Source: Candidatus Puniceispirillum marinum IMCC1322
Lineage (GTDB): Bacteria > Pseudomonadota > Alphaproteobacteria > Puniceispirillales > Puniceispirillaceae
Assembly (NCBI RefSeq): GCF_000024465.1
Contig: NC_014010.1
Span: forward strand, 248,001-312,000
Direction of reading: 5' to 3'
DNA: 64,000 bases
Part shown: positions 1 to 64,000 of the stretch, piece after piece
How positions within the stretch are numbered: position 1 is the first letter of the stretch
Layout: each line of letters opens with the position of its first letter
The notes under the pieces: generated by a model
What the model saw: only the letters and a program-made list of their open reading frames with translations
Databases searched by the model: none
What the model was told of the DNA's origin: nothing
Made by a program: the position numbers and the translations under genes

Positions 1-46
1 TTGTTCATATATGTCGAAACGCCAAGCTTAGTTAGGCGGTCAGGAC

Positions 47-700
47 ATGGTGGATTTTCATATTTTCGAAACCATGCGTTGGCGTCCAGCTTGCGAGTTT
101 GACCCAGGAGGTTTTGACCGGGGAAATGCGCATTTACGTCGGATGGCTTCGTCTGCCCGGCGTTTTGGCCTGCCATTTGATCCGCATGCTATTCATGCAA
201 CGCTTGATAATGAACTGAACGGTATGCTTGTTGATAAGCGGGTGCGCGTCGCCTTATATGAGGATGGTGAGTTGGTCGTAGATGTTGCGGATGCGCCGTC
301 TGAGGTTGCGTCAAGATGGCGACTGGGGCTGGCCGCAACACGGCTGGATGCTGGCGATATGTGGCTACGGCATAAAACTAGCAACCGACAGCGCTATGAA
401 GAGGATAGGGCGGCATTTTGCAGTGGCGCGTCAGCTCAATTTGACGAATTGATTTATCTTAATCAAAACGGTGAAATATGCGAAGGGACGATCACTTCGC
501 TATTTATTGGCGATGGCAGTGGAATGCTGAAAACACCTTCACTTGAATGCGGACTTTTGCCCGGTATCCTGCGTGAGACAATGGTGCAAAATGACAAAGC
601 AGTTGAGGCGGTGCTCACGCTGGACGATGTTCGTGGCGCAACCGAAGTGTTTGTCGGTAATTCGTTGCGCGGATTGATACAGGCGGAACTAGCATTTTAA
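47..700 (+). CDS. Class IV aminotransferase, PabC-like (aminodeoxychorismate lyase family)
   Basis: PLP-dependent fold-type IV enzyme of 217 aa. The N-terminus FETMRW followed by a HLRRMASSARRFG segment is typical of the 4-amino-4-deoxychorismate lyase domain found alone or fused behind PabB. The likely Schiff-base lysine is in LRHKTSNR (near residue 109), and the family signature appears as GEICEGTITSLFIG near residue 145. The expected reaction is aminodeoxychorismate to 4-aminobenzoate plus pyruvate in folate synthesis. A stop codon 16 bases upstream (29-31) may end pabB, but too little is in the window to tell. Branched-chain or D-amino-acid aminotransferase activity is the alternative. 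It converges on the amidotransferase fragment, with a 17-base gap. Confidence 0.8.
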   Translation: MVDFHIFETMRWRPACEFDPGGFDRGNAHLRRMASSARRFGLPFDPHAIHATLDNELNGMLVDKRVRVALYEDGELVVDVADAPSEVASRWRLGLAATRLDAGDMWLRHKTSNRQRYEEDRAAFCSGASAQFDELIYLNQNGEICEGTITSLFIGDGSGMLKTPSLECGLLPGILRETMVQNDKAVEAVLTLDDVRGATEVFVGNSLRGLIQAELAF

Positions 701-717
701 CAAATGCTACTGTGATG

Positions 718-1062
718 TCAGGGCACCTGTGGGTAAGAAATGACCGACAGATAGCGTGAGATTGATGCGCCCAGAAACAGCAAATCATCAAAATGCAAAA
801 CAGCATGCGTATCTTTGGCATCCAACGACACAGTGCATCCAAGCGTTTTTGAAAGATCAGCAGACAATGTTGCAAAGTCTGCCACGGGATTATCCGACTG
901 AATTGTCAATTTGCCATGTTCTTTGCTGTTTTGGCCATAAATCGCAATACCAGCACTGTCAGGCCCACGATCAGTCATTGTAACCAGCATATCGGTAAGC
1001 ATGGCGCCAAGATCAGCTCCAAGTTTTTTGTCTTTGAGAAAAAGGCCGACGATACCGCACAT
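718..1062 (-). CDS. Truncated class II glutamine amidotransferase (GlxB/MgsA-like N-terminal fragment)
   Basis: 114 aa beginning MCGIVGLFLKDKK, so the catalytic Cys2 of Ntn-type (class II) glutamine amidotransferases is exposed after Met removal. TDRGPDSAGIAIYG (about residues 31-44) is another hallmark. Full-length GlxB/MgsA proteins, the amidotransferase subunit of glutamate-synthase-like and N-methylglutamate synthase complexes, are about 300 aa. Here similarity stops just after KDTHAV near residue 87 and a short unrelated tail leads to a stop, with no room before the convergent gene for the rest. I read it as a decayed or truncated gene. Its neighbours make an origin in an N-methylglutamate pathway plausible. 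Confidence 0.6.
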   Translation of the reverse strand: MCGIVGLFLKDKKLGADLGAMLTDMLVTMTDRGPDSAGIAIYGQNSKEHGKLTIQSDNPVADFATLSADLSKTLGCTVSLDAKDTHAVLHFDDLLFLGASISRYLSVISYPQVP

Positions 1063-1374
1063 GCTAAAACTTCATTTATCAATTGAAACCTTAACAGCAA
1101 AAAAACTATGTTTTACTAAGGTGAAAATAATTATCATGATAATAAATTTTTAGCCCATTTAATAGACGAGGCTATATTAGATTTATTATTTATAAGAAAC
1201 TTTTTTTCTTAATATGCAAAAATTACTAGCCTTTAAACCTTTTTTGTTGAAGATTATATGTATGGCTATATGCCCGATGGGCGTCATAGCCCAATCGTTT
1301 ATAAGCTCCGATTGTTCAAGATCTTACATATGAGTGTAATTCATCTGAGCGCCATTTTTGGAAGGAGATTAGTC
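1063..1374. other. AT-rich intergenic region upstream of dmmD
   Basis: This 312-base gap between the divergent amidotransferase fragment and dmmD contains long A/T tracts and no coding sequence I would support. A frame open from 1258 runs into dmmD, but the ATG at 1375 is preceded by AAGGAG at 1362-1367 and gives a family-like N-terminus, so 1258-1374 is probably leader. The promoter for the dmm operon should lie here. A 14-base palindrome at 1130-1143 is listed separately. Confidence 0.5.
1130..1143. promoter_or_regulatory. Perfect 14-bp palindrome ATTATCATGATAAT, possible operator
   Basis: The two halves are exact reverse complements. It lies about 230 bases before the dmmD start codon, in the divergent intergenic region. 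A dimeric regulator such as the GlxA-type protein at 5373-6407 could bind here, but an AT-rich palindrome can arise by chance. Confidence 0.3.
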
Positions 1375-2508
1375 ATGACTGCATCATGGAGATTTTCTAC
1401 ATTGGCCGATAGGCATCGTGCTTTGGGGTCTGAATTGGAAGACTGGAGTGGGATGGGAACGGCTTGGTCCTATGATAAAGATCAGGAAGAGGAATATCTG
1501 GCGATCCGCACAAAGGCGGGATTTATGGATGTTTCGGGGCTAAAAAAAGTTCATGTAGCTGGCCCGCATGCCAGCCATGTGATTGATAGAGCCGTCACCC
1601 GCGATATTGAAAAACTTCGGCCTGGGCGTTCGACATATGCCTGTATGCTGAATGATGAAGGAAAATTTATTGACGATTGTGTGATTTACCGAATGGGCCC
1701 AAATAGTTTTATGGTTGTGCATGGATCAGGGCAGGGGCATGAACAGCTAACCATGGCGGCAACTGGCCGTGATGTGTCACTGCGGTTTGATGACAATTTG
1801 CATGATATTTCTTTGCAAGGGCCGCTGGCGGTTGAGTTTCTTGATAAGTATGTCGATAGCATACGCCAGTTGAACTATTTCAATCATACGCAAACCATGC
1901 TGTTTGATTGCCCCGTTATGATTTCTAGAACTGGTTATTCGGGTGAGCGCGGTTATGAGCTTTTTTGCCGTGGTCAGGATGCGCCAAAGATATGGGATAC
2001 ACTGGTTACAGAAGGTGCCGCAATGGGCATTATCCCTACACGCTTTACGACACTCGATCTGCTTCGTGCTGAGAGTTATTTGCTATTTTTCCCCTATGAC
2101 AACTCGGACATGTATCCGTTCGAGAATGAAAAACATGGTGATACACTTTGGGAACTTGGACTTGATTTTACGGTTTCACCGGGCAAAACAGGGTTCCGTG
2201 GTTGTGAAGAACATATGCGCCTTAAAGGTAAAGAGCGTTTTAAAATCTATGGCGTTCTTCTTGACGGAACCGAACCGGCAGATGAGGGTGCGCCTTTGAT
2301 GAAGGATGGAAAGCAGGTTGGTATAGTTACTGTCGGTATGTATTCAACATTGAATAAGCATAATGTTGGTATTGCACGCATGCCTGTTGATTGTGCTGTT
2401 GATGGCGTTGCCATGAGCGTCAAAAACGCTTCTGGGGATATTGCTTGTCAAGCACACTCGATGCCATTCTACGATCCGCAAAAGAAAATTCGTTCTGCAA
2501 AGGGCTAG
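1375..2508 (+). CDS. dmmD: GcvT-like aminomethyltransferase-family protein, DmmD
   Basis: A 377 aa protein of the glycine-cleavage T-protein family (folate-binding GCV_T fold). Family features include DVSGLKKVHVAGP near the N-terminus, the LQGPLAVEFLDK segment and the RTGYSGERGYELF block, followed by a C-terminal barrel. In dimethylamine-degrading bacteria a GcvT-like gene, dmmD, accompanies the monooxygenase and is thought to channel released formaldehyde onto tetrahydrofolate. The start at 1375 is chosen for its AAGGAG ribosome site. It lies 135 bases before dmmA and is the first gene of the dmmDABC set. A generic aminomethyltransferase is the conservative name. Confidence 0.8.
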   Translation: MTASWRFSTLADRHRALGSELEDWSGMGTAWSYDKDQEEEYLAIRTKAGFMDVSGLKKVHVAGPHASHVIDRAVTRDIEKLRPGRSTYACMLNDEGKFIDDCVIYRMGPNSFMVVHGSGQGHEQLTMAATGRDVSLRFDDNLHDISLQGPLAVEFLDKYVDSIRQLNYFNHTQTMLFDCPVMISRTGYSGERGYELFCRGQDAPKIWDTLVTEGAAMGIIPTRFTTLDLLRAESYLLFFPYDNSDMYPFENEKHGDTLWELGLDFTVSPGKTGFRGCEEHMRLKGKERFKIYGVLLDGTEPADEGAPLMKDGKQVGIVTVGMYSTLNKHNVGIARMPVDCAVDGVAMSVKNASGDIACQAHSMPFYDPQKKIRSAKG

Positions 2509-2520
2509 TAAACTGATGGG

Positions 2521-2538
2521 CGATTATATCCATAATCG
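2521..2538. repeat. Inverted repeat CGATTAT-N4-ATAATCG in the dmmD-dmmA gap
   Basis: A perfect 7-bp dyad with a 4-base spacer lies 12 bases after the dmmD stop. No T-run follows directly, so it is not a clear terminator. A second, weaker stem (about 2562-2576) followed by a run of T could attenuate transcription into dmmA. Role unknown. Confidence 0.3.
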
Positions 2539-2643
2539 TCGGTTGATTGATTTCAACTAAGCGTCTTTGGTGAGGCGGATTTTTTAAAGGGGGTTGCGCC
2601 TAAGTTGAATTAGTCCAGTTTTTCAAAGTGGAGCATATGTATT

Positions 2644-3261
2644 ATGTCTGAATTCCAATTTCCATCGTCAATTAGAAGTCGTCCAATCTATGGCAAGTTT
2701 GAAGCACGGGCAGGCAAAGATTGTTTGATGATTGCTGATGCAGAGGGTGCAGAAGCAATATTGGATATGGTTCAAAAGTCAGATGATAGCCAAGAGATGA
2801 TGGCAAATACCCACATTATCTATATCCCAAAACATACCGAAGAAACTTATGTCGAAAAACTCAAAGCACTAGGTGCGCGCCAGTTCTATTTAGGCGTCAG
2901 TTATGAAGCCTCAGTGCCTAGATTAAGGCATATTTTGACGAATGCCCATATGGGTTTGCAAGTTTATCTGGCTGGTACAGAAGGGGTGATGGGGCAAGCG
3001 CAACGAGAAGCGATCGAGGCAGGTATTCCCCATGTAGCCATCCAGATGGAACATCGTGGATCAGTCGCCCGCCGGATGCAATGCGTACATTGCAAGGGCA
3101 TAACCGAGGATGTGATAACCGACCCATTCATCTGTTCGCATTGCGGGTTGAACCTGTTTGTCAGAGATCATTATTCCAGACGTTTAGCCGCGTTTCAGGG
3201 CGTTCGCGTTGATGCCGAAGATCACGGCAACGTCCCGGCTCAAGTGGAGTTGTATAAATGA
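2644..3261 (+). CDS. dmmA: Dimethylamine monooxygenase subunit DmmA
   Basis: 205 aa, matching the DmmA family, one of the three subunits that oxidise dimethylamine to methylamine plus formaldehyde. The N-terminal part is an alpha/beta segment. The C-terminal part has a zinc-ribbon-like pair of CxxC motifs (C147/C150 in MQCVHC and C164/C167 in CSHCG), followed by an RDHYSRR segment. Its stop overlaps the dmmB start in an ATGA arrangement, so the subunits are translationally coupled. The assignment rests on both the protein and the conserved dmmD-A-B-C order. Confidence 0.85.
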   Translation: MSEFQFPSSIRSRPIYGKFEARAGKDCLMIADAEGAEAILDMVQKSDDSQEMMANTHIIYIPKHTEETYVEKLKALGARQFYLGVSYEASVPRLRHILTNAHMGLQVYLAGTEGVMGQAQREAIEAGIPHVAIQMEHRGSVARRMQCVHCKGITEDVITDPFICSHCGLNLFVRDHYSRRLAAFQGVRVDAEDHGNVPAQVELYK

Positions 3262-4223
3262 CTGCGGGTAAGAATAAAATCTTAGTCAAGGTTGTTGAGA
3301 TCAGTAAGGTCAATGACCTTGTTACCCGATTTTCGTTTGAGCGAATCGATGGTGCATTATTTCCAACTTTTTCTGGTGGCGCGCATATCGTCATTGAGAT
3401 GAAAGATGGCGAAATTAACCGCCTTAATCCCTATTCACTGATGTCTGATCCAATGGATCAGTCACGTTATTCAATTTCGGTTCGTCGTGATGATAACGGG
3501 CGCGGCGGGTCATTATTCATGCATCGTAAAGTCAAACTGGATGATGAGATGGTGATCAGCTATCCGGTTAACCTATTTGCAATGGATTTGCGTGCCAGCA
3601 AACACCTGATGATTGCAGGTGGTATTGGCATAACGCCGTTTCTAGCGCAAATAAAGCAGCTTGGTACCTTGCAGGGGCATTTTGAGCTTCATTATTCATG
3701 TAGGTCGCGTGCACTTGGTGCATATGCTGAAGCGTTAACCGACCACTATCCGAATAATGTTCATGTCTATTTTGATGACCAGAAACAAACAATTGATCTT
3801 GTTAACCTGCTCAAAGGACAACCACTTGGAACGCATGTGTATATTTGCGGCCCAAAAGGCATGATAGACTGGGTGCGAAATACAGCCTTTGAGATGGGTT
3901 GGCCGCATGAGACTGTGCACCATGAAGAATTTTTAGCACCGCCTTCGGGTGAAGCCTTTACCGTAAATCTGGCCACTTCCCAAAAGACCATCGAGGTCGG
4001 TGAGCAACAAAGTCTGCTTGAAGCCATTGAGGCTGCTGGTATTGATGCGCCTTATCTATGTCGGGGTGGGGCATGTGGCCAGTGCGAGACACGCGTTTTG
4101 GAATGTGATGGAGATATTCAGCATAACGACCACTGGCTCGATGATGAACAGAAAGTTGGAAAAACACATATAATGCCATGTGTTTCCCGATTTGCCGGAC
4201 GCAACCTGGTTCTTGATCGATAG
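3258..4223 (+). CDS. dmmB: Dimethylamine monooxygenase reductase subunit DmmB
   Basis: 321 aa PDR/VanB-type ferredoxin reductase. An N-terminal FMN/NAD(P)-binding oxidoreductase module contains NPYSLMSDP (flavin site, near residue 57) and AGGIGITPFLAQI (pyridine nucleotide site, near 120). It is followed by a C-terminal plant-type 2Fe-2S domain with C268, C273, C276 and C308. Its role is to pass electrons from NADPH to the haem-type oxygenase subunit DmmC. It overlaps dmmA by 4 bases and ends 11 bases before dmmC. Confidence 0.9.
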   Translation: MTAGKNKILVKVVEISKVNDLVTRFSFERIDGALFPTFSGGAHIVIEMKDGEINRLNPYSLMSDPMDQSRYSISVRRDDNGRGGSLFMHRKVKLDDEMVISYPVNLFAMDLRASKHLMIAGGIGITPFLAQIKQLGTLQGHFELHYSCRSRALGAYAEALTDHYPNNVHVYFDDQKQTIDLVNLLKGQPLGTHVYICGPKGMIDWVRNTAFEMGWPHETVHHEEFLAPPSGEAFTVNLATSQKTIEVGEQQSLLEAIEAAGIDAPYLCRGGACGQCETRVLECDGDIQHNDHWLDDEQKVGKTHIMPCVSRFAGRNLVLDR

Positions 4224-4234
4224 GAGAGCGAGAT

Positions 4235-5290
4235 ATGAGCATTCAATTCAAAGATGAAACGTTTCGCGGTGATTATACATTTAGTAACTCACAATGGGCC
4301 ATTAACCGATTTCCATTTCCGTTCCACGAAGACAGTTTCATGTATTCGGTGAATATGGAGCAGCATAGCGGTGGCCCGGAAGGGTCTGTATATGAAAAAC
4401 GTTTTGACGTTGACGAGCATTACCTGTCTGAAATGAAGGACAGGGCGATAGTGCTTGATGAAGATCCGCTTCGGTGCCAGTCACTGCCGCATATGAATTT
4501 AGCTGGTTGGGATTTGCTGGAACTGATCATGATGTCAAAGTCAGAAGATTATCCTGATCTGTTTGAATTGCACCGTGATGGCACTCATTGGCGGTGGATT
4601 AATCGCCCCATGGGTATTGATGATAGTTTTGTGTTTATGGACAACACCACTTTGCCCTATGCGCCAATGGAATATATCACGCGGCAAGCCCAAGGTGACT
4701 TCTGTGTTTTGGATCAACGCGATGATAATCTGTGGATGGACGCTGGCATGGTCACCACACAAGCCGATTGGTCGCTTGATTTTGACATTGGCATGAATTT
4801 CTTTGAATGGCATGCGCCGGTGCCGCGCGCGCATGAAATGGGTATTTTTAAACGGGCATTAAAGTTTTTGCTGGCCATTCAACAAGGCACGCCCGCCCGC
4901 CGTTTGAACTGGACACTTACGGTCAATCCTCTGCTGGATACAAGTCCAGAAAATTATCATAAATGGGGTATTGAAAAGGCCAGTTTGACGCCTGAAAATG
5001 TAGGTGAAAAGCAGTATCTTCGGGTCGAGTTGCAAACATTCTTTCGATTGCCGCGGTCAAACGCGTTGGTGTTTCCAATCCGGTGCTATCTGATTAAATT
5101 TGCCGATCTTGTGACAATTCCAAAATGGGGACGTCGTTTGCACAGGGTCTTACGTGATATTCCTGACGATTTGGCAACCTATAAGGGGTTCATTGCTAAT
5201 CGTGAATTGCTGGTGAGTTACTTGTCACAATTTGACGATGGCGCTGAAACGTCACCTGGTGTATGGCCTGATTTACATCTGGAAAAGTGA
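4235..5290 (+). CDS. dmmC: Dimethylamine monooxygenase haem subunit DmmC (DUF3445 family)
   Basis: 351 aa protein of the haem-dependent oxidative N-demethylase family (DUF3445), the catalytic subunit of dimethylamine monooxygenase. The sequence shows the family's WDLLELIMMSKSEDYPDLF region, the ESY-like region FCVLDQRDDNLWMDAGMV and a C-terminal RVELQTFFRLPRSNALVFPI block. AGGAG lies 9 bases before the ATG. It is the last gene of dmmDABC. The expected reaction is dimethylamine + O2 + NADPH to methylamine + formaldehyde. Confidence 0.88.
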   Translation: MSIQFKDETFRGDYTFSNSQWAINRFPFPFHEDSFMYSVNMEQHSGGPEGSVYEKRFDVDEHYLSEMKDRAIVLDEDPLRCQSLPHMNLAGWDLLELIMMSKSEDYPDLFELHRDGTHWRWINRPMGIDDSFVFMDNTTLPYAPMEYITRQAQGDFCVLDQRDDNLWMDAGMVTTQADWSLDFDIGMNFFEWHAPVPRAHEMGIFKRALKFLLAIQQGTPARRLNWTLTVNPLLDTSPENYHKWGIEKASLTPENVGEKQYLRVELQTFFRLPRSNALVFPIRCYLIKFADLVTIPKWGRRLHRVLRDIPDDLATYKGFIANRELLVSYLSQFDDGAETSPGVWPDLHLEK

Positions 5291-5372
5291 CTGCGACCCA
5301 AGCGTATAACAGCTTTTCAATAGACATAAATTGAGGCATCATCCCGCATGGTTTTAACAAATTGATAGCTTC

Positions 5373-6407
5373 ATGACATATGTGAATGAACAGCAAACAG
5401 GAACAGCCCCGATCCGCAAAACTCATCTAGGTTTCCTTATCTTTCCGGGATTTCCGATGTCATGTCTGACGTCGATGATAGAACCATTGCGCGCGGCCAA
5501 TGAAATTGCAGGTCAAGACCGGTTTGGCTGGCAATTGATTTCCGAGGATGGCGCTCGCATACCGGCAAGTGCGGGGGTTTACTTTGATCCTGATATCACG
5601 CTGGCTGATGCTGCGAATCTTGATTTTATTTTTTGCCTAAGTGGACCGATGGCACATTTGGAACATGAACAGAAATCAACTGGAATGCTTCGTCACCTTG
5701 CTCGTCATGGTACCTGTATGGGGGCAGTCAGTGGCGGTGTGTTTCCTTTGGCACGTTCCGGATTAATGGATGCGCATCCTTGTAGTGTGCATTGGTGCTA
5801 TAAAGCTGCGTTTGAAGCAGAATTTCCACATATACAGGCTGTTGATGATGTGATTGTCATGGATCAATTACGCTATAGCGCGTCCGGTGCCGCCGCTGCT
5901 TTCGATATGATGTTGCATCTGATTGAGCAGGAGTTGGGCGCGCCTGTTATGACCGAAGTGGCCTGCTGGTTTCAGCACCCGCTTGTACGCGGTGTGGGCG
6001 TGCGCCAGCGGATTCCAGCATTTTACACAGCCAGTGCCGATGACATGCTGCCATCTGCGATCCAACAGGCGGTTCATTTATTTGCCACGCACATAGATGA
6101 ATCAATTTCTGTCAGTACTGTCGCTGAAACTGTGGGGTTATCAGCCCGCCAGCTTGAACGCGGGTTTAAAAAAGCAACAGGGCAAAGCCCATCACATTAT
6201 TACCGCTTGATGCGGATGAAAGCCGCGCGCCAGCTTGTTCTATATTCAAATGATACGCTGACCGATATCGCTTATGCCACAGGCTATAGCAATGCGGCGG
6301 CGATGGTCAGGCATTATAAGGATGCGTTTGGTATCACGCCAAAAGAGGAGCGCAACAGAATCAATCTCTTCCGCGTACAAGATAACCGTTCGCTTCCATC
6401 TATATAA
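5373..6407 (+). CDS. GlxA-family AraC-type transcriptional regulator
   Basis: 344 aa with two domains. The N-terminal DJ-1/PfpI (GATase-1-like) ligand domain spans about residues 15-190 and contains the GAVSGGVFPLARSG nucleophile-elbow region. A C-terminal AraC double helix-turn-helix follows (about 225-325), with SARQLERGFKKATGQSP and YATGYSNAAAMVRHY. Relatives such as GbdR and CdhR control glycine-betaine and carnitine catabolism. Sitting between the dmm genes and the convergent sox-type operon, it is the obvious candidate regulator of both. It lies 82 bases after dmmC and could have its own promoter. Confidence 0.85.
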   Translation: MTYVNEQQTGTAPIRKTHLGFLIFPGFPMSCLTSMIEPLRAANEIAGQDRFGWQLISEDGARIPASAGVYFDPDITLADAANLDFIFCLSGPMAHLEHEQKSTGMLRHLARHGTCMGAVSGGVFPLARSGLMDAHPCSVHWCYKAAFEAEFPHIQAVDDVIVMDQLRYSASGAAAAFDMMLHLIEQELGAPVMTEVACWFQHPLVRGVGVRQRIPAFYTASADDMLPSAIQQAVHLFATHIDESISVSTVAETVGLSARQLERGFKKATGQSPSHYYRLMRMKAARQLVLYSNDTLTDIAYATGYSNAAAMVRHYKDAFGITPKEERNRINLFRVQDNRSLPSI

Positions 6408-6426
6408 AATTATATTAATTAGTGTT

Positions 6427-6990
6427 TTACACTACAGACTTAATACTATTTATTAAATTATGATGAAGTGATTTTGCGGATGAACGTGCGCCCAGAATTG
6501 AAAAATATCCAACTGACCGATGCAGAATAAAGCAGCTAATATGTTCAATAGCCGTGCGGGTAGCGCTGTTGTAAGGCATCTGCCGGCTATTAACAGCACA
6601 TAGGCGCTCTAATATATTAACGCATAGTTCGCCAGTCAGATCAAAACGCACAAAGGAGTCATTTTGTTCGGTAACGGCGGCAATGCCAGCCAGCTTTATG
6701 GTCAGATCATCTGCCATTGTTTCATGTGATTCAATCGGGGCCTCAACCATCCATTGATCCGGGCCAGTCCATATCGCGCTTATGTCATCATGATGTGTCA
6801 TTTGTTCTGGTAGTGGCAAGGTAACCCCAATCACTTTCCCAGCAATTTTACTGAGCTTATCTTTACCGCCTGCATGCGCTGCTATGGATACATAGGCAAA
6901 ATCAGCATTTTCGGCGAGTGTAACACGATCATAAACATCTATCTGAGGGCTATGACCGCCAAGCGCGTGTAAGGGGGCTAGATCATGCAT
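6427..6990 (-). CDS. soxG: Sarcosine oxidase gamma-type subunit (SoxG, possibly MgdD)
   Basis: 187 aa from the ATG at 6990 (MHDLAPLHALGG), which overlaps the alpha-subunit stop by 8 bases. A further upstream start is possible but lies inside soxA. The sequence has the gamma-subunit core with IWTGPDQWMVEAP and a C-terminal RSVGYFSILGARSSA. In heterotetrameric sarcosine oxidases this subunit packs against the folate-binding part of alpha. It is the last gene of a BDAG operon and ends convergently with the GlxA-type regulator. Confidence 0.85.
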   Translation of the reverse strand: MHDLAPLHALGGHSPQIDVYDRVTLAENADFAYVSIAAHAGGKDKLSKIAGKVIGVTLPLPEQMTHHDDISAIWTGPDQWMVEAPIESHETMADDLTIKLAGIAAVTEQNDSFVRFDLTGELCVNILERLCAVNSRQMPYNSATRTAIEHISCFILHRSVGYFSILGARSSAKSLHHNLINSIKSVV

Positions 6991-9955
6991 GGAGGCGTTT
7001 CCCTTCTGGATCGATGAAATGTGGGCTAACAACTTCGACTAGAATTTCGCGTCCCTGTAGCGGGTTTACAGCGCGGATGATTTCGCCCATGCGGTTTGAC
7101 CCATTGCTGAGGAAGCCAAGGCCAATTGCATGACCTAGGCTGGGCGAATAACAAACGGATGTGACATAGCCTTGATCATGGGCGGCATTTACCGGATCAT
7201 CAACCCGCATGAGATGGGCACCAGCGTCAAGGGCGTCGGCATCATTTACTGGCTTTAGGCCAATCTGAATGATGGCATCTTTTTGCGTAAGACCTTCTCG
7301 GCGCGATAGCACACTGCCAATGCTGTCCTTGGTTGCGGATACCATGCGGCCTAACCCCAAATTGAGCGCGGTGGTCGTGCCATTTAATTCGTTACCAGCG
7401 GCGTGTCCTTTTTCAATGCGCATGACACCAAGCGCTTCGGTGCCATAAGGCACAATATCATAGGCTTCACCAGCCTCCATGATACGCCGGATCAGCGCAT
7501 CACCATAGCGCGTCGGAACAGCAAGTTCGTAAGCCAGTTCTCCAGAAAATGAAATTCTGAACAGACGTGCGCGCAATCCCCCGCATACTGTGACTTTACC
7601 ACAGGCCATAAATGGAAAGGCGTCATTGGACAGGTCAAATTCTGGATCAATGATCTTTTCAAGAAGTTTGCGTGCATTAGGGCCAGCGATGGCATATTGC
7701 GCCCAGCTTTCGGTTGTTGATATGAGTTGAACATCAAGATCAGGCCATAGGCATTGACGGCAGAATTCAAGATGCCTGAACACCCCTACGGCATTAGCAG
7801 TAGTTGTGGTCATGACATAATGTGACTCGGCAAGGCGTGCGGTTGTACCATCATCCATGACAATGCCGTCTTCGCGTAGCATCAGACCATATCGTGTCTT
7901 GCCTATTGGCAATTTTGCAAACCCGTTAGCATAGACCCGATTGATGAATGTTGTGGCATCACGGCCTTGAATATCAATCTTGCCAAGGCTTGTCACATCA
8001 CACACACCAACCGAAGCCCGTGTGGCCAAGACCTCACGGTCAACACTTTCGCGCCAATGGGTTTCGCCTGGCTGAGGATACCATTGCGCCCGCAACCACA
8101 TGCCAGCTTCGACAAAAACGGCACCTTGTTCTTCGGCCCATTTATGCGATGGCGTCAAGCGGGTAGGGCGGAAATGACGATCACGGGCGCGCCCTGCCAT
8201 AACGCCGATGGCTGTTGGTGTGTAAGGTGGGCGGAAAATAGTGGTGCCAACATCGGGAATGGATTTTCCCGAAAGTTCAGCCATGATCGCCAAGCCAGAA
8301 ATATTGGATGTTTTTCCTTGGTCAGTTGCCATGCCTAATGTGGTGTATCGCTTTAAATGTTCGACAGAACGGAAATTTTCCTGATGCGCCAGCTTTATAT
8401 CTTTGACTGTCACATCGTTCTGCTGGTCAACCCAAGCTCTTTTCTTGCCATAGCCGACATGCCAGAATGGCATAAGTTTGATAGGTGCATCTTCGGCTTT
8501 GGGTAATTTGATTGCTTTTGCCTTAATATCAATATCTGCAAGCAAGGTAACAGCTGATTGAACGCCGGATGACAAACATGAATCAAGGCTGAATTGGCCA
8601 TTAGCCGCGCCAGCAACACCCAGACCAACAGGCAATGTCCCACCGGGAACAAAGGCTGCAATATCTTGTTGCCATTGCGGAAAGCCACGTTGATGGCAGG
8701 TTAGATGCACATTGGGATTCCAGCCGCCAGCAACCCCAAGTGCACCGCATTTGATGGTGCGTGTTGTGCCATTATTCATGCGAACAGTGATGGCATTCAG
8801 GCCAAGTCGTCCAGAGGTGTCAACAACGCGTCCACCAGCCAGAACCTCAATACCCTCACATTTAGGCGCGTCGGGTCTCGTGTCAATGATCGCGCTGACA
8901 TCAATGCCTTTGTCACGTAAATCGGTAGCGGTGCGGTAACCATTGTCATTATTGGTAAAGATGGCGATTTGTGATGCCGGTGTGCTAGCCCACCGATTAA
9001 CATAGGAACGGATGGCACTTGCCTGCATTATGCCAGGACGGTCATTATTGGGGAAACATATTGGCCGCTCGATGGCACCGCCCGCCAGAACCGCCCGTTT
9101 GGAATAAATACGCCACAACACCTGACGTGGTTTACCGTCTGTCGGAACGGCAAGATGATCTGATATGCGCTCGACAGCGCCATAAACACCATGATCAAAG
9201 GCGCCAATAACTGTGGTGCGTGGCATACAGCGCACATTGCTCATTGAATTAAGTTCGGCAATTGTTTCTAGCGCCCAGTCAGCACAGGAGGCGTCACCTA
9301 TTTCATAGGTTTCGGCAGTCAGTCTGCCGCCTAGTACAAAGTCTTCATCAGCTATGATGATATCAGCACCAGCACGGGCTGCGGTTAGCGCGGCAGTGAG
9401 GCCAGATGGTCCAGCTCCAATGATCAACAGATCGCAATGTAAAAACCCTTTATCATAGCTATCTGGATCAGCTTTTGTTGATAATGATCCCAATCCCGCC
9501 GCGTTGCGGATGATGGGTTCATAAAGCTTTTCCCAAAAAGCCGCAGGCCACATAAATGTTTTGTAATAAAATCCAGCTGTCAGAAAATTTGAAAACAGAT
9601 CATTTATGGCCATGGCATCAAATTGTAACGATGGCCAGCGGTTCTGGCTTCTGGCTTCAAGCCCGTCGAATAATTCGGTAACGGTGGCGCGGCTATTAGG
9701 CTCTTGGCGTGCGCCTGAACGCAGTTCAACGATGGCGTTGGGTTCTTCGGATCCGGCCGTCATAACCCCTCGTGGGCGATGGTATTTGAATGATCGTCCC
9801 ATTAATCTGACATTGTTGGCGAGCAAGGCAGATGCTAGCGTATCACCCTCAAAACCATCAAATTTTTTACCGTCAAAGGTAAATTCAATCAACTTTGTAC
9901 GGTCAATCATACCGCCACTGTCTAGTCGGTTAGGTTGATTTGTAAAGTGACTCAT
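6983..9955 (-). CDS. soxA: Sarcosine oxidase alpha-type subunit (SoxA, possibly MgdC)
   Basis: 990 aa, the usual length for the family. Order of domains: an N-terminal ferredoxin-like segment (FTFDGKKFDGFEGDTLASAL, then GRSFKYHRPRG); a nucleotide-binding Rossmann region (LLIIGAGPSGLTAALTAARAG, about residue 177); and a C-terminal GcvT-like folate-binding domain (from about residue 600, ending in an aminomethyltransferase barrel). It oxidises an N-methyl amino acid together with the beta subunit and transfers the carbon to tetrahydrofolate. It overlaps soxD by 4 bases. The substrate may be N-methylglutamate rather than sarcosine, given the unusual delta subunit and the dmm neighbours. Confidence 0.9.
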   Translation of the reverse strand: MSHFTNQPNRLDSGGMIDRTKLIEFTFDGKKFDGFEGDTLASALLANNVRLMGRSFKYHRPRGVMTAGSEEPNAIVELRSGARQEPNSRATVTELFDGLEARSQNRWPSLQFDAMAINDLFSNFLTAGFYYKTFMWPAAFWEKLYEPIIRNAAGLGSLSTKADPDSYDKGFLHCDLLIIGAGPSGLTAALTAARAGADIIIADEDFVLGGRLTAETYEIGDASCADWALETIAELNSMSNVRCMPRTTVIGAFDHGVYGAVERISDHLAVPTDGKPRQVLWRIYSKRAVLAGGAIERPICFPNNDRPGIMQASAIRSYVNRWASTPASQIAIFTNNDNGYRTATDLRDKGIDVSAIIDTRPDAPKCEGIEVLAGGRVVDTSGRLGLNAITVRMNNGTTRTIKCGALGVAGGWNPNVHLTCHQRGFPQWQQDIAAFVPGGTLPVGLGVAGAANGQFSLDSCLSSGVQSAVTLLADIDIKAKAIKLPKAEDAPIKLMPFWHVGYGKKRAWVDQQNDVTVKDIKLAHQENFRSVEHLKRYTTLGMATDQGKTSNISGLAIMAELSGKSIPDVGTTIFRPPYTPTAIGVMAGRARDRHFRPTRLTPSHKWAEEQGAVFVEAGMWLRAQWYPQPGETHWRESVDREVLATRASVGVCDVTSLGKIDIQGRDATTFINRVYANGFAKLPIGKTRYGLMLREDGIVMDDGTTARLAESHYVMTTTTANAVGVFRHLEFCRQCLWPDLDVQLISTTESWAQYAIAGPNARKLLEKIIDPEFDLSNDAFPFMACGKVTVCGGLRARLFRISFSGELAYELAVPTRYGDALIRRIMEAGEAYDIVPYGTEALGVMRIEKGHAAGNELNGTTTALNLGLGRMVSATKDSIGSVLSRREGLTQKDAIIQIGLKPVNDADALDAGAHLMRVDDPVNAAHDQGYVTSVCYSPSLGHAIGLGFLSNGSNRMGEIIRAVNPLQGREILVEVVSPHFIDPEGKRLHA

Positions 9956-10239
9956 TTGCTGCGTCCCCTTTGGCGCGCCACATCGGATGCAAATTCAACT
10001 TTCTCAATGGTATGGGTTGTCGTGTCACGTGTCACAACTAACCATGAGCGATCACCTTGTTCGTGATACCAGAGCTCCTGATGTCGCCCAGCCGGATTAT
10101 CGCGCAGATACTGGTAATCGTAAAAGGCGGTGTCAGCATCCGCAGTTTGCCAATCAGGTCGGTTCAGCAATGATGCATCGCCAAGATAAATGAATTCCTG
10201 GGCATCTCGGGGGCCAAGTAAAGGATGATTTATGATCAT
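9952..10239 (-). CDS. soxD: Sarcosine oxidase delta-type subunit without zinc cysteines (SoxD, possibly MgdB)
   Basis: 95 aa. Classical SoxD begins with a CPxCGPR zinc-binding motif and has two more cysteines. This protein has HPLLGPRDAQEFIYLGDA at the corresponding place and no cysteine anywhere. The GPR core, the LRDNPAGRHQELWYHEQG block and the RDT motif that follow are family-like, so it is a genuine delta subunit with the zinc site lost. I recall, without being able to check, that N-methylglutamate dehydrogenase small subunits look like this. It lies 12 bases after soxB and overlaps soxA by 4. Confidence 0.85.
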   Translation of the reverse strand: MIINHPLLGPRDAQEFIYLGDASLLNRPDWQTADADTAFYDYQYLRDNPAGRHQELWYHEQGDRSWLVVTRDTTTHTIEKVEFASDVARQRGRSK

Positions 10240-10251
10240 GACTAGCGGCTC

Positions 10252-11502
10252 CTAATGCAGGTTCGGCTGGGCGCCGACGCCTTTTTCATCGATCATATAA
10301 CCGCGTTGGAAGCGGTCAAAGCGATAGGCTGTTGCTGTTTCATGTGGCTGTCCGGTTGCCAGAAGATGGGCAAAGCACCAACCTGAGGCTGGGGTGGCCT
10401 TAAAGCCGCCATAGCACCAACCCCCATTGAAAAACAGCCCATCAATATGTGTTTTGTCAATTATTGGCGATCCATCCATCGACATATCCATGACGCCGCC
10501 CCACATCCGCAAAATTCGGGCGCGGCCAATCATGGGCATGATTGCCATGCCACCTTCACACACATCTTCGACGGTCGGCAGGTTCCCACGCTGGGCATAG
10601 GTGTTATAGCCGTCAATATCGCCACCAAACACCAAACCACCTTTATCTGATTGAGAAATATAAAAATGCCCCATTCCAAAGGTTACAACTCCCGGAATGA
10701 CTGGTTTTAACCCCTCAGACACAAAGGCTTGCAGAACATGGCTTTCAATTGGCAAGCGCATGCCAGCATTTGCCATCACGCGTCCGGATGACCCAGCAAC
10801 AGCACAGCCAACCTTTTCAGCACCGATAAATCCGCGGGACGTCTCGACGCCGCTACAGACGCCATTTTCAATTCTGAACCCTGTTACTTCGCAGTTCTGA
10901 ATAATGTCAACACCACGACTGTCTGCACCGCGCGCATAGCCCCATGCGACAGCATCGTGGCGTACTGTGCCGCCCCGCCGTTGCGCCAGTCCACCCTTGA
11001 TCGGAAAACGAGCATCATCAAAATTCAAAAATGGGCATTCGGCGCGAAGTTGGTCGGCATCGAGCAAATCGGCGTCAGCCCCATTCAAAAGCATGGCATT
11101 GCCGCGTCTTACATAAGCATCACGTTGGGCATCAGAATGAAAAAGATTTATAATGCCGCGCTGGCTGACCATCGCATTATAGTTAAAGTCCTGTTCCAAC
11201 CCTTCCCAGAGTTTTAGGGACAATTCATAAAATGGCTCATTACCGTCAAGTAGATAATTTGACCGGATGATCGTTGTGTTGCGTCCGACATTGCCGCCGC
11301 CTATCCAGCCCTTTTCAAGAACGGCGACAGATTTTTCCTTGAATTGTTTGGCTAAATAGTAAGCTGTCGCCAGACCATGACCACCACCGCCTATAATGAT
11401 GATATCATAATGCGCTTTTGGTTCAGGCGAACGCCAGGCTGGTGTCCAGCCTTTATGTCCGGTAAGTGCTTCCTTAATGACCCGAAACCCTGAATATCGC
11501 AT
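10252..11502 (-). CDS. soxB: Sarcosine oxidase beta-type subunit (SoxB, possibly MgdA)
   Basis: 416 aa FAD-dependent D-amino-acid-oxidase-fold protein. The dinucleotide motif IIIGGGGHGLATAYYLA lies near residue 36, GGGNVGRNTTIIRSNY near 67 is the flavin-attachment region, and GGWCYGGFKATPASGW lies near the C-terminus. It carries the oxidation site of the heterotetramer. GGAG precedes the ATG in the leader. It is first in a tightly packed BDAG operon. The tail (IDEKGVGAQPNLH) and the glycine-rich GGWCYGG block differ from the sarcosine oxidases I remember, one of several hints that the substrate is N-methylglutamate. Confidence 0.88.
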   Translation of the reverse strand: MRYSGFRVIKEALTGHKGWTPAWRSPEPKAHYDIIIIGGGGHGLATAYYLAKQFKEKSVAVLEKGWIGGGNVGRNTTIIRSNYLLDGNEPFYELSLKLWEGLEQDFNYNAMVSQRGIINLFHSDAQRDAYVRRGNAMLLNGADADLLDADQLRAECPFLNFDDARFPIKGGLAQRRGGTVRHDAVAWGYARGADSRGVDIIQNCEVTGFRIENGVCSGVETSRGFIGAEKVGCAVAGSSGRVMANAGMRLPIESHVLQAFVSEGLKPVIPGVVTFGMGHFYISQSDKGGLVFGGDIDGYNTYAQRGNLPTVEDVCEGGMAIMPMIGRARILRMWGGVMDMSMDGSPIIDKTHIDGLFFNGGWCYGGFKATPASGWCFAHLLATGQPHETATAYRFDRFQRGYMIDEKGVGAQPNLH

Positions 11503-11588
11503 GTAGATCTCCTATAACGATAAAAGTGTGACCAGTCGTATGGTTTTGTAAATGCGCGAATCGGACAAACCATGTGTAAAACACGACA

Positions 11589-12719
11589 TTATACAGCCAG
11601 CGTGGTGATTTTACCGTCTAGAATGTCTTTTATCAGCACTGTTTCGTGGGTGGTTGCGGCATGTTGTGCGGCCATGCCCATGATCACTGCCATCATGCCA
11701 TCATGGATGCTGACTTCGACAGCACCATGTCCGCGAACCACGTCAGCAAATTTTTGATGTTGATAAAAGGTTGAGCCATTATGGTCTCCAGCTTCAAGCA
11801 ATTCAGGGTCAACAGGAATATCAATGCTACGTGGTCCTGGTGGGTTGCGCGGACTGACAGTTAGTTTGGCAATGGGTGGGGCACCAAGATCAGCCGCCCA
11901 GAAACGTGTTGGCCCCGGTACCTGACATTCAATTTTACCCGCAACACCAACCGCAGAAATTTCTTCCTGATAACGCGACCCTTCGGCAAACATACATAAT
12001 TCCAGCATCGCGCGACTGCCAGAGGCAAATTCAATGATCACATAGCCATGATCCCATATATCGGGGATCTGCCCATCATATGTTTCGTTCGTATGGTTAT
12101 GGCCTTGTCCAGCCGAGGCCATAACCCGCACCGGATCAGACTGTAAAATCAAACGCATCAGATCAAAAAAATGACAGCATTTTTCAACCAAGGTTCCGCC
12201 TGTCTTGACATTAAAACGGTTCCAGTCATCAATTTTTGGCAGAAACGCAAAGCGATGCTCGCGAATTGTGAGCATGTCAATTCCGCCAGTATCCTGAGGC
12301 GCATTTTCAATCAGCGCGGTGACAGCCGGCATATAGCGATATTCCATAGCCACCCAGACCGGCGCTGGATAATTTTTTTCAAAATCCTGAAGCCGAACTA
12401 TATCTGACACATGAGTGAAAAGTGGCTTTTCAACCAGAATAGGAAGCGACCTGCGACGTGCTATCTCGAGCAATTGATCGGCATGACAGAAATTAGGGCT
12501 GACGATAACCAGACAGTCCAGTCGTTCATCAGCTAGCAAACTCTCAATTGAATCATGAAAATGGGCATCAGGTGCCAGCTTTGACGCTTCGGCTTGCATG
12601 CCTGGATCAGGTTCTATAATGCCAAGCACGGTGGTGTTGGCAAGCAAAGCGATATTGCGCAGATGTTCTTGCCCCATCATGCCGCATCCGATAATTCCGT
12701 AATTAATATGTTTACCCAT
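11589..12719 (-). CDS. Gfo/Idh/MocA-family oxidoreductase
   Basis: 376 aa NAD(P)-dependent dehydrogenase. The N-terminal Rossmann domain has GIIGCGMMGQEHLRNI, and the conserved VEKPLF motif supplies the catalytic lysine. The second domain carries the CCHFFDLMRL His region. Family members oxidise sugars, inositols or related polyols. It lies 47 bases downstream of the GntR gene in the same direction and is probably co-transcribed with it; the sox operon follows after 86 bases. The context with an SsuD-like monooxygenase and a TRAP transporter gives no certain substrate. Confidence 0.8.
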   Translation of the reverse strand: MGKHINYGIIGCGMMGQEHLRNIALLANTTVLGIIEPDPGMQAEASKLAPDAHFHDSIESLLADERLDCLVIVSPNFCHADQLLEIARRRSLPILVEKPLFTHVSDIVRLQDFEKNYPAPVWVAMEYRYMPAVTALIENAPQDTGGIDMLTIREHRFAFLPKIDDWNRFNVKTGGTLVEKCCHFFDLMRLILQSDPVRVMASAGQGHNHTNETYDGQIPDIWDHGYVIIEFASGSRAMLELCMFAEGSRYQEEISAVGVAGKIECQVPGPTRFWAADLGAPPIAKLTVSPRNPPGPRSIDIPVDPELLEAGDHNGSTFYQHQKFADVVRGHGAVEVSIHDGMMAVIMGMAAQHAATTHETVLIKDILDGKITTLAV

Positions 12720-12766
12720 TCACTCGTTCCTAACGCTTCATAATATTTAATATTTCGTGTCTATTG

Positions 12767-13477
12767 TCATTTCCAACGGGCACGATAGCGGGCTTTGGCC
12801 GGATCAAACCATGTGCTGGACGCTTCGACAAGCTGTCCGTGCTGGTCCCAGGCTAATCGTTCGCAAAACCCCCATACTGTTTGATCACTTTGATTGAAAA
12901 GGGGTTGTCCCCAGTCAGGCATAGGCGCGACAGAAACACTGTCTTCTACCTTGGCTATCCAAAAGCCAAGATGCTCTTTGTAAAGCTGGTAAAGTGAATG
13001 TGACATGTGGTTTTGACCATCATCAAGATCGAATTTTCCGTCAATCCAGATTTCTTCTAACGCGACTTTGACATCACCAAGATGACGCACGCGGCGAATA
13101 CGATGCGCCTTGTCGGAACCGCCTATATCAGGCAAACAAGCAGGCTTTGCAATCCGGCTTGCCGAGATCAGTTCTGCGCTTGGATTGCCAATTCCGTCAA
13201 TGAGTTCCAGATGAAAGAAAGCGTAAATAGACTCGCGGTTGCTTTTGTGACGGATATAGTTACCTGATCCTTGAATGCGTTTCAGCATACCGCGATTGGT
13301 CAACTCAGCCAGCGCAAGCCGTAAAGTGCCAACAGCGATACCCAGTTCTTTGGCAAGAACGCGTTCAGGCGGCAACCGTTCACCATCAAGCCGGATTTTG
13401 GCGTTGACTTCGCGTTCTAGTAAATCGCAGACCTGCATATATAGCGGAATTGTTCCGCTCAAATTGGTTTTTAACAT
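12767..13477 (-). CDS. GntR-family transcriptional regulator (HutC/UTRA type)
   Basis: A 236 aa form starts at the ATG at 13477; a longer frame starts at 13540, and neither has a strong ribosome site. The N-terminal winged helix has PLYMQVCDLLEREV, GERLPPERVLAKELG and NRGMLKRIQGSGNYIR. A C-terminal UTRA-type effector domain follows, with VALEEIWIDG. It is divergent from the monooxygenase/TRAP operon and directly upstream of the Gfo/Idh gene, so it most likely represses both in response to a pathway metabolite. A matching palindrome lies in the intergenic region. Confidence 0.82.
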   Translation of the reverse strand: MLKTNLSGTIPLYMQVCDLLEREVNAKIRLDGERLPPERVLAKELGIAVGTLRLALAELTNRGMLKRIQGSGNYIRHKSNRESIYAFFHLELIDGIGNPSAELISASRIAKPACLPDIGGSDKAHRIRRVRHLGDVKVALEEIWIDGKFDLDDGQNHMSHSLYQLYKEHLGFWIAKVEDSVSVAPMPDWGQPLFNQSDQTVWGFCERLAWDQHGQLVEASSTWFDPAKARYRARWK

Positions 13478-13538
13478 TTTTAAAAACTTTTGATTGATCG
13501 CCCACATAAAATCTGTAAAGTTAATATATTGATACAGC

Positions 13539-13554
13539 ATTGATCTATATCAAT
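13539..13554. promoter_or_regulatory. Candidate GntR operator ATTGAT-CTAT-ATCAAT
   Basis: A perfect 6-bp dyad with a 4-base centre lies in the divergent gap between gntR and the monooxygenase gene, 62 bases upstream of the regulator's preferred start and 78 before the monooxygenase start. HutC-type regulators bind short dyads of this size. A related half-site TTGAT occurs close by at 13529-13533. Confidence 0.4.
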
Positions 13555-13632
13555 CAAGGCTGCTTTTCGCACATTAACGATGACAAAAGATCATTGCAAA
13601 GTGGTTGGGTTAAATGAAGTTGGGGGTTTTAG

Positions 13633-14790
13633 GTGTCGATTATTCCAGTTAAATCTGAAGGGCTAGGTGCGTCAGAAGTGGCGTGGTTTGCGCCGCTTTG
13701 CTCGGATGATTACCAGTATCTTGGTAAACCAGACGGTGATTTGCGCAGTAGCTGGGAAAATACATCGCGTATTATCCGCAAAGCTGATGAGCTAGGTTTT
13801 CGCAATATTCTGTGTCCGTCTTCTTATCAAGTCGGGCAGGACACTTTGACCTTTGTCGCGGGCAACGCCCCATTGACATCAAATATCAATATGCTAGCAG
13901 CTGTGCGCTGTGGCGAGATGCAGCCTATTATGCTGGCGCGGACAATCGCGACACTGGATCATATGCTAGAGGGCCGCTTGACTATCAATATCATTTCTTC
14001 AGATTTTCCAGGTGAGGTTGCGGATAGTAACTATCGCTATCAGCGTTCACGTGAAGTGGTCGAAATTCTGAAACAGATATGGAATCGGGATGAGATAAGC
14101 TATCAGGGTGAGATATATAAATTCGATACATTACCAACCGATCCAGCGCGTCCCTATCAGCAGAATGGGGGCCCATTACTATATTTTGGGGGTTATTCAC
14201 CTGCTGCAATCGAATTATGCGCACAGCATTGTGACGTATATCTGATGTGGCCGGAAACCAAGGATATGCTGGCTGAACGCATGAAAGCTGTTCATGAGCG
14301 CGCTAAGGATTATGGCCGGGTTCTTGATTACGGATTACGCGTCCATGTCATTGTACGTGATACCGAAGCCGAAGCGCGAGATTATGCCGAGCATCTGGTC
14401 AGCCAGCTTGATGATGAATATGGAAAGGCTATTCGCAATAGGGCGCTTGACTCAACCTCGTTGGGCGTTGCGCATCAGGCACGCAACCGTGACGAAGCTG
14501 ATGATTTTGGCTATGTCGAACCACATTTATGGACAGGTGTGGGACGGGCAAGATCGGGATGTGGCGCCGCTTTGGTTGGATCAACAGATCAGGTACTATC
14601 CGAGATCGAGGCATATCAGAAGATGGGTATCAACGCCTTTATATTTTCTGGCTATCCGCATTTAAGCGAGTGCGAGTCATTTGGCAAACGGGTATTGCCA
14701 CAATTATCAACATGTTCATTGCCTGAGGTCTATGGGCGGGTGCCGTCAAGCACACCAAACACGCCACTTGGCAACGGCATACGTAAATAG
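13633..14790 (+). CDS. LLM-class flavin-dependent monooxygenase, SsuD-like
   Basis: 385 aa bacterial-luciferase-fold enzyme starting at GTG. It follows alkanesulfonate monooxygenase SsuD along its length: VAWFAPLCSDDYQYLG at the start, ATLDHMLEGRLTINII, GGPLLYFGGYSPAAIE, RVHVIVRDTEAEA, then HLWTGVGRARSGCGAALVG with the conserved Arg, and FIFSGYPHL. The position of SsuD Cys54 appears to be valine (near residue 67). Such enzymes use FMNH2 and O2 to cleave C-S or C-N bonds. No SsuE reductase gene is nearby. It is the first gene of an operon with an aldo/keto reductase and TRAP genes rather than ssuABC. Confidence 0.82.
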   Translation: MSIIPVKSEGLGASEVAWFAPLCSDDYQYLGKPDGDLRSSWENTSRIIRKADELGFRNILCPSSYQVGQDTLTFVAGNAPLTSNINMLAAVRCGEMQPIMLARTIATLDHMLEGRLTINIISSDFPGEVADSNYRYQRSREVVEILKQIWNRDEISYQGEIYKFDTLPTDPARPYQQNGGPLLYFGGYSPAAIELCAQHCDVYLMWPETKDMLAERMKAVHERAKDYGRVLDYGLRVHVIVRDTEAEARDYAEHLVSQLDDEYGKAIRNRALDSTSLGVAHQARNRDEADDFGYVEPHLWTGVGRARSGCGAALVGSTDQVLSEIEAYQKMGINAFIFSGYPHLSECESFGKRVLPQLSTCSLPEVYGRVPSSTPNTPLGNGIRK

Positions 14791-14803
14791 GAATGTGGAT
14801 ATA

Positions 14804-15712
14804 ATGGATCGTTTATCAATTAATCGTGGGTCTTCGATGCCACAACTCGAACTTAGCCGCATTGTTTATGGTATGTGGCGTCTTGCAGATGATGAAAATC
14901 GTGACGTGTCACATGTTCAGGCCAAGGTTGAAGCCTGTCTTTCCCAGGGTATCACCAGCTTTGATCAAGCCGATATATATGGCAATTATGAGTCTGAACG
15001 TTTGTTTGGAAAATTGTTGAAAGAAGCACCACATATAGTTGACAATATTGAAATTATTACCAAGTGTGATATTCAATTATTGACTGATAAGTCACCTGAG
15101 CGCGTGGTAAAATATTATGATACTAGCGCGACGCATATTAACCATAGTGTTGATAATTCATTGAAGCTTATGAATATCGATCATATCGATATCCTATTGT
15201 TGCATAGGCCGGATCCATTGATGGATCATCATGAGACCGGCGCGGCACTAGATGCGCTGATAGCATCAGGTAAAATTGGCAGTGTTGGTGTTTCAAATTT
15301 CAAGCCATGGGATATAAATTTGTTGCAATCGGCCATGTCTAATCCTATTGCATCCAACCAGATTGAAATTTCACTGCTGGCGCATGATGCGTTTACGAAT
15401 GGCGATATTGCGTTTGCCCAGGAAAAGAATATTGCCCTAATGGCATGGTCACCTCTGGCCGGGGGCGGTTTATTTGAAAAATCCAACAAAGTCTTGTTTG
15501 ACAAACTTTCCGACATAGGTGCGCGCCAGAACTGTGACGCATCGGCGGTTGCCGTGGCGTGGCTATTGGCGCATCCAGCGGGCATTATGCCTGTCATGGG
15601 CACAAATAATCTTGATCGCATCGCGCATCTTGGTGATGCCTGCAAAATTGAGATGGATCGTGAAACTTGGTTTGTTTTGTATGAGATGGCGCTTGGCCAT
15701 GAAGTGCCTTAG
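14804..15712 (+). CDS. Aldo/keto reductase, YdhF-like
   Basis: 302 aa NADPH-dependent (alpha/beta)8 reductase. The start at 14804, 13 bases after the monooxygenase stop, is chosen because the longer frame from 14681 runs inside the preceding gene. It has the active-site set: Asp and Tyr in SFDQADIYGNYESE, Lys in EIITKCDI and His in DILLLHRPDP. NADP-binding residues include SWSPLAGGG-like WSPLAGGGLF. It probably reduces an aldehyde or ketone formed by the upstream monooxygenase. Confidence 0.85.
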   Translation: MDRLSINRGSSMPQLELSRIVYGMWRLADDENRDVSHVQAKVEACLSQGITSFDQADIYGNYESERLFGKLLKEAPHIVDNIEIITKCDIQLLTDKSPERVVKYYDTSATHINHSVDNSLKLMNIDHIDILLLHRPDPLMDHHETGAALDALIASGKIGSVGVSNFKPWDINLLQSAMSNPIASNQIEISLLAHDAFTNGDIAFAQEKNIALMAWSPLAGGGLFEKSNKVLFDKLSDIGARQNCDASAVAVAWLLAHPAGIMPVMGTNNLDRIAHLGDACKIEMDRETWFVLYEMALGHEVP

Positions 15713-15803
15713 GCATTAGATAGGCTTTGACATAACTGGTTTGGTCATGAAATAGAGATTGCGGTGTTTGAACATAATGTCGCCTGCAAAGAATGGGGAG
15801 TTT

Positions 15804-16457
15804 ATGCATAATTCTGACAGCAATCACGATAATGATGCGTCAATAAACAGCGTGAGCTGGACAATTGCGCGCACCATATCGTCGGTTATGGCTCCTGTGT
15901 CATGGCTGAACAAGCTAGTTATTGCGATTAGCAAACAACTAGCTTGGGTTGCCCTGTTAATTATGGTGATCATGATTCTGTTGCAGGTGTTTTTTCGCTA
16001 TGTGCTTAATGATGCCCTGGCGTGGCCAGATGAAGCCGCCAGGCTTTGCATGCTGTGGATGACGGGTCTTATGGCACCTTTTGCCATGCGTACAGGTGGG
16101 TTTGTTGCCATTGATATGTTGCCGCGTGCTTTGCCGAATAGATTGGCGCAAGCGCTTACTTTGTTCCTGCTGACATTGTCAGTCATTGTATTGATCTATG
16201 CGATAAAGTTTGGGTGGAAGCATACGATGGGGTTTGGCGGCAATTTTGCCTCTTCATCTTTGAAGCTACCGCTTGACTGGTTCGGTATGGATATGGTCCG
16301 GCTGAAATTGCGATATGTTTATGCGTCCTTGCTGTTTGGTGTTAGCTTCTTGTTCACGGTCACCATCGAGTTGATTTTGCGGAGCATCATTGCGCTACTG
16401 GTGCCTAATTTTCCGTTGCCGCAGATCACCTCGCCAGGAACGGCAGGAGCTAATTGA
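15804..16457 (+). CDS. TRAP transporter small permease (DctQ family)
   Basis: 217 aa with four hydrophobic segments (about residues 45-65, 80-105, 120-145 and 170-200). The region FFRYVLNDALAWPDEAARL is the classic DctQ signature. The start at 15804 follows GGGAG with proper spacing; an upstream ATG at 15759 lacks this. Its TGA overlaps the ATG of the large permease (TGATG). It partners DctM and the periplasmic receptor to import an organic anion using the sodium gradient. Confidence 0.88.
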   Translation: MHNSDSNHDNDASINSVSWTIARTISSVMAPVSWLNKLVIAISKQLAWVALLIMVIMILLQVFFRYVLNDALAWPDEAARLCMLWMTGLMAPFAMRTGGFVAIDMLPRALPNRLAQALTLFLLTLSVIVLIYAIKFGWKHTMGFGGNFASSSLKLPLDWFGMDMVRLKLRYVYASLLFGVSFLFTVTIELILRSIIALLVPNFPLPQITSPGTAGAN

Positions 16458-17956
16458 TGCTGGTTCTGTTTTTACCTGTATTTCTGTTTTTCCTGATGAT
16501 CGGCTTGCCGGTATTTTTTGCTTTGCTTGTTGCCCCTGGTTTATTGCTGTGGCTCAACGGGCAGGAACGCGACATCGCGCTACTATATCGAAATGTTTAT
16601 AATGGTATGGACTCGTTTCCATTGATGGCATTACCTTTCTTCATGCTTGCCGGTGAATTGATGAATCGGGGGGGTATAACAATCCGGCTGGTTGAATTCT
16701 CGCAAGCCTTGATGGGGCATTTGCGTGGTGGTTTGGCGCATGTAAATATTCTGTCATCAATGCTGTTTGCCGGTTTATCGGGATCGGCAGTGGCCGACAC
16801 ATCAGCGCTGGGGTCCACCTTGATCCCTGCGATGGAGAAGAATGGCTATTCGCGTAAATTCGCGGCGGCTATTACGGCGGCAAGTTCGGTTATTGGTCCG
16901 ATCATTCCCCCATCAGGCATTATGATTATTTATGCCTATGTGATGGGTGAGTCTGTGGCGGCCTTGTTTCTAGCAGGCATTGTTCCGGGTGTTCTTGTGG
17001 GGGCTGGCCTGATGATGATGGTACGGGTGCTTGCCGATAAATATGATTTGCCCAAGGCCGAGCGCATTGTCAAAAAAGACATCACAATCAGGCCAGTTGA
17101 ATATTGGATTTCACTGGTGCTTTTGCGGATTAATGTTGCGGGGTTTCTGGTCGCCGTCTATGCGGGCGTAAAGGCGCTATTAGCGACGATCACCGATATA
17201 GATATTTCGGTTGATGGCTGGACATTGTTTTTTGTATTTTTACCTGTTGCGCATCTGATCCTGCTAAATATAAGGCGACGTGTGACGCAGGAATTCAGGT
17301 TTGTATGCAAACGAGCCGTAGCACCTTTGCAAACACCGATTATCATACTTGGCGGTATCATGATCGGGGTATTTACCCCTACTGAGGCATCGTCAATTGC
17401 CGTTGCATACGCGTTATTGATTTCATTTTTTGTATTGCGGACAATGAAACTTGGCGATCTACCCTCTATTTTCATGAAGGCAGCCGTGTCATCGGCAACA
17501 GTGTTGCTGCTGGTGGGGGCGGCCGTAGCTTTCAAGACGGTTGTAAGTCTTAGCCATGCCCCTGAACAACTGGCAGCTTTTGTTATTACCCTGAGTGAAA
17601 ATCCTCTTGTTTTATTGTTTCTTATCAATATTTTGTTATTCGTTGTTGGCATGTTTCTTGATGCAGGGCCCGCGATCATTATTTTAGGCCCTATTCTGGC
17701 ACCTGTTTTTATCGACCTTGGTGTGCATCCAGTGCATTTTGCCATTATCATGTCAGTAAATTTAACAGTTGGTCTGGCGACGCCACCCATGGGGCTTGTT
17801 TTATTTGTTGCATCTTCAGTTTCTGGCGAGCGGGTTGAAACCATCTCGCGCGCCATTCTGCCATTCCTCGCGGTGGAAATAGTGGTCATTTTCATGATTA
17901 CTTATTTTCCGGCATTGTCCATGACGATACCGCGGCTTGCCGGATTCATTAAGTGA
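16457..17956 (+). CDS. TRAP transporter large permease (DctM family) with extra central segment
   Basis: 499 aa, clearly longer than the usual 425-440 aa. Family features include LPFFMLAGELMNRGGIT, SGSAVADTSALGSTLIPAM, ASSVIGPIIPPSGIMIIYAY and the C-terminal GLATPPMGLVLFVAS. Between DKYDLPKAERIVKKD (near 195-208) and the next conserved helix PIIILGGIMIGVFTPTEAS there are about 70 additional residues (about 208-280) with two hydrophobic stretches, hinting at two extra transmembrane helices. It is translated from an ATG that overlaps the DctQ stop. Confidence 0.88.
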   Translation: MLVLFLPVFLFFLMIGLPVFFALLVAPGLLLWLNGQERDIALLYRNVYNGMDSFPLMALPFFMLAGELMNRGGITIRLVEFSQALMGHLRGGLAHVNILSSMLFAGLSGSAVADTSALGSTLIPAMEKNGYSRKFAAAITAASSVIGPIIPPSGIMIIYAYVMGESVAALFLAGIVPGVLVGAGLMMMVRVLADKYDLPKAERIVKKDITIRPVEYWISLVLLRINVAGFLVAVYAGVKALLATITDIDISVDGWTLFFVFLPVAHLILLNIRRRVTQEFRFVCKRAVAPLQTPIIILGGIMIGVFTPTEASSIAVAYALLISFFVLRTMKLGDLPSIFMKAAVSSATVLLLVGAAVAFKTVVSLSHAPEQLAAFVITLSENPLVLLFLINILLFVVGMFLDAGPAIIILGPILAPVFIDLGVHPVHFAIIMSVNLTVGLATPPMGLVLFVASSVSGERVETISRAILPFLAVEIVVIFMITYFPALSMTIPRLAGFIK

Positions 17957-17992
17957 GGGATATAGTTCATCAAAGCAATAATGGAGGAAAAG

Positions 17993-19051
17993 ATGAAAAG
18001 ACTAGTAATGCGTTCTCTGATGGCGGTGGCGTTGCTTGCAGCACCAACAATGTCAGCGTTTGCAGCGGATTACACAATCCGTGCAACGGCTAACTCGAAT
18101 GAAAATGATGAAGATTATGATGGTCTTGTCGTATTCAAAAATTATGTTGAATCAGCATCCAATGGCAAAATCGCCGTTGAACTGTTTATTGGTACCCAGC
18201 TTTGTTCAAAGGGTGCAGAATGTTTGCAGGGTGTAGCCGATGGTTCAATTGACGTTTATATCTCTACATCAGGCGGTGCCGCAGGCATCTTCCCATATGT
18301 TCAGGTTCTTGACCTGCCATATCTGATGTCAGATGACCGCATTGCAGAGCATGTTTTGTCTGGTGATTTCACACGTGAAGTCAGAGACATGGCACTGGCC
18401 AGCTCAGATAATAAGGTACGTCTGATGACAATTGGTAACACTGGTGGCTGGCGTAACTTTGCCAATACCAAGCGTCGTGTTCAAAGCCCTAGCGACATGA
18501 ATGGCCTGAAGATCCGTACTGTTGTTGCTGATTTGCCACAGGAACTGGTTAGGGCTCTTGGAGCATCACCAACACCTATTCCATGGCCGGAGCTGTTTAC
18601 AAGCTTCCAGACAGGCGTTGTTGAAGGTTCCAAGAACGGTATTACCGATATCATGGGCATGAAGTTCCCTGATGCCGGTCTGAAGTATGTAACTCTTGAC
18701 GGTCACGCCTATATGGGTGCTTTGTGGTGGATGTCTAATGACAAGTTCATGGCCATGCCTGAAGACATGCGTGCGGTTATTGTTGACGGTTTTGCCCAGC
18801 TTCAGCAGGCGACCTTTGCCTCACCAAAGCGCAAGTCAATTCAGGCTTATGCTGACTTTGTAGCTGGTGGTGGTGATCTTTATGTGCCAACACCTGCCGA
18901 AAAGGCTTCGTTCAAGACAGCGGCATCTCCAGTTTATGACTGGTTCAAGTCGAATGTTGACGGTGGCGAAGCTGTATTTAATGCTCTGACCAAAGCGGTT
19001 GCTGCTGCCGAGGCTGACATTAATGCAGGTCGTGCTAGAGACCTTAACTAA
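17993..19051 (+). CDS. TRAP transporter substrate-binding protein (DctP family)
   Basis: 352 aa periplasmic receptor. The ATG at 17993 is preferred over 17981 because GGAGG lies 5 bases before it and it yields a clean signal peptide (KRLVMRSLMAVALLAAP, cleaved after AFA). The mature part has IGTQLCSKGAECLQGVADG, DLPYLMSD, and LKIRTV, which carries the family arginine that contacts substrate carboxylate or sulfonate. PWPELFTSFQTGVVEG is also diagnostic. The gene is followed by a strong terminator, so the operon ends here. Confidence 0.9.
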   Translation: MKRLVMRSLMAVALLAAPTMSAFAADYTIRATANSNENDEDYDGLVVFKNYVESASNGKIAVELFIGTQLCSKGAECLQGVADGSIDVYISTSGGAAGIFPYVQVLDLPYLMSDDRIAEHVLSGDFTREVRDMALASSDNKVRLMTIGNTGGWRNFANTKRRVQSPSDMNGLKIRTVVADLPQELVRALGASPTPIPWPELFTSFQTGVVEGSKNGITDIMGMKFPDAGLKYVTLDGHAYMGALWWMSNDKFMAMPEDMRAVIVDGFAQLQQATFASPKRKSIQAYADFVAGGGDLYVPTPAEKASFKTAASPVYDWFKSNVDGGEAVFNALTKAVAAAEADINAGRARDLN

Positions 19052-19055
19052 AAAC

Positions 19056-19088
19056 AAAGGGCTACCTTGTTCTGAGGTAGCCCTTTTT
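19056..19088 (+). terminator. Rho-independent terminator after the TRAP operon
   Basis: An 11-bp stem (AAAGGGCTACC at 19056-19066 with GGTAGCCCTTT at 19076-19086), a 9-base loop and a T-run lie 4 bases after the dctP stop. The A-run on the left also makes it usable in the opposite direction for the convergent Sel1 gene. Confidence 0.9.
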
Positions 19089-19110
19089 GAAACCTAGCCT
19101 TGCAGATTAT

Positions 19111-19590
19111 TTATCTGAAGGGGAATAGCCAAACACGATAATCATCGATAAGCACATGCGCTTTTTCAATTTGTTCGACAGTCATTTTTTTAACAACTTC
19201 CTCCTGCGATATTGCCGCATCGGGATCGCCGCCGATCGCCGAAAGCACATACCACAGATAAGCACGGGTAAGGTCAGGGGCAGGCATGCCGCGGCCAACT
19301 TCATAATACCAGCCAATACCCGATTGAGCGCCAGGATGTCCTTTCATCGACGCGCGCAAATACCAGTCAAAAGCGCGGATATCATCCTGCTCGACACCCA
19401 ACCCCATCGCATACATAACGCCAATCAATTCTTCGGCATCGGCATTGCCAGACCGCGCCGCAGGCCACAGCGCTTCACGTGCCTCGACAAATCTTCCTTC
19501 TTCCATAAGGTCGCGTGCTGCTTCGATTTCAGCATGGGCAAAGACCGGCAGGAGAACTCCAACGATCATAAACATCAGAAAGCGACGCAT
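19111..19590 (-). CDS. Secreted Sel1-repeat protein
   Basis: 159 aa. The signal peptide MRRFLMFMIVGVLLPVFAHA is followed by Sel1/TPR-like helical repeats: ARDLMEEGRFVEAREALWPA, NADAEELIGVMYAMGLGVEQ and HPGAQSGIGWYYEVGRGM. Sel1 repeats mediate protein-protein contacts in the periplasm. The start at 19590 is chosen for the signal peptide; the longer frame upstream runs antisense through the peroxidase gene. The 5' end appears to overlap that of the divergent peroxidase gene. Function unknown. Confidence 0.75.
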   Translation of the reverse strand: MRRFLMFMIVGVLLPVFAHAEIEAARDLMEEGRFVEAREALWPAARSGNADAEELIGVMYAMGLGVEQDDIRAFDWYLRASMKGHPGAQSGIGWYYEVGRGMPAPDLTRAYLWYVLSAIGGDPDAAISQEEVVKKMTVEQIEKAHVLIDDYRVWLFPFR

Positions 19591-20922
19591 TTTAAGTCCT
19601 TTGTTTTTACACTTATTGCCAGCATGGTTTTTGGGCATGCAACATTTGCCGAAACTACTGATTTGCCGCGACCACTTGTTGATGCCGATTTTCATAATAT
19701 TGATGCCATGCAAGCCAGTCTTGGTCAAAAGCTTTTCTATGATAAAATTCTGTCTGGAAACCAGAATATTTCCTGCGGTACGTGTCATCATCATCGCTTT
19801 GGTGGCTCGGATGGTTTGTCTTTGGGTATTGGTGAAGGGGGTGTTGGTGTAGGGCCGACACGATTGCCGGGGTTTGGCGACAACCGCATCAAAAAGCGGG
19901 TGCCTCGCAATGCTTCGGCCTTATGGAATATTGGGGCTAAAGAAGTCAGAGTTCTGTTTCAGGATGGCCGACTTTCAGTGTCTGATGATTATGAGAACGG
20001 GTTTAATTCACCAGCCGAAGAATGGTTACCAAACGGGCTAGATACCATTCTGGCAGCACAGGCCATTCTGCCTATGACAGCGCAATTTGAAATGGCAGGC
20101 AACCCAAAGGAAAATGAGGTTGCTGGCGCGGCCCATGACCGGATTGACGCTGTGTGGCCAATCATCGCCAAGCGGGTGCGTATTATCCCTGAATATGGGC
20201 AGCTATTTGTTGACGCGTTTGACGATGTTGAAACGGCTGATCAAGTTGATATTACGCATATTGCCAAAGCATTAGGTGCGTTTATCGGACAGGAATGGCG
20301 GTCGCATGACAGCCCGTTTGATGCTTTTATATCAGGGGATAAAACCGCATTGAACGCATCACAAAAGCGTGGTTTGGACCTGTTTTATGGCAAAGCTAAT
20401 TGTGCCAGTTGTCATTCAGGCTCGCTTCTGAGTGATCACAAATTTTATGCTCTGGCCTTGCCACCATTTGGCCCAGGACGAACACGGCGATTTGATCCCT
20501 ATGTTCGTGATGTTGGCCGCATGGGCGAAAGCGATGATCTAGCAGATGCCTACAGATTCAAAACCCCACAATTGCGTAATGTCGCTTTGACGGGTCCCTA
20601 TGGGCATAATGGTGCCTATGCGTCATTGGAAAATATGGTGCGGCATCACCTAAACCCCTTGCAGATGCTAGATGAGTGGCAACCGGAAATGGCGCAATTG
20701 CCAACAGCTGAATGGCTACAGGCGATTGATTTTGTTGTGATGAGTGATAAGCGTGAAATGGCAAGGCAGCGCAGCCATCTCGATATCACGCCCATTGACC
20801 TAAATGACCGTGAGATTGATGATTTGGTGGCGTTTCTGCATAGCTTGACCGGTGCCACAGCATTGCGTTTGCCGCTTGGGGTTCCCGATACGGTGCCAAG
20901 CGGATTGCCAGTTGATAAATAA
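19534..20922 (+). CDS. Di-haem cytochrome c peroxidase / MauG-like protein
   Basis: A 462 aa form from the ATG at 19534. Two c-type haem sites are present, CGTCHH (C81, C84, H85) and CASCHS (C290, C293, H294), with GPYGHNGAYASLENMV near the C-terminus as in bacterial di-haem peroxidases and MauG. Translation from 19534 gives a long basic n-region, then the hydrophobic SFVFTLIASMVFGHATFA before AETTD. The later ATG at 19624 would leave too short a signal peptide, so the gene probably starts inside the divergent Sel1 gene. It acts in the periplasm, either removing peroxide or oxidising a protein partner. Confidence 0.8.
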   Translation: MGKDRQENSNDHKHQKATHFKSFVFTLIASMVFGHATFAETTDLPRPLVDADFHNIDAMQASLGQKLFYDKILSGNQNISCGTCHHHRFGGSDGLSLGIGEGGVGVGPTRLPGFGDNRIKKRVPRNASALWNIGAKEVRVLFQDGRLSVSDDYENGFNSPAEEWLPNGLDTILAAQAILPMTAQFEMAGNPKENEVAGAAHDRIDAVWPIIAKRVRIIPEYGQLFVDAFDDVETADQVDITHIAKALGAFIGQEWRSHDSPFDAFISGDKTALNASQKRGLDLFYGKANCASCHSGSLLSDHKFYALALPPFGPGRTRRFDPYVRDVGRMGESDDLADAYRFKTPQLRNVALTGPYGHNGAYASLENMVRHHLNPLQMLDEWQPEMAQLPTAEWLQAIDFVVMSDKREMARQRSHLDITPIDLNDREIDDLVAFLHSLTGATALRLPLGVPDTVPSGLPVDK

Positions 20923-20936
20923 TCTGTCGGTTAGAG

Positions 20937-22094
20937 CTAAATACCTTTTACTAGGCGCTGGTTAAGCGTGCTGAGCATAGTGTCACATTGTGCCAGCTGT
21001 TCAGCGCTCACAAATTCGTCTGGCTTATGCCCTTGATCCATCGAACCTGGCCCACAAATGACACTTGGAATGCCAATATCGCGAGTAAATAAGCCACCTT
21101 CGGTACCAAATGCCACCTTTATTGTGGTGTTATGACCTGTCAGAGCTTTCATGAAGCTCACAATCTCGGCATCCTTTGGCGTGTTAAGCCCCGGATATGT
21201 ATTGGTTATGGTAAATTGAATATTAGCTTCAGGAGCTGTTTTTTTGGCGATCTCGATGATCGGCGCAATACGTTCTTTCAACTTGTCCAATAGTGCCATC
21301 GGATCATCTTCAGCCAAATTACGAATTTCAAAATCTATAAAGGCGGCATTGGGAACAATATTGAGCTGGATGCCGCCTTCGATCCGTCCAACATGCATGG
21401 TGGTGTAAGGCACGTTATAATCATCATCTTTATGGCCAGCGCGTGCCAGTTCATCCTGCATATGGCGAATTTGGCCAGCCAGATCACAAGCAAGATGCAA
21501 CGCATTCATTGCCATAGGTGCCAGCGCCGAATGCCCCTCGCGCCCCTGGCAGTTTGCCCGGATTGCAGTTTTTCCCTTATGTCCTGTAGCCAACCCCATT
21601 TCAGTTGGTTCACCGACGATGCAAAAGGCAGGCTTATGCGGTGATTTGCCTAACATGTCGATCAGCGAACGCACACCAATGCAGCCAATTTCCTCGTCAT
21701 AAGACAAAGCCAAATGCAATGGATTATTCAGATTCAGGCGGGTGGCGTTAATAAAGCTGGCAATGGCTGCGGCGACAAAGCCTTTCATGTCGGCAGTACC
21801 ACGCCCGTAATATTTACCGTCCTCATATGTGCATGAAAACGCAGGTTTTGTCCAGTTCTGACCATCGATAGGCACAACATCAGTATGCCCCGAAAGCATC
21901 ACACCGCCATCGATATCAGGGCCCGTTACGGCATATAAATTGGCCTTTTTCCCACTTTTATCTGGGATAATAACAGGATCAACGCCGTATTTTGCAAGTT
22001 TGTCGGCTACATAGTCAATCAGCATCCGGTTTGGGTCACGGCTGACCGAGGCAAACCCAACAAGGTCATTCAGAATATCGACTGTTTGATTCAT
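20937..22094 (-). CDS. M20 amidohydrolase, acetylornithine deacetylase (ArgE)-like
   Basis: 385 aa zinc peptidase/deacylase. Metal-binding blocks are intact: SGHTDVVP, GRGTADMKG, SYDEEIGCIG (catalytic Glu pair), VGEPTEMG and GPGSMDQGHKPDEF. It resembles ArgE, but as the last gene of a catabolic operon it probably hydrolyses an N-acyl or amide intermediate rather than acetylornithine. It lies 15 bases downstream of the DUF1028 gene and ends convergently with the peroxidase gene. Confidence 0.85.
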   Translation of the reverse strand: MNQTVDILNDLVGFASVSRDPNRMLIDYVADKLAKYGVDPVIIPDKSGKKANLYAVTGPDIDGGVMLSGHTDVVPIDGQNWTKPAFSCTYEDGKYYGRGTADMKGFVAAAIASFINATRLNLNNPLHLALSYDEEIGCIGVRSLIDMLGKSPHKPAFCIVGEPTEMGLATGHKGKTAIRANCQGREGHSALAPMAMNALHLACDLAGQIRHMQDELARAGHKDDDYNVPYTTMHVGRIEGGIQLNIVPNAAFIDFEIRNLAEDDPMALLDKLKERIAPIIEIAKKTAPEANIQFTITNTYPGLNTPKDAEIVSFMKALTGHNTTIKVAFGTEGGLFTRDIGIPSVICGPGSMDQGHKPDEFVSAEQLAQCDTMLSTLNQRLVKGI

Positions 22095-22109
22095 CGTTTA
22101 GCGTTCCTG

Positions 22110-22787
22110 CTACTCATCCCCGGCGACACCGTAACTTGGGGCGGCGGCAGGATCAATCGCCCGCATAAGATAAGGCTGCATTTGCGGCTCATAGGCGTCC
22201 CAGAGCGCGCGCAAAACAACAACCGGACAAGTATCACTCCAGTCAACGCGAAGATCGACAAGCGGCCAAGCGTGTGCATGTGCGACGATCAAAGCTGCCG
22301 AATGTGTGGGGCCTTCTTCGCCGCCCGCATCAATACCAGCCTGAAGCGCTGTAACCAGACGATCCGCCAGATGCAAAGCCTGATGGGCTTCAAACGAGGC
22401 CACCATTACAGCGGGCACAGCCTCATTGGACAATAAATTTCCCGCGCCAATACAATCAACCCCGCTAGCTACAGCATTGGTGCCAAGAATATTTTTCCCC
22501 GTAAAGCTGCTGGTCATGCCGTTAAGATCGATAGCGGCGATTTGTCGATAATCAGCGTGTGGACGATCCTGCATGACCGTGGCGATTGCATCTTTAGCGT
22601 TTTTTCCAGCTTGCATCAGATCAAGCACAGCCGGACCAAGTGACGGATCAGTTATATTCTGGGTGGTGACTGCACCAGCGCCAGCCCGCGCATGTGGACA
22701 CCGGCTACCTACGGCAATGCTGGATGTGGTGATGGCTACGCCAGTCATGCCTGTATTTGCACATCGCCCAACAACTGAAAACGTCAT
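22110..22787 (-). CDS. DUF1028 protein (Ntn-hydrolase-like)
   Basis: 225 aa, full length for DUF1028. Typical features are TFSVVGRCANTGMTGVAITTSS at the N-terminus, SRCPHARAGAGAVTTQN, the DYRQIAAIDLNG block and EAHQALHLADRLVTAL. The family has an Ntn-hydrolase-like fold, has no settled reaction and is often found in amino-acid or N-heterocycle catabolic operons. Its ATG overlaps the Rieske gene's stop by one base (TAATG), so they are translated together. Confidence 0.85.
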   Translation of the reverse strand: MTFSVVGRCANTGMTGVAITTSSIAVGSRCPHARAGAGAVTTQNITDPSLGPAVLDLMQAGKNAKDAIATVMQDRPHADYRQIAAIDLNGMTSSFTGKNILGTNAVASGVDCIGAGNLLSNEAVPAVMVASFEAHQALHLADRLVTALQAGIDAGGEEGPTHSAALIVAHAHAWPLVDLRVDWSDTCPVVVLRALWDAYEPQMQPYLMRAIDPAAAPSYGVAGDE

Positions 22788-23923
22788 TATTCATCTCCTT
22801 TACAAAGTCGCCGTGCCAGATATTGCGCAAATTCATGGTTTTCGCGTTCAAGCCAGCTAAGAGGGCCTGATGTTGATAAAGGCGCCTGCGCCCCCTTGAA
22901 AATATTTTCGACAACAAACCGATCCTCTTCTTGAACATCATCAAGGAATGCGCGTGTTTTGGCAATGTAATCATCAACATTTTTCTGCGCGGCAAGTACT
23001 TCGGGGGCGATGGCCGCGCCATACAGAATTTTGACCTGATCAACGCCTAGCGGTTGCAATGATAAATACCAAAGATGATCAGGTGCCAGCACATACATAT
23101 GCGTTGGAAACACCGTTGGCATGATTGATGTGTTGCGTGCTGTTCCGGTCAGGGTTTTATTGTCAGGGTGAGCCGATCCAACAGGGGCATTGCTTGATTT
23201 GGTAAAGGTTTGATAGGTAAAATGGTCAAAGCTACCGCGATCATCAAAACACGTATCCATCAGGCCAAAATATGCCCCTACGGTATTTTTATGTGCTACG
23301 GGCAAGTGATAGCCTTCCATAAAATTTTCGGTCAGATGTTTCCAATTTGTTTGCCAGACATTGTGCTGACGAAAAATCGTGACATATTTGTCCATCTGAT
23401 AGGGGGCCACAAGTGGATCAAGATCAGCCAGTAGATTGCTAATAGGCACCGCGTCTTTGTTCATGCTGACATATATCCAACCATGAAATATCTCGCAGCG
23501 TATTTCGGGAAGGTGCATATGCCGGCGATCAAAACACGAGGAACGATCCATATATGCTGCGGCAACCAGTCTGCCATCAATGTCATATGTCCAGGCATGA
23601 TAAGGACAGGTGAATTTTTTGGTATGTCCCGACCCATCTGCCAGCCGCATCATACGGTGCAAACAGACATTGGCGCGGGCATGAATGTTATTATCTGTCC
23701 CTCTTACCAAAAGAAGTGGCTGGTCACCCAGATCAAATGTCAGATAGTCGCCAACATTCGGAATTTCGTCGTTGCGGCCAGCACAAATCCAGTCATGGCC
23801 AAAGATATGTTCTAACTCATGATGGAGAATGTCAGCTGATATATAAACATCTCTAGGCAATGCCTTTGCTTCGGAAAGGGGCTTTTGCGCGAGGGTCTTT
23901 AGACTATCCAAGATTTTGTCCAT
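22787..23923 (-). CDS. Rieske non-haem iron oxygenase, alpha subunit
   Basis: 378 aa. The Rieske 2Fe-2S site is C87-L-H89 with C106-PY-H109. The mononuclear iron site is in NWKHLTENFMEGYHLPVAH, with H206 and H211 as ligands. The bridging acidic residue before the first His is Glu (E203) rather than the Asp of classical ring-hydroxylating dioxygenases, as in CntA-like N-demethylating oxygenases. It may hydroxylate or N-demethylate the pathway substrate. No reductase gene is nearby. It lies between RidA and DUF1028 in a five-gene operon. Confidence 0.85.
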   Translation of the reverse strand: MDKILDSLKTLAQKPLSEAKALPRDVYISADILHHELEHIFGHDWICAGRNDEIPNVGDYLTFDLGDQPLLLVRGTDNNIHARANVCLHRMMRLADGSGHTKKFTCPYHAWTYDIDGRLVAAAYMDRSSCFDRRHMHLPEIRCEIFHGWIYVSMNKDAVPISNLLADLDPLVAPYQMDKYVTIFRQHNVWQTNWKHLTENFMEGYHLPVAHKNTVGAYFGLMDTCFDDRGSFDHFTYQTFTKSSNAPVGSAHPDNKTLTGTARNTSIMPTVFPTHMYVLAPDHLWYLSLQPLGVDQVKILYGAAIAPEVLAAQKNVDDYIAKTRAFLDDVQEEDRFVVENIFKGAQAPLSTSGPLSWLERENHEFAQYLARRLCKGDE

Positions 23924-23991
23924 AATTCACCCCATGATTAATTAAGGTGGGATTACAATGTCATCTTACACACTAAAATTCAGTCTATCTA

Positions 23992-24408
23992 TCAGTCAGG
24001 GATTACTGCCGTGACTTCAATTTCTACAACCCATTCAGGCCGTGCTAATGCTGGCACAACTATACCAGTGGAGCAGGGATATACACCCTTTAGCCATTTC
24101 CCCATTTCCTGATATACAGCTTCCCGATAGCGAATATCAGTCAGATATACGACTATGCGGCACACATGATCCATGCAGCTACCAGCCTCATCAAGCAATA
24201 AGGCTATATTTTGCATCGTTTTTTCGGTTTGTTGGGCAGCATCACCGATATGTAGCGTTTCACGGCTATCCAGATCCTGTGATACCTGCCCCCGCAGAAA
24301 AACCATCGTACCGCGCGCAACTACACCTTGCGACAGATCATTATCTAGCTTCTGTTCAGGATAGGTATCCTTGGTATTAAACGGTCTGATTCTTTTATGT
24401 GTTGTCAT
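23992..24408 (-). CDS. RidA-family enamine/imine deaminase
   Basis: 138 aa, the standard size for the YjgF/YER057c/UK114 family. It shows VARGTMVFLRGQVSQDLDSR near residue 30 and RIVVYLTDIRYREAVYQEMG. The substrate-binding Arg is probably in PALARPEWVVEIE near the C-terminus. RidA proteins hydrolyse reactive 2-aminoacrylate-like enamines; some family members in degradative operons deaminate ring-cleavage products. It lies 37 bases after the HpaB-like gene. Confidence 0.85.
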   Translation of the reverse strand: MTTHKRIRPFNTKDTYPEQKLDNDLSQGVVARGTMVFLRGQVSQDLDSRETLHIGDAAQQTEKTMQNIALLLDEAGSCMDHVCRIVVYLTDIRYREAVYQEMGKWLKGVYPCSTGIVVPALARPEWVVEIEVTAVIPD

Positions 24409-24445
24409 TCAATAATGTCCTGATCGTTGTAAGTAACCTAAATTG

Positions 24446-25906
24446 TCACTTCATTCTATCTGACAAGCCAGCGGCTTTATGGGCAAAATCCAGAGGGCCG
24501 TCCCAGTCAAAATTTCTATATACCGCAGCTAATTGGGCAAAAGGTGGTGATTGCGCAAAAAGCTGAAACGTCAATCGATGGCCAGCATAATCAGAATTGA
24601 GCAAATCGCGGGCTAACGCCAGCAATTTTCGCCGATCATCCGCCACCCATTTTTCGTTGATAGAATAAAATTTGTCCATCCATGGTTTTGTGTCGGCAGC
24701 GGCAAATGTATTGGCATCAGGTGTGACACATATTTGCCCACCGCATAATTCACGCGCTAGGTGCATCATTTTAGGCAAATTTGTCAAAGCATGAACCCTG
24801 CCGGAGAATAGCAACGACTGATTTGGCATTGCCAAGCCGTTTGGGCTGGTTTCGGCGGTCGCAATCGCCGCGGTCAGGAACGCATTTATACCTTCGCGCC
24901 ATACGGCCAATTCAGACAGTTTCTCCTGAACGGCTTGTTGTTTTTCAAGTCCGGTTTGTTTGACGTTCCACAAGGCGGCTCCGATAATCAGATCTGCATA
25001 GGACAATGTACGCTGAACATAGGGGAAAGCAGAATAGCGATGCAAAGTGGCACGGATAAAGCTTGCGGCTTTGGTATGTTGATAGAATAGAACATCTTCC
25101 CAAGGTACCAAAACATCATCCAGAATCATCAATGTATCAATTTCATCAAATTTATTGGCAAGCGGGTAATCTTGCTGGTTAGCGCGGGGACATGCGCCGC
25201 TGGCGCCTGCAAAACCCGAGCGACATATATGTTTGATGCCAGGCGCATCCATTTTGACAATACAACCAAGCGCATAGTCGGATAATTCAGAATCCCCCCA
25301 ATTGGCGATTGTTGGCTTCAGAAAGGCCTGATTGGAATAGGCGGCAGCGGTCTCAAATTTGGCACCGCGAATAACAATACCAGCATCAGTTTCCTTGACC
25401 ACATGCACCAGCATATCCGGATCCTGATCCTGTGGTGCTTTTGACCGATCACCCTTTGGGTCTGTATTGGCAGACACATGGAATGGGTCGAATTTGATAG
25501 CTTGATGAATATGGCGTTCAATATTTTCCGCGAAACGTGGATCAATCTCGTTCAGAATATCCTTGCCATCCCAAAGTGACCACATTTCACCAATGGTTTC
25601 GTCACCAACACGCGTGACAACGCCACCTAGGTTATGTGTGATCAAATCAACAGCATCGCGTTTATCCTGCCAATCTTGCTGCTCAAAGGGAAGGCGCAAG
25701 CCTATGGCAAAATCCTCGCCATTTTCTTCATAGGTCATGGCGGCTTTGGTTTTGGTGTCATGTTGCATGTCATAGATATAGGCGCGCGCATCAACAGCCG
25801 GTTTGATTTGTGGGTGTGTGGATGGATCCTCAACACGTTCGCCATTAATCCAGATTTCACGGCCATCACGTAGTGAATCACGAAATTGTTCGCCCGTTCT
25901 TATCAT
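24446..25906 (-). CDS. 4-hydroxyphenylacetate 3-hydroxylase (HpaB)-family flavin monooxygenase
   Basis: 486 aa of the FADH2-dependent HpaB family (acyl-CoA-dehydrogenase-like fold). Family features are the N-terminal RTGEQFRDSLRDGREIWING, the loop MLVHVVKETDAGIVIRGAK, DEIDTLMILDDVLVPWEDV and QRTLSYADLIIGAA. Members hydroxylate phenols, or pyrroles in pyrrole-2-carboxylate pathways, with flavin supplied by a small reductase. No HpaC-type reductase is in the window. It is the first gene of an operon facing a LysR gene across a 183-base divergent gap. The presence of RidA and amidase-type genes downstream favours a nitrogen-containing substrate. Confidence 0.83.
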   Translation of the reverse strand: MIRTGEQFRDSLRDGREIWINGERVEDPSTHPQIKPAVDARAYIYDMQHDTKTKAAMTYEENGEDFAIGLRLPFEQQDWQDKRDAVDLITHNLGGVVTRVGDETIGEMWSLWDGKDILNEIDPRFAENIERHIHQAIKFDPFHVSANTDPKGDRSKAPQDQDPDMLVHVVKETDAGIVIRGAKFETAAAYSNQAFLKPTIANWGDSELSDYALGCIVKMDAPGIKHICRSGFAGASGACPRANQQDYPLANKFDEIDTLMILDDVLVPWEDVLFYQHTKAASFIRATLHRYSAFPYVQRTLSYADLIIGAALWNVKQTGLEKQQAVQEKLSELAVWREGINAFLTAAIATAETSPNGLAMPNQSLLFSGRVHALTNLPKMMHLARELCGGQICVTPDANTFAAADTKPWMDKFYSINEKWVADDRRKLLALARDLLNSDYAGHRLTFQLFAQSPPFAQLAAVYRNFDWDGPLDFAHKAAGLSDRMK

Positions 25907-26089
25907 TACGATTTACTTTCACTGTTTGCTTTAAATAATTGTTATTATTTTATAATTATACTTAATGATATTTGTATAAAGGTTTTGCTTTATTCCAGAT
26001 CATGATGATTTTAAACGCTAAGCCCGGCCACTGATTAGTTAAAATACATTTTTTTTTGTTTATCTATAGGCTTATGCTATACATGGCCT

Positions 26090-27010
26090 ATGCATCGTTT
26101 TACCCTTCGCCAACTTGAATATTTTGTTGCGTGCGTTGATGCCGGATCAATTGCTGGTGCGGCGGCAAATCTGAATGTATCGCAACCCACCGTATCGGTT
26201 GCGGTTGCCAAACTTGAAGATCAACTTGGTATGCAATTACTGCTCCGGCATCATGCTCAGGGCGTTTCAGTAACGGCTGCTGCTTTGCGTTTAGTCCAGT
26301 CAGCGCGCAGTTTGTTGTCACATGCCTCTGATGTGCAACGGGAGGCCATGATGATCAGTGATGATATTGATAGTGACAATATCAGTGGTGTTTTGAGGTT
26401 GGGTAGCTTTGTGACGCTAGCCCCATCGGTTTTGCCTGGGCTGATATCGCAATTTCATAAAAGCTTTCCGGGTGTAAGGCTTGATTTACAGGAAGGCACC
26501 CAGGAAAAGCTTGTAGGGGGTCTCTATTCAGGTAGTCTTGAAATAGCTTTATTATATGATCTGGAATTGCCAGATGACATACATAGAGTAGAGCTTGCCG
26601 AATTGGCTCCCCATGTCGTCTTGCCAGCAACGCATCACTTGGCGGATCAAGACGAAATTGATCTTGTAAATTTAGCCCCTGAACCAATGATTCTGTTTGA
26701 TGTTCAACCCAGTCGCGGATTTTTCCTAGGTCTGTTAAAATCTGCTGGGGTAACACCAGACATAGCTTATACGACATCATCACTGGAGCTGGTGCGTGGC
26801 ATGGTGGGGCGAGGGCTTGGATATTCGTTGCTTGTGACGCGTCCACGAGGTGATCTGACCTATGAAGGGGCGGCGCTTGTCACACGCCCGATTAAAAATA
26901 ACATGATCAAAAGCCGGATCGTGCTGGCCAGTCTTGAAAATCTGCGTCCAACACGAGCCATGTCACGATTTGAAACTGTAGCGCAGATTTATTTTACCAA
27001 CTGGAAATAA
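26090..27010 (+). CDS. LysR-family transcriptional regulator
   Basis: 306 aa. The N-terminal winged helix is TLRQLEYFVACVDAGSIAGA with SQPTVSVAVAKLEDQLG. The effector domain follows from about residue 90 (GVLRLGSFVTLAPSVLPGL). Divergent from the hpaB-led operon, it is its likely activator, responding to the pathway substrate. The 183-base gap (25907-26089) is AT-rich and should hold the shared promoter region, but I could not pick one LysR box with confidence. Confidence 0.88.
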   Translation: MHRFTLRQLEYFVACVDAGSIAGAAANLNVSQPTVSVAVAKLEDQLGMQLLLRHHAQGVSVTAAALRLVQSARSLLSHASDVQREAMMISDDIDSDNISGVLRLGSFVTLAPSVLPGLISQFHKSFPGVRLDLQEGTQEKLVGGLYSGSLEIALLYDLELPDDIHRVELAELAPHVVLPATHHLADQDEIDLVNLAPEPMILFDVQPSRGFFLGLLKSAGVTPDIAYTTSSLELVRGMVGRGLGYSLLVTRPRGDLTYEGAALVTRPIKNNMIKSRIVLASLENLRPTRAMSRFETVAQIYFTNWK

Positions 27011-27025
27011 GCAATTTGCATGCAA

Positions 27026-27391
27026 TCAGCTGCTGGCTTCAGCAATCAGGATATAGGTTTTGCGCATTGGTTCCTGGATTGTCCATTCGCCTGTCCAACC
27101 AATCGGCAAGATCAGCATATCACCCGCAGCAATATCACGTTTACCACTGCCATCCGCATTGATGACTGATGCACTGCCAGACAAAATATGACAAATTTCA
27201 GCAGATTTTGTGCGGTCAGCTGTAAAGCGGCCAATCGTGCAATCCCAGATGCCAATTTTGGTCAGGCCGTCAAGTGACTCCCATAGCGGAACAAGGGCTT
27301 CGGTTTGGCCTTCAGTCAAAGTTGTTGGTTTAGGGGCAAAATTTCCCGCAGGGATGTCGCTTAAATCGCCAAAACTTTCTAGACTTATCAT
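27026..27391 (-). CDS. Small cupin-domain protein (DUF861/EutQ-like)
   Basis: 121 aa single-cupin protein. It has LTKIGIWDCTIGRFTADR, then the cupin core EICHILSGSASVINADGSG and GDMLILPIGWTGEWTIQEP. The latter matches the DUF861 cupin group. Function unknown; relatives occur near amino-acid and polyamine catabolic genes. It is convergent with the LysR gene (15-base gap) and stands alone on its strand, with a 210-base gap before the divergent ytoQ gene. Confidence 0.75.
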   Translation of the reverse strand: MISLESFGDLSDIPAGNFAPKPTTLTEGQTEALVPLWESLDGLTKIGIWDCTIGRFTADRTKSAEICHILSGSASVINADGSGKRDIAAGDMLILPIGWTGEWTIQEPMRKTYILIAEASS

Positions 27392-27601
27392 GATAACCTC
27401 GCTCTTGTTTCGGGCATTGTGATCTGAATGCTGTACTTTGCCAACCCAAAAGCATGAAAGTTTGATGAATTTGTGATGATAACAACTTGGCGGTTGTAAC
27501 CTTTGAATTTCAGGATATTGTCATTTTACGTATTATCATTCTGATTGTGACCATGGGCATGTAATCAGGTGCTCAGACTATTAAAGCTAAGGAGAGGCAT
27601 A

Positions 27602-28051
27602 ATGGCCATGAAAGTTTATCTTTCCGGGGAAATTCATACTGATTGGCGCGAGCAAATTATCCAAGGATCGGCAGACCTTGATGTGACATTTTCGAGTCCG
27701 GTGACTGATCACGCCGCCAGTGATGATTGTGGCGTTGCCATATTAGGCCCAGAAACCGATAAATACTGGCACGATCATAAAGGCGCCATGGTCAATGCCA
27801 TACGTACACGCAAAGCTATTCAGGAAGCCGATATCGTTGTTGTAAGATTCGGTGAAAAATACAAACAGTGGAATGCAGCATTTGACGCAGGCTATGCGGC
27901 CGCCCTAGGTAAATCACTCATTATCTTGCATGGTGCAGAACATCAACATGCCTTAAAGGAAGTTGATGCCGCCGCCCTGGCTGTTGCCGAAAACCCAAAG
28001 GCTGTTGCCGATATTTTACGTTATGTGCTGACACAAAAGCTTCCCGGTTAA
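27602..28051 (+). CDS. YtoQ-family protein
   Basis: 149 aa. The start at 27602 follows AGGAGAGG. It begins KVYLSGEIHTDWREQI and contains ADIVVVRFGEKYKQWNAAFDAGYAAALGKSL, both typical of YtoQ, a small Rossmann-like family related to nucleoside 2-deoxyribosyltransferases. No reaction is established. It stands 44 bases before a drug/metabolite permease gene and may be co-transcribed with it. Confidence 0.8.
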   Translation: MAMKVYLSGEIHTDWREQIIQGSADLDVTFSSPVTDHAASDDCGVAILGPETDKYWHDHKGAMVNAIRTRKAIQEADIVVVRFGEKYKQWNAAFDAGYAAALGKSLIILHGAEHQHALKEVDAAALAVAENPKAVADILRYVLTQKLPG

Positions 28052-28095
28052 AAATCAGATGTCACGAAGATATGATTTTAGAATGATACTATCCT

Positions 28096-29034
28096 ATGCC
28101 TGAGCTTTCTGTTTTGCGCAGCACGTCCGCCACGACGTCTATGTCAAAAGGCATTCTTCAGATTTGCCTGGCTATGTTGATCATCCCGGCGATTGATGTT
28201 TGTGCCAAAACGCTAGGGCGAAGCTTTGACCCGATACAGATCACATTTTTTCGTTTCTTTATGCAGATATGTCTTTTACTGCCTTTGGTAATCTATAATC
28301 GTCTTTGGACGATTCCACCCGGAACTTTGGCTATACAATGTATGCGCGGCGTTACGCTTGTGATCGCCACATTCTGTTTTTTCTGGGCCATTCAGCATCT
28401 GCCCCTGGCCGAAGCGATCGCGATTTTTTTTGTCCAGCCTCTTATTCTGACAGGTTTATCGGTTCTGATACTAGGTGAAACGATCCGAATGCGGCGTATT
28501 TTTGCAATTATATTTGGTTTGATCGGGGCAATGATGGTTTTACAGCCAAGCTTCGTGATTTTTGGTTGGCCTGCATTGCTTCCACTTGTGTCAGCCGTAT
28601 CAATGGCATTTTACATGATATTCACAAGCCGTATTTCAAAGGTTGCTCATCCGTTTCAGATGCAGTTTGTTGTTGGGCTGGTTGCCGTCATTATGTTGGG
28701 CATAGTGATGATTCTGGGGCAGTTTGCCGACATCCCAGGTACAGCTTTTCTGACTCCAGACAGCCATCATTTTAAGTGGATTGTGGGTATGGGCATAGCC
28801 TCGACCATTGGCCATATGTTAATTGTTTTTTCAACACAGAATGCCCCTGCTAGCGTGCTGGCACCCTTCCAGTATGTTGAAATCGTGACGGCCGCCTTAT
28901 TTGGTTATCTATTTTTTAATGATACACCTGCCGATACGACTTTCGTGGGTACATTTATCATTATTGCGAGTGGTGTTTATTTGTTTCATCGTGAACGCGT
29001 CGTTGCGCGTAAAATGGCAAAAGAAGATGGTTAA
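28096..29034 (+). CDS. EamA/DMT-superfamily permease
   Basis: 312 aa with ten predicted hydrophobic helices in two EamA repeats. Features include PAIDVCAKTLGRSFDPIQITFFRF, LPLAEAIAIFFVQPLILTGL and the C-terminal PFQYVEIVTAALFGYLFFND. It probably exports a small metabolite or amino-acid-like compound across the inner membrane. The start at 28096 is taken as the longest reasonable one; the ATG at 28141 (MSKGIL) is nearly as good. It is followed after 32 bases by a ketopantoate-reductase-like gene. Confidence 0.85.
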   Translation: MPELSVLRSTSATTSMSKGILQICLAMLIIPAIDVCAKTLGRSFDPIQITFFRFFMQICLLLPLVIYNRLWTIPPGTLAIQCMRGVTLVIATFCFFWAIQHLPLAEAIAIFFVQPLILTGLSVLILGETIRMRRIFAIIFGLIGAMMVLQPSFVIFGWPALLPLVSAVSMAFYMIFTSRISKVAHPFQMQFVVGLVAVIMLGIVMILGQFADIPGTAFLTPDSHHFKWIVGMGIASTIGHMLIVFSTQNAPASVLAPFQYVEIVTAALFGYLFFNDTPADTTFVGTFIIIASGVYLFHRERVVARKMAKEDG

Positions 29035-29066
29035 TTTTTGCAGATGAAAATAAGAATGGGACTTTC

Positions 29067-29993
29067 ATGAAGCTGGGATTTATCGGGGTAGGGGCGTTAG
29101 GATCCCTGTTTGGTGGCGCGTTGGCGGATGCTGGCCATAATGTGACCTTGGTGATCCGCAATGAAGCGCATCGCAAGGCTGTATGCCATTCTGGATTGAG
29201 GCTGGTGCGCGACAGTGGTGAGAGCATAGTCAAGATTCCAACAATTACCCCAACCGAAATACATGAGCCTTTTGACGCAATATTTGTTTTTACCAAAACA
29301 GGCGCATCAGCCGAATCTATTAGGGCTGTGTCGCATATGATTGACGATGCAACATGTTTGGTCAGTGTGCAGAACGGGCTTGGTAACCATGATCTGTTGG
29401 CAGGCTTTGTTGGATATGAACGGGTAATATATGGAACAACGACAGCACCTGCGGATTTGCTTGGCCCCGGGCATGTCGTATCGCATGGACAACATCTGAC
29501 ACAGATTAATGCAGCGCGGGCAGATAGCGCCAAGATTGCCGCGCAACTGGCTATGATGTTAACTGGCGCAGATATGCCAACCGTGGTGAATGATGATATT
29601 GATGCTGTGATCTGGAGCAAGGTTGCATTTAACACCGCCATCAATGCAATCTGTGCATTGGTCAAAGGCACACCCGGTACAGTTGCCGATTCTGCTTATC
29701 TTTCCAATCTGGCGCGGACGGTGGTTATGGAAAGCTGTGCGGTCGCCCAAGCTGACGGCATTATGATTGATCCACAAAATGTTCTGGCAATTATCGAGAT
29801 GGCAGGGCGTGAACATCGTACGCATAAACCATCAATGGTGCATGATGTGATGGCAATGCGCCAAACCGAAATTGACGCGCTCAATGGCGCCGTTATCGCC
29901 CTTGGTAAAAAACATAATATAGCAACACCTCTGAATGAGGCGCTATTTGCCCTGATTAAAGGCGTTGAGGCGCAATATGAAAAAAATCACTAG
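29067..29993 (+). CDS. 2-dehydropantoate 2-reductase (ApbA/PanE) family protein
   Basis: 308 aa NADPH-dependent reductase. The N-terminal dinucleotide motif is GFIGVGALGSLFGGALADAG, and the catalytic Lys/Asn pair is in WSKVAFNTAINAICAL (near residue 190). HKPSMVHDVMAMRQTEIDALNGAV is the substrate-binding region. PanE itself makes pantoate for CoA, but many paralogues sit in catabolic operons and reduce other 2-oxo acids. Given the neighbours (permease, aldolase, demethylating flavoprotein), a catabolic role is as likely as pantothenate synthesis. Confidence 0.82.
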   Translation: MKLGFIGVGALGSLFGGALADAGHNVTLVIRNEAHRKAVCHSGLRLVRDSGESIVKIPTITPTEIHEPFDAIFVFTKTGASAESIRAVSHMIDDATCLVSVQNGLGNHDLLAGFVGYERVIYGTTTAPADLLGPGHVVSHGQHLTQINAARADSAKIAAQLAMMLTGADMPTVVNDDIDAVIWSKVAFNTAINAICALVKGTPGTVADSAYLSNLARTVVMESCAVAQADGIMIDPQNVLAIIEMAGREHRTHKPSMVHDVMAMRQTEIDALNGAVIALGKKHNIATPLNEALFALIKGVEAQYEKNH

Positions 29994-30051
29994 TTAAAGT
30001 GCCAGAATACGCGTCATAGTGGTTTCAAGATATGTTTTTTTGGAGTTGAAC

Positions 30052-30843
30052 ATGCAGTCAGTGGCACTTGACGTAACGTATCCAGAAACCCCAACCGGTA
30101 TGAGTGAGGCCGAATGGCATGCACGGGTTGATCTGGCCGCCTGTTATCGTTTGACGCATCATTATGGCTGGACCAGCGTGGTTTATAATCATATCACCCT
30201 CAGAATTCCGGATACTGATACATTTCTTATAAATCCCTTTGGTTTGACCTATGATGAAATTACCGCCTCAAATCTGGTGCGCATAGATCTGGATGGAAAC
30301 AAGCTTGATAATAATGATGCGCCAATCAATTTAGCAGGTTATCTGATACATTCGGCTGTTCATCGCGCACGACCTCATGATCTGCATTGTGTGATGCATA
30401 CACATGAACCGATTAGCCAGGCCATGTCAGCGATCAACGCCAAAGCCATACCATTGGTGCAAGAAGGGTGTCAGCTTTTCGAGCGTGTTGGCTATCATGA
30501 ATTTGAAGGTATTGTTCTGAACGCTGATGAGCAGGGGCGCTTAAAAGCAGCTTTGGGCCAAGAAAATCATACATTACTGTTGAAAAACCATGGTCTTTTA
30601 ACGGCTGGTCCATCGGCAATATGGGCATTTGTTAGACATCAGGTCTTTATACGTAATTCGGATGTCCAGTTACGGGCGATGGCATCAGGGGCTGAAATCA
30701 GCTATATCCCTGACGATGTGATGCGCCATACACGCGAACAGTTCGAAGGTGGAAGTGCGCAAGGTGGTGCCAAAGTCCGACATCCTGAGTGGCCAGCTTT
30801 CTGGCGGATGCTTGATCGCATTGACGCAGGCTGGAAAAGCTAA
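30052..30843 (+). CDS. Class II aldolase/adducin-family protein
   Basis: 263 aa starting at 30052, with TGGAG 6 bases before the ATG. Zinc-ligand blocks are present: the HCVMHTHEP pair of His and the later LLKNHGLLTAG His. YNHITLRIP near residue 45 and FLINPFGLTYDEITASNLV match the family. Members are metal-dependent sugar-phosphate aldolases or epimerases. The stop lies 3 bases before the following flavoprotein gene, so the two are likely coupled. Confidence 0.83.
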   Translation: MQSVALDVTYPETPTGMSEAEWHARVDLAACYRLTHHYGWTSVVYNHITLRIPDTDTFLINPFGLTYDEITASNLVRIDLDGNKLDNNDAPINLAGYLIHSAVHRARPHDLHCVMHTHEPISQAMSAINAKAIPLVQEGCQLFERVGYHEFEGIVLNADEQGRLKAALGQENHTLLLKNHGLLTAGPSAIWAFVRHQVFIRNSDVQLRAMASGAEISYIPDDVMRHTREQFEGGSAQGGAKVRHPEWPAFWRMLDRIDAGWKS

Positions 30844-30846
30844 CAA

Positions 30847-33270
30847 ATGACAAATAATAGTAATCCTTTGCCAGAAAACGCATCCGTTGTCGTCATTGGT
30901 GGCGGCATAATGGGTTGTTCAACACTTTATCACCTAGCTAAACGCGGTATCAGTGATGTTATTCTTTTAGAACGAAACAAGCTGACTTCTGGAACAACTT
31001 GGCATTCAGCAGCGCAGGTGCGCGCATTGCGTTCAACCCGTAATCTTACTGACCTTATTCGCTATTCGATAAGTCTGTATGAAACGTTAGAAGAAGAAAC
31101 TGGACAGAATGTTGGCTGGATCAATAAAGGGTCGCTTTCCATTGCTACGAATGAAGACCGAATGGTGCATATAAAACGACAGGAAGCTATGGCCAATCTA
31201 TTTGGCGTTGAAGCTTATTCAGTTTCAAAAGATGAGGCAATGGAACGCTGGCCATTAATGAATGGCGATGATGTGCTTGGCGCCGTATGGTCACCAGATG
31301 ATGGGCGGGTCAGTCCGTCAGATTTATGCGCTGGCCTTGTCAAAGGTGCCAAAATGCGTGGGGCAAAGATATTCGAAGATACCGGCGTAACTGGTATTAT
31401 GACCAAGGGTGGCCGTGTTGTCGGGGTTGAAACTGACAAAGGCACGATCCGCTGTGATGCTATTGCGTTATGTACCGGTTTGTGGAGTCGAAATGCCGGC
31501 GCAATGGCAGGCGTCGATGTACCGGTCTATCCATGTGAACATTTTTATCTGCTGACCAAGCCCGTTGCAGGTGCTGAAGGCAATTTACCAACCTTGTCAG
31601 ATCATGATGGCCATCTTTATATCCGTGATGACTCGGGCGGGTTGCTGGTTGGCTGTTTTGAACCAATGGCAAAAGCCATTGATCCAGATCGCCTTGGTGA
31701 CGATTTCGCTTTTCAGTTATTGCCTGAAGACTGGGATCATTTTGAGCCGATGATGATGAATGCCTTGCATCGCTTACCCATGTTGGAAATAGCCGAAGTG
31801 CGTATGCTGCTTAATGGGCCAGAAAGCTTTACCCCGGATGGTAGCTTTATGCTGGGCGAAACTGCTGAAACAAAGGGGCTGTTTCTTGGTTGCGGAATGA
31901 ATTCGGTTGGTATTGCAACTGGTGGTGGTGCCGGGATGGCACTAGCAGATTGCATCATTGATGGGGCGACGCAGACTGACCTTTATGAAGCTGATCCCAA
32001 ACGTTTCCCCGATTGCTTTAATAGCGCAGAGGCATTGGCTAGCCGCGCGCCAGAGGTGCTGGGTAAACATTACGAAATCACCTATCCCGGGCGACAATGG
32101 CACAGTGCACGAGGGCTTCGTACATTGCCCCTACACGCATTATGGGTCAGAGAGAAAGCGCATTTTGGGCAGGTTTTTGGGTTTGAACGCCCTATGTATT
32201 TTCAAAAGCAAGGTGAGCCGAAACTTGGTTTCGGGAAACCTGATTGGTTTGATCAAGTTGGCCACGAAGTTAGCTGTGCAACAAATGATGTTGCCATTTT
32301 CGATCAATCAAGTTTTGGCAAAATCAGCATTACAGGTCGGGATGCTGAATCCATGCTCAACCGTCTTTGTGCTAATAACATGTCAAGACCAGCTGGACGC
32401 GCCACCTATACGACCATGGTAAACGAAAAAGGTGGTATCAAGAGTGATTTGACAAGTTTGCGTTTTGATGACGAGAGTTACCGGCTTTATGTTGGTTCAT
32501 CCGCGATTAAGCGAGATTTGGCCTGGCTACGTGAACATGTCAATGCAAATGAGCAGGTCGAGATACATGATCACACCATTCAATTTGCAACTATAGCCGT
32601 AATGGGGCCAAAGGCTTCGGTGATGATGAGATCGCTGGGCGCTGATTGGCTTGACGCGCTTGGTTATTTTACCCATGCACGTAATGAAATTGCGGGCATC
32701 ATGGTTGATGCTGTAAGGCTTTCTTATGTTGGCGAGGCAGGCTGGGAACTCACCTGTGCATGCGAAGATGCTGAAAGGCTCTATAACGTATTAAACGAAG
32801 CTGGCGCCCGTCCTGCTGGCACTTTGGCACAGTCATCAATGCGCATTGAAAAACAGTTTCTTGCCTATGGGCATGAGCTTGATACAGATGTGTCACCTAT
32901 GATGGCTGGTCTTGCCTTTACCATTGATATGCAATATCCATTTATTGGCCATGAAGCCATACAAAAGGCGATGGAAACGCCTGCAAAACAGACTATTGTC
33001 AGTTTGCGTCTAGCCGATGTGGATGCGGTGCCTTTAGGTAATGAGCCGGTCTATCATGATGGCCAAATTATCGGCAAAACGACATCGGCCAGTTTTGGCT
33101 ACCGTATTGGCTGTCCGTTAGCTTTAGCCTATATTGATAGCAAAAGCGCAGTTGATGGCACCGACGTTTTCATTGATATTGCGGGCACACATTTCATCGC
33201 AAGCGTTTCACGCAAGGCTCTGTTTGATCCAGAAGGGCTTCGGATGCGCAAAAGCCAGAAGATAGCTTAA
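30847..33270 (+). CDS. FAD-dependent dehydrogenase with GcvT domain (dimethylglycine/sarcosine dehydrogenase-like)
   Basis: 807 aa, full length for the DMGDH/SDH family. Domains in order: a DAO-type FAD-binding domain with VVIGGGIMGCSTLYHLAKRG, and TSGTTWHSAAQVRALRST, in which the His is the likely covalent FAD site (near residue 53); an FAO_M middle region; then GCV_T and GCV_T_C domains (from about 430), with DQSSFGKISITGRDAESML and LSYVGEAGWELTCACEDAE. It oxidatively demethylates an N-methyl amine and passes the carbon to tetrahydrofolate. It is the window's second such system, besides soxBDAG. It ends convergently with xylA. Confidence 0.87.
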   Translation: MTNNSNPLPENASVVVIGGGIMGCSTLYHLAKRGISDVILLERNKLTSGTTWHSAAQVRALRSTRNLTDLIRYSISLYETLEEETGQNVGWINKGSLSIATNEDRMVHIKRQEAMANLFGVEAYSVSKDEAMERWPLMNGDDVLGAVWSPDDGRVSPSDLCAGLVKGAKMRGAKIFEDTGVTGIMTKGGRVVGVETDKGTIRCDAIALCTGLWSRNAGAMAGVDVPVYPCEHFYLLTKPVAGAEGNLPTLSDHDGHLYIRDDSGGLLVGCFEPMAKAIDPDRLGDDFAFQLLPEDWDHFEPMMMNALHRLPMLEIAEVRMLLNGPESFTPDGSFMLGETAETKGLFLGCGMNSVGIATGGGAGMALADCIIDGATQTDLYEADPKRFPDCFNSAEALASRAPEVLGKHYEITYPGRQWHSARGLRTLPLHALWVREKAHFGQVFGFERPMYFQKQGEPKLGFGKPDWFDQVGHEVSCATNDVAIFDQSSFGKISITGRDAESMLNRLCANNMSRPAGRATYTTMVNEKGGIKSDLTSLRFDDESYRLYVGSSAIKRDLAWLREHVNANEQVEIHDHTIQFATIAVMGPKASVMMRSLGADWLDALGYFTHARNEIAGIMVDAVRLSYVGEAGWELTCACEDAERLYNVLNEAGARPAGTLAQSSMRIEKQFLAYGHELDTDVSPMMAGLAFTIDMQYPFIGHEAIQKAMETPAKQTIVSLRLADVDAVPLGNEPVYHDGQIIGKTTSASFGYRIGCPLALAYIDSKSAVDGTDVFIDIAGTHFIASVSRKALFDPEGLRMRKSQKIA

Positions 33271-33276
33271 GACATC

Positions 33277-34611
33277 CTAAACAAATCGGTTGACGATATT
33301 TTCCAGATATTCCTGCTTGCCAGATACGGGATCAGGGTTGATATTTTCAGCCAGCACCTTGTTGGCTAGACTATCCAATCCATACTGCCCGTCCATGATT
33401 TCTCCGCCAAAATCAGATTCCCATCCGACATAGCGATCAACAAGATTTTGTTGCAAGCTTCCATCTTCGAGCATCGCGGCGGCGGCTTTCAGGCCACGTG
33501 CGCAGACATCCATACCACCAATATGTGCCAAAAGTAGGTCTTGCGGATCAATTGATTGACGGCGAAGTTTGGCATCAAAATTGGTGCCACCATTTTCAAA
33601 TCCCCCATGTCCTAAAATCTGATAATAGGCAAGGGCAACCTCAGCTACATTATTTGGAAATTGGTCAGTATCCCAACCTGACTGGTAATCGTTACGATTC
33701 ATATCGATGGAACCAAAAATGCCAAGTGCATTGGCAAGCGCTAGTTCATGTTCGAAGCTATGCCCTGCCAAAATAGCGTGGCCTTGTTCGATATTGACTT
33801 TGATTTCAGCATCAAGCCCATAACGTTTGAGAAATCCATATACTGTGGCAACGTCAAAATCATATTGATGTTTTGTAGGCTCCTGAGGCTTGGGTTCGAT
33901 CAGGATAGTGCCCTCAAATCCTATCTTATGCTTATAATCGACAACCATATTCAAAAATCTGCCCATTTGATCCATTTCGTGATCAATCGCTGTGTTGAGC
34001 AAGGTTTCATAGCCTTCACGGCCACCCCAAAGCACATAATTTGCTCCACCAAGTTGCTTGGTGGAGTCAAGGCAGGTTTTGACTGTAGCTGCGGCAAAGG
34101 CGAACACATCTGGATCAGGGTTGGTGGCACCACCACTCATATAGCGACGATGCGAAAACAGGTTGGCGGTGCCCCACAGTAATTTTACTTTGGTTGCTTC
34201 CATTTTCTCCTGAAAATAGTCGGTTATTTCCTGCAAATTACGTGTGTTTTCGGCAAAGCTTGTGCCTTCGGGGCGCACATCGGCATCATGAAAGCAGAAA
34301 AAGGGTGTGCCAAGCAGGCTGAACATTTCAAACGCGACATCGGCTTTCAGTTTTGCGGCATCCATAGCATCGCCCTTGGCACGATCCCAATGTGACGCAA
34401 ACCATGGCCGTTCAAAGGTTTCGCCACCAAATGGGTCATTACCGGGCCACCCAAAGCTGTGCCAATAACAGATCGCAAAGCGCAGTTGATCTTCCAAACG
34501 TTTGCCAAACACCATTTCATCTGGATCATAATGCTTAAAGGCAAATGGATTTGAGCTGTCGGCACCCTCAAAGGTGATTTTCTGATCGAGTCCAAAAAAC
34601 GAAGTGGTCAT
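33277..34611 (-). CDS. xylA: Xylose isomerase
   Basis: 444 aa TIM-barrel isomerase converting D-xylose to D-xylulose. Diagnostic blocks are [55 protein letters not shown], the metal site in [16 protein letters not shown] and [19 protein letters not shown]. Full length. Followed on the same strand by xylB with a 57-base gap. Confidence 0.95.
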
Positions 34612-34668
34612 AATGATCTGGTTCCTTGATGTAAACGTGGTTGTGCTTTTATAGGTGCTTAAATCAGA

Positions 34669-36132
34669 CTATCGTATCGTCTTAATGGCTGCGTAAAGTT
34701 GTTGCCACTGGTGTCGTCGATCCCCAAGAGCGTCTTTTATCATAGCATCTGGGCTAATGGTTCCGATAATGTCAGGCTTGCGCAAAATTGTGGCGACGTC
34801 TGTCGCACTATAAGGTTTGCTGGCGAGTAAGCCCAAACGTGCAGCACCAAGCGCTGCTCCAAAATCTCCATCTTCGGGGATTATGATATCGCAATCTGTG
34901 ACCGCCGCAATCAATGACAGCCAATAGTTGCTTTTTGCCCCGCCCCCGGTAGCCAGAAGCTGGCTGGGGCGCTTGTCAGCCGCGGCTAGAACATTGACCG
35001 TATCAGCCATTGCAAAGGCAACACCTTCTAAAACAGCTCTGGTCATATCAGTGCGGTCATCAGTACGGGAAATGCCAAAAAAACCACCACGAGCCAGCGC
35101 ATCATTATGAGGGGTACGTTCGCCTGATAGGTAAGGATGAAACAGCATGGGCGACGGGCTAAAACTGTTGTTTTCTATGCTGTTCATGAGGGTGACAACC
35201 GATGTGTTTGATATCTCGGATAACCAGTTCAAACAATCAGTCGCGGCCAGAATGACGCCCATCTGATGCCATGTGTCTGGTAGCGCATGGCAAAAAGCAT
35301 GCGCTCCATTGGCTGGAGCAGGGGCAAAGCTGTCAGTGACGCTGAACACGACACCAGATGTGCCAAGTGATAAAAAGGCATCGCCCGGATTTGTGACACC
35401 AAGCCCACAGGCTGCTGCTGCATTATCGCCGCCACCGCCAGCTATCGTAACAGTATTCTTTATACCCCATTTTTGTGCAATGTCGGGGCGAAGCTGTCCA
35501 GCTGGTGCACTGCCTTCAGCCAGTTCGGGCATCTGTTCAATTGACAAGCCGCAGGGTGACAGCAAGGCAGGTGACCATGCGCGTGCGGCAACATCAAGCC
35601 ACAGGGTGCCTGCGCTGTCAGACATGTCCGAAACCTTTTCCCCTGACATGCGAAAGCGGACATAATCCTTGGGCAACAGGATAGTTGTGATTTTGGTAAA
35701 TAAATCAGGCTCATGCCTTGCCATCCATAAGGCTTTAGGTGCTGTAAAGCCAGGCATGACCGCGTTACCACCCAGCAAGCGATAGTCTGAAAACTCTTCA
35801 TCAAGTTCTGTTGCTTCGGCCGCATTTCGTGTGTCGTTCCATAAAATTGCAGGACGAAGCACATTGTCATCTTTATCCAGAGCAACCATGCCATGCATCT
35901 GACCAGAGAGGCCGATAGCTTGCACATCTGCCATTGCTTTTGCATGATCACGCGCTAGCTTCAAGGCGGTTTCATTTACCGCATTCCACCAGTCGGTAGG
36001 CGCCTGTTCTGACCATCCGGGATGAGGGCGGGTGACATTGAGTGAAGCAGAGGTACTGGCGATAATTCTGCCATCCAAGTCCAGAAGCAAAGCCTTTACG
36101 CCCGACGTACCGATATCAAACCCTAAAAACAT
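34669..36132 (-). CDS. xylB: Xylulokinase
   Basis: 487 aa FGGY-family kinase phosphorylating D-xylulose to xylulose 5-phosphate. The N-terminal phosphate-binding motif is FLGFDIGTSGVKALLLDLDG. The QAPTDWW-like SEQAPTDWWNAV, QMHGMVALDK and IAGGGGDNAAAACGLG blocks and the C-terminal LATGGGAKSNYWLSLIA ATP site fit. It is upstream of xylA on the same strand, so the operon order is xylB-xylA. Divergent from iolG across 170 bases that hold the shared promoter region. Confidence 0.93.
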   Translation of the reverse strand: MFLGFDIGTSGVKALLLDLDGRIIASTSASLNVTRPHPGWSEQAPTDWWNAVNETALKLARDHAKAMADVQAIGLSGQMHGMVALDKDDNVLRPAILWNDTRNAAEATELDEEFSDYRLLGGNAVMPGFTAPKALWMARHEPDLFTKITTILLPKDYVRFRMSGEKVSDMSDSAGTLWLDVAARAWSPALLSPCGLSIEQMPELAEGSAPAGQLRPDIAQKWGIKNTVTIAGGGGDNAAAACGLGVTNPGDAFLSLGTSGVVFSVTDSFAPAPANGAHAFCHALPDTWHQMGVILAATDCLNWLSEISNTSVVTLMNSIENNSFSPSPMLFHPYLSGERTPHNDALARGGFFGISRTDDRTDMTRAVLEGVAFAMADTVNVLAAADKRPSQLLATGGGAKSNYWLSLIAAVTDCDIIIPEDGDFGAALGAARLGLLASKPYSATDVATILRKPDIIGTISPDAMIKDALGDRRHQWQQLYAAIKTIR

Positions 36133-36302
36133 TGCATGTCCTCACTCAATGACAAACAGCATTCTGTCTATCTATCAGCGTAAAATCAAGCCTGAGGGAA
36201 CTGTGGGATCTAGCCCAATGCCAGAATAGTTTTACTTGCCAACTGTCATGGGTTTGTCTAAGCAAATGATCCTTATTTCGATTTACCAAGACGAGGTTTG
36301 TA

Positions 36303-37292
36303 ATGTCTGTTCGTATAGCTGTATTAGGCGCGGGTCGTATTGGTCAGGTGCATGCACGCGCGATTGCCGAAAATAATACGGCTATTTTGGCGGCCATTGC
36401 TGATCCCATTGCAACGGCGGCAAATGCTGTTGCTGACCACTATGGATGTGATGTACGCACAATTGACGAAATTGCTGCTAGTGATGATGTTGATGGTGTA
36501 ATCATTTGCACACCGACCGATACACATGCCGATTTAATCGAACAATTTGCCCGCTGTGGTAAAGCGATTTTCTGTGAAAAGCCAATTGATCTGAGTGTTG
36601 ATCGCGTACGCGCGTGTCTTGATGTTGTGAATGAATGTAAAGCCGTGTTGATGGTTGGCTTTAACCGCCGTTTTGATCCGCATTTTGCGGCGCTTAAGGC
36701 GGCAATCAATAAAGGCGATATCGGTGCGTCTGAGATGGCTGTGATCACCTCTCGTGATCCGGGCGCGCCACCATTGGATTACATCAAACGGTCTGGTGGC
36801 ATTTTTCGTGATATGACAATACATGATTTTGACATGGCTGTTTTTCTGATGGATGAAATGCCTGTCACTATTCAGGCTAGCGGATCGGTTCTTGTTGATC
36901 CGGCGATAGGCGCGGCAGGTGACTATGATAGTGCATCGGTTATTCTGACTATGGCATCGGGCAAGCAGGTGACTATCTCAAATTCCCGACGCGCTACTTA
37001 TGGGTATGACCAGCGAATCGAAGTACATGGATCAAAAGGCATGGTCGCGGCAGAAAATCAACGGCCAGTATCGATCGAGCTTGCTACATCATCTGGCTAT
37101 ACCCGGCCACCATTACATGACTTTTTCATGACGCGTTATATTGATGCCTATGCACATGAAATCGCCGCATTCATCGATAGTATCGTCAATGCTACACCAG
37201 CGAGCCCAGATGGGCAGGATGGATTGAACGCGTTGCGTATCGCGGACGCTGCGTTATTATCTGCCCAGTCAGGAAAGGCTGTTCATCTTTAG
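36303..37292 (+). CDS. iolG: Inositol 2-dehydrogenase
   Basis: 329 aa Gfo/Idh/MocA dehydrogenase oxidising myo-inositol to 2-keto-myo-inositol (scyllo-inosose). The N-terminal dinucleotide motif is VLGAGRIGQVHARAIAE, and the catalytic motif CEKPIDLS lies near residue 97. FNRRFDPHFAALKAAI and GGIFRDMTIHDFDMAVFL (Asp/His active site) match IolG closely. It is set apart from the main iol operon by the ABC transporter genes, but the pathway fit is clear. Confidence 0.88.
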   Translation: MSVRIAVLGAGRIGQVHARAIAENNTAILAAIADPIATAANAVADHYGCDVRTIDEIAASDDVDGVIICTPTDTHADLIEQFARCGKAIFCEKPIDLSVDRVRACLDVVNECKAVLMVGFNRRFDPHFAALKAAINKGDIGASEMAVITSRDPGAPPLDYIKRSGGIFRDMTIHDFDMAVFLMDEMPVTIQASGSVLVDPAIGAAGDYDSASVILTMASGKQVTISNSRRATYGYDQRIEVHGSKGMVAAENQRPVSIELATSSGYTRPPLHDFFMTRYIDAYAHEIAAFIDSIVNATPASPDGQDGLNALRIADAALLSAQSGKAVHL

Positions 37293-37311
37293 GCGGTTGA
37301 CCCAAGCGGTA

Positions 37312-38436
37312 TCAAACCTTTTCCCATGCACCTGAAATGACCGAGCGATCAACAGCATCCATGGCCTGTTCGATCACCAATGCCGAATCGAAATCAGGCC
37401 ATATTTTTTCGCCTGTTTCGATGGATGTTAGCAGGTCATGCAATTCACATATCTTGACATCCATGTAACCGAGGCTATGCCCACCATTTGGCAGAAATGC
37501 CGCATAGGGAGCATGTTCAGGGCCTGTTAAAATGGTGCGAAACCCGTCAGTTGCCGGATCGTCCTGCTTGGTGAATAACTGGAGTTCGTTGAGGCGCTCC
37601 TGATCAAAGATGATAGTACCTTTGGTACCTTGTACTTCCCAGCGCAGACCACATTTACGTCCCCATGTCACACGGCTGGCGCCAATATGGCCATGAACCC
37701 CATTTTCAAAATGGACTAAAGCCGAAACCATATCGTCATTATCAACAGTTTTGGTAGCATTGGCGTTAGCCGGATCGGTACGTTCTTTATGCACAATGGC
37801 ATAATCACCAACAACTTTGGAAATTGTTGATCCGGTCAAGAAATGTGCCACGCTGATCACATGGCATAAAACATCGCCATTGGCACCAGTGCCGGATTGA
37901 TCGCGTGACATGCGCCATGACCATGGGCGGTTGCCATCAGCTTCATTATCGACATCATAGCGGCAGAAAAATCCTGCAACCTCGCCAATGACACCGCTTT
38001 CGATAAGGCGACGAGCATGCGTTACGGCAGGATTTTTGGTATAATTATACCCAACGATTGTTTTGCCCGTGCTGGCTTTAGCGGCGGCGGCCATTGCTGC
38101 GCTATCGGCAAGGTTCGTTGACATTGGTTTTTCACACCAGACATGTTTGCCTGCATTAAGCGCGGCGATTGCAATCTCGGCATGGGTGTCATTCGGTGTG
38201 CAGACAGAGATTAGGTCAACCGCGCTATCATTGACAACATCACGCCAGTCAGCACTATAGCGTGAGAATCCCAGATCAGTTGCCCGTTGGCTGGCACGAT
38301 CGGGGCTCAGATCACAGACAATTTCAAGATTAGGGCGAAGGCCGGTGCCAAAAACCGAAGCTGATGCGCTATAGGCGATCGAATGCGCCTTGCCCATAAA
38401 ACCCGTACCAATTACGCCAACACCAATAGGTTTCAT
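37312..38436 (-). CDS. Gfo/Idh/MocA-family sugar or inositol dehydrogenase
   Basis: 374 aa. The Rossmann motif GVIGTGFMGKAHSIAY is at the N-terminus, VWCEKPMSTNLADS supplies the catalytic Lys, and GDVLCHVISVAHFLTG the His region. It is convergent with iolG and divergent from the ABC substrate-binding gene. Its substrate could be a second inositol isomer (scyllo- or chiro-inositol) or a sugar imported by the adjacent transporter. Similarity to iolG is only at the fold level. Confidence 0.82.
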   Translation of the reverse strand: MKPIGVGVIGTGFMGKAHSIAYSASASVFGTGLRPNLEIVCDLSPDRASQRATDLGFSRYSADWRDVVNDSAVDLISVCTPNDTHAEIAIAALNAGKHVWCEKPMSTNLADSAAMAAAAKASTGKTIVGYNYTKNPAVTHARRLIESGVIGEVAGFFCRYDVDNEADGNRPWSWRMSRDQSGTGANGDVLCHVISVAHFLTGSTISKVVGDYAIVHKERTDPANANATKTVDNDDMVSALVHFENGVHGHIGASRVTWGRKCGLRWEVQGTKGTIIFDQERLNELQLFTKQDDPATDGFRTILTGPEHAPYAAFLPNGGHSLGYMDVKICELHDLLTSIETGEKIWPDFDSALVIEQAMDAVDRSVISGAWEKV

Positions 38437-38526
38437 TATTCAGCTCCAAATTTCAAGCCCCATTATTGGGCTACAGTTTGTTTGTTTAATAGCGATCAAG
38501 CCGCCAAATTCAAAATTAATAATTGC

Positions 38527-38558
38527 TGGAAATAGCATTTTATTGTGCTTGGAAATAG
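38527..38558. promoter_or_regulatory. Direct repeat TGGAAATAG x2 upstream of the ABC transporter
   Basis: Two exact copies (38527-38535 and 38550-38558) lie 23 bases apart, about two helical turns, in the 253-base divergent gap between the Gfo/Idh gene and the substrate-binding gene. The GGAA core recalls the half-site reported for rhizobial IolR (GGAA-N6-TTCC). It is a candidate binding site for the RpiR-type regulator encoded downstream. Confidence 0.35.
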
Positions 38559-38689
38559 AACAAACTTTGTCTTTTTTAAAAAAGCAAAATATTTGTTCTA
38601 AAAATATCTTTACTTTCGAACGTGTAAAAGTTTTTATAAGTTTGCCTATCAGGTGTTAATGATTGGCTAAAACTTATGGGAGTGAAAAA

Positions 38690-39595
38690 ATGAAAAAAAT
38701 TGTAATGGCTGTTTCAGCCATGATGATGATGGCTGGCGCTGCTCAGGCGGAACGCTATGTAATGGTCACACATGGAGAGGGTAAAGATCCTTTCTGGCCT
38801 GTTGTCCAAAAAGGTGGTGAAGATGCTGCACGTCACGTAGGTGCAGACTTTGAATATATCTTCAACCCATCAGGCGACATGGGTGATATGGCAAAATCAA
38901 TCACCGCTGCTGCGGCTACACAACCAGATGGTATTGTTGTGTCATTGCCAGATCCAGATGCACTTGGTCAGGCCATCAAAGACGCTGTTGCAGCTGGTAT
39001 TCCTGTTGTAACAATGAACTCTGGTCTTGAGTCATCAAAAGAAGTTGGCGCGCTTATGCATGTTGGTCAGCCTGAGTATCTTGCTGGTCAGTCAGCTGGT
39101 AATCGTGCAAAAGCCGAAGGTGCAACCAAAGGCCTTTGCTTCATTCAGGAAGCTTACAACACAGCACTGAACGATCGTTGTAACGGTTACGGTGAAGCTG
39201 TGCCTATCAAGCTTGTAGATAGTTCGAATGACCCAGCAACCATTCCAACACGTGCGGCAGCTGGTCTTCAGGCAAACCCTGATATCGACGCTGTTCTATC
39301 TGTTGGCCCACATGTTTGTGTAGGTGTTCAGCAGGCCATTGACGAGCTTGGTATGTCTGTTCACCATTCATGCTTCGACCTTAGCCCACCAGTTATGGAT
39401 ATGATCAATGCTGGTAAGGTTCAGTACACAATTGACCAGCAGCAGCGTTTGCAGGGTTACATGCCTATCATTGTAATGCATCTGTACAACAATGGTGCAG
39501 GACTGCTTCCTGGTGCTAACATCCCGTCAGGCCCAGGCTTTGTGGATAAGTCAAACGCATCATCTGTAGCTGCTCTTGCAGGTGTAGATAGATAA
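38690..39595 (+). CDS. Sugar/inositol ABC transporter substrate-binding protein
   Basis: 301 aa periplasmic binding protein (ribose/LacI-like type I fold). The start at 38690 gives a signal peptide KKIVMAVSAMMMMAGAAQA. The mature part has THGEGKDPFWPVVQKGGED, GIVVSLPDPDALGQAIKDAV and IDQQQRLQGYMPIIVMHLY. The context with iol genes makes inositol or a derivative the likely ligand; xylose is the alternative. A terminator hairpin directly after the gene probably keeps its expression above that of the permease. Confidence 0.87.
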   Translation: MKKIVMAVSAMMMMAGAAQAERYVMVTHGEGKDPFWPVVQKGGEDAARHVGADFEYIFNPSGDMGDMAKSITAAAATQPDGIVVSLPDPDALGQAIKDAVAAGIPVVTMNSGLESSKEVGALMHVGQPEYLAGQSAGNRAKAEGATKGLCFIQEAYNTALNDRCNGYGEAVPIKLVDSSNDPATIPTRAAAGLQANPDIDAVLSVGPHVCVGVQQAIDELGMSVHHSCFDLSPPVMDMINAGKVQYTIDQQQRLQGYMPIIVMHLYNNGAGLLPGANIPSGPGFVDKSNASSVAALAGVDR

Positions 39596-39610
39596 GTTTG
39601 TTATAAATTG

Positions 39611-39642
39611 AAAGTGGGTAGCTTTTTGCTACCCACTTTTTT
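39611..39642 (+). terminator. Hairpin terminator/attenuator between binding protein and permease genes
   Basis: A 12-bp stem AAAGTGGGTAGC (39611-39622) pairs with GCTACCCACTTT (39628-39639), with a 5-T loop and a T-run to 39642. It lies 15 bases after the binding-protein stop and 17 bases before the permease ATG, so it is likely a partial terminator that lowers permease/ATPase expression. Confidence 0.88.
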
Positions 39643-39659
39643 ATTTGATGGGGAATAAA

Positions 39660-41246
39660 ATGAACGCGTCCGTATCTCAACGGCAAGAATCCGATCGTCA
39701 CGAACAAAAGAAGTGGCTGAAAACTCTTTTTTCCAGACCTGAAATTGGCCCTGTTGGGGTTATGTTATTGCTTTTTGGAATGCTGGGATATTTTTCCATC
39801 CCATCAGGTGAATTTTCTTTAAATCCTTTTGCCGGCGAAGGTTTTAACGCACTTGGCATACGAAATAATTTACGTGTTATCTCGCAACTAGCAATTATTG
39901 CGCTAGGTGCTGGTTTGTTGATTGTTGCTGGTGAATTCGATTTGTCGATTGGTTCGATGATTGGTTTTGCTGGTGCCTGTATGGCGATGGTTTTGCGCTG
40001 GGGTTTCTCGATTATAATTCCCTATATTTCCTTTGAGGGTGGGGTTCATATCGAGTTCTACACGCTTATACACATACCTGATGTGTCGCCATTGGGTGCG
40101 CTATTGATAACGCTTTGCTTCACACTATTTTTTGGCTGGTTACAGGGATATATAGTTGTCAAATCTGGCCTGCCGTCATTCATTGTAACGCTGGGTGGCC
40201 TGTTCTTCCTGCGAGGGCTGACCGAGGTTTCCTTAAGGTCATTCAACCATAGGCCTGATCAGATTAAAGGTGCCACGACCGTTACTGAGATTCCGGATAT
40301 AAAAAATATCATCAATCTACCTGGCCATGGTGAAATGGAACGATCGGTAGCTAAAGCATTGCCTGAGGCTGACCTGACCCAGCTTTTAAGCACGCTACCA
40401 GCTGATAAGATTGCAAGCATCACGGAACGTCTTGAATATACCTATCAGCGTGTTGCCGATGCCAAGACAGAATTGATGATTTCCAGAGGTGTTAAGCCAT
40501 TGGAACGGGCATTAGAAAATGCCATCGAGTCAGGTAACGAATTTATGGCGAAGACAATTCAGGATAAAATTGCCAATTTCAAAGTAGATCCTGTGGTGCC
40601 AAAATCGGTCACTGATGTTGATGTGGCGCGGGTTTATATTGACAGTATTAGTTCAGCCAGACCGATTGCTGATTTCTTTGGTGGTGATATTCTGCAGCCA
40701 CTATTTGACTGGCTCTACTTCCCCATTGACTGGAATGTAAATAATTTTGGTAATCAATTTGCCCAGGGTCTTTATTCCTGTGTGATGATCTGCCTGATCA
40801 TGTCATTGATGTGCTATTTTGTGCTTAGCAAGACACAGGCTGGCAACTGGATTTACTCGACTGGTGGCAATATTACGGCGGCCAAAGCGAATGGTGTTCC
40901 GACCAATAAGGTCAAAATATCTTTGTTCATCTTCTCGGCCTTTTGCGCAACAATTTTTGCCGCATGTCAGGTGTTTGAAGTCAATACCGCTGATGCGGCC
41001 AAGGGTAACCTGAAAGAACTGGAAGCTATTGCCGCCGCTGTTATTGGTGGTATCGTGATGACAGGTGGTTTTGGAACGGTTGTTGGTATCATTGTTGGTG
41101 CCTTTATATTTGGTATAGCCAAAGAAGCCTTTTTCTATATTCCGGGCATTGATGGGTCGTTCTATCGCGTGTTCCTTGGCCTTGTGATTATCGCATCGGC
41201 TTTGCTGAATGAAAATATACGAAAACGGATAATGGGGACCATTTAA
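39660..41246 (+). CDS. ABC transporter permease (BPD_transp_2 family) with large internal insertion
   Basis: 528 aa against about 320-350 aa for ordinary RbsC/FrcC-type permeases. The N-terminal half is family-like, with LLIVAGEFDLSIGSMIGFAG and SGLPSFIVTLGGLFFLRGLT. Conserved sequence resumes at GNWIYSTGGNITAAKANGV and the C-terminal VIGGIVMTGGFGTVVGIIVG. Between them (about residues 195-370) lies a long, mostly polar, helix-rich stretch with LERLEY-like and LERALENAIE segments, probably extracytoplasmic. The start at 39660 follows GGGG with 6-base spacing. The ATPase gene begins one base after the stop. Confidence 0.85.
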   Translation: MNASVSQRQESDRHEQKKWLKTLFSRPEIGPVGVMLLLFGMLGYFSIPSGEFSLNPFAGEGFNALGIRNNLRVISQLAIIALGAGLLIVAGEFDLSIGSMIGFAGACMAMVLRWGFSIIIPYISFEGGVHIEFYTLIHIPDVSPLGALLITLCFTLFFGWLQGYIVVKSGLPSFIVTLGGLFFLRGLTEVSLRSFNHRPDQIKGATTVTEIPDIKNIINLPGHGEMERSVAKALPEADLTQLLSTLPADKIASITERLEYTYQRVADAKTELMISRGVKPLERALENAIESGNEFMAKTIQDKIANFKVDPVVPKSVTDVDVARVYIDSISSARPIADFFGGDILQPLFDWLYFPIDWNVNNFGNQFAQGLYSCVMICLIMSLMCYFVLSKTQAGNWIYSTGGNITAAKANGVPTNKVKISLFIFSAFCATIFAACQVFEVNTADAAKGNLKELEAIAAAVIGGIVMTGGFGTVVGIIVGAFIFGIAKEAFFYIPGIDGSFYRVFLGLVIIASALLNENIRKRIMGTI

Positions 41247-41247
41247 C

Positions 41248-42036
41248 ATGGCAAAGTCACAGACACAGCCGCTGATCGAAACCAAAGATCTGGTTAAAAA
41301 ATTTGGTGCTTTCACGGCGTTGAACGGCGTTTCCCTTCAGGTTTATCCAGGGGAAGTTCATGCCTTGCTTGGCGATAATGGTGCGGGTAAATCCACCTTG
41401 ATTAAATTACTGTCAGGGGTTTTTGCCCCCAATAGCGGCAGTATTTATGTCGAAGGCAAGCAAGTCAGTTTTGCGTCTCCCCGTAATGCGAGTGATGCTG
41501 GCATCGGGACTGTTTATCAAGATTTAGCTCTGAATCCTCTGGCTTCGGTAACGCGTAACTTCTTCCTTGGGCGTGAAATAACGCATTTTGGCGGTCCATT
41601 TGGATTGATGAAAATGCAAGAAATGCATCGCATTGCCATAGACGAAATGGCAAAGATTGGTATTAATATTGCTGATCCCGAGCAGTCCGTAGGTACCATG
41701 TCAGGTGGCCAAAGGCAGACTCTTGCTATTGCCCGTGCGATTTATTTTGGCGCCAAGGTGCTTATTCTTGATGAGCCAACATCGGCACTTGGTCAGAAGC
41801 AGCAAATGGAAGTTCTGAAAACCATCAGACGTGTTCAAAAGCTTGGTGATATTGCTATTATTTTGATTACGCATAACGAAATTCATGCTCGTTTGATCGC
41901 TGACCGCTTTACCTTTTTGTCGCTTGGCGAAGTGATCGGAAGTGGAACCTCCGAAGACCTTGGTGGCGATGATATCAAACGTTTGATGGCGGGTGGTGCC
42001 GAAATTGGTGATCTGGCAAAGGAGCTTGCCATTTAG
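41248..42036 (+). CDS. Sugar ABC transporter ATP-binding protein (single-domain, FrcA-like)
   Basis: 262 aa with one nucleotide-binding domain: Walker A GDNGAGKSTLIKLLSG, signature TMSGGQRQTLAIARAI, Walker B VLILDEPTSALG and the switch His in ILITHNE. Classical ribose/inositol ATPases (RbsA, about 500 aa) have two domains; this resembles the shorter FrcA type, which dimerises. It works with the upstream permease and binding protein. Confidence 0.9.
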   Translation: MAKSQTQPLIETKDLVKKFGAFTALNGVSLQVYPGEVHALLGDNGAGKSTLIKLLSGVFAPNSGSIYVEGKQVSFASPRNASDAGIGTVYQDLALNPLASVTRNFFLGREITHFGGPFGLMKMQEMHRIAIDEMAKIGINIADPEQSVGTMSGGQRQTLAIARAIYFGAKVLILDEPTSALGQKQQMEVLKTIRRVQKLGDIAIILITHNEIHARLIADRFTFLSLGEVIGSGTSEDLGGDDIKRLMAGGAEIGDLAKELAI

Positions 42037-42086
42037 CAAAGTCAAAGCCGCGAGGTAATGAAAAACGCGAATAAAGGAGGGAAGAT

Positions 42087-42905
42087 ATGGATGCGGTTAC
42101 AGTTCCACCACAAACCTATGACGGTTTGATCGAGCTGATTACATCGAGCCATAATCACATGCCAAAGCGTCTTCGCGACATTGCGCAATTTGCCCTTGCT
42201 AACCCTGAAAAAATGGCACTTGATACGCTGGCTGAACTGGCGGAAAGCGCCGACTCGAATCCATCAACAATGGTGCGCTTTGCCAAACAGCTAGGTTATA
42301 ATGGGTTTTCACAGCTTCAAAATGTGTTTCGTGACCGTTTGCGGGGAAACTGGGTAAGCTATGAGAGCCGGTTAACCGACTTGAATGAGTCATCTTCTGA
42401 AGATATTTTCGACTCAATTGTTATGTCTGCCGCGCGTTCTGCTATGGCTATGCGAGATAATCTTAATAAGGCCGATGCCAAGGTAGCGGCCGGACGCATT
42501 GCTGAGGCTGATGTTGTGTGGCTGGCTGGGTCAGGACGTACCGAAGGGGTGGCAACCTATTTATCCTACTTATTAACACGCATTGGTATTATGAATCGGT
42601 TTATTTCCCTGTCGCCGTCACAATCATTACAGGAATTGAGTCTGGCAGGAGACAATGACGTTCTTTGTGCATTCAGCTATATGCCCTATAGCGATGTCAC
42701 CATAGCTTTGGTGGATGCCGCACGTCGTCGGGATCTTGATTGCATTAGCATAACTGATACCGAAGTAAGCCCTATCATTCATGGCATCAGCTTGTTTCTG
42801 AAAGAAGAGGATTATGCAGGCTTCCGATCACTGACAGCATCCATGAATCTTGCCCAATATCTGGCAATAGAGGCAGGTATTCAAAAAAGATCAATGAAGG
42901 GTTGA
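42087..42905 (+). CDS. MurR/RpiR-family transcriptional regulator (IolR-like)
   Basis: 272 aa. The N-terminal RpiR helix-turn-helix is in PKRLRDIAQFALANP and AESADSNPSTMVRFAKQLGYNGFSQLQ. The C-terminal SIS domain (about 125-260) has WLAGSGRTEGVATYLSYLL and a sugar-phosphate pocket. Rhizobial IolR repressors belong to this family. Preceded by GGAGGG and located between the transporter and the catabolic operon, it is the obvious controller of the island, probably sensing a phosphorylated inositol-pathway intermediate. Confidence 0.87.
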   Translation: MDAVTVPPQTYDGLIELITSSHNHMPKRLRDIAQFALANPEKMALDTLAELAESADSNPSTMVRFAKQLGYNGFSQLQNVFRDRLRGNWVSYESRLTDLNESSSEDIFDSIVMSAARSAMAMRDNLNKADAKVAAGRIAEADVVWLAGSGRTEGVATYLSYLLTRIGIMNRFISLSPSQSLQELSLAGDNDVLCAFSYMPYSDVTIALVDAARRRDLDCISITDTEVSPIIHGISLFLKEEDYAGFRSLTASMNLAQYLAIEAGIQKRSMKG

Positions 42906-42931
42906 GTGATCACTTGATGATTAAAAAATTT

Positions 42932-42960
42932 CACTATAGTGTTTTTGGAATATTTGTTTC
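42932..42960. promoter_or_regulatory. Candidate IolR operator region upstream of iolC
   Basis: The perfect palindrome CACTATAGTG (42932-42941) is followed by GGAATATTTGTTTC (42947-42960). The latter matches seven of the eight fixed positions of the GGAA-N6-TTCC site reported for Sinorhizobium IolR. The ATATTTGTT core recurs upstream of the binding-protein gene near 38589. The 165-base gap before iolC should hold the operon promoter. Confidence 0.4.
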
Positions 42961-43070
42961 GTTTTTTGATGTGTGACAGCTAATTGTCTGACATATTGAT
43001 GACCTGATAAATTATTTGAAATAGATGTCTTTGATATTGTCAAAATGTTGTCTTGACGAAGAGTTGTAAA

Positions 43071-45035
43071 ATGCCAAACACAGCAATGCCAGAACCCAAA
43101 CTCGATGTGATCTGTATTGGTCGTTCTTCGGTTGATCTTTATGGAAGCCAGATTGGTGGTCGGCTTGAGGACATGGCTGGCTTTGCTAAATATATTGGGG
43201 GTAGCCCTACAAATATCAGTATTGGTGCGTCTCGTCTGGGTCTAAAATCAGCGGTAATTACACGTGTTGGTGATGAGCATATGGGGCGCTTTATCCGCGA
43301 ACAGCTTGTTGCCGAAGGCGTCGATGTTTCGGGTGTCATCACTGACCCTGTTCGCCTTACGGCTTTGGTGCTTTTGGGCATACGTGATAATGCGCAGTTT
43401 CCGTTGATTTTCTATCGTGAAAATTGTGCTGATATGGGGCTTGTCGAAGATGAGATTGATCCAGTCTTTATAGCTTCTGCGCGGGCTGTTCTGGTTACAG
43501 GTACGCATTTTTCAACACCGCAGGTTGCCGCAGCAAGTATGAAAGCAATCCGGCTAGCGCGTGCAGCTGGTCGTAAAGTTGCTTTTGATATCGATTACCG
43601 GCCAAATTTGTGGGCTTTAGGCGGGCATAATGATGGTGAAAGCCGGTTTGTGGAAAGCGCTTATGTGACCGAACATTTACGCCCGATTTTGTCTGAATGT
43701 GACCTGATTGTGGGCACTGAAGAAGAATGGCATATTGCTGGTGGATCGACCGATACATTGGCTGCTTTGGCCTCGGTGCGTGCTTTTAGTGATGCGACCA
43801 TGGTTTGTAAGCGTGGTGCTCTGGGCTGTACGGTATTTGCAGGCAAGGACGATAATGATGTCGCGCAGGAACCTGTTCAAATTAGGGGATGGGATGCGGG
43901 TATAACCGTACCTGTGCAGAAAATAGACGTATTCAATGTGCTGGGAGCTGGTGATGGCTTCATGGCTGGATTTCTTCGTGGTTGGCTCCGTGGTGAGTCT
44001 CTGGCCACGGCGGCATCTTATGCAAATGGGTGTGGCGCGCTTGCCGTTTCACGGCATGGCTGTGCCCCTGCATATCCGTCATTTGCGGAATTGTCACATT
44101 TGTTGACGCATGGCAGTTCGGAATTTGCGTTACGAAAGGATACCCAGCTCAGCCAGTTACATTGGGCTACAACGCGCCGTCGCCGCTGGCATAAGCTTGC
44201 AGCATTTGCTTTTGACCACCGTCATCAGTTTGTTGCCATGGCTAAACAGCATGGTCGTGACGAAGCTGCCATTGATGAATTTAAGTTGTTGGCACTTGAG
44301 GCAGCCGCTAAAGTGATAGGCGCGGCAGGCGAAGAAGGTTCTCAGACAATGGGTATTCTGGTGGATGATCGTCTTGGTCGATCTGCCTTGCATAAAGCCT
44401 CAGACCTTGATTGCTGGATTGGGCGTCCGATTGAAGAGTCAGGTGTGTTTCCTTTATCCCTTGAGGAAGCGCCGGATATCGGCTCGCGGCTGGCACAATG
44501 GCCAGCAAATCATTGTGTTAAAGTGCTACTGCCATTCCGAACAGACGATTCATCTGACATTATTGATGGTCACGAAAAATTGATTGTCCAGCTTTTTGAT
44601 GCCTGTCAACAGACCAACCATGAAATGCTGTTGGAAATTATCACCGCACGACCTGACAAGCCAACGGCTGTTGATCAGGTGCCGCAGATCATAGAACGCA
44701 TGTATGAACTTGATGTATTTCCTGACTGGTGGAAACTGGAGCCTGTTGATAAGCCTGAATTCTGGACGCAATGTGGTGATATTGTTCGCAAGCATGACCC
44801 GCATGTCCAAGGGATTATTGTTCTGGGCAAAGAAGCGCCTAGTGATGTGCTGGCTGGGGCGTTTGCCGCCGCTAAAACAGAACCTCTGGTAAAAGGCTTT
44901 GCCATTGGCCGGACAATTTTTGCTGATGTGGCTGCTTCCTGGTTTAAAGGTGAATTGACTGATGCTGCTGCACGCGACAGCATGGCAGATAAATATAGTA
45001 ATCTTATTGCACTCTGGAACAAGGCAGGCGCGTGA
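43071..45035 (+). CDS. iolC: 5-dehydro-2-deoxygluconokinase fused to DUF2090 aldolase-like domain
   Basis: 654 aa from the ATG at 43071. Residues about 8-330 are a PfkB kinase: CIGRSSVDLYG, GGSPTNISIGASRLG and NVLGAGDGFMAGFLRG, the last with the catalytic Asp. It phosphorylates 5-dehydro-2-deoxygluconate. Residues about 345-650 are a DUF2090 domain (WATTRRRRWHKLAAFAFDHR at its start), which in such fusions is thought to supply the aldolase step giving malonate semialdehyde and dihydroxyacetone phosphate. First gene of the long iol operon; iolD follows after one base. Confidence 0.93.
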   Translation: MPNTAMPEPKLDVICIGRSSVDLYGSQIGGRLEDMAGFAKYIGGSPTNISIGASRLGLKSAVITRVGDEHMGRFIREQLVAEGVDVSGVITDPVRLTALVLLGIRDNAQFPLIFYRENCADMGLVEDEIDPVFIASARAVLVTGTHFSTPQVAAASMKAIRLARAAGRKVAFDIDYRPNLWALGGHNDGESRFVESAYVTEHLRPILSECDLIVGTEEEWHIAGGSTDTLAALASVRAFSDATMVCKRGALGCTVFAGKDDNDVAQEPVQIRGWDAGITVPVQKIDVFNVLGAGDGFMAGFLRGWLRGESLATAASYANGCGALAVSRHGCAPAYPSFAELSHLLTHGSSEFALRKDTQLSQLHWATTRRRRWHKLAAFAFDHRHQFVAMAKQHGRDEAAIDEFKLLALEAAAKVIGAAGEEGSQTMGILVDDRLGRSALHKASDLDCWIGRPIEESGVFPLSLEEAPDIGSRLAQWPANHCVKVLLPFRTDDSSDIIDGHEKLIVQLFDACQQTNHEMLLEIITARPDKPTAVDQVPQIIERMYELDVFPDWWKLEPVDKPEFWTQCGDIVRKHDPHVQGIIVLGKEAPSDVLAGAFAAAKTEPLVKGFAIGRTIFADVAASWFKGELTDAAARDSMADKYSNLIALWNKAGA

Positions 45036-45036
45036 T

Positions 45037-46905
45037 ATGACACATGTAAGATTAACAATGGCGCAGGCATTGACGCGCTATCTTGCGGCACAATCAATCA
45101 GACAGCTTGATGGGTCAACCGCGCCCGCTTTTGCGGGGGTGTGGGCTATTTTTGGACATGGAAATGTCGCTGGGCTGGGTGAGGCGTTATATGCAACAAA
45201 AGACGATTTACCAACATTTCGGGGACATAATGAACAGGGTATGGCGCATGCGGCCATTGCCTATGCCAAGCAAAGTAACCGCCGCCGGATGATGGCTGTT
45301 ACATCGTCAATCGGCCCAGGCGCAACAAATATGGTAACTGCGGCCGCCTTGGCACATGTAAACCGTTTGCCGGTACTGTTTTTACCAGGGGATGTGTTTG
45401 CGGATCGCCGTCCCGATCCGGTTTTGCAGCAGGTTGAAGATTTTACCGATGGCACTGTATCAGCAAATGACTGTTTCCGGCCTGTCAGTCGCTTTTTTGA
45501 TCGGATCACAAGGCCCGAGCAGATTTTACAAGCTCTGCCAAAGGCCATGGCCGTATTAACTGATCCAGCGGATTGTGGTCCTGTGACCTTGAGCCTGTGT
45601 CAGGATGTGCAAGCTGAGGCTTATGATTTCCCGGTGAGTTTCTTTGCACCAAAAACACATGAAATTCGCCGTCAGAAAGCCGATCAGAACGAGTTTGATG
45701 TTGCTATTGACGTGCTTGCCAAGGCAAAACGCCCCTTAATTATTGCTGGCGGTGGGGTGCGCTATTCCGGTGCGTCGGATGATTTGGCGGCTTTTGCTAC
45801 ACGCACTGGTATTCCGGTTGCCAGCACGCAGGCAGGTAAATCTGCACTAATTGATAGTCATGATCAGAATTTAGGGTCACTTGGCGTTACAGGCAGTAGC
45901 GCGGCCAATGCATTGGCTGAAACAGCAGATGTTGTCTTGTCGGTTGGCAGTCGTTTACAGGATTTTGCCAGCGGATCAAATGGTATGATCAAAGGTCAGA
46001 TAATCGCTTTGAATGTGCAATCGCATGATGCGCTCAAACATAATGCCTTGCCATTATTATGCGATGCCAAACAAGGGCTTAATGACTTGTCAGATGCCTT
46101 ACCTGAACTACAGATTTCATCATCCTATGCTGGTGAAATTGCTGATCTGTCGGCAATTTGGGAAGCTGATATGGCTGTTGTTACCAGCGCAGAGACTGTC
46201 AGTACCAACGCCTTGCCATCAGATAGTCAGGTGATCGGTGCGGTGAACCGGAATGTTCCAGATAATACGATTGTTGTTGGCGCTGCGGGATCCATGCCAG
46301 GGGAATTACATAAACTATGGCAAGCTGGTGCTGTCGATGGGTATCATATGGAATATGGCTTTTCCTGTATGGGATACGAAATCGCTGCTGGCATCGGCGT
46401 GCATATGGCCGCTCCTGATCGTCCGAATGTCATTTTCACCGGTGATGGTTCTTATCTGATGATGAATTCGGAACTAGCAACAGCTGTTATGATGGGTGTG
46501 TCATTGACCTTAATCGTGACGGATAATCGTGGCTTTGGTTGCATCAACAGGCTTCAGGCAGGTACAGGCGGTGCTGCCTTTAATAATATGCTAGCAGACT
46601 CATATCACGCGGTTCTGCCCGATATTGATTTTGTCGCGCATGCGGCGGCAATGGGCGCGCGTGCAGTAAAGGCGGAGACTCTGGCTGCGCTTGAAGAACT
46701 GACGGCGGCGGCGATCAAACATGATGGCGTTGATGTGATTGTCATTGATACGGATCCGGCTCATAGCACTGAAGCTGGCGGCATATGGTGGGATGTTGCT
46801 GTACCTGCTGTGTCCAAGCGCAAAAGTGTAAACGAGGCGCACGCTAAATATGTTAAAGGCCGAAAGCGTCAGGCAAAAGGCGCACCATTGGCATCAGGTA
46901 AATAG
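45037..46905 (+). CDS. iolD: 3D-(3,5/4)-trihydroxycyclohexane-1,2-dione acylhydrolase
   Basis: 622 aa TPP-dependent enzyme that opens the inositol ring to 5-deoxyglucuronate. The catalytic Glu is in FRGHNEQGMAHAAIAYAK, SSIGPGATNM follows, and the TPP/metal motif is GDGSYLMMNSELATAV with TDNRGFGCINRLQ. The start at 45037, one base after the iolC stop, is preferred to a longer frame within iolC. Length is normal for IolD. Confidence 0.94.
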   Translation: MTHVRLTMAQALTRYLAAQSIRQLDGSTAPAFAGVWAIFGHGNVAGLGEALYATKDDLPTFRGHNEQGMAHAAIAYAKQSNRRRMMAVTSSIGPGATNMVTAAALAHVNRLPVLFLPGDVFADRRPDPVLQQVEDFTDGTVSANDCFRPVSRFFDRITRPEQILQALPKAMAVLTDPADCGPVTLSLCQDVQAEAYDFPVSFFAPKTHEIRRQKADQNEFDVAIDVLAKAKRPLIIAGGGVRYSGASDDLAAFATRTGIPVASTQAGKSALIDSHDQNLGSLGVTGSSAANALAETADVVLSVGSRLQDFASGSNGMIKGQIIALNVQSHDALKHNALPLLCDAKQGLNDLSDALPELQISSSYAGEIADLSAIWEADMAVVTSAETVSTNALPSDSQVIGAVNRNVPDNTIVVGAAGSMPGELHKLWQAGAVDGYHMEYGFSCMGYEIAAGIGVHMAAPDRPNVIFTGDGSYLMMNSELATAVMMGVSLTLIVTDNRGFGCINRLQAGTGGAAFNNMLADSYHAVLPDIDFVAHAAAMGARAVKAETLAALEELTAAAIKHDGVDVIVIDTDPAHSTEAGGIWWDVAVPAVSKRKSVNEAHAKYVKGRKRQAKGAPLASGK

Positions 46906-46919
46906 ATAAGGAGACTTAG

Positions 46920-47744
46920 ATGGCTGATCTTCTGATATCACCAGATCTGAACGGTAAGGCCGTACAGGATATTACCCCGGCTTCGGCCGGGTGGGGGCAT
47001 GTTGGTTTTGCCACCTATGACCTGGCGCCTGGTTCAATGATTGATGCGTCTATTGCCGCGACCGGTGACGCAAATCAGGATGTTGAAATATGCCTTGTTT
47101 TGTTATCTGGTTCAGCCAGCATTTCAGCAGGTGGACAGGATTTTGGGCTGTTAAAAGGGCGCAAATCGGTTTTTGATCGGGTGCCTCCGTTTGCCGTCTA
47201 TGTGCCAAAGAATACGGATTTTACGGTCACGGCTGAAACTGCATGTGAGGTAGCTGTTTGTCGTGCACCTGGCCTAGATGGTTCACATCCGGTGCGGTTG
47301 ATCACACCAGACGATATGTCTCTTGAAGTGCGGGGAAGTGGAAGCAATACCCGCCATATCTGTAACATTTTACCCGAAACTGAACCAGCGGACAGTTTGC
47401 TGGTTGTTGAAGTCATTACGGAAAGTGGAAATTGGTCATCTTATCCACCACATAAGCACGATACTGATGATTTACCACATGAGTCCTATCTGGAAGAAAC
47501 CTATTACCACCGAGTCGATCCACCTCAAGGTTATGTGATGCATCGTGTCTATAATGATGACCGTAGTCTTGATGAGTCGATGGCAGCAGGGGATAGATCA
47601 GTTGTTTTGGTGCCCGAAGGGTATCACCCTGTTGGCGTGCCGCATGGTTATGACAGCTATTATCTTAATGTAATGGCCGGACCAAAGCGAGTATGGAAAT
47701 TCCGCAATGATCCTGACCATGACTGGATTGTAAACCCAAAGTAA
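46920..47744 (+). CDS. iolB: 5-deoxy-glucuronate isomerase
   Basis: 274 aa bicupin isomerising 5-deoxyglucuronate to 5-dehydro-2-deoxygluconate. Metal-binding residues are seen in SSYPPHKHDTDDLPHESYLEE-like sequence (His-Lys-His, then Glu) and a later His in GVPHGYDSYYLNVMAG. AAGGAG precedes the ATG. It lies 14 bases after iolD and 12 before the first oxygenase gene. A second, divergent IolB is encoded at 51534-52391. Confidence 0.92.
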   Translation: MADLLISPDLNGKAVQDITPASAGWGHVGFATYDLAPGSMIDASIAATGDANQDVEICLVLLSGSASISAGGQDFGLLKGRKSVFDRVPPFAVYVPKNTDFTVTAETACEVAVCRAPGLDGSHPVRLITPDDMSLEVRGSGSNTRHICNILPETEPADSLLVVEVITESGNWSSYPPHKHDTDDLPHESYLEETYYHRVDPPQGYVMHRVYNDDRSLDESMAAGDRSVVLVPEGYHPVGVPHGYDSYYLNVMAGPKRVWKFRNDPDHDWIVNPK

Positions 47745-47756
47745 CGAGGCATCACT

Positions 47757-48593
47757 ATGACACTTAATGAGCATGACTTTAATGTTGCAACCGAAGCATT
47801 GATTGAAGGCCCTGGATATTATCTTTTTCCGTCTGTATTTTCTGCCGAACAGGTAGCTGAGGCCAATCGCATCATCAATTTTCATTCAAATGAAGCGCAG
47901 GCCGCCACACATTTTCATGGTGCACATTCAGATAAAGTTCACCTTCAGCGCCGCGTATGGAATTTGCTGAATAAGGGTGATGTTTTTGTTGATATGGTTC
48001 AGCATCCTGCTGTCATGGCGGTATTTTCAAAGGTACTCGGGCGCAATTTCATTCTTGGTTCTTTTGCGGCCAATCGTTTGTTGCCTGGTGCGCCTGGTCA
48101 AGAACCACATGTTGATTATCCCTATTGGGATATGCATGATATTGATGAATTTCCCGCAGGTATAAATTCAAGTTTTCATATGAATTGTCAGTCACTTATC
48201 AGCCTACATGAATTTACTGCTGAAAATGGTGCGACTGGTATTGTCCCGCATTCTCAAAAGCGTGGTGTCTATCCAAAAGCAGAAGAATTTGAAGCAGAAT
48301 TCATTCAGGTTACAGCTCCTCCAGGCAGTTTGCTTTTATTCACCGGCATGAACTGGCATTGCTCAATGCCGAATAATTCAGATGCTGAACGCACATCAAT
48401 TCTGGGGCAATATCTACCCAAATTTGTCAAACCAATGGAAAATCTTCTGGAAAGTGTTAATTCCGATATTCAGGCTAGTGCAAGCCCGGCATTACGGCAG
48501 CTTCTGGGAAGTGATTTGCGCTATCCTGAATTGCTTGAAGACGCCGAAGCAGGTAATGCAGAAGGCCGCAGCGCCACCGAAGCGGCTGAGTAA
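47757..48593 (+). CDS. Phytanoyl-CoA dioxygenase (PhyH)-family Fe(II)/2-oxoglutarate oxygenase, first copy
   Basis: 278 aa double-stranded beta-helix oxygenase. The iron facial triad is visible as H118-x-D120 (in QEPHVDYPYWDM) and H201 (in GMNWHCSMPN), with R212 as the 2-oxoglutarate-binding Arg. It lies between iolB and iolE with gaps of 12 and 28 bases, so it is part of the operon and not an unrelated neighbour. PhyH enzymes hydroxylate or demethylate small molecules. It could strip a methyl or other group from a substituted cyclitol, but the substrate is unknown. Confidence 0.85.
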   Translation: MTLNEHDFNVATEALIEGPGYYLFPSVFSAEQVAEANRIINFHSNEAQAATHFHGAHSDKVHLQRRVWNLLNKGDVFVDMVQHPAVMAVFSKVLGRNFILGSFAANRLLPGAPGQEPHVDYPYWDMHDIDEFPAGINSSFHMNCQSLISLHEFTAENGATGIVPHSQKRGVYPKAEEFEAEFIQVTAPPGSLLLFTGMNWHCSMPNNSDAERTSILGQYLPKFVKPMENLLESVNSDIQASASPALRQLLGSDLRYPELLEDAEAGNAEGRSATEAAE

Positions 48594-48621
48594 TATCATT
48601 TATCTTATTAAGGATAGCTTT

Positions 48622-49557
48622 ATGTCATCAACGATTATATCCCCCTCTGCCAGCGGGCTTAATGTTCGCCTTGGCATGTCCCCTATCTCATGGAGCAATG
48701 ATGATTTGCCACAACTTGGTGGCGACACATCTTTGGAAACCTGCCTAATAGAGACTCGTGAGGCTGGATTTACAGGCACCGAGACAGGTGGAAAATTCCC
48801 CAGTAATGCGGTTGAATTAGGTTCGGTCTTGGGATCACATGATCTGGCACTGGTATCTGGATGGTATTCAGGCACCATGATTTCGAATGATATTGAGTCT
48901 GAAAAACGTCGTATTACGCCACAACTCGAACTATTTCGTAATGTCGGGGCGGCGGTGATCGTTTATGGTGAGACCTTTGAAACTGTTCAGAATCAGCAAA
49001 GCCGCGCTTTGGCATCACGGCCCAAGCTGGTTGACTTCGATGCTGTTGCTTATGGCCGCAATCTGACTTTGCTGGCTGAATATTGTGCTGATTACGGCGT
49101 ACCATTGACCTTGCATCATCACATGGGCACTGCGGTGGAAAGTGAAGCCGAAATTGATACCATGATGAACAATACGGGTGAGGCAGTGAATTTACTGCTT
49201 GATACCGGACATCTGGTCTTTGCTGGCGGTGATAATGCGTCAGTAATCAGCAAATATGGACAACGTATCAACCATGTCCATACCAAGGATATTCGTCCAG
49301 ATATATTGGCTGGTATTGACCGTGACGAAAAGTCGTTTCTTGATTGTGTGCTTGATGGTGTCTTTACTGTGCCAGGTGATGGCATGATCGATTATCATGA
49401 CGTGATGCAGCGGCTGGCAGATGTAGGTTATGAGGGCTGGGTCATTGTCGAGGCTGAGCAAGATCCGATTAAAGCTAATCCCCTTGTTTATGCAAAAAAA
49501 GGCTATGACGCGCTAATGGAGGCGCTGACTAAAGCCGGATATGGTGTAACATATTAG
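48622..49557 (+). CDS. iolE: Myo-inosose-2 dehydratase
   Basis: 311 aa TIM-barrel dehydratase converting 2-keto-myo-inositol to the trihydroxycyclohexane dione that IolD opens. It has LGMSPISWSNDDLPQLGG at the start, FTGTETGGKFP, the metal-binding HHHMGTAVESEAEID and DTGHLVFAGGD blocks, and NHVHTKDIRPD. The start at 48622 gives the family N-terminus; the longer frame from 48382 runs inside the preceding oxygenase gene. Confidence 0.93.
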   Translation: MSSTIISPSASGLNVRLGMSPISWSNDDLPQLGGDTSLETCLIETREAGFTGTETGGKFPSNAVELGSVLGSHDLALVSGWYSGTMISNDIESEKRRITPQLELFRNVGAAVIVYGETFETVQNQQSRALASRPKLVDFDAVAYGRNLTLLAEYCADYGVPLTLHHHMGTAVESEAEIDTMMNNTGEAVNLLLDTGHLVFAGGDNASVISKYGQRINHVHTKDIRPDILAGIDRDEKSFLDCVLDGVFTVPGDGMIDYHDVMQRLADVGYEGWVIVEAEQDPIKANPLVYAKKGYDALMEALTKAGYGVTY

Positions 49558-49586
49558 GGGCAAATCTGGGAAGGACTGAGGAAAAT

Positions 49587-50477
49587 ATGGATTGGGTGCG
49601 CGCAAAAGCCGAATATGATCGTGATGGTTTTTACGTCATCGATAATTTGCTTCGCCCGGACGAAATTGACGACTTGCTTGCCGAAACAGCGCAGATTTGC
49701 CGAGGCAAGCGGGGTGCTGTGCGAGGTATTGCCGAAAACAAGCATTTACTTGGTGATAACCTAGATGATAACGACATTTTATCGCGTGTACTGACAATTC
49801 AATTCCCTCATAAAGCATCGCCTATGATACGCGATAATTATATCGCGCATCCGCGTATTGCCGAAGCTCTGAGCTATCTAATTGGTCCAAACGTAAAAGC
49901 AATGCAGTCAATGCTGTTTATCAAGCCATCGGGAAAACCCGGACAGGCATGGCATCAGGATGAACATTTTATTCCCACACGCGACTGCTCGCTGACTGGT
50001 TTGTGGATTGCGCTTGATGATGCAACCGTTGAAAATGGGTGTCTTTGGGTACGTCCGGGAAGTCATAAAGACCGTGTGATTTATGATACCGCGCCGCACG
50101 GATCGTCTGATTTTGACGAGGGAAACCAGTTAGTCGGCACCCCGGATGACGCTGACGCTGGTGTGCCCGTAGAGGTCAAGCGCGGTTCAGCAATTGTATT
50201 TAACGGCTATCTGCATCATCGAAGTTTACCGAATAAGGCAGAGAAGGGGACGTTTCGTCGTTCATTGGTCAATCACTATATGAGCGCCAATTCATTATTG
50301 CCATGGGATTGGGATGGCCGGATCGCACCAACCCGCGATATGCGCGATATTATGCTTGTTTGCGGTGTCGATCCTTATGCGTGGAAAGGAACCGAGGATA
50401 TCACCTTTGCCTTTTTGCGTGCTGAAACAGCCGATAATAACGATCCTAATCGGGATACACAGAAAAAGGTATTTTGA
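49587..50477 (+). CDS. PhyH-family Fe(II)/2-oxoglutarate oxygenase, second copy
   Basis: 296 aa with its own facial triad: H123-x-D125 (in GQAWHQDEHFIPTRD) and a distal His at 210/211 (NGYLHHRSLPN), followed by R224/R225. The ENGCLWVRPGSHKD block is typical of PhyH enzymes. It shares only the family fold with the first copy, so this is not a recent duplication. GGAAGGA lies before the ATG. Its stop overlaps the ATG of the second kinase gene (TGATG), implying that its product acts in the same pathway. Confidence 0.87.
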   Translation: MDWVRAKAEYDRDGFYVIDNLLRPDEIDDLLAETAQICRGKRGAVRGIAENKHLLGDNLDDNDILSRVLTIQFPHKASPMIRDNYIAHPRIAEALSYLIGPNVKAMQSMLFIKPSGKPGQAWHQDEHFIPTRDCSLTGLWIALDDATVENGCLWVRPGSHKDRVIYDTAPHGSSDFDEGNQLVGTPDDADAGVPVEVKRGSAIVFNGYLHHRSLPNKAEKGTFRRSLVNHYMSANSLLPWDWDGRIAPTRDMRDIMLVCGVDPYAWKGTEDITFAFLRAETADNNDPNRDTQKKVF

Positions 50478-51520
50478 TGCCAAAATTCAAACATCTGGAA
50501 GCGTTGCTAGCGCGTATGCAAAACGGTCGTTTTCTTTGCGTAGGTCGCGCTGGACTCGATCTATATCCAGAACCAGTTGGCACCAAGACCAAAGATGCAA
50601 CGCATTTCAGTGCCGATCTTGGTGGCTCGGCGGGCAATATAGCTGTCGCCCTGGCCAGACATGGGAAAATTGCCGCCTTAGTCACGGTGCTATCTGCTGA
50701 CCCTGTGGGGGTTTTTACCAAAACACGCCTAGAACATTATGGTGTTGATACCGATTGCCTAAGATTTTCTAATGGTAAGCATGAAAGGTTGGCAAGAAAT
50801 TCGCTGGCGATTGCCGAAACCCGTCCAGATGATGCCGAGGTGGTGATTTATCGAAACGATGCGGCGGATTTACTGTTATGTGAAGATGATGTTGCTTCAC
50901 TTGATTATGATAATACAGCGGCTTTGGTTGTAACCGGAACGGCGTTGTCAGCTAATCCTTCACGTGACGCTGTCTTTGCCGCCGCCAGACAGGCTAATGC
51001 GACTGGTTGCCCAGTTATCTTTGATATTGATTATCGGCGGGATGCCTGGCAAAGCGTTGAAGATGCCGCCCATATTGGCAGAGAATTCGCGGTTCTTTGC
51101 GATATTGTTATTGGCAATGATGATGAATTTGATGTGCTGGCAACGGGTACAAAACAGGGCGGTATGTCTTATGCTTCGGGGTTGGCTGGTGATGTTGGTC
51201 TGGTTTTATACAAGCAAGGTGCTGCCGGATGTCAAACGTTATATATTGATACAGAGCATGAAAATAAGGATATAACTATATCAAAATATGGAATTTTTAA
51301 TGTGTCGATAGCTAAACCATTTGGTGCAGGGGACTCTTTTATGGGGGCTTTTCTAGCCGCGCTTCATGCGGGGGTTTCGCTTGATGATGCTGTTATTCGT
51401 GGGTCGGCGGCGGCGGCTATGGTGGTGTCACGGCCGGGATGTGCGTCTGCTATGCCTGATAAAGATACGTTGGACAGTTTCATGGCACAAAATACAGCCA
51501 GCGAATTTGGCGCTACATAG
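50477..51520 (+). CDS. PfkB-family sugar kinase (IolC-like kinase without aldolase domain)
   Basis: 347 aa. It has FLCVGRAGLDLYPEPVG at the N-terminus, LGGSAGNIAVALARHG and the ATP/catalytic motif KPFGAGDSFMGAFLAAL. The N-terminal region resembles IolC but the DUF2090 domain is missing; an aldolase of another family is encoded two genes downstream. It overlaps the second PhyH gene by one base. It probably phosphorylates a 2-deoxy-keto-aldonate or related acid made by the second IolB. Confidence 0.88.
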   Translation: MPKFKHLEALLARMQNGRFLCVGRAGLDLYPEPVGTKTKDATHFSADLGGSAGNIAVALARHGKIAALVTVLSADPVGVFTKTRLEHYGVDTDCLRFSNGKHERLARNSLAIAETRPDDAEVVIYRNDAADLLLCEDDVASLDYDNTAALVVTGTALSANPSRDAVFAAARQANATGCPVIFDIDYRRDAWQSVEDAAHIGREFAVLCDIVIGNDDEFDVLATGTKQGGMSYASGLAGDVGLVLYKQGAAGCQTLYIDTEHENKDITISKYGIFNVSIAKPFGAGDSFMGAFLAALHAGVSLDDAVIRGSAAAAMVVSRPGCASAMPDKDTLDSFMAQNTASEFGAT

Positions 51521-51533
51521 ATGGAGATAGATT

Positions 51534-52391
51534 ATGCATATTCCACCGCATGAAAATAATAATAAGCCAATTATTGATGCGCATCATGCATCGGTGCCGT
51601 TGACCTATTTTAATATTGTCAAATTATCCAAGGGTGAGAGCTTTACCTATGCGGTGCCAGACTATGAAACCTGTATTGTACCCGCTACGGGTTGTATCGA
51701 CATATCTATTGCAGCAAAAGGGACTGCAGACCTTCATTTTGACAAGATTGGTAATCGTGGCAGTGATGTATGGGATGGCGAACCTGAAGCGGTCTATGTA
51801 CCAACAGGTATGACGGCGCATCTCACATGCCAAAGCGACAATGCGGAAATATTCATAGCTGGTGCCCAATTTGCCGAGACATTGACGCCTTTTGCTGTAC
51901 GGCGTGATGAAATTGATCTGGTTCAATATGGTTCGGATGATACCAAGACACATCGCAAGATTAAGCATATTCTGGGGCAAAAACAGGCTGATAAGGTTGG
52001 GCGCTTGCTTGTATCAGAATTATTTACCGTTGGCACAGGTGGCTGGTCCGGTTTTCCACCTCACAAGCATGATACCGACCGCAAGCCCGATGAAACCCGC
52101 CATGATGAGGTGTATAACTTCCGGTTCCGTCCAGATTTCGGTTTTGGCATGCAATTATTACAGCCCGCAGATGGCGGGCAGGGCGATGCGTTTCATATAA
52201 CCAACGGATCAACTTTTGCGATCCAGTCCGGCTACCATCCGTGTGTTGTCGCGCCAGGCTATGAGATGTATTATTTCACCATCCTTGGCGGTTTGAGTCA
52301 GCGACCTCTGGTACAATATTTCCAACCTGAACATGCCTGGCAAATTGAAGTGATTCCGGGCATCAAAGATATGATTGCCAAATTCAAATAG
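51534..52391 (+). CDS. Second 5-deoxy-glucuronate isomerase (IolB family)
   Basis: 285 aa bicupin. The metal site FPPHKHDTDRKPDETRHDE keeps the His-Lys-His and Glu of IolB, and the C-terminal QSGYHPCVVAPGYEMYYFTILGG block is family-like. Its sequence differs strongly from the first IolB at 46920-47744. Two IolB proteins in one operon suggest that two different uronate-like substrates are processed. 13 bases after the kinase gene. Confidence 0.87.
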   Translation: MHIPPHENNNKPIIDAHHASVPLTYFNIVKLSKGESFTYAVPDYETCIVPATGCIDISIAAKGTADLHFDKIGNRGSDVWDGEPEAVYVPTGMTAHLTCQSDNAEIFIAGAQFAETLTPFAVRRDEIDLVQYGSDDTKTHRKIKHILGQKQADKVGRLLVSELFTVGTGGWSGFPPHKHDTDRKPDETRHDEVYNFRFRPDFGFGMQLLQPADGGQGDAFHITNGSTFAIQSGYHPCVVAPGYEMYYFTILGGLSQRPLVQYFQPEHAWQIEVIPGIKDMIAKFK

Positions 52392-52406
52392 TCGGATGGA
52401 TTAACA

Positions 52407-53294
52407 ATGCCCGCTGTCAATTTAACGGATGTTCTCGAACCTGCTCTGACTGGGCATTATGCTGTTGCAGGTCTTGTTGTGCTTGGGTGGGAAGATGCCG
52501 TCGCCTTTGTTGCCGCTGCCGAACAGCTTGGTCAACCGGTTATTCTGCAAGCTGGCCCAGGCTGTCGTCGGCATACGCCGTTGCCTGTTCTGGGAAAAAT
52601 GTTCCGTCATCTGGCTGATAATGCGTCGGTACCGGTTGTCTGTCATGTTGACCATGCGCGGAGCCTAGAGGAGTGCCAGGCAGGCATCGAGCATGGTTTT
52701 ACATCGGTGATGTTCGATGGTTCGGATTTATCCCTGGCGGAGAATATAGACGCAACGCGTGCAGTCGTTAGCATGGCACATCCGGCAGGCGTCAGTGTCG
52801 AAGGTGAAATAGGCATTGTCGGATATAGTGATGACGCAAAGCAGGATGCCACCGCTACTTTATCGCATAGCACCGACCCCTATGAAGCGGCTAAATTATG
52901 TGTGGATAGCGGCCTTGATGCGCTAGCCATCTCAATTGGTAATGTGCACCTGCAAACAGATAGCAAATGTGAAATTGACCGCAAAACGCTGGCGCTAATT
53001 GAGGATGCAATCATAAACGCGTTTCAGGCAAACAGTATAGATCGACAAACTGTACCGCTGGTTTTGCATGGTGGAAGTGGTATTCCACGCACGGTGCGCG
53101 CTGATCTGGCGCGTACAACATCTATCTGTAAATATAATATAGGCACTGAACTTCGTCAGCGATTTGGTGCTGCATTGCGTCACACGCTTGATGAAAACCC
53201 CACGCAATTTGACCGGATTGGCATTTTAAGTGCGGTAATAACACCAATGCAAAAAGCAACAATGGACATTATGCGCGAGTTCGGTGCACCTTGA
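52407..53294 (+). CDS. Class II fructose-bisphosphate-type aldolase (IolJ/GatY-like)
   Basis: 295 aa zinc-dependent aldolase. Catalytic Asp and zinc His are in VPVVCHVDHARSLEE, further ligands in SVEGEIGIVG and the GNVHLQTDS and LHGGSGIP blocks. It probably cleaves the phosphorylated product of the adjacent PfkB kinase, giving dihydroxyacetone phosphate and a semialdehyde. IolC's DUF2090 domain already covers this step for myo-inositol, so this aldolase fits the parallel branch. 103 bases follow before the next gene. Confidence 0.88.
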   Translation: MPAVNLTDVLEPALTGHYAVAGLVVLGWEDAVAFVAAAEQLGQPVILQAGPGCRRHTPLPVLGKMFRHLADNASVPVVCHVDHARSLEECQAGIEHGFTSVMFDGSDLSLAENIDATRAVVSMAHPAGVSVEGEIGIVGYSDDAKQDATATLSHSTDPYEAAKLCVDSGLDALAISIGNVHLQTDSKCEIDRKTLALIEDAIINAFQANSIDRQTVPLVLHGGSGIPRTVRADLARTTSICKYNIGTELRQRFGAALRHTLDENPTQFDRIGILSAVITPMQKATMDIMREFGAP

Positions 53295-53397
53295 TACGCA
53301 TCAATGCAAGATACATAAATCAATGACTAACTGATATTCAAAAGCTATTTGCATCACGCAATGGCTGAATATAACAACAATAAATAAGGTGGGTGTT

Positions 53398-54288
53398 ATG
53401 ACAAAAATAGGAATTGTTGGAATCGGTGATATGGGAAGTGGCATCGCCAAAAACCTTATTGCTGGCGGATTTGATGTTCATGGCATCGATACTTTGGAAA
53501 AGCGTATGCAAGATTTCGTGGCTATGGGCGGGACAGCCGCAAAGTCACTGGCCGATGTGGCTCAGGATGCGGCGGCTGTTTTCGTTATGGTCATGACAGG
53601 CGCTCAGGCAAAGGGCGTGATTTTTGGCGATGATGGATTAGCCGCACAAATACCACATGGATCAAGCATCATATTGACAGCTACAATCAAACCTGCTGAA
53701 GCTTTGGAAATCGCGACAGGCCTTGAAGGTACAGGGGTTAATCTTATCGATAGTCCTGTTAGTGGCGGATTTCCGGGTGCACAAGGTGGCACATTGACGA
53801 TGATGGCGGCTGGCAATGATGAAGCAATGGAAAGGTGCCGCCCCTTTATGGAGGCTGTTTCTGGCACAATTCACAAAGTAGGTGATGCGGCACCGGCTGG
53901 ACAGATTGTCAAAGCATGTTTGCAGTCGTTGATTGGTTCAATTTTCGCGGCAACATTCGAAGCCGCAACATTAGCAGCCAAAGCCGGTGTGCCCGGTGAA
54001 ATTCTTTATAACGTATTCTCGACGTCTGGGGCGTCAAGCGGCATTACCAATAACGCATTGCAAAAGATCATAGATCGCCAGTTCGAAGGCACCGGAAGTC
54101 ATATTGCGACGATGCATAAGGATCTGACCATTTCATTGGCTCTTGGAGAAGAATTAGGTGTCCCCTTACATACAGCTTCGACAGCCATGCAGTTGTTTCA
54201 TGCTGGTAAAACCAAATACCCGGACGGTGATAATTGGGTTGTAACACGCGTTTTGGAAGATATTGTCGGTGCTGAGTTGCATCGTTAG
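53398..54288 (+). CDS. 3-hydroxyisobutyrate dehydrogenase-family oxidoreductase
   Basis: 296 aa beta-hydroxyacid dehydrogenase, from the ATG at 53398 with AAGGTGGG before it. It has GIVGIGDMGSGIAKNLIAGG (NAD site) and DSPVSGGFPGAQGGTLTMMAAG (substrate-binding). The catalytic Lys is in GQIVKACLQ (K172), but the Asn expected three residues later is Leu. HMHKDL-type sequence follows in ATMHKDLTISLALGEELGV. It could act on an aldonate or on a semialdehyde-derived hydroxyacid of the island. The 103-base upstream gap may hold its own promoter. Confidence 0.83.
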   Translation: MTKIGIVGIGDMGSGIAKNLIAGGFDVHGIDTLEKRMQDFVAMGGTAAKSLADVAQDAAAVFVMVMTGAQAKGVIFGDDGLAAQIPHGSSIILTATIKPAEALEIATGLEGTGVNLIDSPVSGGFPGAQGGTLTMMAAGNDEAMERCRPFMEAVSGTIHKVGDAAPAGQIVKACLQSLIGSIFAATFEAATLAAKAGVPGEILYNVFSTSGASSGITNNALQKIIDRQFEGTGSHIATMHKDLTISLALGEELGVPLHTASTAMQLFHAGKTKYPDGDNWVVTRVLEDIVGAELHR

Positions 54289-54307
54289 TTAGTTATTGGA
54301 GAGTAAA

Positions 54308-55171
54308 ATGAAATTAGGTGTTATTTGTGATGGTATAAGCCGTGATCTTGACCATGCTCTGACTGTGATGAGTGAGTTTGATCTTGAGTATGCTGAGCTG
54401 CAATTTGTATGGGACAAGGAGGTTGGCGATCATGATGTTCAGGAAATCGCCAAAATCAAGGATCTGCTTGAAAAGCACAATAAGCCGGTGTCCTGTCTTT
54501 CACGGCATATTTTCGCTGGCATGACAACTCAGAACAAGCCTGGTGATGCCGACCATGTCCGGCATATGGAGGCCCTGAAGCGGGTTATCGATATGGCACA
54601 TCAGCTTGGGTCACCTTTGGTACGGATTATGACGTCAAAGAAAGAACAAATTCTGTGGGGGCATCATGGGGCTGAAAAATGGAACGTCGCCAAAGGCGCG
54701 TGGGATAGTTTGCCGCCTTTGATCGCCCCAGCTGTTGAATTAGCGCGTGCTGAGGGTGTTCAGCTTGTTGTCGAAACAGGCAACGGAACGATGGTTAATT
54801 CAAACTATACCGCCTGCAAGTTGATTGATGAACTCGATGCCAAGGATGTTTTAAAAGTGCTGTGGGACCCAGGCAATAATTGCTGGTGTCATGAACTGGC
54901 ATATCCAGATGGTTTTGAAACCGTCAAGGATGGCTATCTGGGGCATCTGCATATCAAGGATGTTCTGGTTGATACACCTAAGGCAACGCTTGAAGTGCGC
55001 GAAATGGGTACCGGTCAACTGGCACCGTTATTCGCGCCTATGGCGCAAGCTTTGCGGGACAATAGCTATGATGGTGTGATTTCCTTTGAAAGCGTTTATC
55101 ATACTGGCGATGGCGATTTTGAGAATGGTTTCCGCAAATGTGTTGATCTGTTCAAAACCCATTTTGCATAA
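54308..55171 (+). CDS. Sugar phosphate isomerase/epimerase-type TIM-barrel protein
   Basis: 287 aa AP_endonuc_2-family protein. The start at 54308 follows GGAGAG. Metal-binding residues are probably the Glu in VVETGNG, Asp in WDPGNN, His in LGHLHIKDV and Glu in SFESVYHTGDG. It resembles IolE/IolI-type inosose isomerases and dehydratases in fold only. It is the last gene of the island, 19 bases after the dehydrogenase gene, and could be an epimerase feeding the second branch. Confidence 0.82.
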   Translation: MKLGVICDGISRDLDHALTVMSEFDLEYAELQFVWDKEVGDHDVQEIAKIKDLLEKHNKPVSCLSRHIFAGMTTQNKPGDADHVRHMEALKRVIDMAHQLGSPLVRIMTSKKEQILWGHHGAEKWNVAKGAWDSLPPLIAPAVELARAEGVQLVVETGNGTMVNSNYTACKLIDELDAKDVLKVLWDPGNNCWCHELAYPDGFETVKDGYLGHLHIKDVLVDTPKATLEVREMGTGQLAPLFAPMAQALRDNSYDGVISFESVYHTGDGDFENGFRKCVDLFKTHFA

Positions 55172-55189
55172 TCATCATATGATACAAAT

Positions 55190-55208
55190 GGGGGCACCAT
55201 ATGCCCCC
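55190..55208. terminator. GC-rich hairpin between convergent operons
   Basis: A 7-bp stem GGGGGCA (55190-55196) pairs with TGCCCCC (55202-55208) around a 5-base loop, 18 bases after the isomerase stop. The following T-run is short (GTTTGG), so termination may be partial, or bidirectional with the convergent operon ending at 55276. Confidence 0.55.
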
Positions 55209-55275
55209 GTTTGGTCGGTTGGTATATTGTTGTGTCTGGTTATGTCATCGAAAAGTTATATTTTGTGGTCATATG

Positions 55276-56823
55276 CTAGGCAATAAGGCCAGCAATTTTA
55301 TCGGTAATGATTTTCCCAAGCGAGTTGCGGGGAAGAGCGTCAACAAAGATAACGTCCTTGGGCATTTTATAACGGGCTAGCTTGCCATCAAAATAGTCGA
55401 GGATATCTTGTTTTGAAATAGGCTGGCGCGAGGTATTGCGCACGGCTACCAGAACAGGCACAGCGCCCCATTTGCTGTCATCACGGCCAATAACGACAAA
55501 CTCGACCAGATCAGGATGTCCAAACAAAACACGTTCGAGTTCGGCTGGATAGATGTTTTCACCGCCCGAAATTATCAAATGTTTGGTGCGCCCAACAAAC
55601 CAGTAAAAGCCATTTTCATCAATTCGCGCAACATCTCCAGTATGGAACCACCCATCAGTAAGGGACGCGGCTGTACTGTCCGCATTATTCCAATAGCGCG
55701 TCAGTACATTATTTCCTTTGACCCATATTTCGCCATTCATGCCAGTAGCGACATCGACGCCTTGTTCGTCAACCAGCCGGATCGCGCATAATTTGCCAGC
55801 TTTGCCGATCGACCCTGCCTTTGCAAATGCGTTGTCTTGTGTTTGATAAATCGCAATGGGGCTAGTTTCTGTCGCACCATAGATCTGCACCAAAGGGATA
55901 GCACGATCATGAACCGCATTGATCAGTGCCAGGGGAACATCAGTTGATCCAATCGAGACCATCCTAAGGCTGGATATATCGCTTTTTTGCCAATCTTCAT
56001 ATGTGACTAGAGCTGTTAGAATAGTTGGCACGCAATTGATCAAGGTGATTTTTGATGATGCGATTGTTGCCAGCGTTTCAGCCGGATCAAATTTTTGATG
56101 TAAAACAAGTTGCGCGCCAATCAGAAGTGCAGGTAGAGGCTGTATATTCAAGCCGCCAGCATGAAATAACGGTAAAATATTTAGGACAACATCGTCGGCT
56201 GTCATGTCATAGGCATGGTGACTCATCATCGCATTAGTGATCAAAGCTGATTGCGCCAGCAAAGCGCCTTTTGGGCGTCCGGTGGTGCCTGATGTATAAA
56301 CCAGCAAAATCGGATCATCGACCGACCCGGAAAATGCCTGATCTTGGAGACAGCTGTCTTTGCGAAGATCACATAATGGCAAACCATGATGGCCATTGGC
56401 GGTATCAATGGGAATAGAACGGCACAGCAAACCATTATCGGTTATCAGGCCTATATTATCGCTGAACGCATCGTCAAACAGCAACCATGATGGTATGCAG
56501 TCAGCCAGCTGATAGGCCAGTTCTTCTGCGGATAGGCGCCAGTTTAACGGCACCAGAATGAGACCAAGCCGCGCGGCAGCCATAAGCATGACGAAAATTT
56601 CCGGATTATTCATCCCATAATAGGCGATCCGGTCACCATGCCTGAGCTTACCATCAGCAAGAATATAGGCCGTTGTCTGGTCAATGGCCGCGCATAGATC
56701 GCCATAGGTTATAATCTGATCACCGTAATGAACAGCAATCGCGCTGGCTGGCCGTGCATGATCATGGTCAGGATCAACAGAGATATATTCATCAAGACGC
56801 ATGCCGCTACTCAAATTCAGCAT
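55276..56823 (-). CDS. AMP-forming acyl-CoA synthetase/ligase
   Basis: 515 aa ANL-superfamily enzyme. Core motifs are present: LLVYTSGTTGRPKGALLAQ (P-loop), IYGATETSP, DGWFHTGDVARIDENGFYWF, FVGRTKHLIISGGENIYPAELE and the C-terminal PRNSLGKI Lys. It activates a carboxylate to its CoA thioester. It is the last gene of a four-gene operon, 9 bases after the acyl-CoA-dehydrogenase-fold gene. The substrate is unknown; the neighbours suggest an aromatic or dicarboxylic acid. Confidence 0.87.
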   Translation of the reverse strand: MLNLSSGMRLDEYISVDPDHDHARPASAIAVHYGDQIITYGDLCAAIDQTTAYILADGKLRHGDRIAYYGMNNPEIFVMLMAAARLGLILVPLNWRLSAEELAYQLADCIPSWLLFDDAFSDNIGLITDNGLLCRSIPIDTANGHHGLPLCDLRKDSCLQDQAFSGSVDDPILLVYTSGTTGRPKGALLAQSALITNAMMSHHAYDMTADDVVLNILPLFHAGGLNIQPLPALLIGAQLVLHQKFDPAETLATIASSKITLINCVPTILTALVTYEDWQKSDISSLRMVSIGSTDVPLALINAVHDRAIPLVQIYGATETSPIAIYQTQDNAFAKAGSIGKAGKLCAIRLVDEQGVDVATGMNGEIWVKGNNVLTRYWNNADSTAASLTDGWFHTGDVARIDENGFYWFVGRTKHLIISGGENIYPAELERVLFGHPDLVEFVVIGRDDSKWGAVPVLVAVRNTSRQPISKQDILDYFDGKLARYKMPKDVIFVDALPRNSLGKIITDKIAGLIA

Positions 56824-56832
56824 ATGGCATGT

Positions 56833-58125
56833 TCAAGCATCGCTTTCACCAGGTTGGTATAATGCCCCACGGCCAAGCATATCGGTGCATAATTCAGCCG
56901 TCCACGGCAACATCAATGCACCGCACCGGCTGTCACGATATAGACGTTCAAGTTGCAGTGAACGCAACATAGCCTGTCCACCGCATGTTCTAACAGCTAG
57001 TTGCGCAATCGCATTTGCGTTTTCCATGACCGTATATTGTGCGGCCCACGCCCTATGCAGGGAATCCTCACTTGGATTTGGGCAGGCTTCTGAAATTGAC
57101 TGAAACCATAATGATTTGGTTTGTTCCAGCGTGATTTTCATCTGTGCCACAGCAAGCTGTTTGGTCGGATACATGCGGCGCTTGACCGGCGGTGTGCCTG
57201 GCTGTTCACCTCGTAAATAGCGGATAGTAAAGTCATAGGCAGCTTGCGCAATACCCATATAGGCAGGCGTCAATGTCATGAACATATGCGGCCATCTTTT
57301 TGCGGCCTGAAAGTAAATGCCACGAGGCATAAGCTGTTCGCTGAAAGGCACAAAAACATCTTTGAAAATGAGAGTGCGTGATACCGTCCCTCGCATGCCA
57401 AGTGGATCCCATTCACCCTCAACCGATACACCTTCGGCATCGGCCGGAATGGCAATATACATTGTGTTAGATCGAGATGGTTTTGTATCTTCTGTGGCAA
57501 GTTCGGTACATAGAACACCATAATAATTGGCATGTCCCGATAGCGATGCAAAAATCTTTTTACCGTTGATGATCCAGCCGCCATCGCCCAGCAAAGCGGT
57601 TGTGCCAAATGCGGCATGGCCAGCTGCTGCTGCGCCACCTTCGGAAAATGGTTGCGCGTAAATGGCACCATCATTCAGAATGCGGGCATAATGTTTCTGT
57701 CGCATCGCATTATGTTTTGCCCGTGTGTCATCGTCCATCTCCAGCCCATCAGCTAAAAAGCCGGTCCATAGGCATGAACTAACATGCATGTTAAAGGTCA
57801 GGGCTGTTGCACCGCAATAGCGCCCAATCTCGGCCGCCGCAAGCATATAGGCTTTCAGATCGGCACCGCGACCACCATGCTCTTTAGGCACGCATATGCC
57901 CATTAAATCATGCTTGTGAAGATCGACATAATTTTCGGTTGGGAAACGTGCCTCACGATCAATTCCCGGGGCACGATCTGCAAATCTGGAACATGCTAGC
58001 TCACGTGTTTCCTGACATAGGCGCGCTTCAAAATCGGTTAGTTTCCAGTCAACAGGGTCAAACATCGGTGCATGTGCCTGATTATCTTGTCCTGCATCAA
58101 GACTGCTTTGCTTTAAATCGTCCAC
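56833..58125 (-). CDS. Acyl-CoA dehydrogenase-fold flavoprotein with atypical active site
   Basis: 430 aa. Family features include GICVPKEHGGRGADLKAYML, AQPFSEGGAAAAG (flavin/substrate binding), GWIINGKKIFASLSGHANYY and TVMENANAIAQLAVRTCGGQAML. Where short-chain acyl-CoA dehydrogenases have YEGT with the catalytic Glu, this protein has LPWT (about 406-409). That suggests either a base elsewhere or a reaction other than alpha,beta-dehydrogenation, such as flavin-dependent hydroxylation. It lies between the ligase and the hydrolase genes with gaps of 9 and 7 bases. Confidence 0.82.
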   Translation of the reverse strand: MDDLKQSSLDAGQDNQAHAPMFDPVDWKLTDFEARLCQETRELACSRFADRAPGIDREARFPTENYVDLHKHDLMGICVPKEHGGRGADLKAYMLAAAEIGRYCGATALTFNMHVSSCLWTGFLADGLEMDDDTRAKHNAMRQKHYARILNDGAIYAQPFSEGGAAAAGHAAFGTTALLGDGGWIINGKKIFASLSGHANYYGVLCTELATEDTKPSRSNTMYIAIPADAEGVSVEGEWDPLGMRGTVSRTLIFKDVFVPFSEQLMPRGIYFQAAKRWPHMFMTLTPAYMGIAQAAYDFTIRYLRGEQPGTPPVKRRMYPTKQLAVAQMKITLEQTKSLWFQSISEACPNPSEDSLHRAWAAQYTVMENANAIAQLAVRTCGGQAMLRSLQLERLYRDSRCGALMLPWTAELCTDMLGRGALYQPGESDA

Positions 58126-58132
58126 TATATGT

Positions 58133-58915
58133 TCATCCCTGATTCACTAGAAAATCGCGCACTATATCATTAACAATATCACTTGCTTCACTATTGACTA
58201 AATGCCCGGCTTTTTCAACAAGGTGAAATTGACTTTCTTGAATGCGCGTAGCCATCTTTTGCATGCTGGCGGCAGGAGCGTTCTGATCCTCTTCACCTGC
58301 AATCAGGCAAGTGGGCATAGTCAGAAGATGCTGATCATCGCGCCGGTTAAACGTCGTCAGACACCTTATAATCTGGCGATAGGTTGCCTCAGGCACCGCC
58401 GCCATCGCCATTATGGCGTCTTGTATGGTTTCTTGGCTGGCAATCGATCCTGTTATCTCAGGAACAAATTCAGTAGCCAGATCAGCCATGGTTTTGCCCT
58501 TATCAAGCGGAGCTAGGCGGTCAGCCAGAAAGCGATCCTTGAAACTGTCATCACGGCCACCAAAAGCGGCGCTAGTCGCGATCAATATAAGAGATCGGAC
58601 GCGATCGGGATGCCGTATGGCTATTTCTTGTGCCAGCATGCCGCCAATTGACTGCCCCATGATATGCGCAGATGCAATATCGAGCGCATCCATAAAAGCG
58701 ATTAAACTGTTACTGAGGTTTTCAAAAGTGACGTCGGTGAGGGGGTGCGATCCGTTATATCCGGGCATATTCCATGCCAACAATCTAAAATCATTGGCAA
58801 GTCCGGTGCTTTGTGCGGCAAAGCTAGTGTCATTGCCGCCAATACCGTGAAGACAGATGACGGGCTGACCCGAACTGCCGCTATCTTTGTATGTATGGCC
58901 AGCTATGAGTGACAT
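58133..58915 (-). CDS. Alpha/beta-fold hydrolase
   Basis: 260 aa. The oxyanion motif is CLHGIGGND, the nucleophile Ser89 is in MGQSIGGM, the acid is probably the Asp in AGEEDQNAP and the His is in EKAGHLVNSE. It resembles PcaD- and NicD-type hydrolases of ring-cleavage pathways. Its ATG overlaps the stop of the NicX-like gene, so it probably hydrolyses that enzyme's ring-opened product. Confidence 0.85.
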   Translation of the reverse strand: MSLIAGHTYKDSGSSGQPVICLHGIGGNDTSFAAQSTGLANDFRLLAWNMPGYNGSHPLTDVTFENLSNSLIAFMDALDIASAHIMGQSIGGMLAQEIAIRHPDRVRSLILIATSAAFGGRDDSFKDRFLADRLAPLDKGKTMADLATEFVPEITGSIASQETIQDAIMAMAAVPEATYRQIIRCLTTFNRRDDQHLLTMPTCLIAGEEDQNAPAASMQKMATRIQESQFHLVEKAGHLVNSEASDIVNDIVRDFLVNQG

Positions 58916-59949
58916 CAGCAGATCACACCACCATCAACCATTTTTTGACCATCCAATGTGATTGTGCAATCCATCATCGGTAAATCGAAATGCCCTTCTG
59001 TATAGCGGTTGGCAAATTCATTCGCGCCAGTCGAGAATAGAAAATTACCGGCAAGGGCGCGCAACTCAGTGCCATTCAAGTCATCCTTGTCATACATGGT
59101 AAGCGCTTCGTATCGGGCATGTGGATTTAGTCCCCACCCGACATGGCTTGTTGCATAGGCCAATGGATCATTAAAACCGGCAAGATAATGGCGCATCAAG
59201 CAGGCATCAGTGCCGTCACCATCAATCTGGGTAACAAAATCATCAGTGATATGAAACCGCACTTCGCTCTCAAAGTAACGTTTAAAAGTCAGGTTGATAT
59301 CACCTGGTTTAAAGACCAATACGCCGTTGGTTGATGCTGTGTGTGGAAAGCTGACCACGAGGCCGCCAGGCCAATGTGCCAAAGTCCCCGGACGATCAGT
59401 CCATCCCCAAACGCCAACCGTAATGGTGTTGGCCATTGCCACACGTAAATTTGTGCCGGCGGTTGATGTGACGTGCATTTCAGATGCGATACGGCACGCT
59501 GTAACAGCGCGCTTGACGCTGTCTTTGAGCGTCGGATCAAGCGGCAGGCGTGCCAGAATTTCAGGGTGCTCATTGGAAATGCTCATGATGCGTGCGCCCG
59601 ATTTCAGAATATCTGATGTTGGCTGGGCATGCATGAGCCCTTCGACTGTAAGATCAATGATAAAATCGGCTTTACATAGGGCTTCAACAATATGCGGTTC
59701 CCCATCAAGAACATTAGACGCGCCCGTTGAACGGACAATAGGCGCGCATGTCGCCGGTCTTGTTTGCGTACGCGTAATGTCAAAGGGAAGGTTGAGTTGC
59801 TGTAATGCCAGTTCGGTCAGCATGATATTGACGTGACGGCTATGTGACTCAATTAGAACAATGATTTTTTCATTGGCGCTGGCTTTACACAAGCTAAACA
59901 AAGATACAAAAGCATCGAGCCATTGTTTTTGAATGGGGTTGTCCTGCAT
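58915..59949 (-). CDS. NicX-like (2,5-dihydroxypyridine 5,6-dioxygenase family) metalloenzyme
   Basis: 344 aa of the M29 aminopeptidase-like fold used by NicX. Candidate iron ligands H269 (in TSHVGWGLNPHARYE), H320 and D322 (in EGHFDLPMMDCTI) sit at nearly the same positions as the reported NicX ligands H265, H318 and D320. NicX cleaves the pyridine ring of 2,5-dihydroxypyridine in nicotinate breakdown. It is the first gene of the operon and overlaps the hydrolase gene. No NicC-type hydroxylase or NicAB is in the window, so the actual substrate may be different. Confidence 0.75.
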   Translation of the reverse strand: MQDNPIQKQWLDAFVSLFSLCKASANEKIIVLIESHSRHVNIMLTELALQQLNLPFDITRTQTRPATCAPIVRSTGASNVLDGEPHIVEALCKADFIIDLTVEGLMHAQPTSDILKSGARIMSISNEHPEILARLPLDPTLKDSVKRAVTACRIASEMHVTSTAGTNLRVAMANTITVGVWGWTDRPGTLAHWPGGLVVSFPHTASTNGVLVFKPGDINLTFKRYFESEVRFHITDDFVTQIDGDGTDACLMRHYLAGFNDPLAYATSHVGWGLNPHARYEALTMYDKDDLNGTELRALAGNFLFSTGANEFANRYTEGHFDLPMMDCTITLDGQKMVDGGVIC

Positions 59950-60111
59950 TTTACCTGCATCATCAAATCGAGACGGTATTATTACCGACTTTCGACAATC
60001 ATATTATCAATCTTGCTGGTATTTGAAAGACAGTGTTTGCTGTATTAGCGATTAATTGTCTGCAAATTGGGTTTTAAGTTGTGTTTGGCACATTTGTTGC
60101 TCTTTTTGCGC

Positions 60112-61101
60112 ATGATTAAAAACCGTAACACCATTCAATATGTATGTGCATTTCTGATACTTCATCTCGGCATGTCGTCACATGTGTGGGCGCGTGATGT
60201 TGATTGTGAGGCGCTGGCCGCACAGGCGGAAATCGACTATGCAATCCCGTCTGGTATCATGCAGGGCATAGCCCGGGTTGAATCAGGACGCATTGGTCTT
60301 GATGGTAAACGCAGATCGTGGCCATGGACGGTCAATGATGGCGTTGAAGGGTTGTTTTTCGAAGATCAGGCATCCGCGCTTGAATTTGTCGAGGTCAGCT
60401 ATGCCAATGGTGAAAATAGCGTTGACGTCGGTTGTATGCAGATTAATACCAAATGGCATAAAGATAATTTTCGTGATTTTGCCGAGATGTTCGATCCCAA
60501 TGTCAATATGGATTATGCGGCGTCATTCCTGATTATTCTGCGTAACCGTCATGGTAGCTGGGATCAGGCAATCCGCCATTATCATTCAAATGACCCCAGT
60601 AAAAATGAACGCTATGTGCGCAAAGTTCATGCCGTTATGGCGGTAGAAGGCCATGAATTACCTTCATCACCACAATTGATGAAGGCGGTTTTAACAGTAC
60701 CATCGACTTTGCCAAAAACGAAGCCAAAGCCTAGGCCTAAGGTTAATGTTGCCATGTCGATACCGGCACAACCAAAAGCCTTACCGCAAACCAAACCAAA
60801 GATCAAAATAGGCCTTAAAACCCTTGCCGCTTCAAAGATACCAGAACCTATTTCAGGCCCTGCTTCTGTAACTAAAGATAGTGTGTCGCCTTCAGTCGCA
60901 TTGGCTAAACCAAACAATAACATCATTAAAGCTAAGCATAATCTGCCAAAGAACCTAAGCAAGCCAGTTGCTGTGAGCACATTGCCTGTGCCAGTTGCCG
61001 CACCATCAGGTGATGATTTGATAAAGCAAAGGCAACCCCATATCGCCAAGAATTGGCGCAAGGTGCTGGAATTTAGAGCAGGTTTTGCAAAGCAAGGATA
61101 A
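60112..61101 (+). CDS. Lytic transglycosylase (SLT domain) with Pro/Lys-rich tail
   Basis: 329 aa from the ATG at 60112. A hydrophobic segment (YVCAFLILHLGMSSHVWA) acts as a signal peptide. The SLT domain (about 35-185) has the catalytic Glu in GIARVESGRIG and the typical SVDVGCMQINTKWHKDNF and AIRHYHSNDPSKNERYV blocks. The rest is a low-complexity, basic, proline-rich region (KTKPKPRPKV and repeats) that may bind the cell wall. It cleaves peptidoglycan in the periplasm. No secretion-system genes are adjacent. Confidence 0.83.
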   Translation: MIKNRNTIQYVCAFLILHLGMSSHVWARDVDCEALAAQAEIDYAIPSGIMQGIARVESGRIGLDGKRRSWPWTVNDGVEGLFFEDQASALEFVEVSYANGENSVDVGCMQINTKWHKDNFRDFAEMFDPNVNMDYAASFLIILRNRHGSWDQAIRHYHSNDPSKNERYVRKVHAVMAVEGHELPSSPQLMKAVLTVPSTLPKTKPKPRPKVNVAMSIPAQPKALPQTKPKIKIGLKTLAASKIPEPISGPASVTKDSVSPSVALAKPNNNIIKAKHNLPKNLSKPVAVSTLPVPVAAPSGDDLIKQRQPHIAKNWRKVLEFRAGFAKQG

Positions 61102-61142
61102 GCATAAATAGTTTATTAATATACAGCATTATTATATAAGTA

Positions 61143-61162
61143 TAAATTATTGTAATAATTTA
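61143..61162. repeat. AT-only dyad TAAATTATT-GT-AATAATTTA between convergent genes
   Basis: A perfect 9-bp inverted repeat with a 2-base centre covers the end of azlD, in a very AT-rich gap (61102-61159). The loop is too short for a good hairpin and there is no GC in the stem, so a terminator role is doubtful. It may be chance. Confidence 0.25.
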
Positions 61163-61501
61163 ATTATATAGTGTTACAATTATTGCAAAACTGCCTAATC
61201 CAGCACATAGGGCGTAAAACAGCTTCTTTGTCAGCATCATTGTGGCAAGGCCTATGAATAATCCCATAAAGCGGTGATCTAACTCAGTTGTAGCCAGAAC
61301 GCCAGTTGGATAGACAAGAATGAGCATCAAAACACCTGATACCATGGCGTAAGCAACGCTGTTGATCCATGCCATCAATGGCGTGTCAGTGGCAATTCGG
61401 CCTGCCAGAATAACACCGATCAAACGCCAACCAAAGGTTCCTAAACACGCAAGAGCTACGGCTAGCCACGCTTCACCTAATGTGTAATCAATATTGTTCA
61501 T
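61160..61501 (-). CDS. azlD: AzlD-family small subunit of branched-chain amino acid exporter
   Basis: 113 aa membrane protein from the ATG at 61501 (MNNIDYTLGEAW), two bases after the azlC stop. It has four hydrophobic stretches, including ACLGTFGWRLIGVILAG and AYAMVSGVLMLILVYP. AzlD works with AzlC to export branched-chain amino acids or analogues. A longer frame from 61579 runs inside azlC and is rejected. Confidence 0.85.
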   Translation of the reverse strand: MNNIDYTLGEAWLAVALACLGTFGWRLIGVILAGRIATDTPLMAWINSVAYAMVSGVLMLILVYPTGVLATTELDHRFMGLFIGLATMMLTKKLFYALCAGLGSFAIIVTLYN

Positions 61502-61503
61502 GA

Positions 61504-62241
61504 TTATTTCCATCCCCTGAGGCGATATATCAGCATGGCAAGTGAACCACCAATCACACCGGCGATCAGAATGCTCCAATCAGCGGCAAGGGGATAGATA
61601 AGGGGACATAATGTGCCGCCAATGACGGCGGCCAGACGATTTAGCGTTTGGCGCGCATTAATAACCAGAAGCAGAATATAAAGCGGCGTTACAAAGATCA
61701 CCAAACGCAAAATATCCGGAGGAATCCAGTCAGCAATGTAGAAGCCGATCAATGTGCCGCCCATGGCAAAGGTGAAGATGGTTAGGCTAAAGCCAATATA
61801 ATAGCCCAGAAGCAAAGGAGGTGGATATTGCTGGGCTTTGAAACCGATCTGTGCCCAACTGGTAATCGCCAGGAAATGCATAAATAAAAGCCGTTTCCAG
61901 AAGGGTAGGTTATGCGCAGATAAATTCAAAATATCACTGCCAGAAATGACCATGAGCATCATGCGCATATTGGCAAGCGAGACCGCCACAAAAATCAGAA
62001 GAAGGCTGGCACCACCAGCAAAAAGGCTGGCAAAAGCAACTTGTCCAGGCATGCCAAAGACCGTTGCTGTCGTTACCATAGTCATCCAGACATCAAAACC
62101 AGCTTCGCGCGCTATCGAGGCAAAGCCTATCATAGTGCTCATCAGGGCAAAACCAGGCACATTAACAGCGTCCCTAATACCGATTAGCCATAGCCTGTCT
62201 GCTATTTTGTCTTTGGTTATTGGAGGTGACGTTTCGGCCAT
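61504..62241 (-). CDS. azlC: AzlC-family branched-chain amino acid permease
   Basis: 245 aa polytopic membrane protein. Family features are ALMSTMIGFASIAREAGFDVWMT, FGMPGQVAFASLFAGGASL and LANMRMMLMVISGSDIL. Together with AzlD it forms the exporter. Divergent from the TetR gene across 102 bases, and probably repressed by it. Confidence 0.87.
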   Translation of the reverse strand: MAETSPPITKDKIADRLWLIGIRDAVNVPGFALMSTMIGFASIAREAGFDVWMTMVTTATVFGMPGQVAFASLFAGGASLLLIFVAVSLANMRMMLMVISGSDILNLSAHNLPFWKRLLFMHFLAITSWAQIGFKAQQYPPPLLLGYYIGFSLTIFTFAMGGTLIGFYIADWIPPDILRLVIFVTPLYILLLVINARQTLNRLAAVIGGTLCPLIYPLAADWSILIAGVIGGSLAMLIYRLRGWK

Positions 62242-62343
62242 TTGTTAAATGCGCTCATAAAGATAAATGTTGGCTGAAAACCCAGTATTGTAAATAACTG
62301 CATAATTGATTTATAACACAGATATGACAATAGCGAGTGTGAA

Positions 62344-62949
62344 GTGATATCTGCCCCAAAAAAACATGGACGTCCCGTCTCGTTCGATAGGGACAGAACT
62401 ATCCAGACAGCTTTGGATCTATATTGGAGACAGGGTGTTTTGGCGACCTCGTTAAATCAGGTGGCACGTATATCTAATGTGTCAAAGCCAACATTATATC
62501 GCTATTTCGAAAATGAAGATGGCTTATTGCATGATGTGCTTGAGTCCTATCTCGCCACTAGTGCTGATAAGTTTGATTGTCTGAGAGAGCAGGCGCATAT
62601 ACGTGATGGTTTGACCGAATGGTTTTCGAATATTATTACCGCTTGGACAGCCAAGGATGCATCACCGCATGGTTGCCTGTTTTGCGATTGCTTGCATGAG
62701 ATTGACCGCCTTGGCACAAAAAGTCAGTCTTTGATGAAAACGCACCTGCAGCAGCAACCTCAGCAATTGGCAAAAATATTGTCACATGCGCGTGACAAGG
62801 GGCAGTTGAAAGATGGTATTGATATTGATCAGGCGGCACTTTATCTGACCAGTCATGTTGTTGCCTTGAATACAATGGTTAAAATGGATATTCCTGTTGA
62901 ACAATTACTCGCAACAAGCGATTTGGTTGTTGGTGCTGTGGTTCGATAA
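62344..62949 (+). CDS. TetR/AcrR-family transcriptional regulator
   Basis: 201 aa starting at GTG. The N-terminal helix-turn-helix is RTIQTALDLYWRQGVLATSLNQVA with VSKPTLYRYFENEDGLL. The effector domain contains SPHGCLFCDCLHEID, with several cysteines. Its position, divergent from azlCD and 174 bases before an RND-type exporter gene, makes either one a likely target. Confidence 0.86.
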   Translation: MISAPKKHGRPVSFDRDRTIQTALDLYWRQGVLATSLNQVARISNVSKPTLYRYFENEDGLLHDVLESYLATSADKFDCLREQAHIRDGLTEWFSNIITAWTAKDASPHGCLFCDCLHEIDRLGTKSQSLMKTHLQQQPQQLAKILSHARDKGQLKDGIDIDQAALYLTSHVVALNTMVKMDIPVEQLLATSDLVVGAVVR

Positions 62950-63123
62950 TAGCCCATATTCACCTAAATATTGTTACAGAATCCTGGCATTTGTGCCTAT
63001 TTTTTTAGCATTAATCTTACATTTTTTAAATATTTGTACCATTTGGTATTTAAGTCTTTACTTCTAGGTAAATGCACATTACCGAGTGCTGGTCAAATAT
63101 CATTATGTTGGTAAAGGTGCCTC

Positions 63124-64000
63124 ATGTCACAGCAAAATAACTCTTATGGTGAATGGATTCTAAAATATAGATTCCTAGTTTTAGGTCTGATCACAGCTTT
63201 AACCATGCTTGGTGCTGCAGGCGCACAGTTTCTTTATTTTGATAATGATTACAGAGTTTTCTTTGGCAAAGAGAATCCACAGCTTAAAGCATTTGAGAAA
63301 ATCCAGCAGACCTATACCAAGATCGATAACGTTAACTTTGCTGTCGATCCAATTTCAGGTAAAGCGAATGCGCCTGAGGTGCTGGCCGCTGTTGAGGAGT
63401 TGACCAACATTGCCTGGCAACTTCCCTATTCTATCCGCGTTGACAGCCTATCAAATTACCAGCATACCGAGGTTGAAGGTGACGACCTGATCGTCCGTGA
63501 TCTATATACGGATGCAATGTCAATTGGTGCTGATGAACAAGCTCTGGTTGATAGTGTGAGCACTACCGAGCCAGCTTTGGCAGGTAAAATTCATGATAAG
63601 CAACATCGAGCCACATCTGTAAATGCGACCATTCAGATGCCGGGTAAAAGTGCAGATGAGGTTGCCATAGTGGCGGCCGCCGCGCGCGAAATGGCTGCCG
63701 AGATTGAAGCCAAACATAATGTCAAAATCCGCTTGGGTGGCGTTATTTTTCTGAATAATGCGTTTCTGGAATCATCAATGTTGGACATGGCAACATTGGT
63801 GCCGGCCATGTATTTGGTCATTTTGATTGTTGCTTATCTGTTGCTTAGATCAATAATGGCAACTGTTCTGGTGCTGTTTGTTGTTGTGCCAAGTATTATG
63901 GTGGCCATGGGCGCTGGTGGGTGGATGGGCATTGGCCTGACGCCGCCATCGGCTAGTGCACCAACGATTATCACCACTCTTGCTGTCGCGGACTCAATCC
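63124..64000 (+). CDS. RND/MMPL-family exporter, N-terminal part (cut by window end)
   Basis: An open frame of 292 codons runs off the window. It starts at 63124 (MSQQNNSYGEWILKYRFLVL). The first transmembrane helix is LVLGLITALTMLGAAGAQF, followed by a periplasmic domain with DNDYRVFFGKENPQLKAFE, a feature of HAE-3/MMPL-type RND proteins. A second membrane region begins near residue 220 (LVPAMYLVILIVAYLLL), with the MGIGLTPPSASAPTIITT block before the edge. It probably exports lipids or hydrophobic compounds, possibly under the adjacent TetR regulator. Confidence 0.82.
   Translation, partial: MSQQNNSYGEWILKYRFLVLGLITALTMLGAAGAQFLYFDNDYRVFFGKENPQLKAFEKIQQTYTKIDNVNFAVDPISGKANAPEVLAAVEELTNIAWQLPYSIRVDSLSNYQHTEVEGDDLIVRDLYTDAMSIGADEQALVDSVSTTEPALAGKIHDKQHRATSVNATIQMPGKSADEVAIVAAAAREMAAEIEAKHNVKIRLGGVIFLNNAFLESSMLDMATLVPAMYLVILIVAYLLLRSIMATVLVLFVVVPSIMVAMGAGGWMGIGLTPPSASAPTIITTLAVADSI

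Follow-up and report, generated by a model that had tools for sequence, protein, structure and literature searches.

The myo-inositol pathway of bacteria ends, in its textbook form, in DHAP and malonate semialdehyde, and to our knowledge it includes no oxygenase step. MocD, of the rhizopine (moc) system, is an oxygenase. Rhizopine, a substituted cyclitol, is degraded with the extra genes mocBA, mocC and mocDEF (available part of PMC10107442), and its catabolism requires inositol catabolism (available part of PMC6637203). The lower part of the inositol pathway is known with a kinase fused to DUF2090, a proposed aldolase according to the accessible portion of PMC9007349, and as an IolC-IolB-IolJ set, in which a kinase without DUF2090, an IolB-family isomerase and a separate class II aldolase share one operon (IolJ of Bacillus subtilis; PGA1_c07220 of Phaeobacter inhibens); the same set lies within the iol cluster of Ruegeria TM1040. 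Mutant fitness data led to the assignment of an IolJ-like P. inhibens aldolase to myo-inositol, as given in the accessible portion of PMC9007349. Among the best matches of a literature search that was thin on subscription journals, no paper tying PhyH proteins to iol genes was recognised; the available part of PMC7701263 makes no mention of inositol, and that of PMC6637203 lists a phytanoyl-CoA dioxygenase in one expression table with inositol genes of Ensifer adhaerens, the locus tags lying well apart.

Gene content of the inositol cluster

The window analysed here (64,000 nucleotides of the Candidatus Puniceispirillum marinum IMCC1322 genome) contains, in one cluster, five proteins that exceeded their NCBIfam cut-offs and make up the canonical pathway: IolG (inositol 2-dehydrogenase, 36303..37292, + strand; TIGR04380, 406 bits, cut-off 355), the IolC-DUF2090 fusion (kinase and proposed aldolase, 43053..45035, +; NF047869, 695 bits, cut-off 600), IolD (45037..46905, +; TIGR04377, 883 bits, cut-off 715; counted from the ATG at 45037, longer starts being possible), IolB1 (46920..47744, +; TIGR04378, 331 bits, cut-off 205) and IolE (48622..49557, +, from the ATG at 48622; TIGR04379, 382 bits, cut-off 290). 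The canonical IolG at 36303-37292 completes the series IolG, E, D, B and C within one cluster, and an oxygenase is therefore unnecessary for plain myo-inositol. The idea that an oxygenase replaces an absent IolG was rejected for the same reason.

In contrast to the canonical pathway with IolC-DUF2090, with which it shares these five enzymes, the cluster carries two predicted 2-oxoglutarate/Fe(II) oxygenases and a second lower set around IolE. The oxygenases are PhyH1 (47757..48593, +) and PhyH2 (49587..50477, +), with 73 and 133 bits, respectively, against the Pfam PhyH model (PF05721; gathering score 22). The second set consists of IolC2, a PfkB kinase without DUF2090 (50477..51520, +; TIGR04382, 280 bits, below the cut-off of 300), IolB2 (51534..52391, +; TIGR04378, 154 bits, below the cut-off of 205) and a class II aldolase (52407..53294, +; PF01116, 241 bits; below the cut-off of every NCBIfam model matched), which by position and class II family appears IolJ-like. 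The gene order IolC-DUF2090, IolD, IolB1, PhyH1, IolE, PhyH2, IolC2, IolB2, aldolase agrees with the preliminary description, as do the small gaps (12 bases for IolB1-PhyH1, 28 for PhyH1-IolE, 29 for IolE-PhyH2, 13 for IolC2-IolB2 and 15 for IolB2-aldolase); from their coordinates, the PhyH2 and IolC2 reading frames overlap.

Upstream lie a second Gfo/Idh/MocA dehydrogenase that is not a canonical IolG (37312..38436, - strand; 328 bits against a levoglucosan dehydrogenase model with a cut-off of 650, and 113 against IolG with a cut-off of 355), an ABC sugar importer comprising binding protein, permease and ATPase (38663..42036, +) and an RpiR-type regulator with weak matches to RpiR-family models (42087..42905, +). 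Relatives of this dehydrogenase (39-45%) occur at IolC2-IolB2-aldolase or related loci. The binding protein resembles that of the rhizopine system; unlike in that system, however, it remains below the cut-off of the rhizopine-binding model (236 of 420 bits) and the oxygenases are of PhyH type. No mocDEF genes were recognised among the cluster's ORFs when these were judged by eye. Downstream of the aldolase, a gene of uncertain membership in the unit (53389..54288, +) encodes a 3-hydroxyisobutyrate/L-threonate dehydrogenase-like protein (208 bits against an L-threonate dehydrogenase model, cut-off 350; 170 bits against a 2-hydroxy-3-oxopropionate reductase model, cut-off 397).

Properties of the two predicted oxygenases

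Both proteins keep the His-x-Asp...His triad and the Arg, as had been stated from the sequence (H118-x-D120...H201...R212 in PhyH1; H123-x-D125...H211...R224 in PhyH2), and these residues were invariant in 6 PhyH1 and 24 PhyH2 sequences. The predicted fold of PhyH1 matches PhyH-type oxygenases (Z 20.7, on a weak model with a mean pLDDT of 65); for PhyH2 the comparison with human PhyH gave a Z of 25.3 (mean pLDDT 85). Ectoine hydroxylase, methylphosphonate hydroxylase, KanJ and other PhyH-type enzymes have the fold and the Fe/2-oxoglutarate motif in common with PhyH1 and PhyH2, but the two proteins score far below the cut-offs of the specific families matched and are 14-28% identical to the structural matches listed. 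PhyH1 reached 20.6 of 226 bits for a chlorinating enzyme and 21.6 of 550 for deoxypentalenic acid hydroxylase, while PhyH2 reached 59 of 226 bits for the chlorinating enzyme and, for the methylphosphonate and ectoine hydroxylase models, 38 of 500 and 34 of 336. Fold neighbours gave no usable clue to the substrate of either protein, the best matches acting on very different compounds. An origin of the pair by recent duplication was rejected, PhyH1 and PhyH2 being 24% identical over 159 residues.

Conservation of PhyH1 beside IolE

Gene neighbourhoods were compared in 136 genomes of the order and in further samples of 385 and 398 genomes. PhyH1 was present in 11 of the 136 genomes, including that of the window, and in all 11, from five genera, IolE came next, immediately 3' of PhyH1 and in the same orientation. 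PhyH1 is as conserved as the pathway enzymes, with a mean identity to the window copy of 75.5% (10 loci), compared to 73.7% for IolE (10 loci) and 71.9% for IolD (7 loci). Two of the genomes (G098 and G105) have a compact operon of ABC transporter, PhyH1, IolE, IolC2, IolB2 and aldolase, and a distant alphaproteobacterium of a different family (G288, locus L071) has an iolD-PhyH1-IolC2-IolB2-aldolase operon in which PhyH1 is 51% identical. In a twelfth genome of the order (G075), PhyH2 is present and the contig ends inside IolE. The expectation in the preliminary description that an oxygenase belongs with the iol genes is thus borne out for PhyH1, and the neighbourhood result that the description had named as refuting, a lack of conservation with iol genes, did not arise for this protein. 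For PhyH2 it did not extend beyond the iol loci of 4 of the 136 genomes, from 2 genera only: at 34 other loci, relatives of PhyH2 (46-59%) had no iol gene in the fetched pieces, several of them short, with the exception of one distant IolE-like barrel (L018). Plasmid searches with PhyH1 (E 1e-20) and PhyH2 (E 1e-30) gave zero matches.

On our best reading, the PhyH1 step would be a variation on the known inositol pathway, and we regard as evenly balanced the proposal that this predicted 2-oxoglutarate oxygenase lets a modified cyclitol enter it. With Fe(II), O2 and 2-oxoglutarate, PhyH1 would act on a C-H bond in a modified cyclitol taken up by the cell (candidates being an O-methyl, deoxy, C-methyl or amino cyclitol), and the product, inositol or an inosose, would pass to IolE and IolD. 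Both known lower sets may stand side by side here (IolB1 with IolC-DUF2090; IolB2 with IolC2 and the IolJ-like aldolase), and either could finish the IolE/IolD product to DHAP and malonate semialdehyde. PhyH2, with its narrow occurrence at iol loci, may act on another substrate or at a different position. We infer a cyclitol as the substrate of PhyH1 and a place for this enzyme ahead of IolE in the pathway. A conserved oxygenase beside IolE in surface-ocean bacteria would make modified cyclitols a real carbon source there, and PhyH1 and PhyH2 are two enzymes amenable to expression and assay.

It is unlikely that the oxygenases are instead operon passengers unrelated to inositol, with some different sugar or metabolite, imported through the same transporter, as their substrate. 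In favour of passengers, PhyH genes are abundant (6 in this genome of 2.75 Mb), PhyH2 relatives elsewhere were seen by eye with sugar-type ABC genes alongside, in one case (L015) with ThuA and PanB-like genes, and the PhyH1 homologues of G478 and G738 lie away from iol genes in the pieces read, that of G478 with SDR and HpcH aldolase neighbours on a contig that ends about 1.8 kb upstream. The constant adjacency of PhyH1 and IolE across five genera and the compact operon of G098 and G105 speak against passengers. By uniform chance, two PhyH genes in one cluster of about 10 kb would be expected at a probability of about 2e-4, a value computed after the fact.

The second lower set

IolC2, IolB2 and the aldolase form a separate clade that looks like the known alternative set. 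The three genes were contiguous in 13/13 loci of other Alphaproteobacteria, and IolB2 orthologues (61-79%) were found in 12 other genomes of the class; the aldolase was missing 3' of IolB2 in two loci (L011 and L013). Full-length TIGR04378 scores were 138-172 bits in the IolB2 clade and 283-367 bits in canonical IolB, on either side of the cut-off. IolB1 and IolB2 are 29% identical, and IolC1 and IolC2 30%, so recent local duplication explains neither set. Many fixed positions distinguish IolB2 from IolB1; H177, H179, E192 and H235, in the His-x-His...Glu...His positions that we take to be metal ligands, are shared, with conservation of 85% or more in each group (7 IolB1 and 19 IolB2 sequences). 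In contrast to the IolC-IolB-IolJ type, neither IolB2 nor IolC2 reaches its NCBIfam cut-off; the P. inhibens genes may belong to the same clade. Recognition of the set as its own clade aids annotation, the isomerase and kinase being below current family cut-offs.

A second kinase, isomerase and aldolase do not by themselves show a new pathway. The preliminary description inferred that the second set processes the product of the oxygenases, which was not supported: 9 of the 12 other genomes have no IolB type besides IolB2, 7 of these 9 with an IolD above its cut-off, and an IolJ-like aldolase has been assigned to myo-inositol. The IolB2-only genomes likely use plain myo-inositol, with the caveat that the IolE-like gene beside the second set is distant (24-28% to the IolE of the window in L064, L065, L067-L069 and L071; 181 bits against the cut-off of 290 in L071). 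The same IolB2-only genomes and the P. inhibens assignment would suit a scheme in which both lower sets are redundant for plain myo-inositol and the oxygenases modulate or repair intermediates, opening no new substrate. We consider this scheme improbable, since a repair role is pure conjecture and none of 14 canonical-only class genomes, some with short iolB contigs, had a PhyH gene within 5 kb of iolB.

Oxygenases and IolB types

Four oxygenase types were searched for at IolB loci: PhyH1, PhyH2, a PhyH of about 400 residues and a HalD-like protein. In the order, an oxygenase was located at 15 of 19 scoreable IolB2 loci versus 0 of 8 IolB1-only loci (Fisher p 0.0002, kinship ignored), four of the 15 (L114-L117) having it 7-8 kb from IolB2 and adjoining IolB1 instead; the remaining 4 of 19 had none of the searched types. 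Loci at a contig end or with a partner locus on another contig were left out (IolB2: L119, L130, L132 and L134; IolB1: L118, L129, L131, L133, L135 and L136), and L011 was also uncounted, as was L012, where the contig ends within IolB2 and both PhyH1 and PhyH2 are present. The ~400-residue PhyH adjoins IolB1 in L118, L131 and L133, and counting these three contig-limited loci as IolB1-only gives 3/11 instead of 0/8 (Fisher p 0.009). Across 22 other genomes of the class, PhyH within 5 kb of iolB was observed 4 times versus 0.26 expected; scored by eye, PhyH near iolB was found in 0/14 canonical-only genomes versus 5/12 of the genomes compared with them (Fisher p 0.012, kinship ignored, some iolB contigs short). 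The iolB adjoining PhyH in G355 and G442 is of the IolB1 type. Outside the order, a ~400-residue PhyH at three IolB1-only loci (L085, L086 and L087) argues against a simple link to IolB2, and 13 of 16 second-set loci (two of the 13 pieces, L063 and L073, being incomplete) had none of the four types. That the second set must be there for the oxygenase product was rejected, given the loci without these oxygenases and the IolB2-only genomes.

The same counts bear on a scheme in which an oxygenase would have a 5-deoxyuronate-type intermediate as its substrate; the hydroxylated product would be split by IolB2, IolC2 and the aldolase, and the tartronate semialdehyde so formed would be reduced by the dehydrogenase at 53389-54288. 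The association of oxygenases with IolB2 loci in the order, the many fixed positions separating IolB2 from IolB1 and the resemblance of that dehydrogenase, 3' of the aldolase, to 2-hydroxy-3-oxopropionate reductase are in its favour. We nevertheless give it little credence, as PhyH1 adjoins an early enzyme, IolE, in 11/11 genomes, the second set occurs outside the order mostly without these oxygenases, and a dehydrogenase of this type was not named 3' of the aldolase in the other loci of the order that were compared. At L067, a 26% relative of it adjoins the aldolase on the opposite strand.

Entry of a modified cyclitol through PhyH1 may have a wider counterpart. A ~400-residue PhyH was paired with a second IolB, and a HalD-like protein was located before IolC2-IolB2-aldolase in one genome. 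Appreciably more tentative than the PhyH1 step is therefore the possibility of an undescribed oxygen-dependent cyclitol branch in marine Alphaproteobacteria, in which iol loci would have recruited several 2-oxoglutarate oxygenase subfamilies (PhyH1, PhyH2, ~400-residue PhyH and HalD-like) for the same kind of step, so that algal methylated, deoxy or amino inositols could be eaten. The iol link of the ~400-residue PhyH is partial, since in all of the 7 plasmid records examined, out of 47, it was away from iol genes, with a LacI regulator adjacent in 6 of the 7. At L066, a small 2-oxoglutarate-oxygenase-like protein of a fifth type, uncounted here, lies 1.4 kb from IolB2.

Gene content of the inositol operon

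The window's genome consists of one contig of 2.75 Mb, its closest named relatives being SAR116-cluster Alphaproteobacteria. Gene content and order of the operon, as claimed in the preliminary description, matched the ORFs found: IolC-DUF2090, IolD, IolB1, PhyH1 (47757-48593, plus strand), IolE, PhyH2 (49587-50477, plus strand), IolC2, IolB2 and a class II aldolase. In sequence models, IolC-DUF2090, IolD, IolB1 and IolE each scored above the curated cut-off, and both PhyH proteins were confirmed; the iron- and 2-oxoglutarate-binding residues described for them were present in each. A canonical IolG (36303-37292) lies a short way upstream of the operon; the genes in between include an ABC importer and a regulator of the RpiR type. 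As IolG is accompanied by IolC-DUF2090, IolD, IolB1 and IolE, the extra genes are probably dispensable for plain myo-inositol, which, judging from the gene complement, the cluster could probably manage without them.

The importer permease (39645-41246) has 533 residues, versus 353 at loci L062 and L127 of other genomes; the long form also occurs at L107. Genes resembling xylose isomerase and xylulokinase by eye (33277-36132, minus strand) adjoin IolG in the opposite orientation. Downstream of the aldolase (53389-55171), an L-threonate/3-hydroxyisobutyrate dehydrogenase-like gene is followed by a xylose-isomerase-like barrel, neither of which was named 3' of the aldolase at the compared loci of the order (Puniceispirillales); a 26% relative of the dehydrogenase-like gene adjoins the L067 aldolase on the other strand.

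Distribution of the IolC2-IolB2-aldolase set

IolC2, IolB2 and the aldolase each scored below the cut-off of the NCBIfam models matched. Identity between IolB1 and IolB2, and between IolC1 and IolC2, was 29-30%, which ruled out the second set as a recent copy of the first; across the collected sequences the IolB1 and IolB2 groups shared a mean identity of 25%. Clear IolB2 orthologues were found in 13 of 385 class genomes (the window's included), and the three genes were contiguous at all 13 loci from the 12 other genomes. Canonical IolB was absent from 9 of these 12 (one of the nine having a 28-bit partial match and one being 64% complete), and IolD exceeded its cut-off in 7 of the 9 genomes whose only IolB type is IolB2. 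The set also occurs within iol clusters of Ruegeria TM1040 and a Rhizobium, and both IolB types were present together in 21 of the order's 31 iolB-bearing genomes. A genome of another family (G405, locus L062) has the same operon order with neither PhyH1 nor PhyH2 inside, although another kind of PhyH is encoded shortly after it on the opposite strand. Given these findings, the second set alone does not imply a new pathway. In the window's sister genus (L011, L013) no aldolase follows IolB2. Three small 1.4 Mb genomes (L072, L073, L074) bear the set, followed by a gene that in L072 belongs to the aldose-1-epimerase family; IolD lies elsewhere in two of them, and none exceeded the cut-off in the third.

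Price and colleagues (PMC9007349) refer to an IolJ-like aldolase in Phaeobacter inhibens, which mutant fitness data place in the pathway, and propose IolC-DUF2090 as the replacement for IolJ elsewhere. The window's second set can be likened to the IolJ-type lower pathway of P. inhibens. Together with the set's presence in other genomes and iol clusters, this suggests that the two known lower-pathway solutions stand side by side in the operon.

Conservation of PhyH1 and PhyH2

PhyH1 is distant in sequence from PhyH2, and the closest solved relatives of the two act on very different compounds. Among 136 genomes of the order, PhyH1 was found in 11, spanning five genera; in all 11 the next gene 3' of it, in the same orientation, is IolE. 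Two of them (G098, G105) have a compact unit of importer, PhyH1, IolE, IolC2, IolB2 and aldolase, with IolD and another IolB elsewhere in the genome. Over 10 loci PhyH1 had the highest mean identity of nine operon proteins compared (75.5%, versus 73.7% for IolE), a set that excluded the importer and Gfo-type dehydrogenase, which exceeded PhyH1 at some loci. PhyH2 was found in 4 of the same 136 genomes, at the same operon, in the window's genus and one other only. Near its relatives (46-59% identity) at 34 other loci, none titled SAR116, the pieces fetched showed no iol genes except a distant IolE-like barrel (L018). The proposed conservation of the oxygenases with iol genes was borne out for PhyH1, with IolE as neighbour in 11 of 11 genomes, and for PhyH2 in two genera only.

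Three genomes outside the order carry a PhyH1 relative with about 50% identity (G288 and G478 of 385 class genomes; G288 and G738 of 398 phylum genomes). That of G288 (L071) lies within an iolD-PhyH1-IolC2-IolB2-aldolase operon, that of G478 (L078), close to where its contig stops, has an SDR and an HpcH aldolase as neighbours, and that of G738 (L080) has no evident partners.

A possible role for PhyH1

The most economical reading, which we consider about evenly balanced between right and wrong, is that PhyH1 readies a non-standard cyclitol for IolE, with a step order and substrate that we infer. Candidate reactions are O-demethylation, hydroxylation of a deoxy position, methyl oxidation and oxidative deamination, each of which could give inositol or an inosose for IolE. 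Rhizopine catabolism, in which a substituted cyclitol enters inositol catabolism via extra enzymes (PMC10107442, PMC6637203), offers a precedent for such an entry step. The binding protein of the window's importer resembles the rhizopine-binding protein, but scores below the model cut-off.

In the portions of the literature searched, no paper was recognised as linking iol genes with oxygenases of the PhyH type. In a SAR116 physiology paper, inositol figures only within di-myo-inositol phosphate, an osmolyte (PMC12262181), and the word "dioxygenase" is absent from the main text of an iol-cluster survey (PMC9430895). We call the inositol pathway already known and its oxygenase-bearing variant new.

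Other oxygenases at iol loci

Within 5 kb of iolB, in 22 other class genomes with iolB, 4 PhyH genes were observed versus 0.26 expected. An oxygenase was present in 15 of 19 scoreable IolB2 loci of the order (4 were without) and in 0 of 8 scoreable IolB1-only loci, or 3 of 11 with contig-limited loci added; outside the order, 13 of 16 IolB2 loci lacked any oxygenase type searched and three IolB1-only loci had one, all these counts ignoring relatedness of the genomes.

At two loci of G355, and in several members of the order, the immediate neighbour of an IolB1-type gene is a PhyH of a third type, about 400 residues long. The pairing was seen at iol loci L085, L086, L087, L114-L118, L131 and L133, in several genera, with one intervening gene in L087. 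Near the pair, L085 and L087 each have a gene that exceeds the cut-off for L-arabinonate dehydratase, and L085 also a fatty-acid-desaturase-family protein. In G064 a HalD-like protein (L121, 7458-8444; Pfam score 21 bits, cut-off 26) directly precedes IolC2-IolB2-aldolase; an HxD motif is visible by eye, and no relative was found at two further loci from that genus, L123 and L141. A small 2-oxoglutarate-oxygenase-like protein, recognised by eye, lies near the set in G295 (L066, 11973-12590) and has a relative in L121. PanB-like genes (ketopantoate hydroxymethyltransferase family) were seen near oxygenases in L085 (2910-3701), L121 (11220-12044) and L015 (10880-11668), and beside PhyH2 relatives in four loci.
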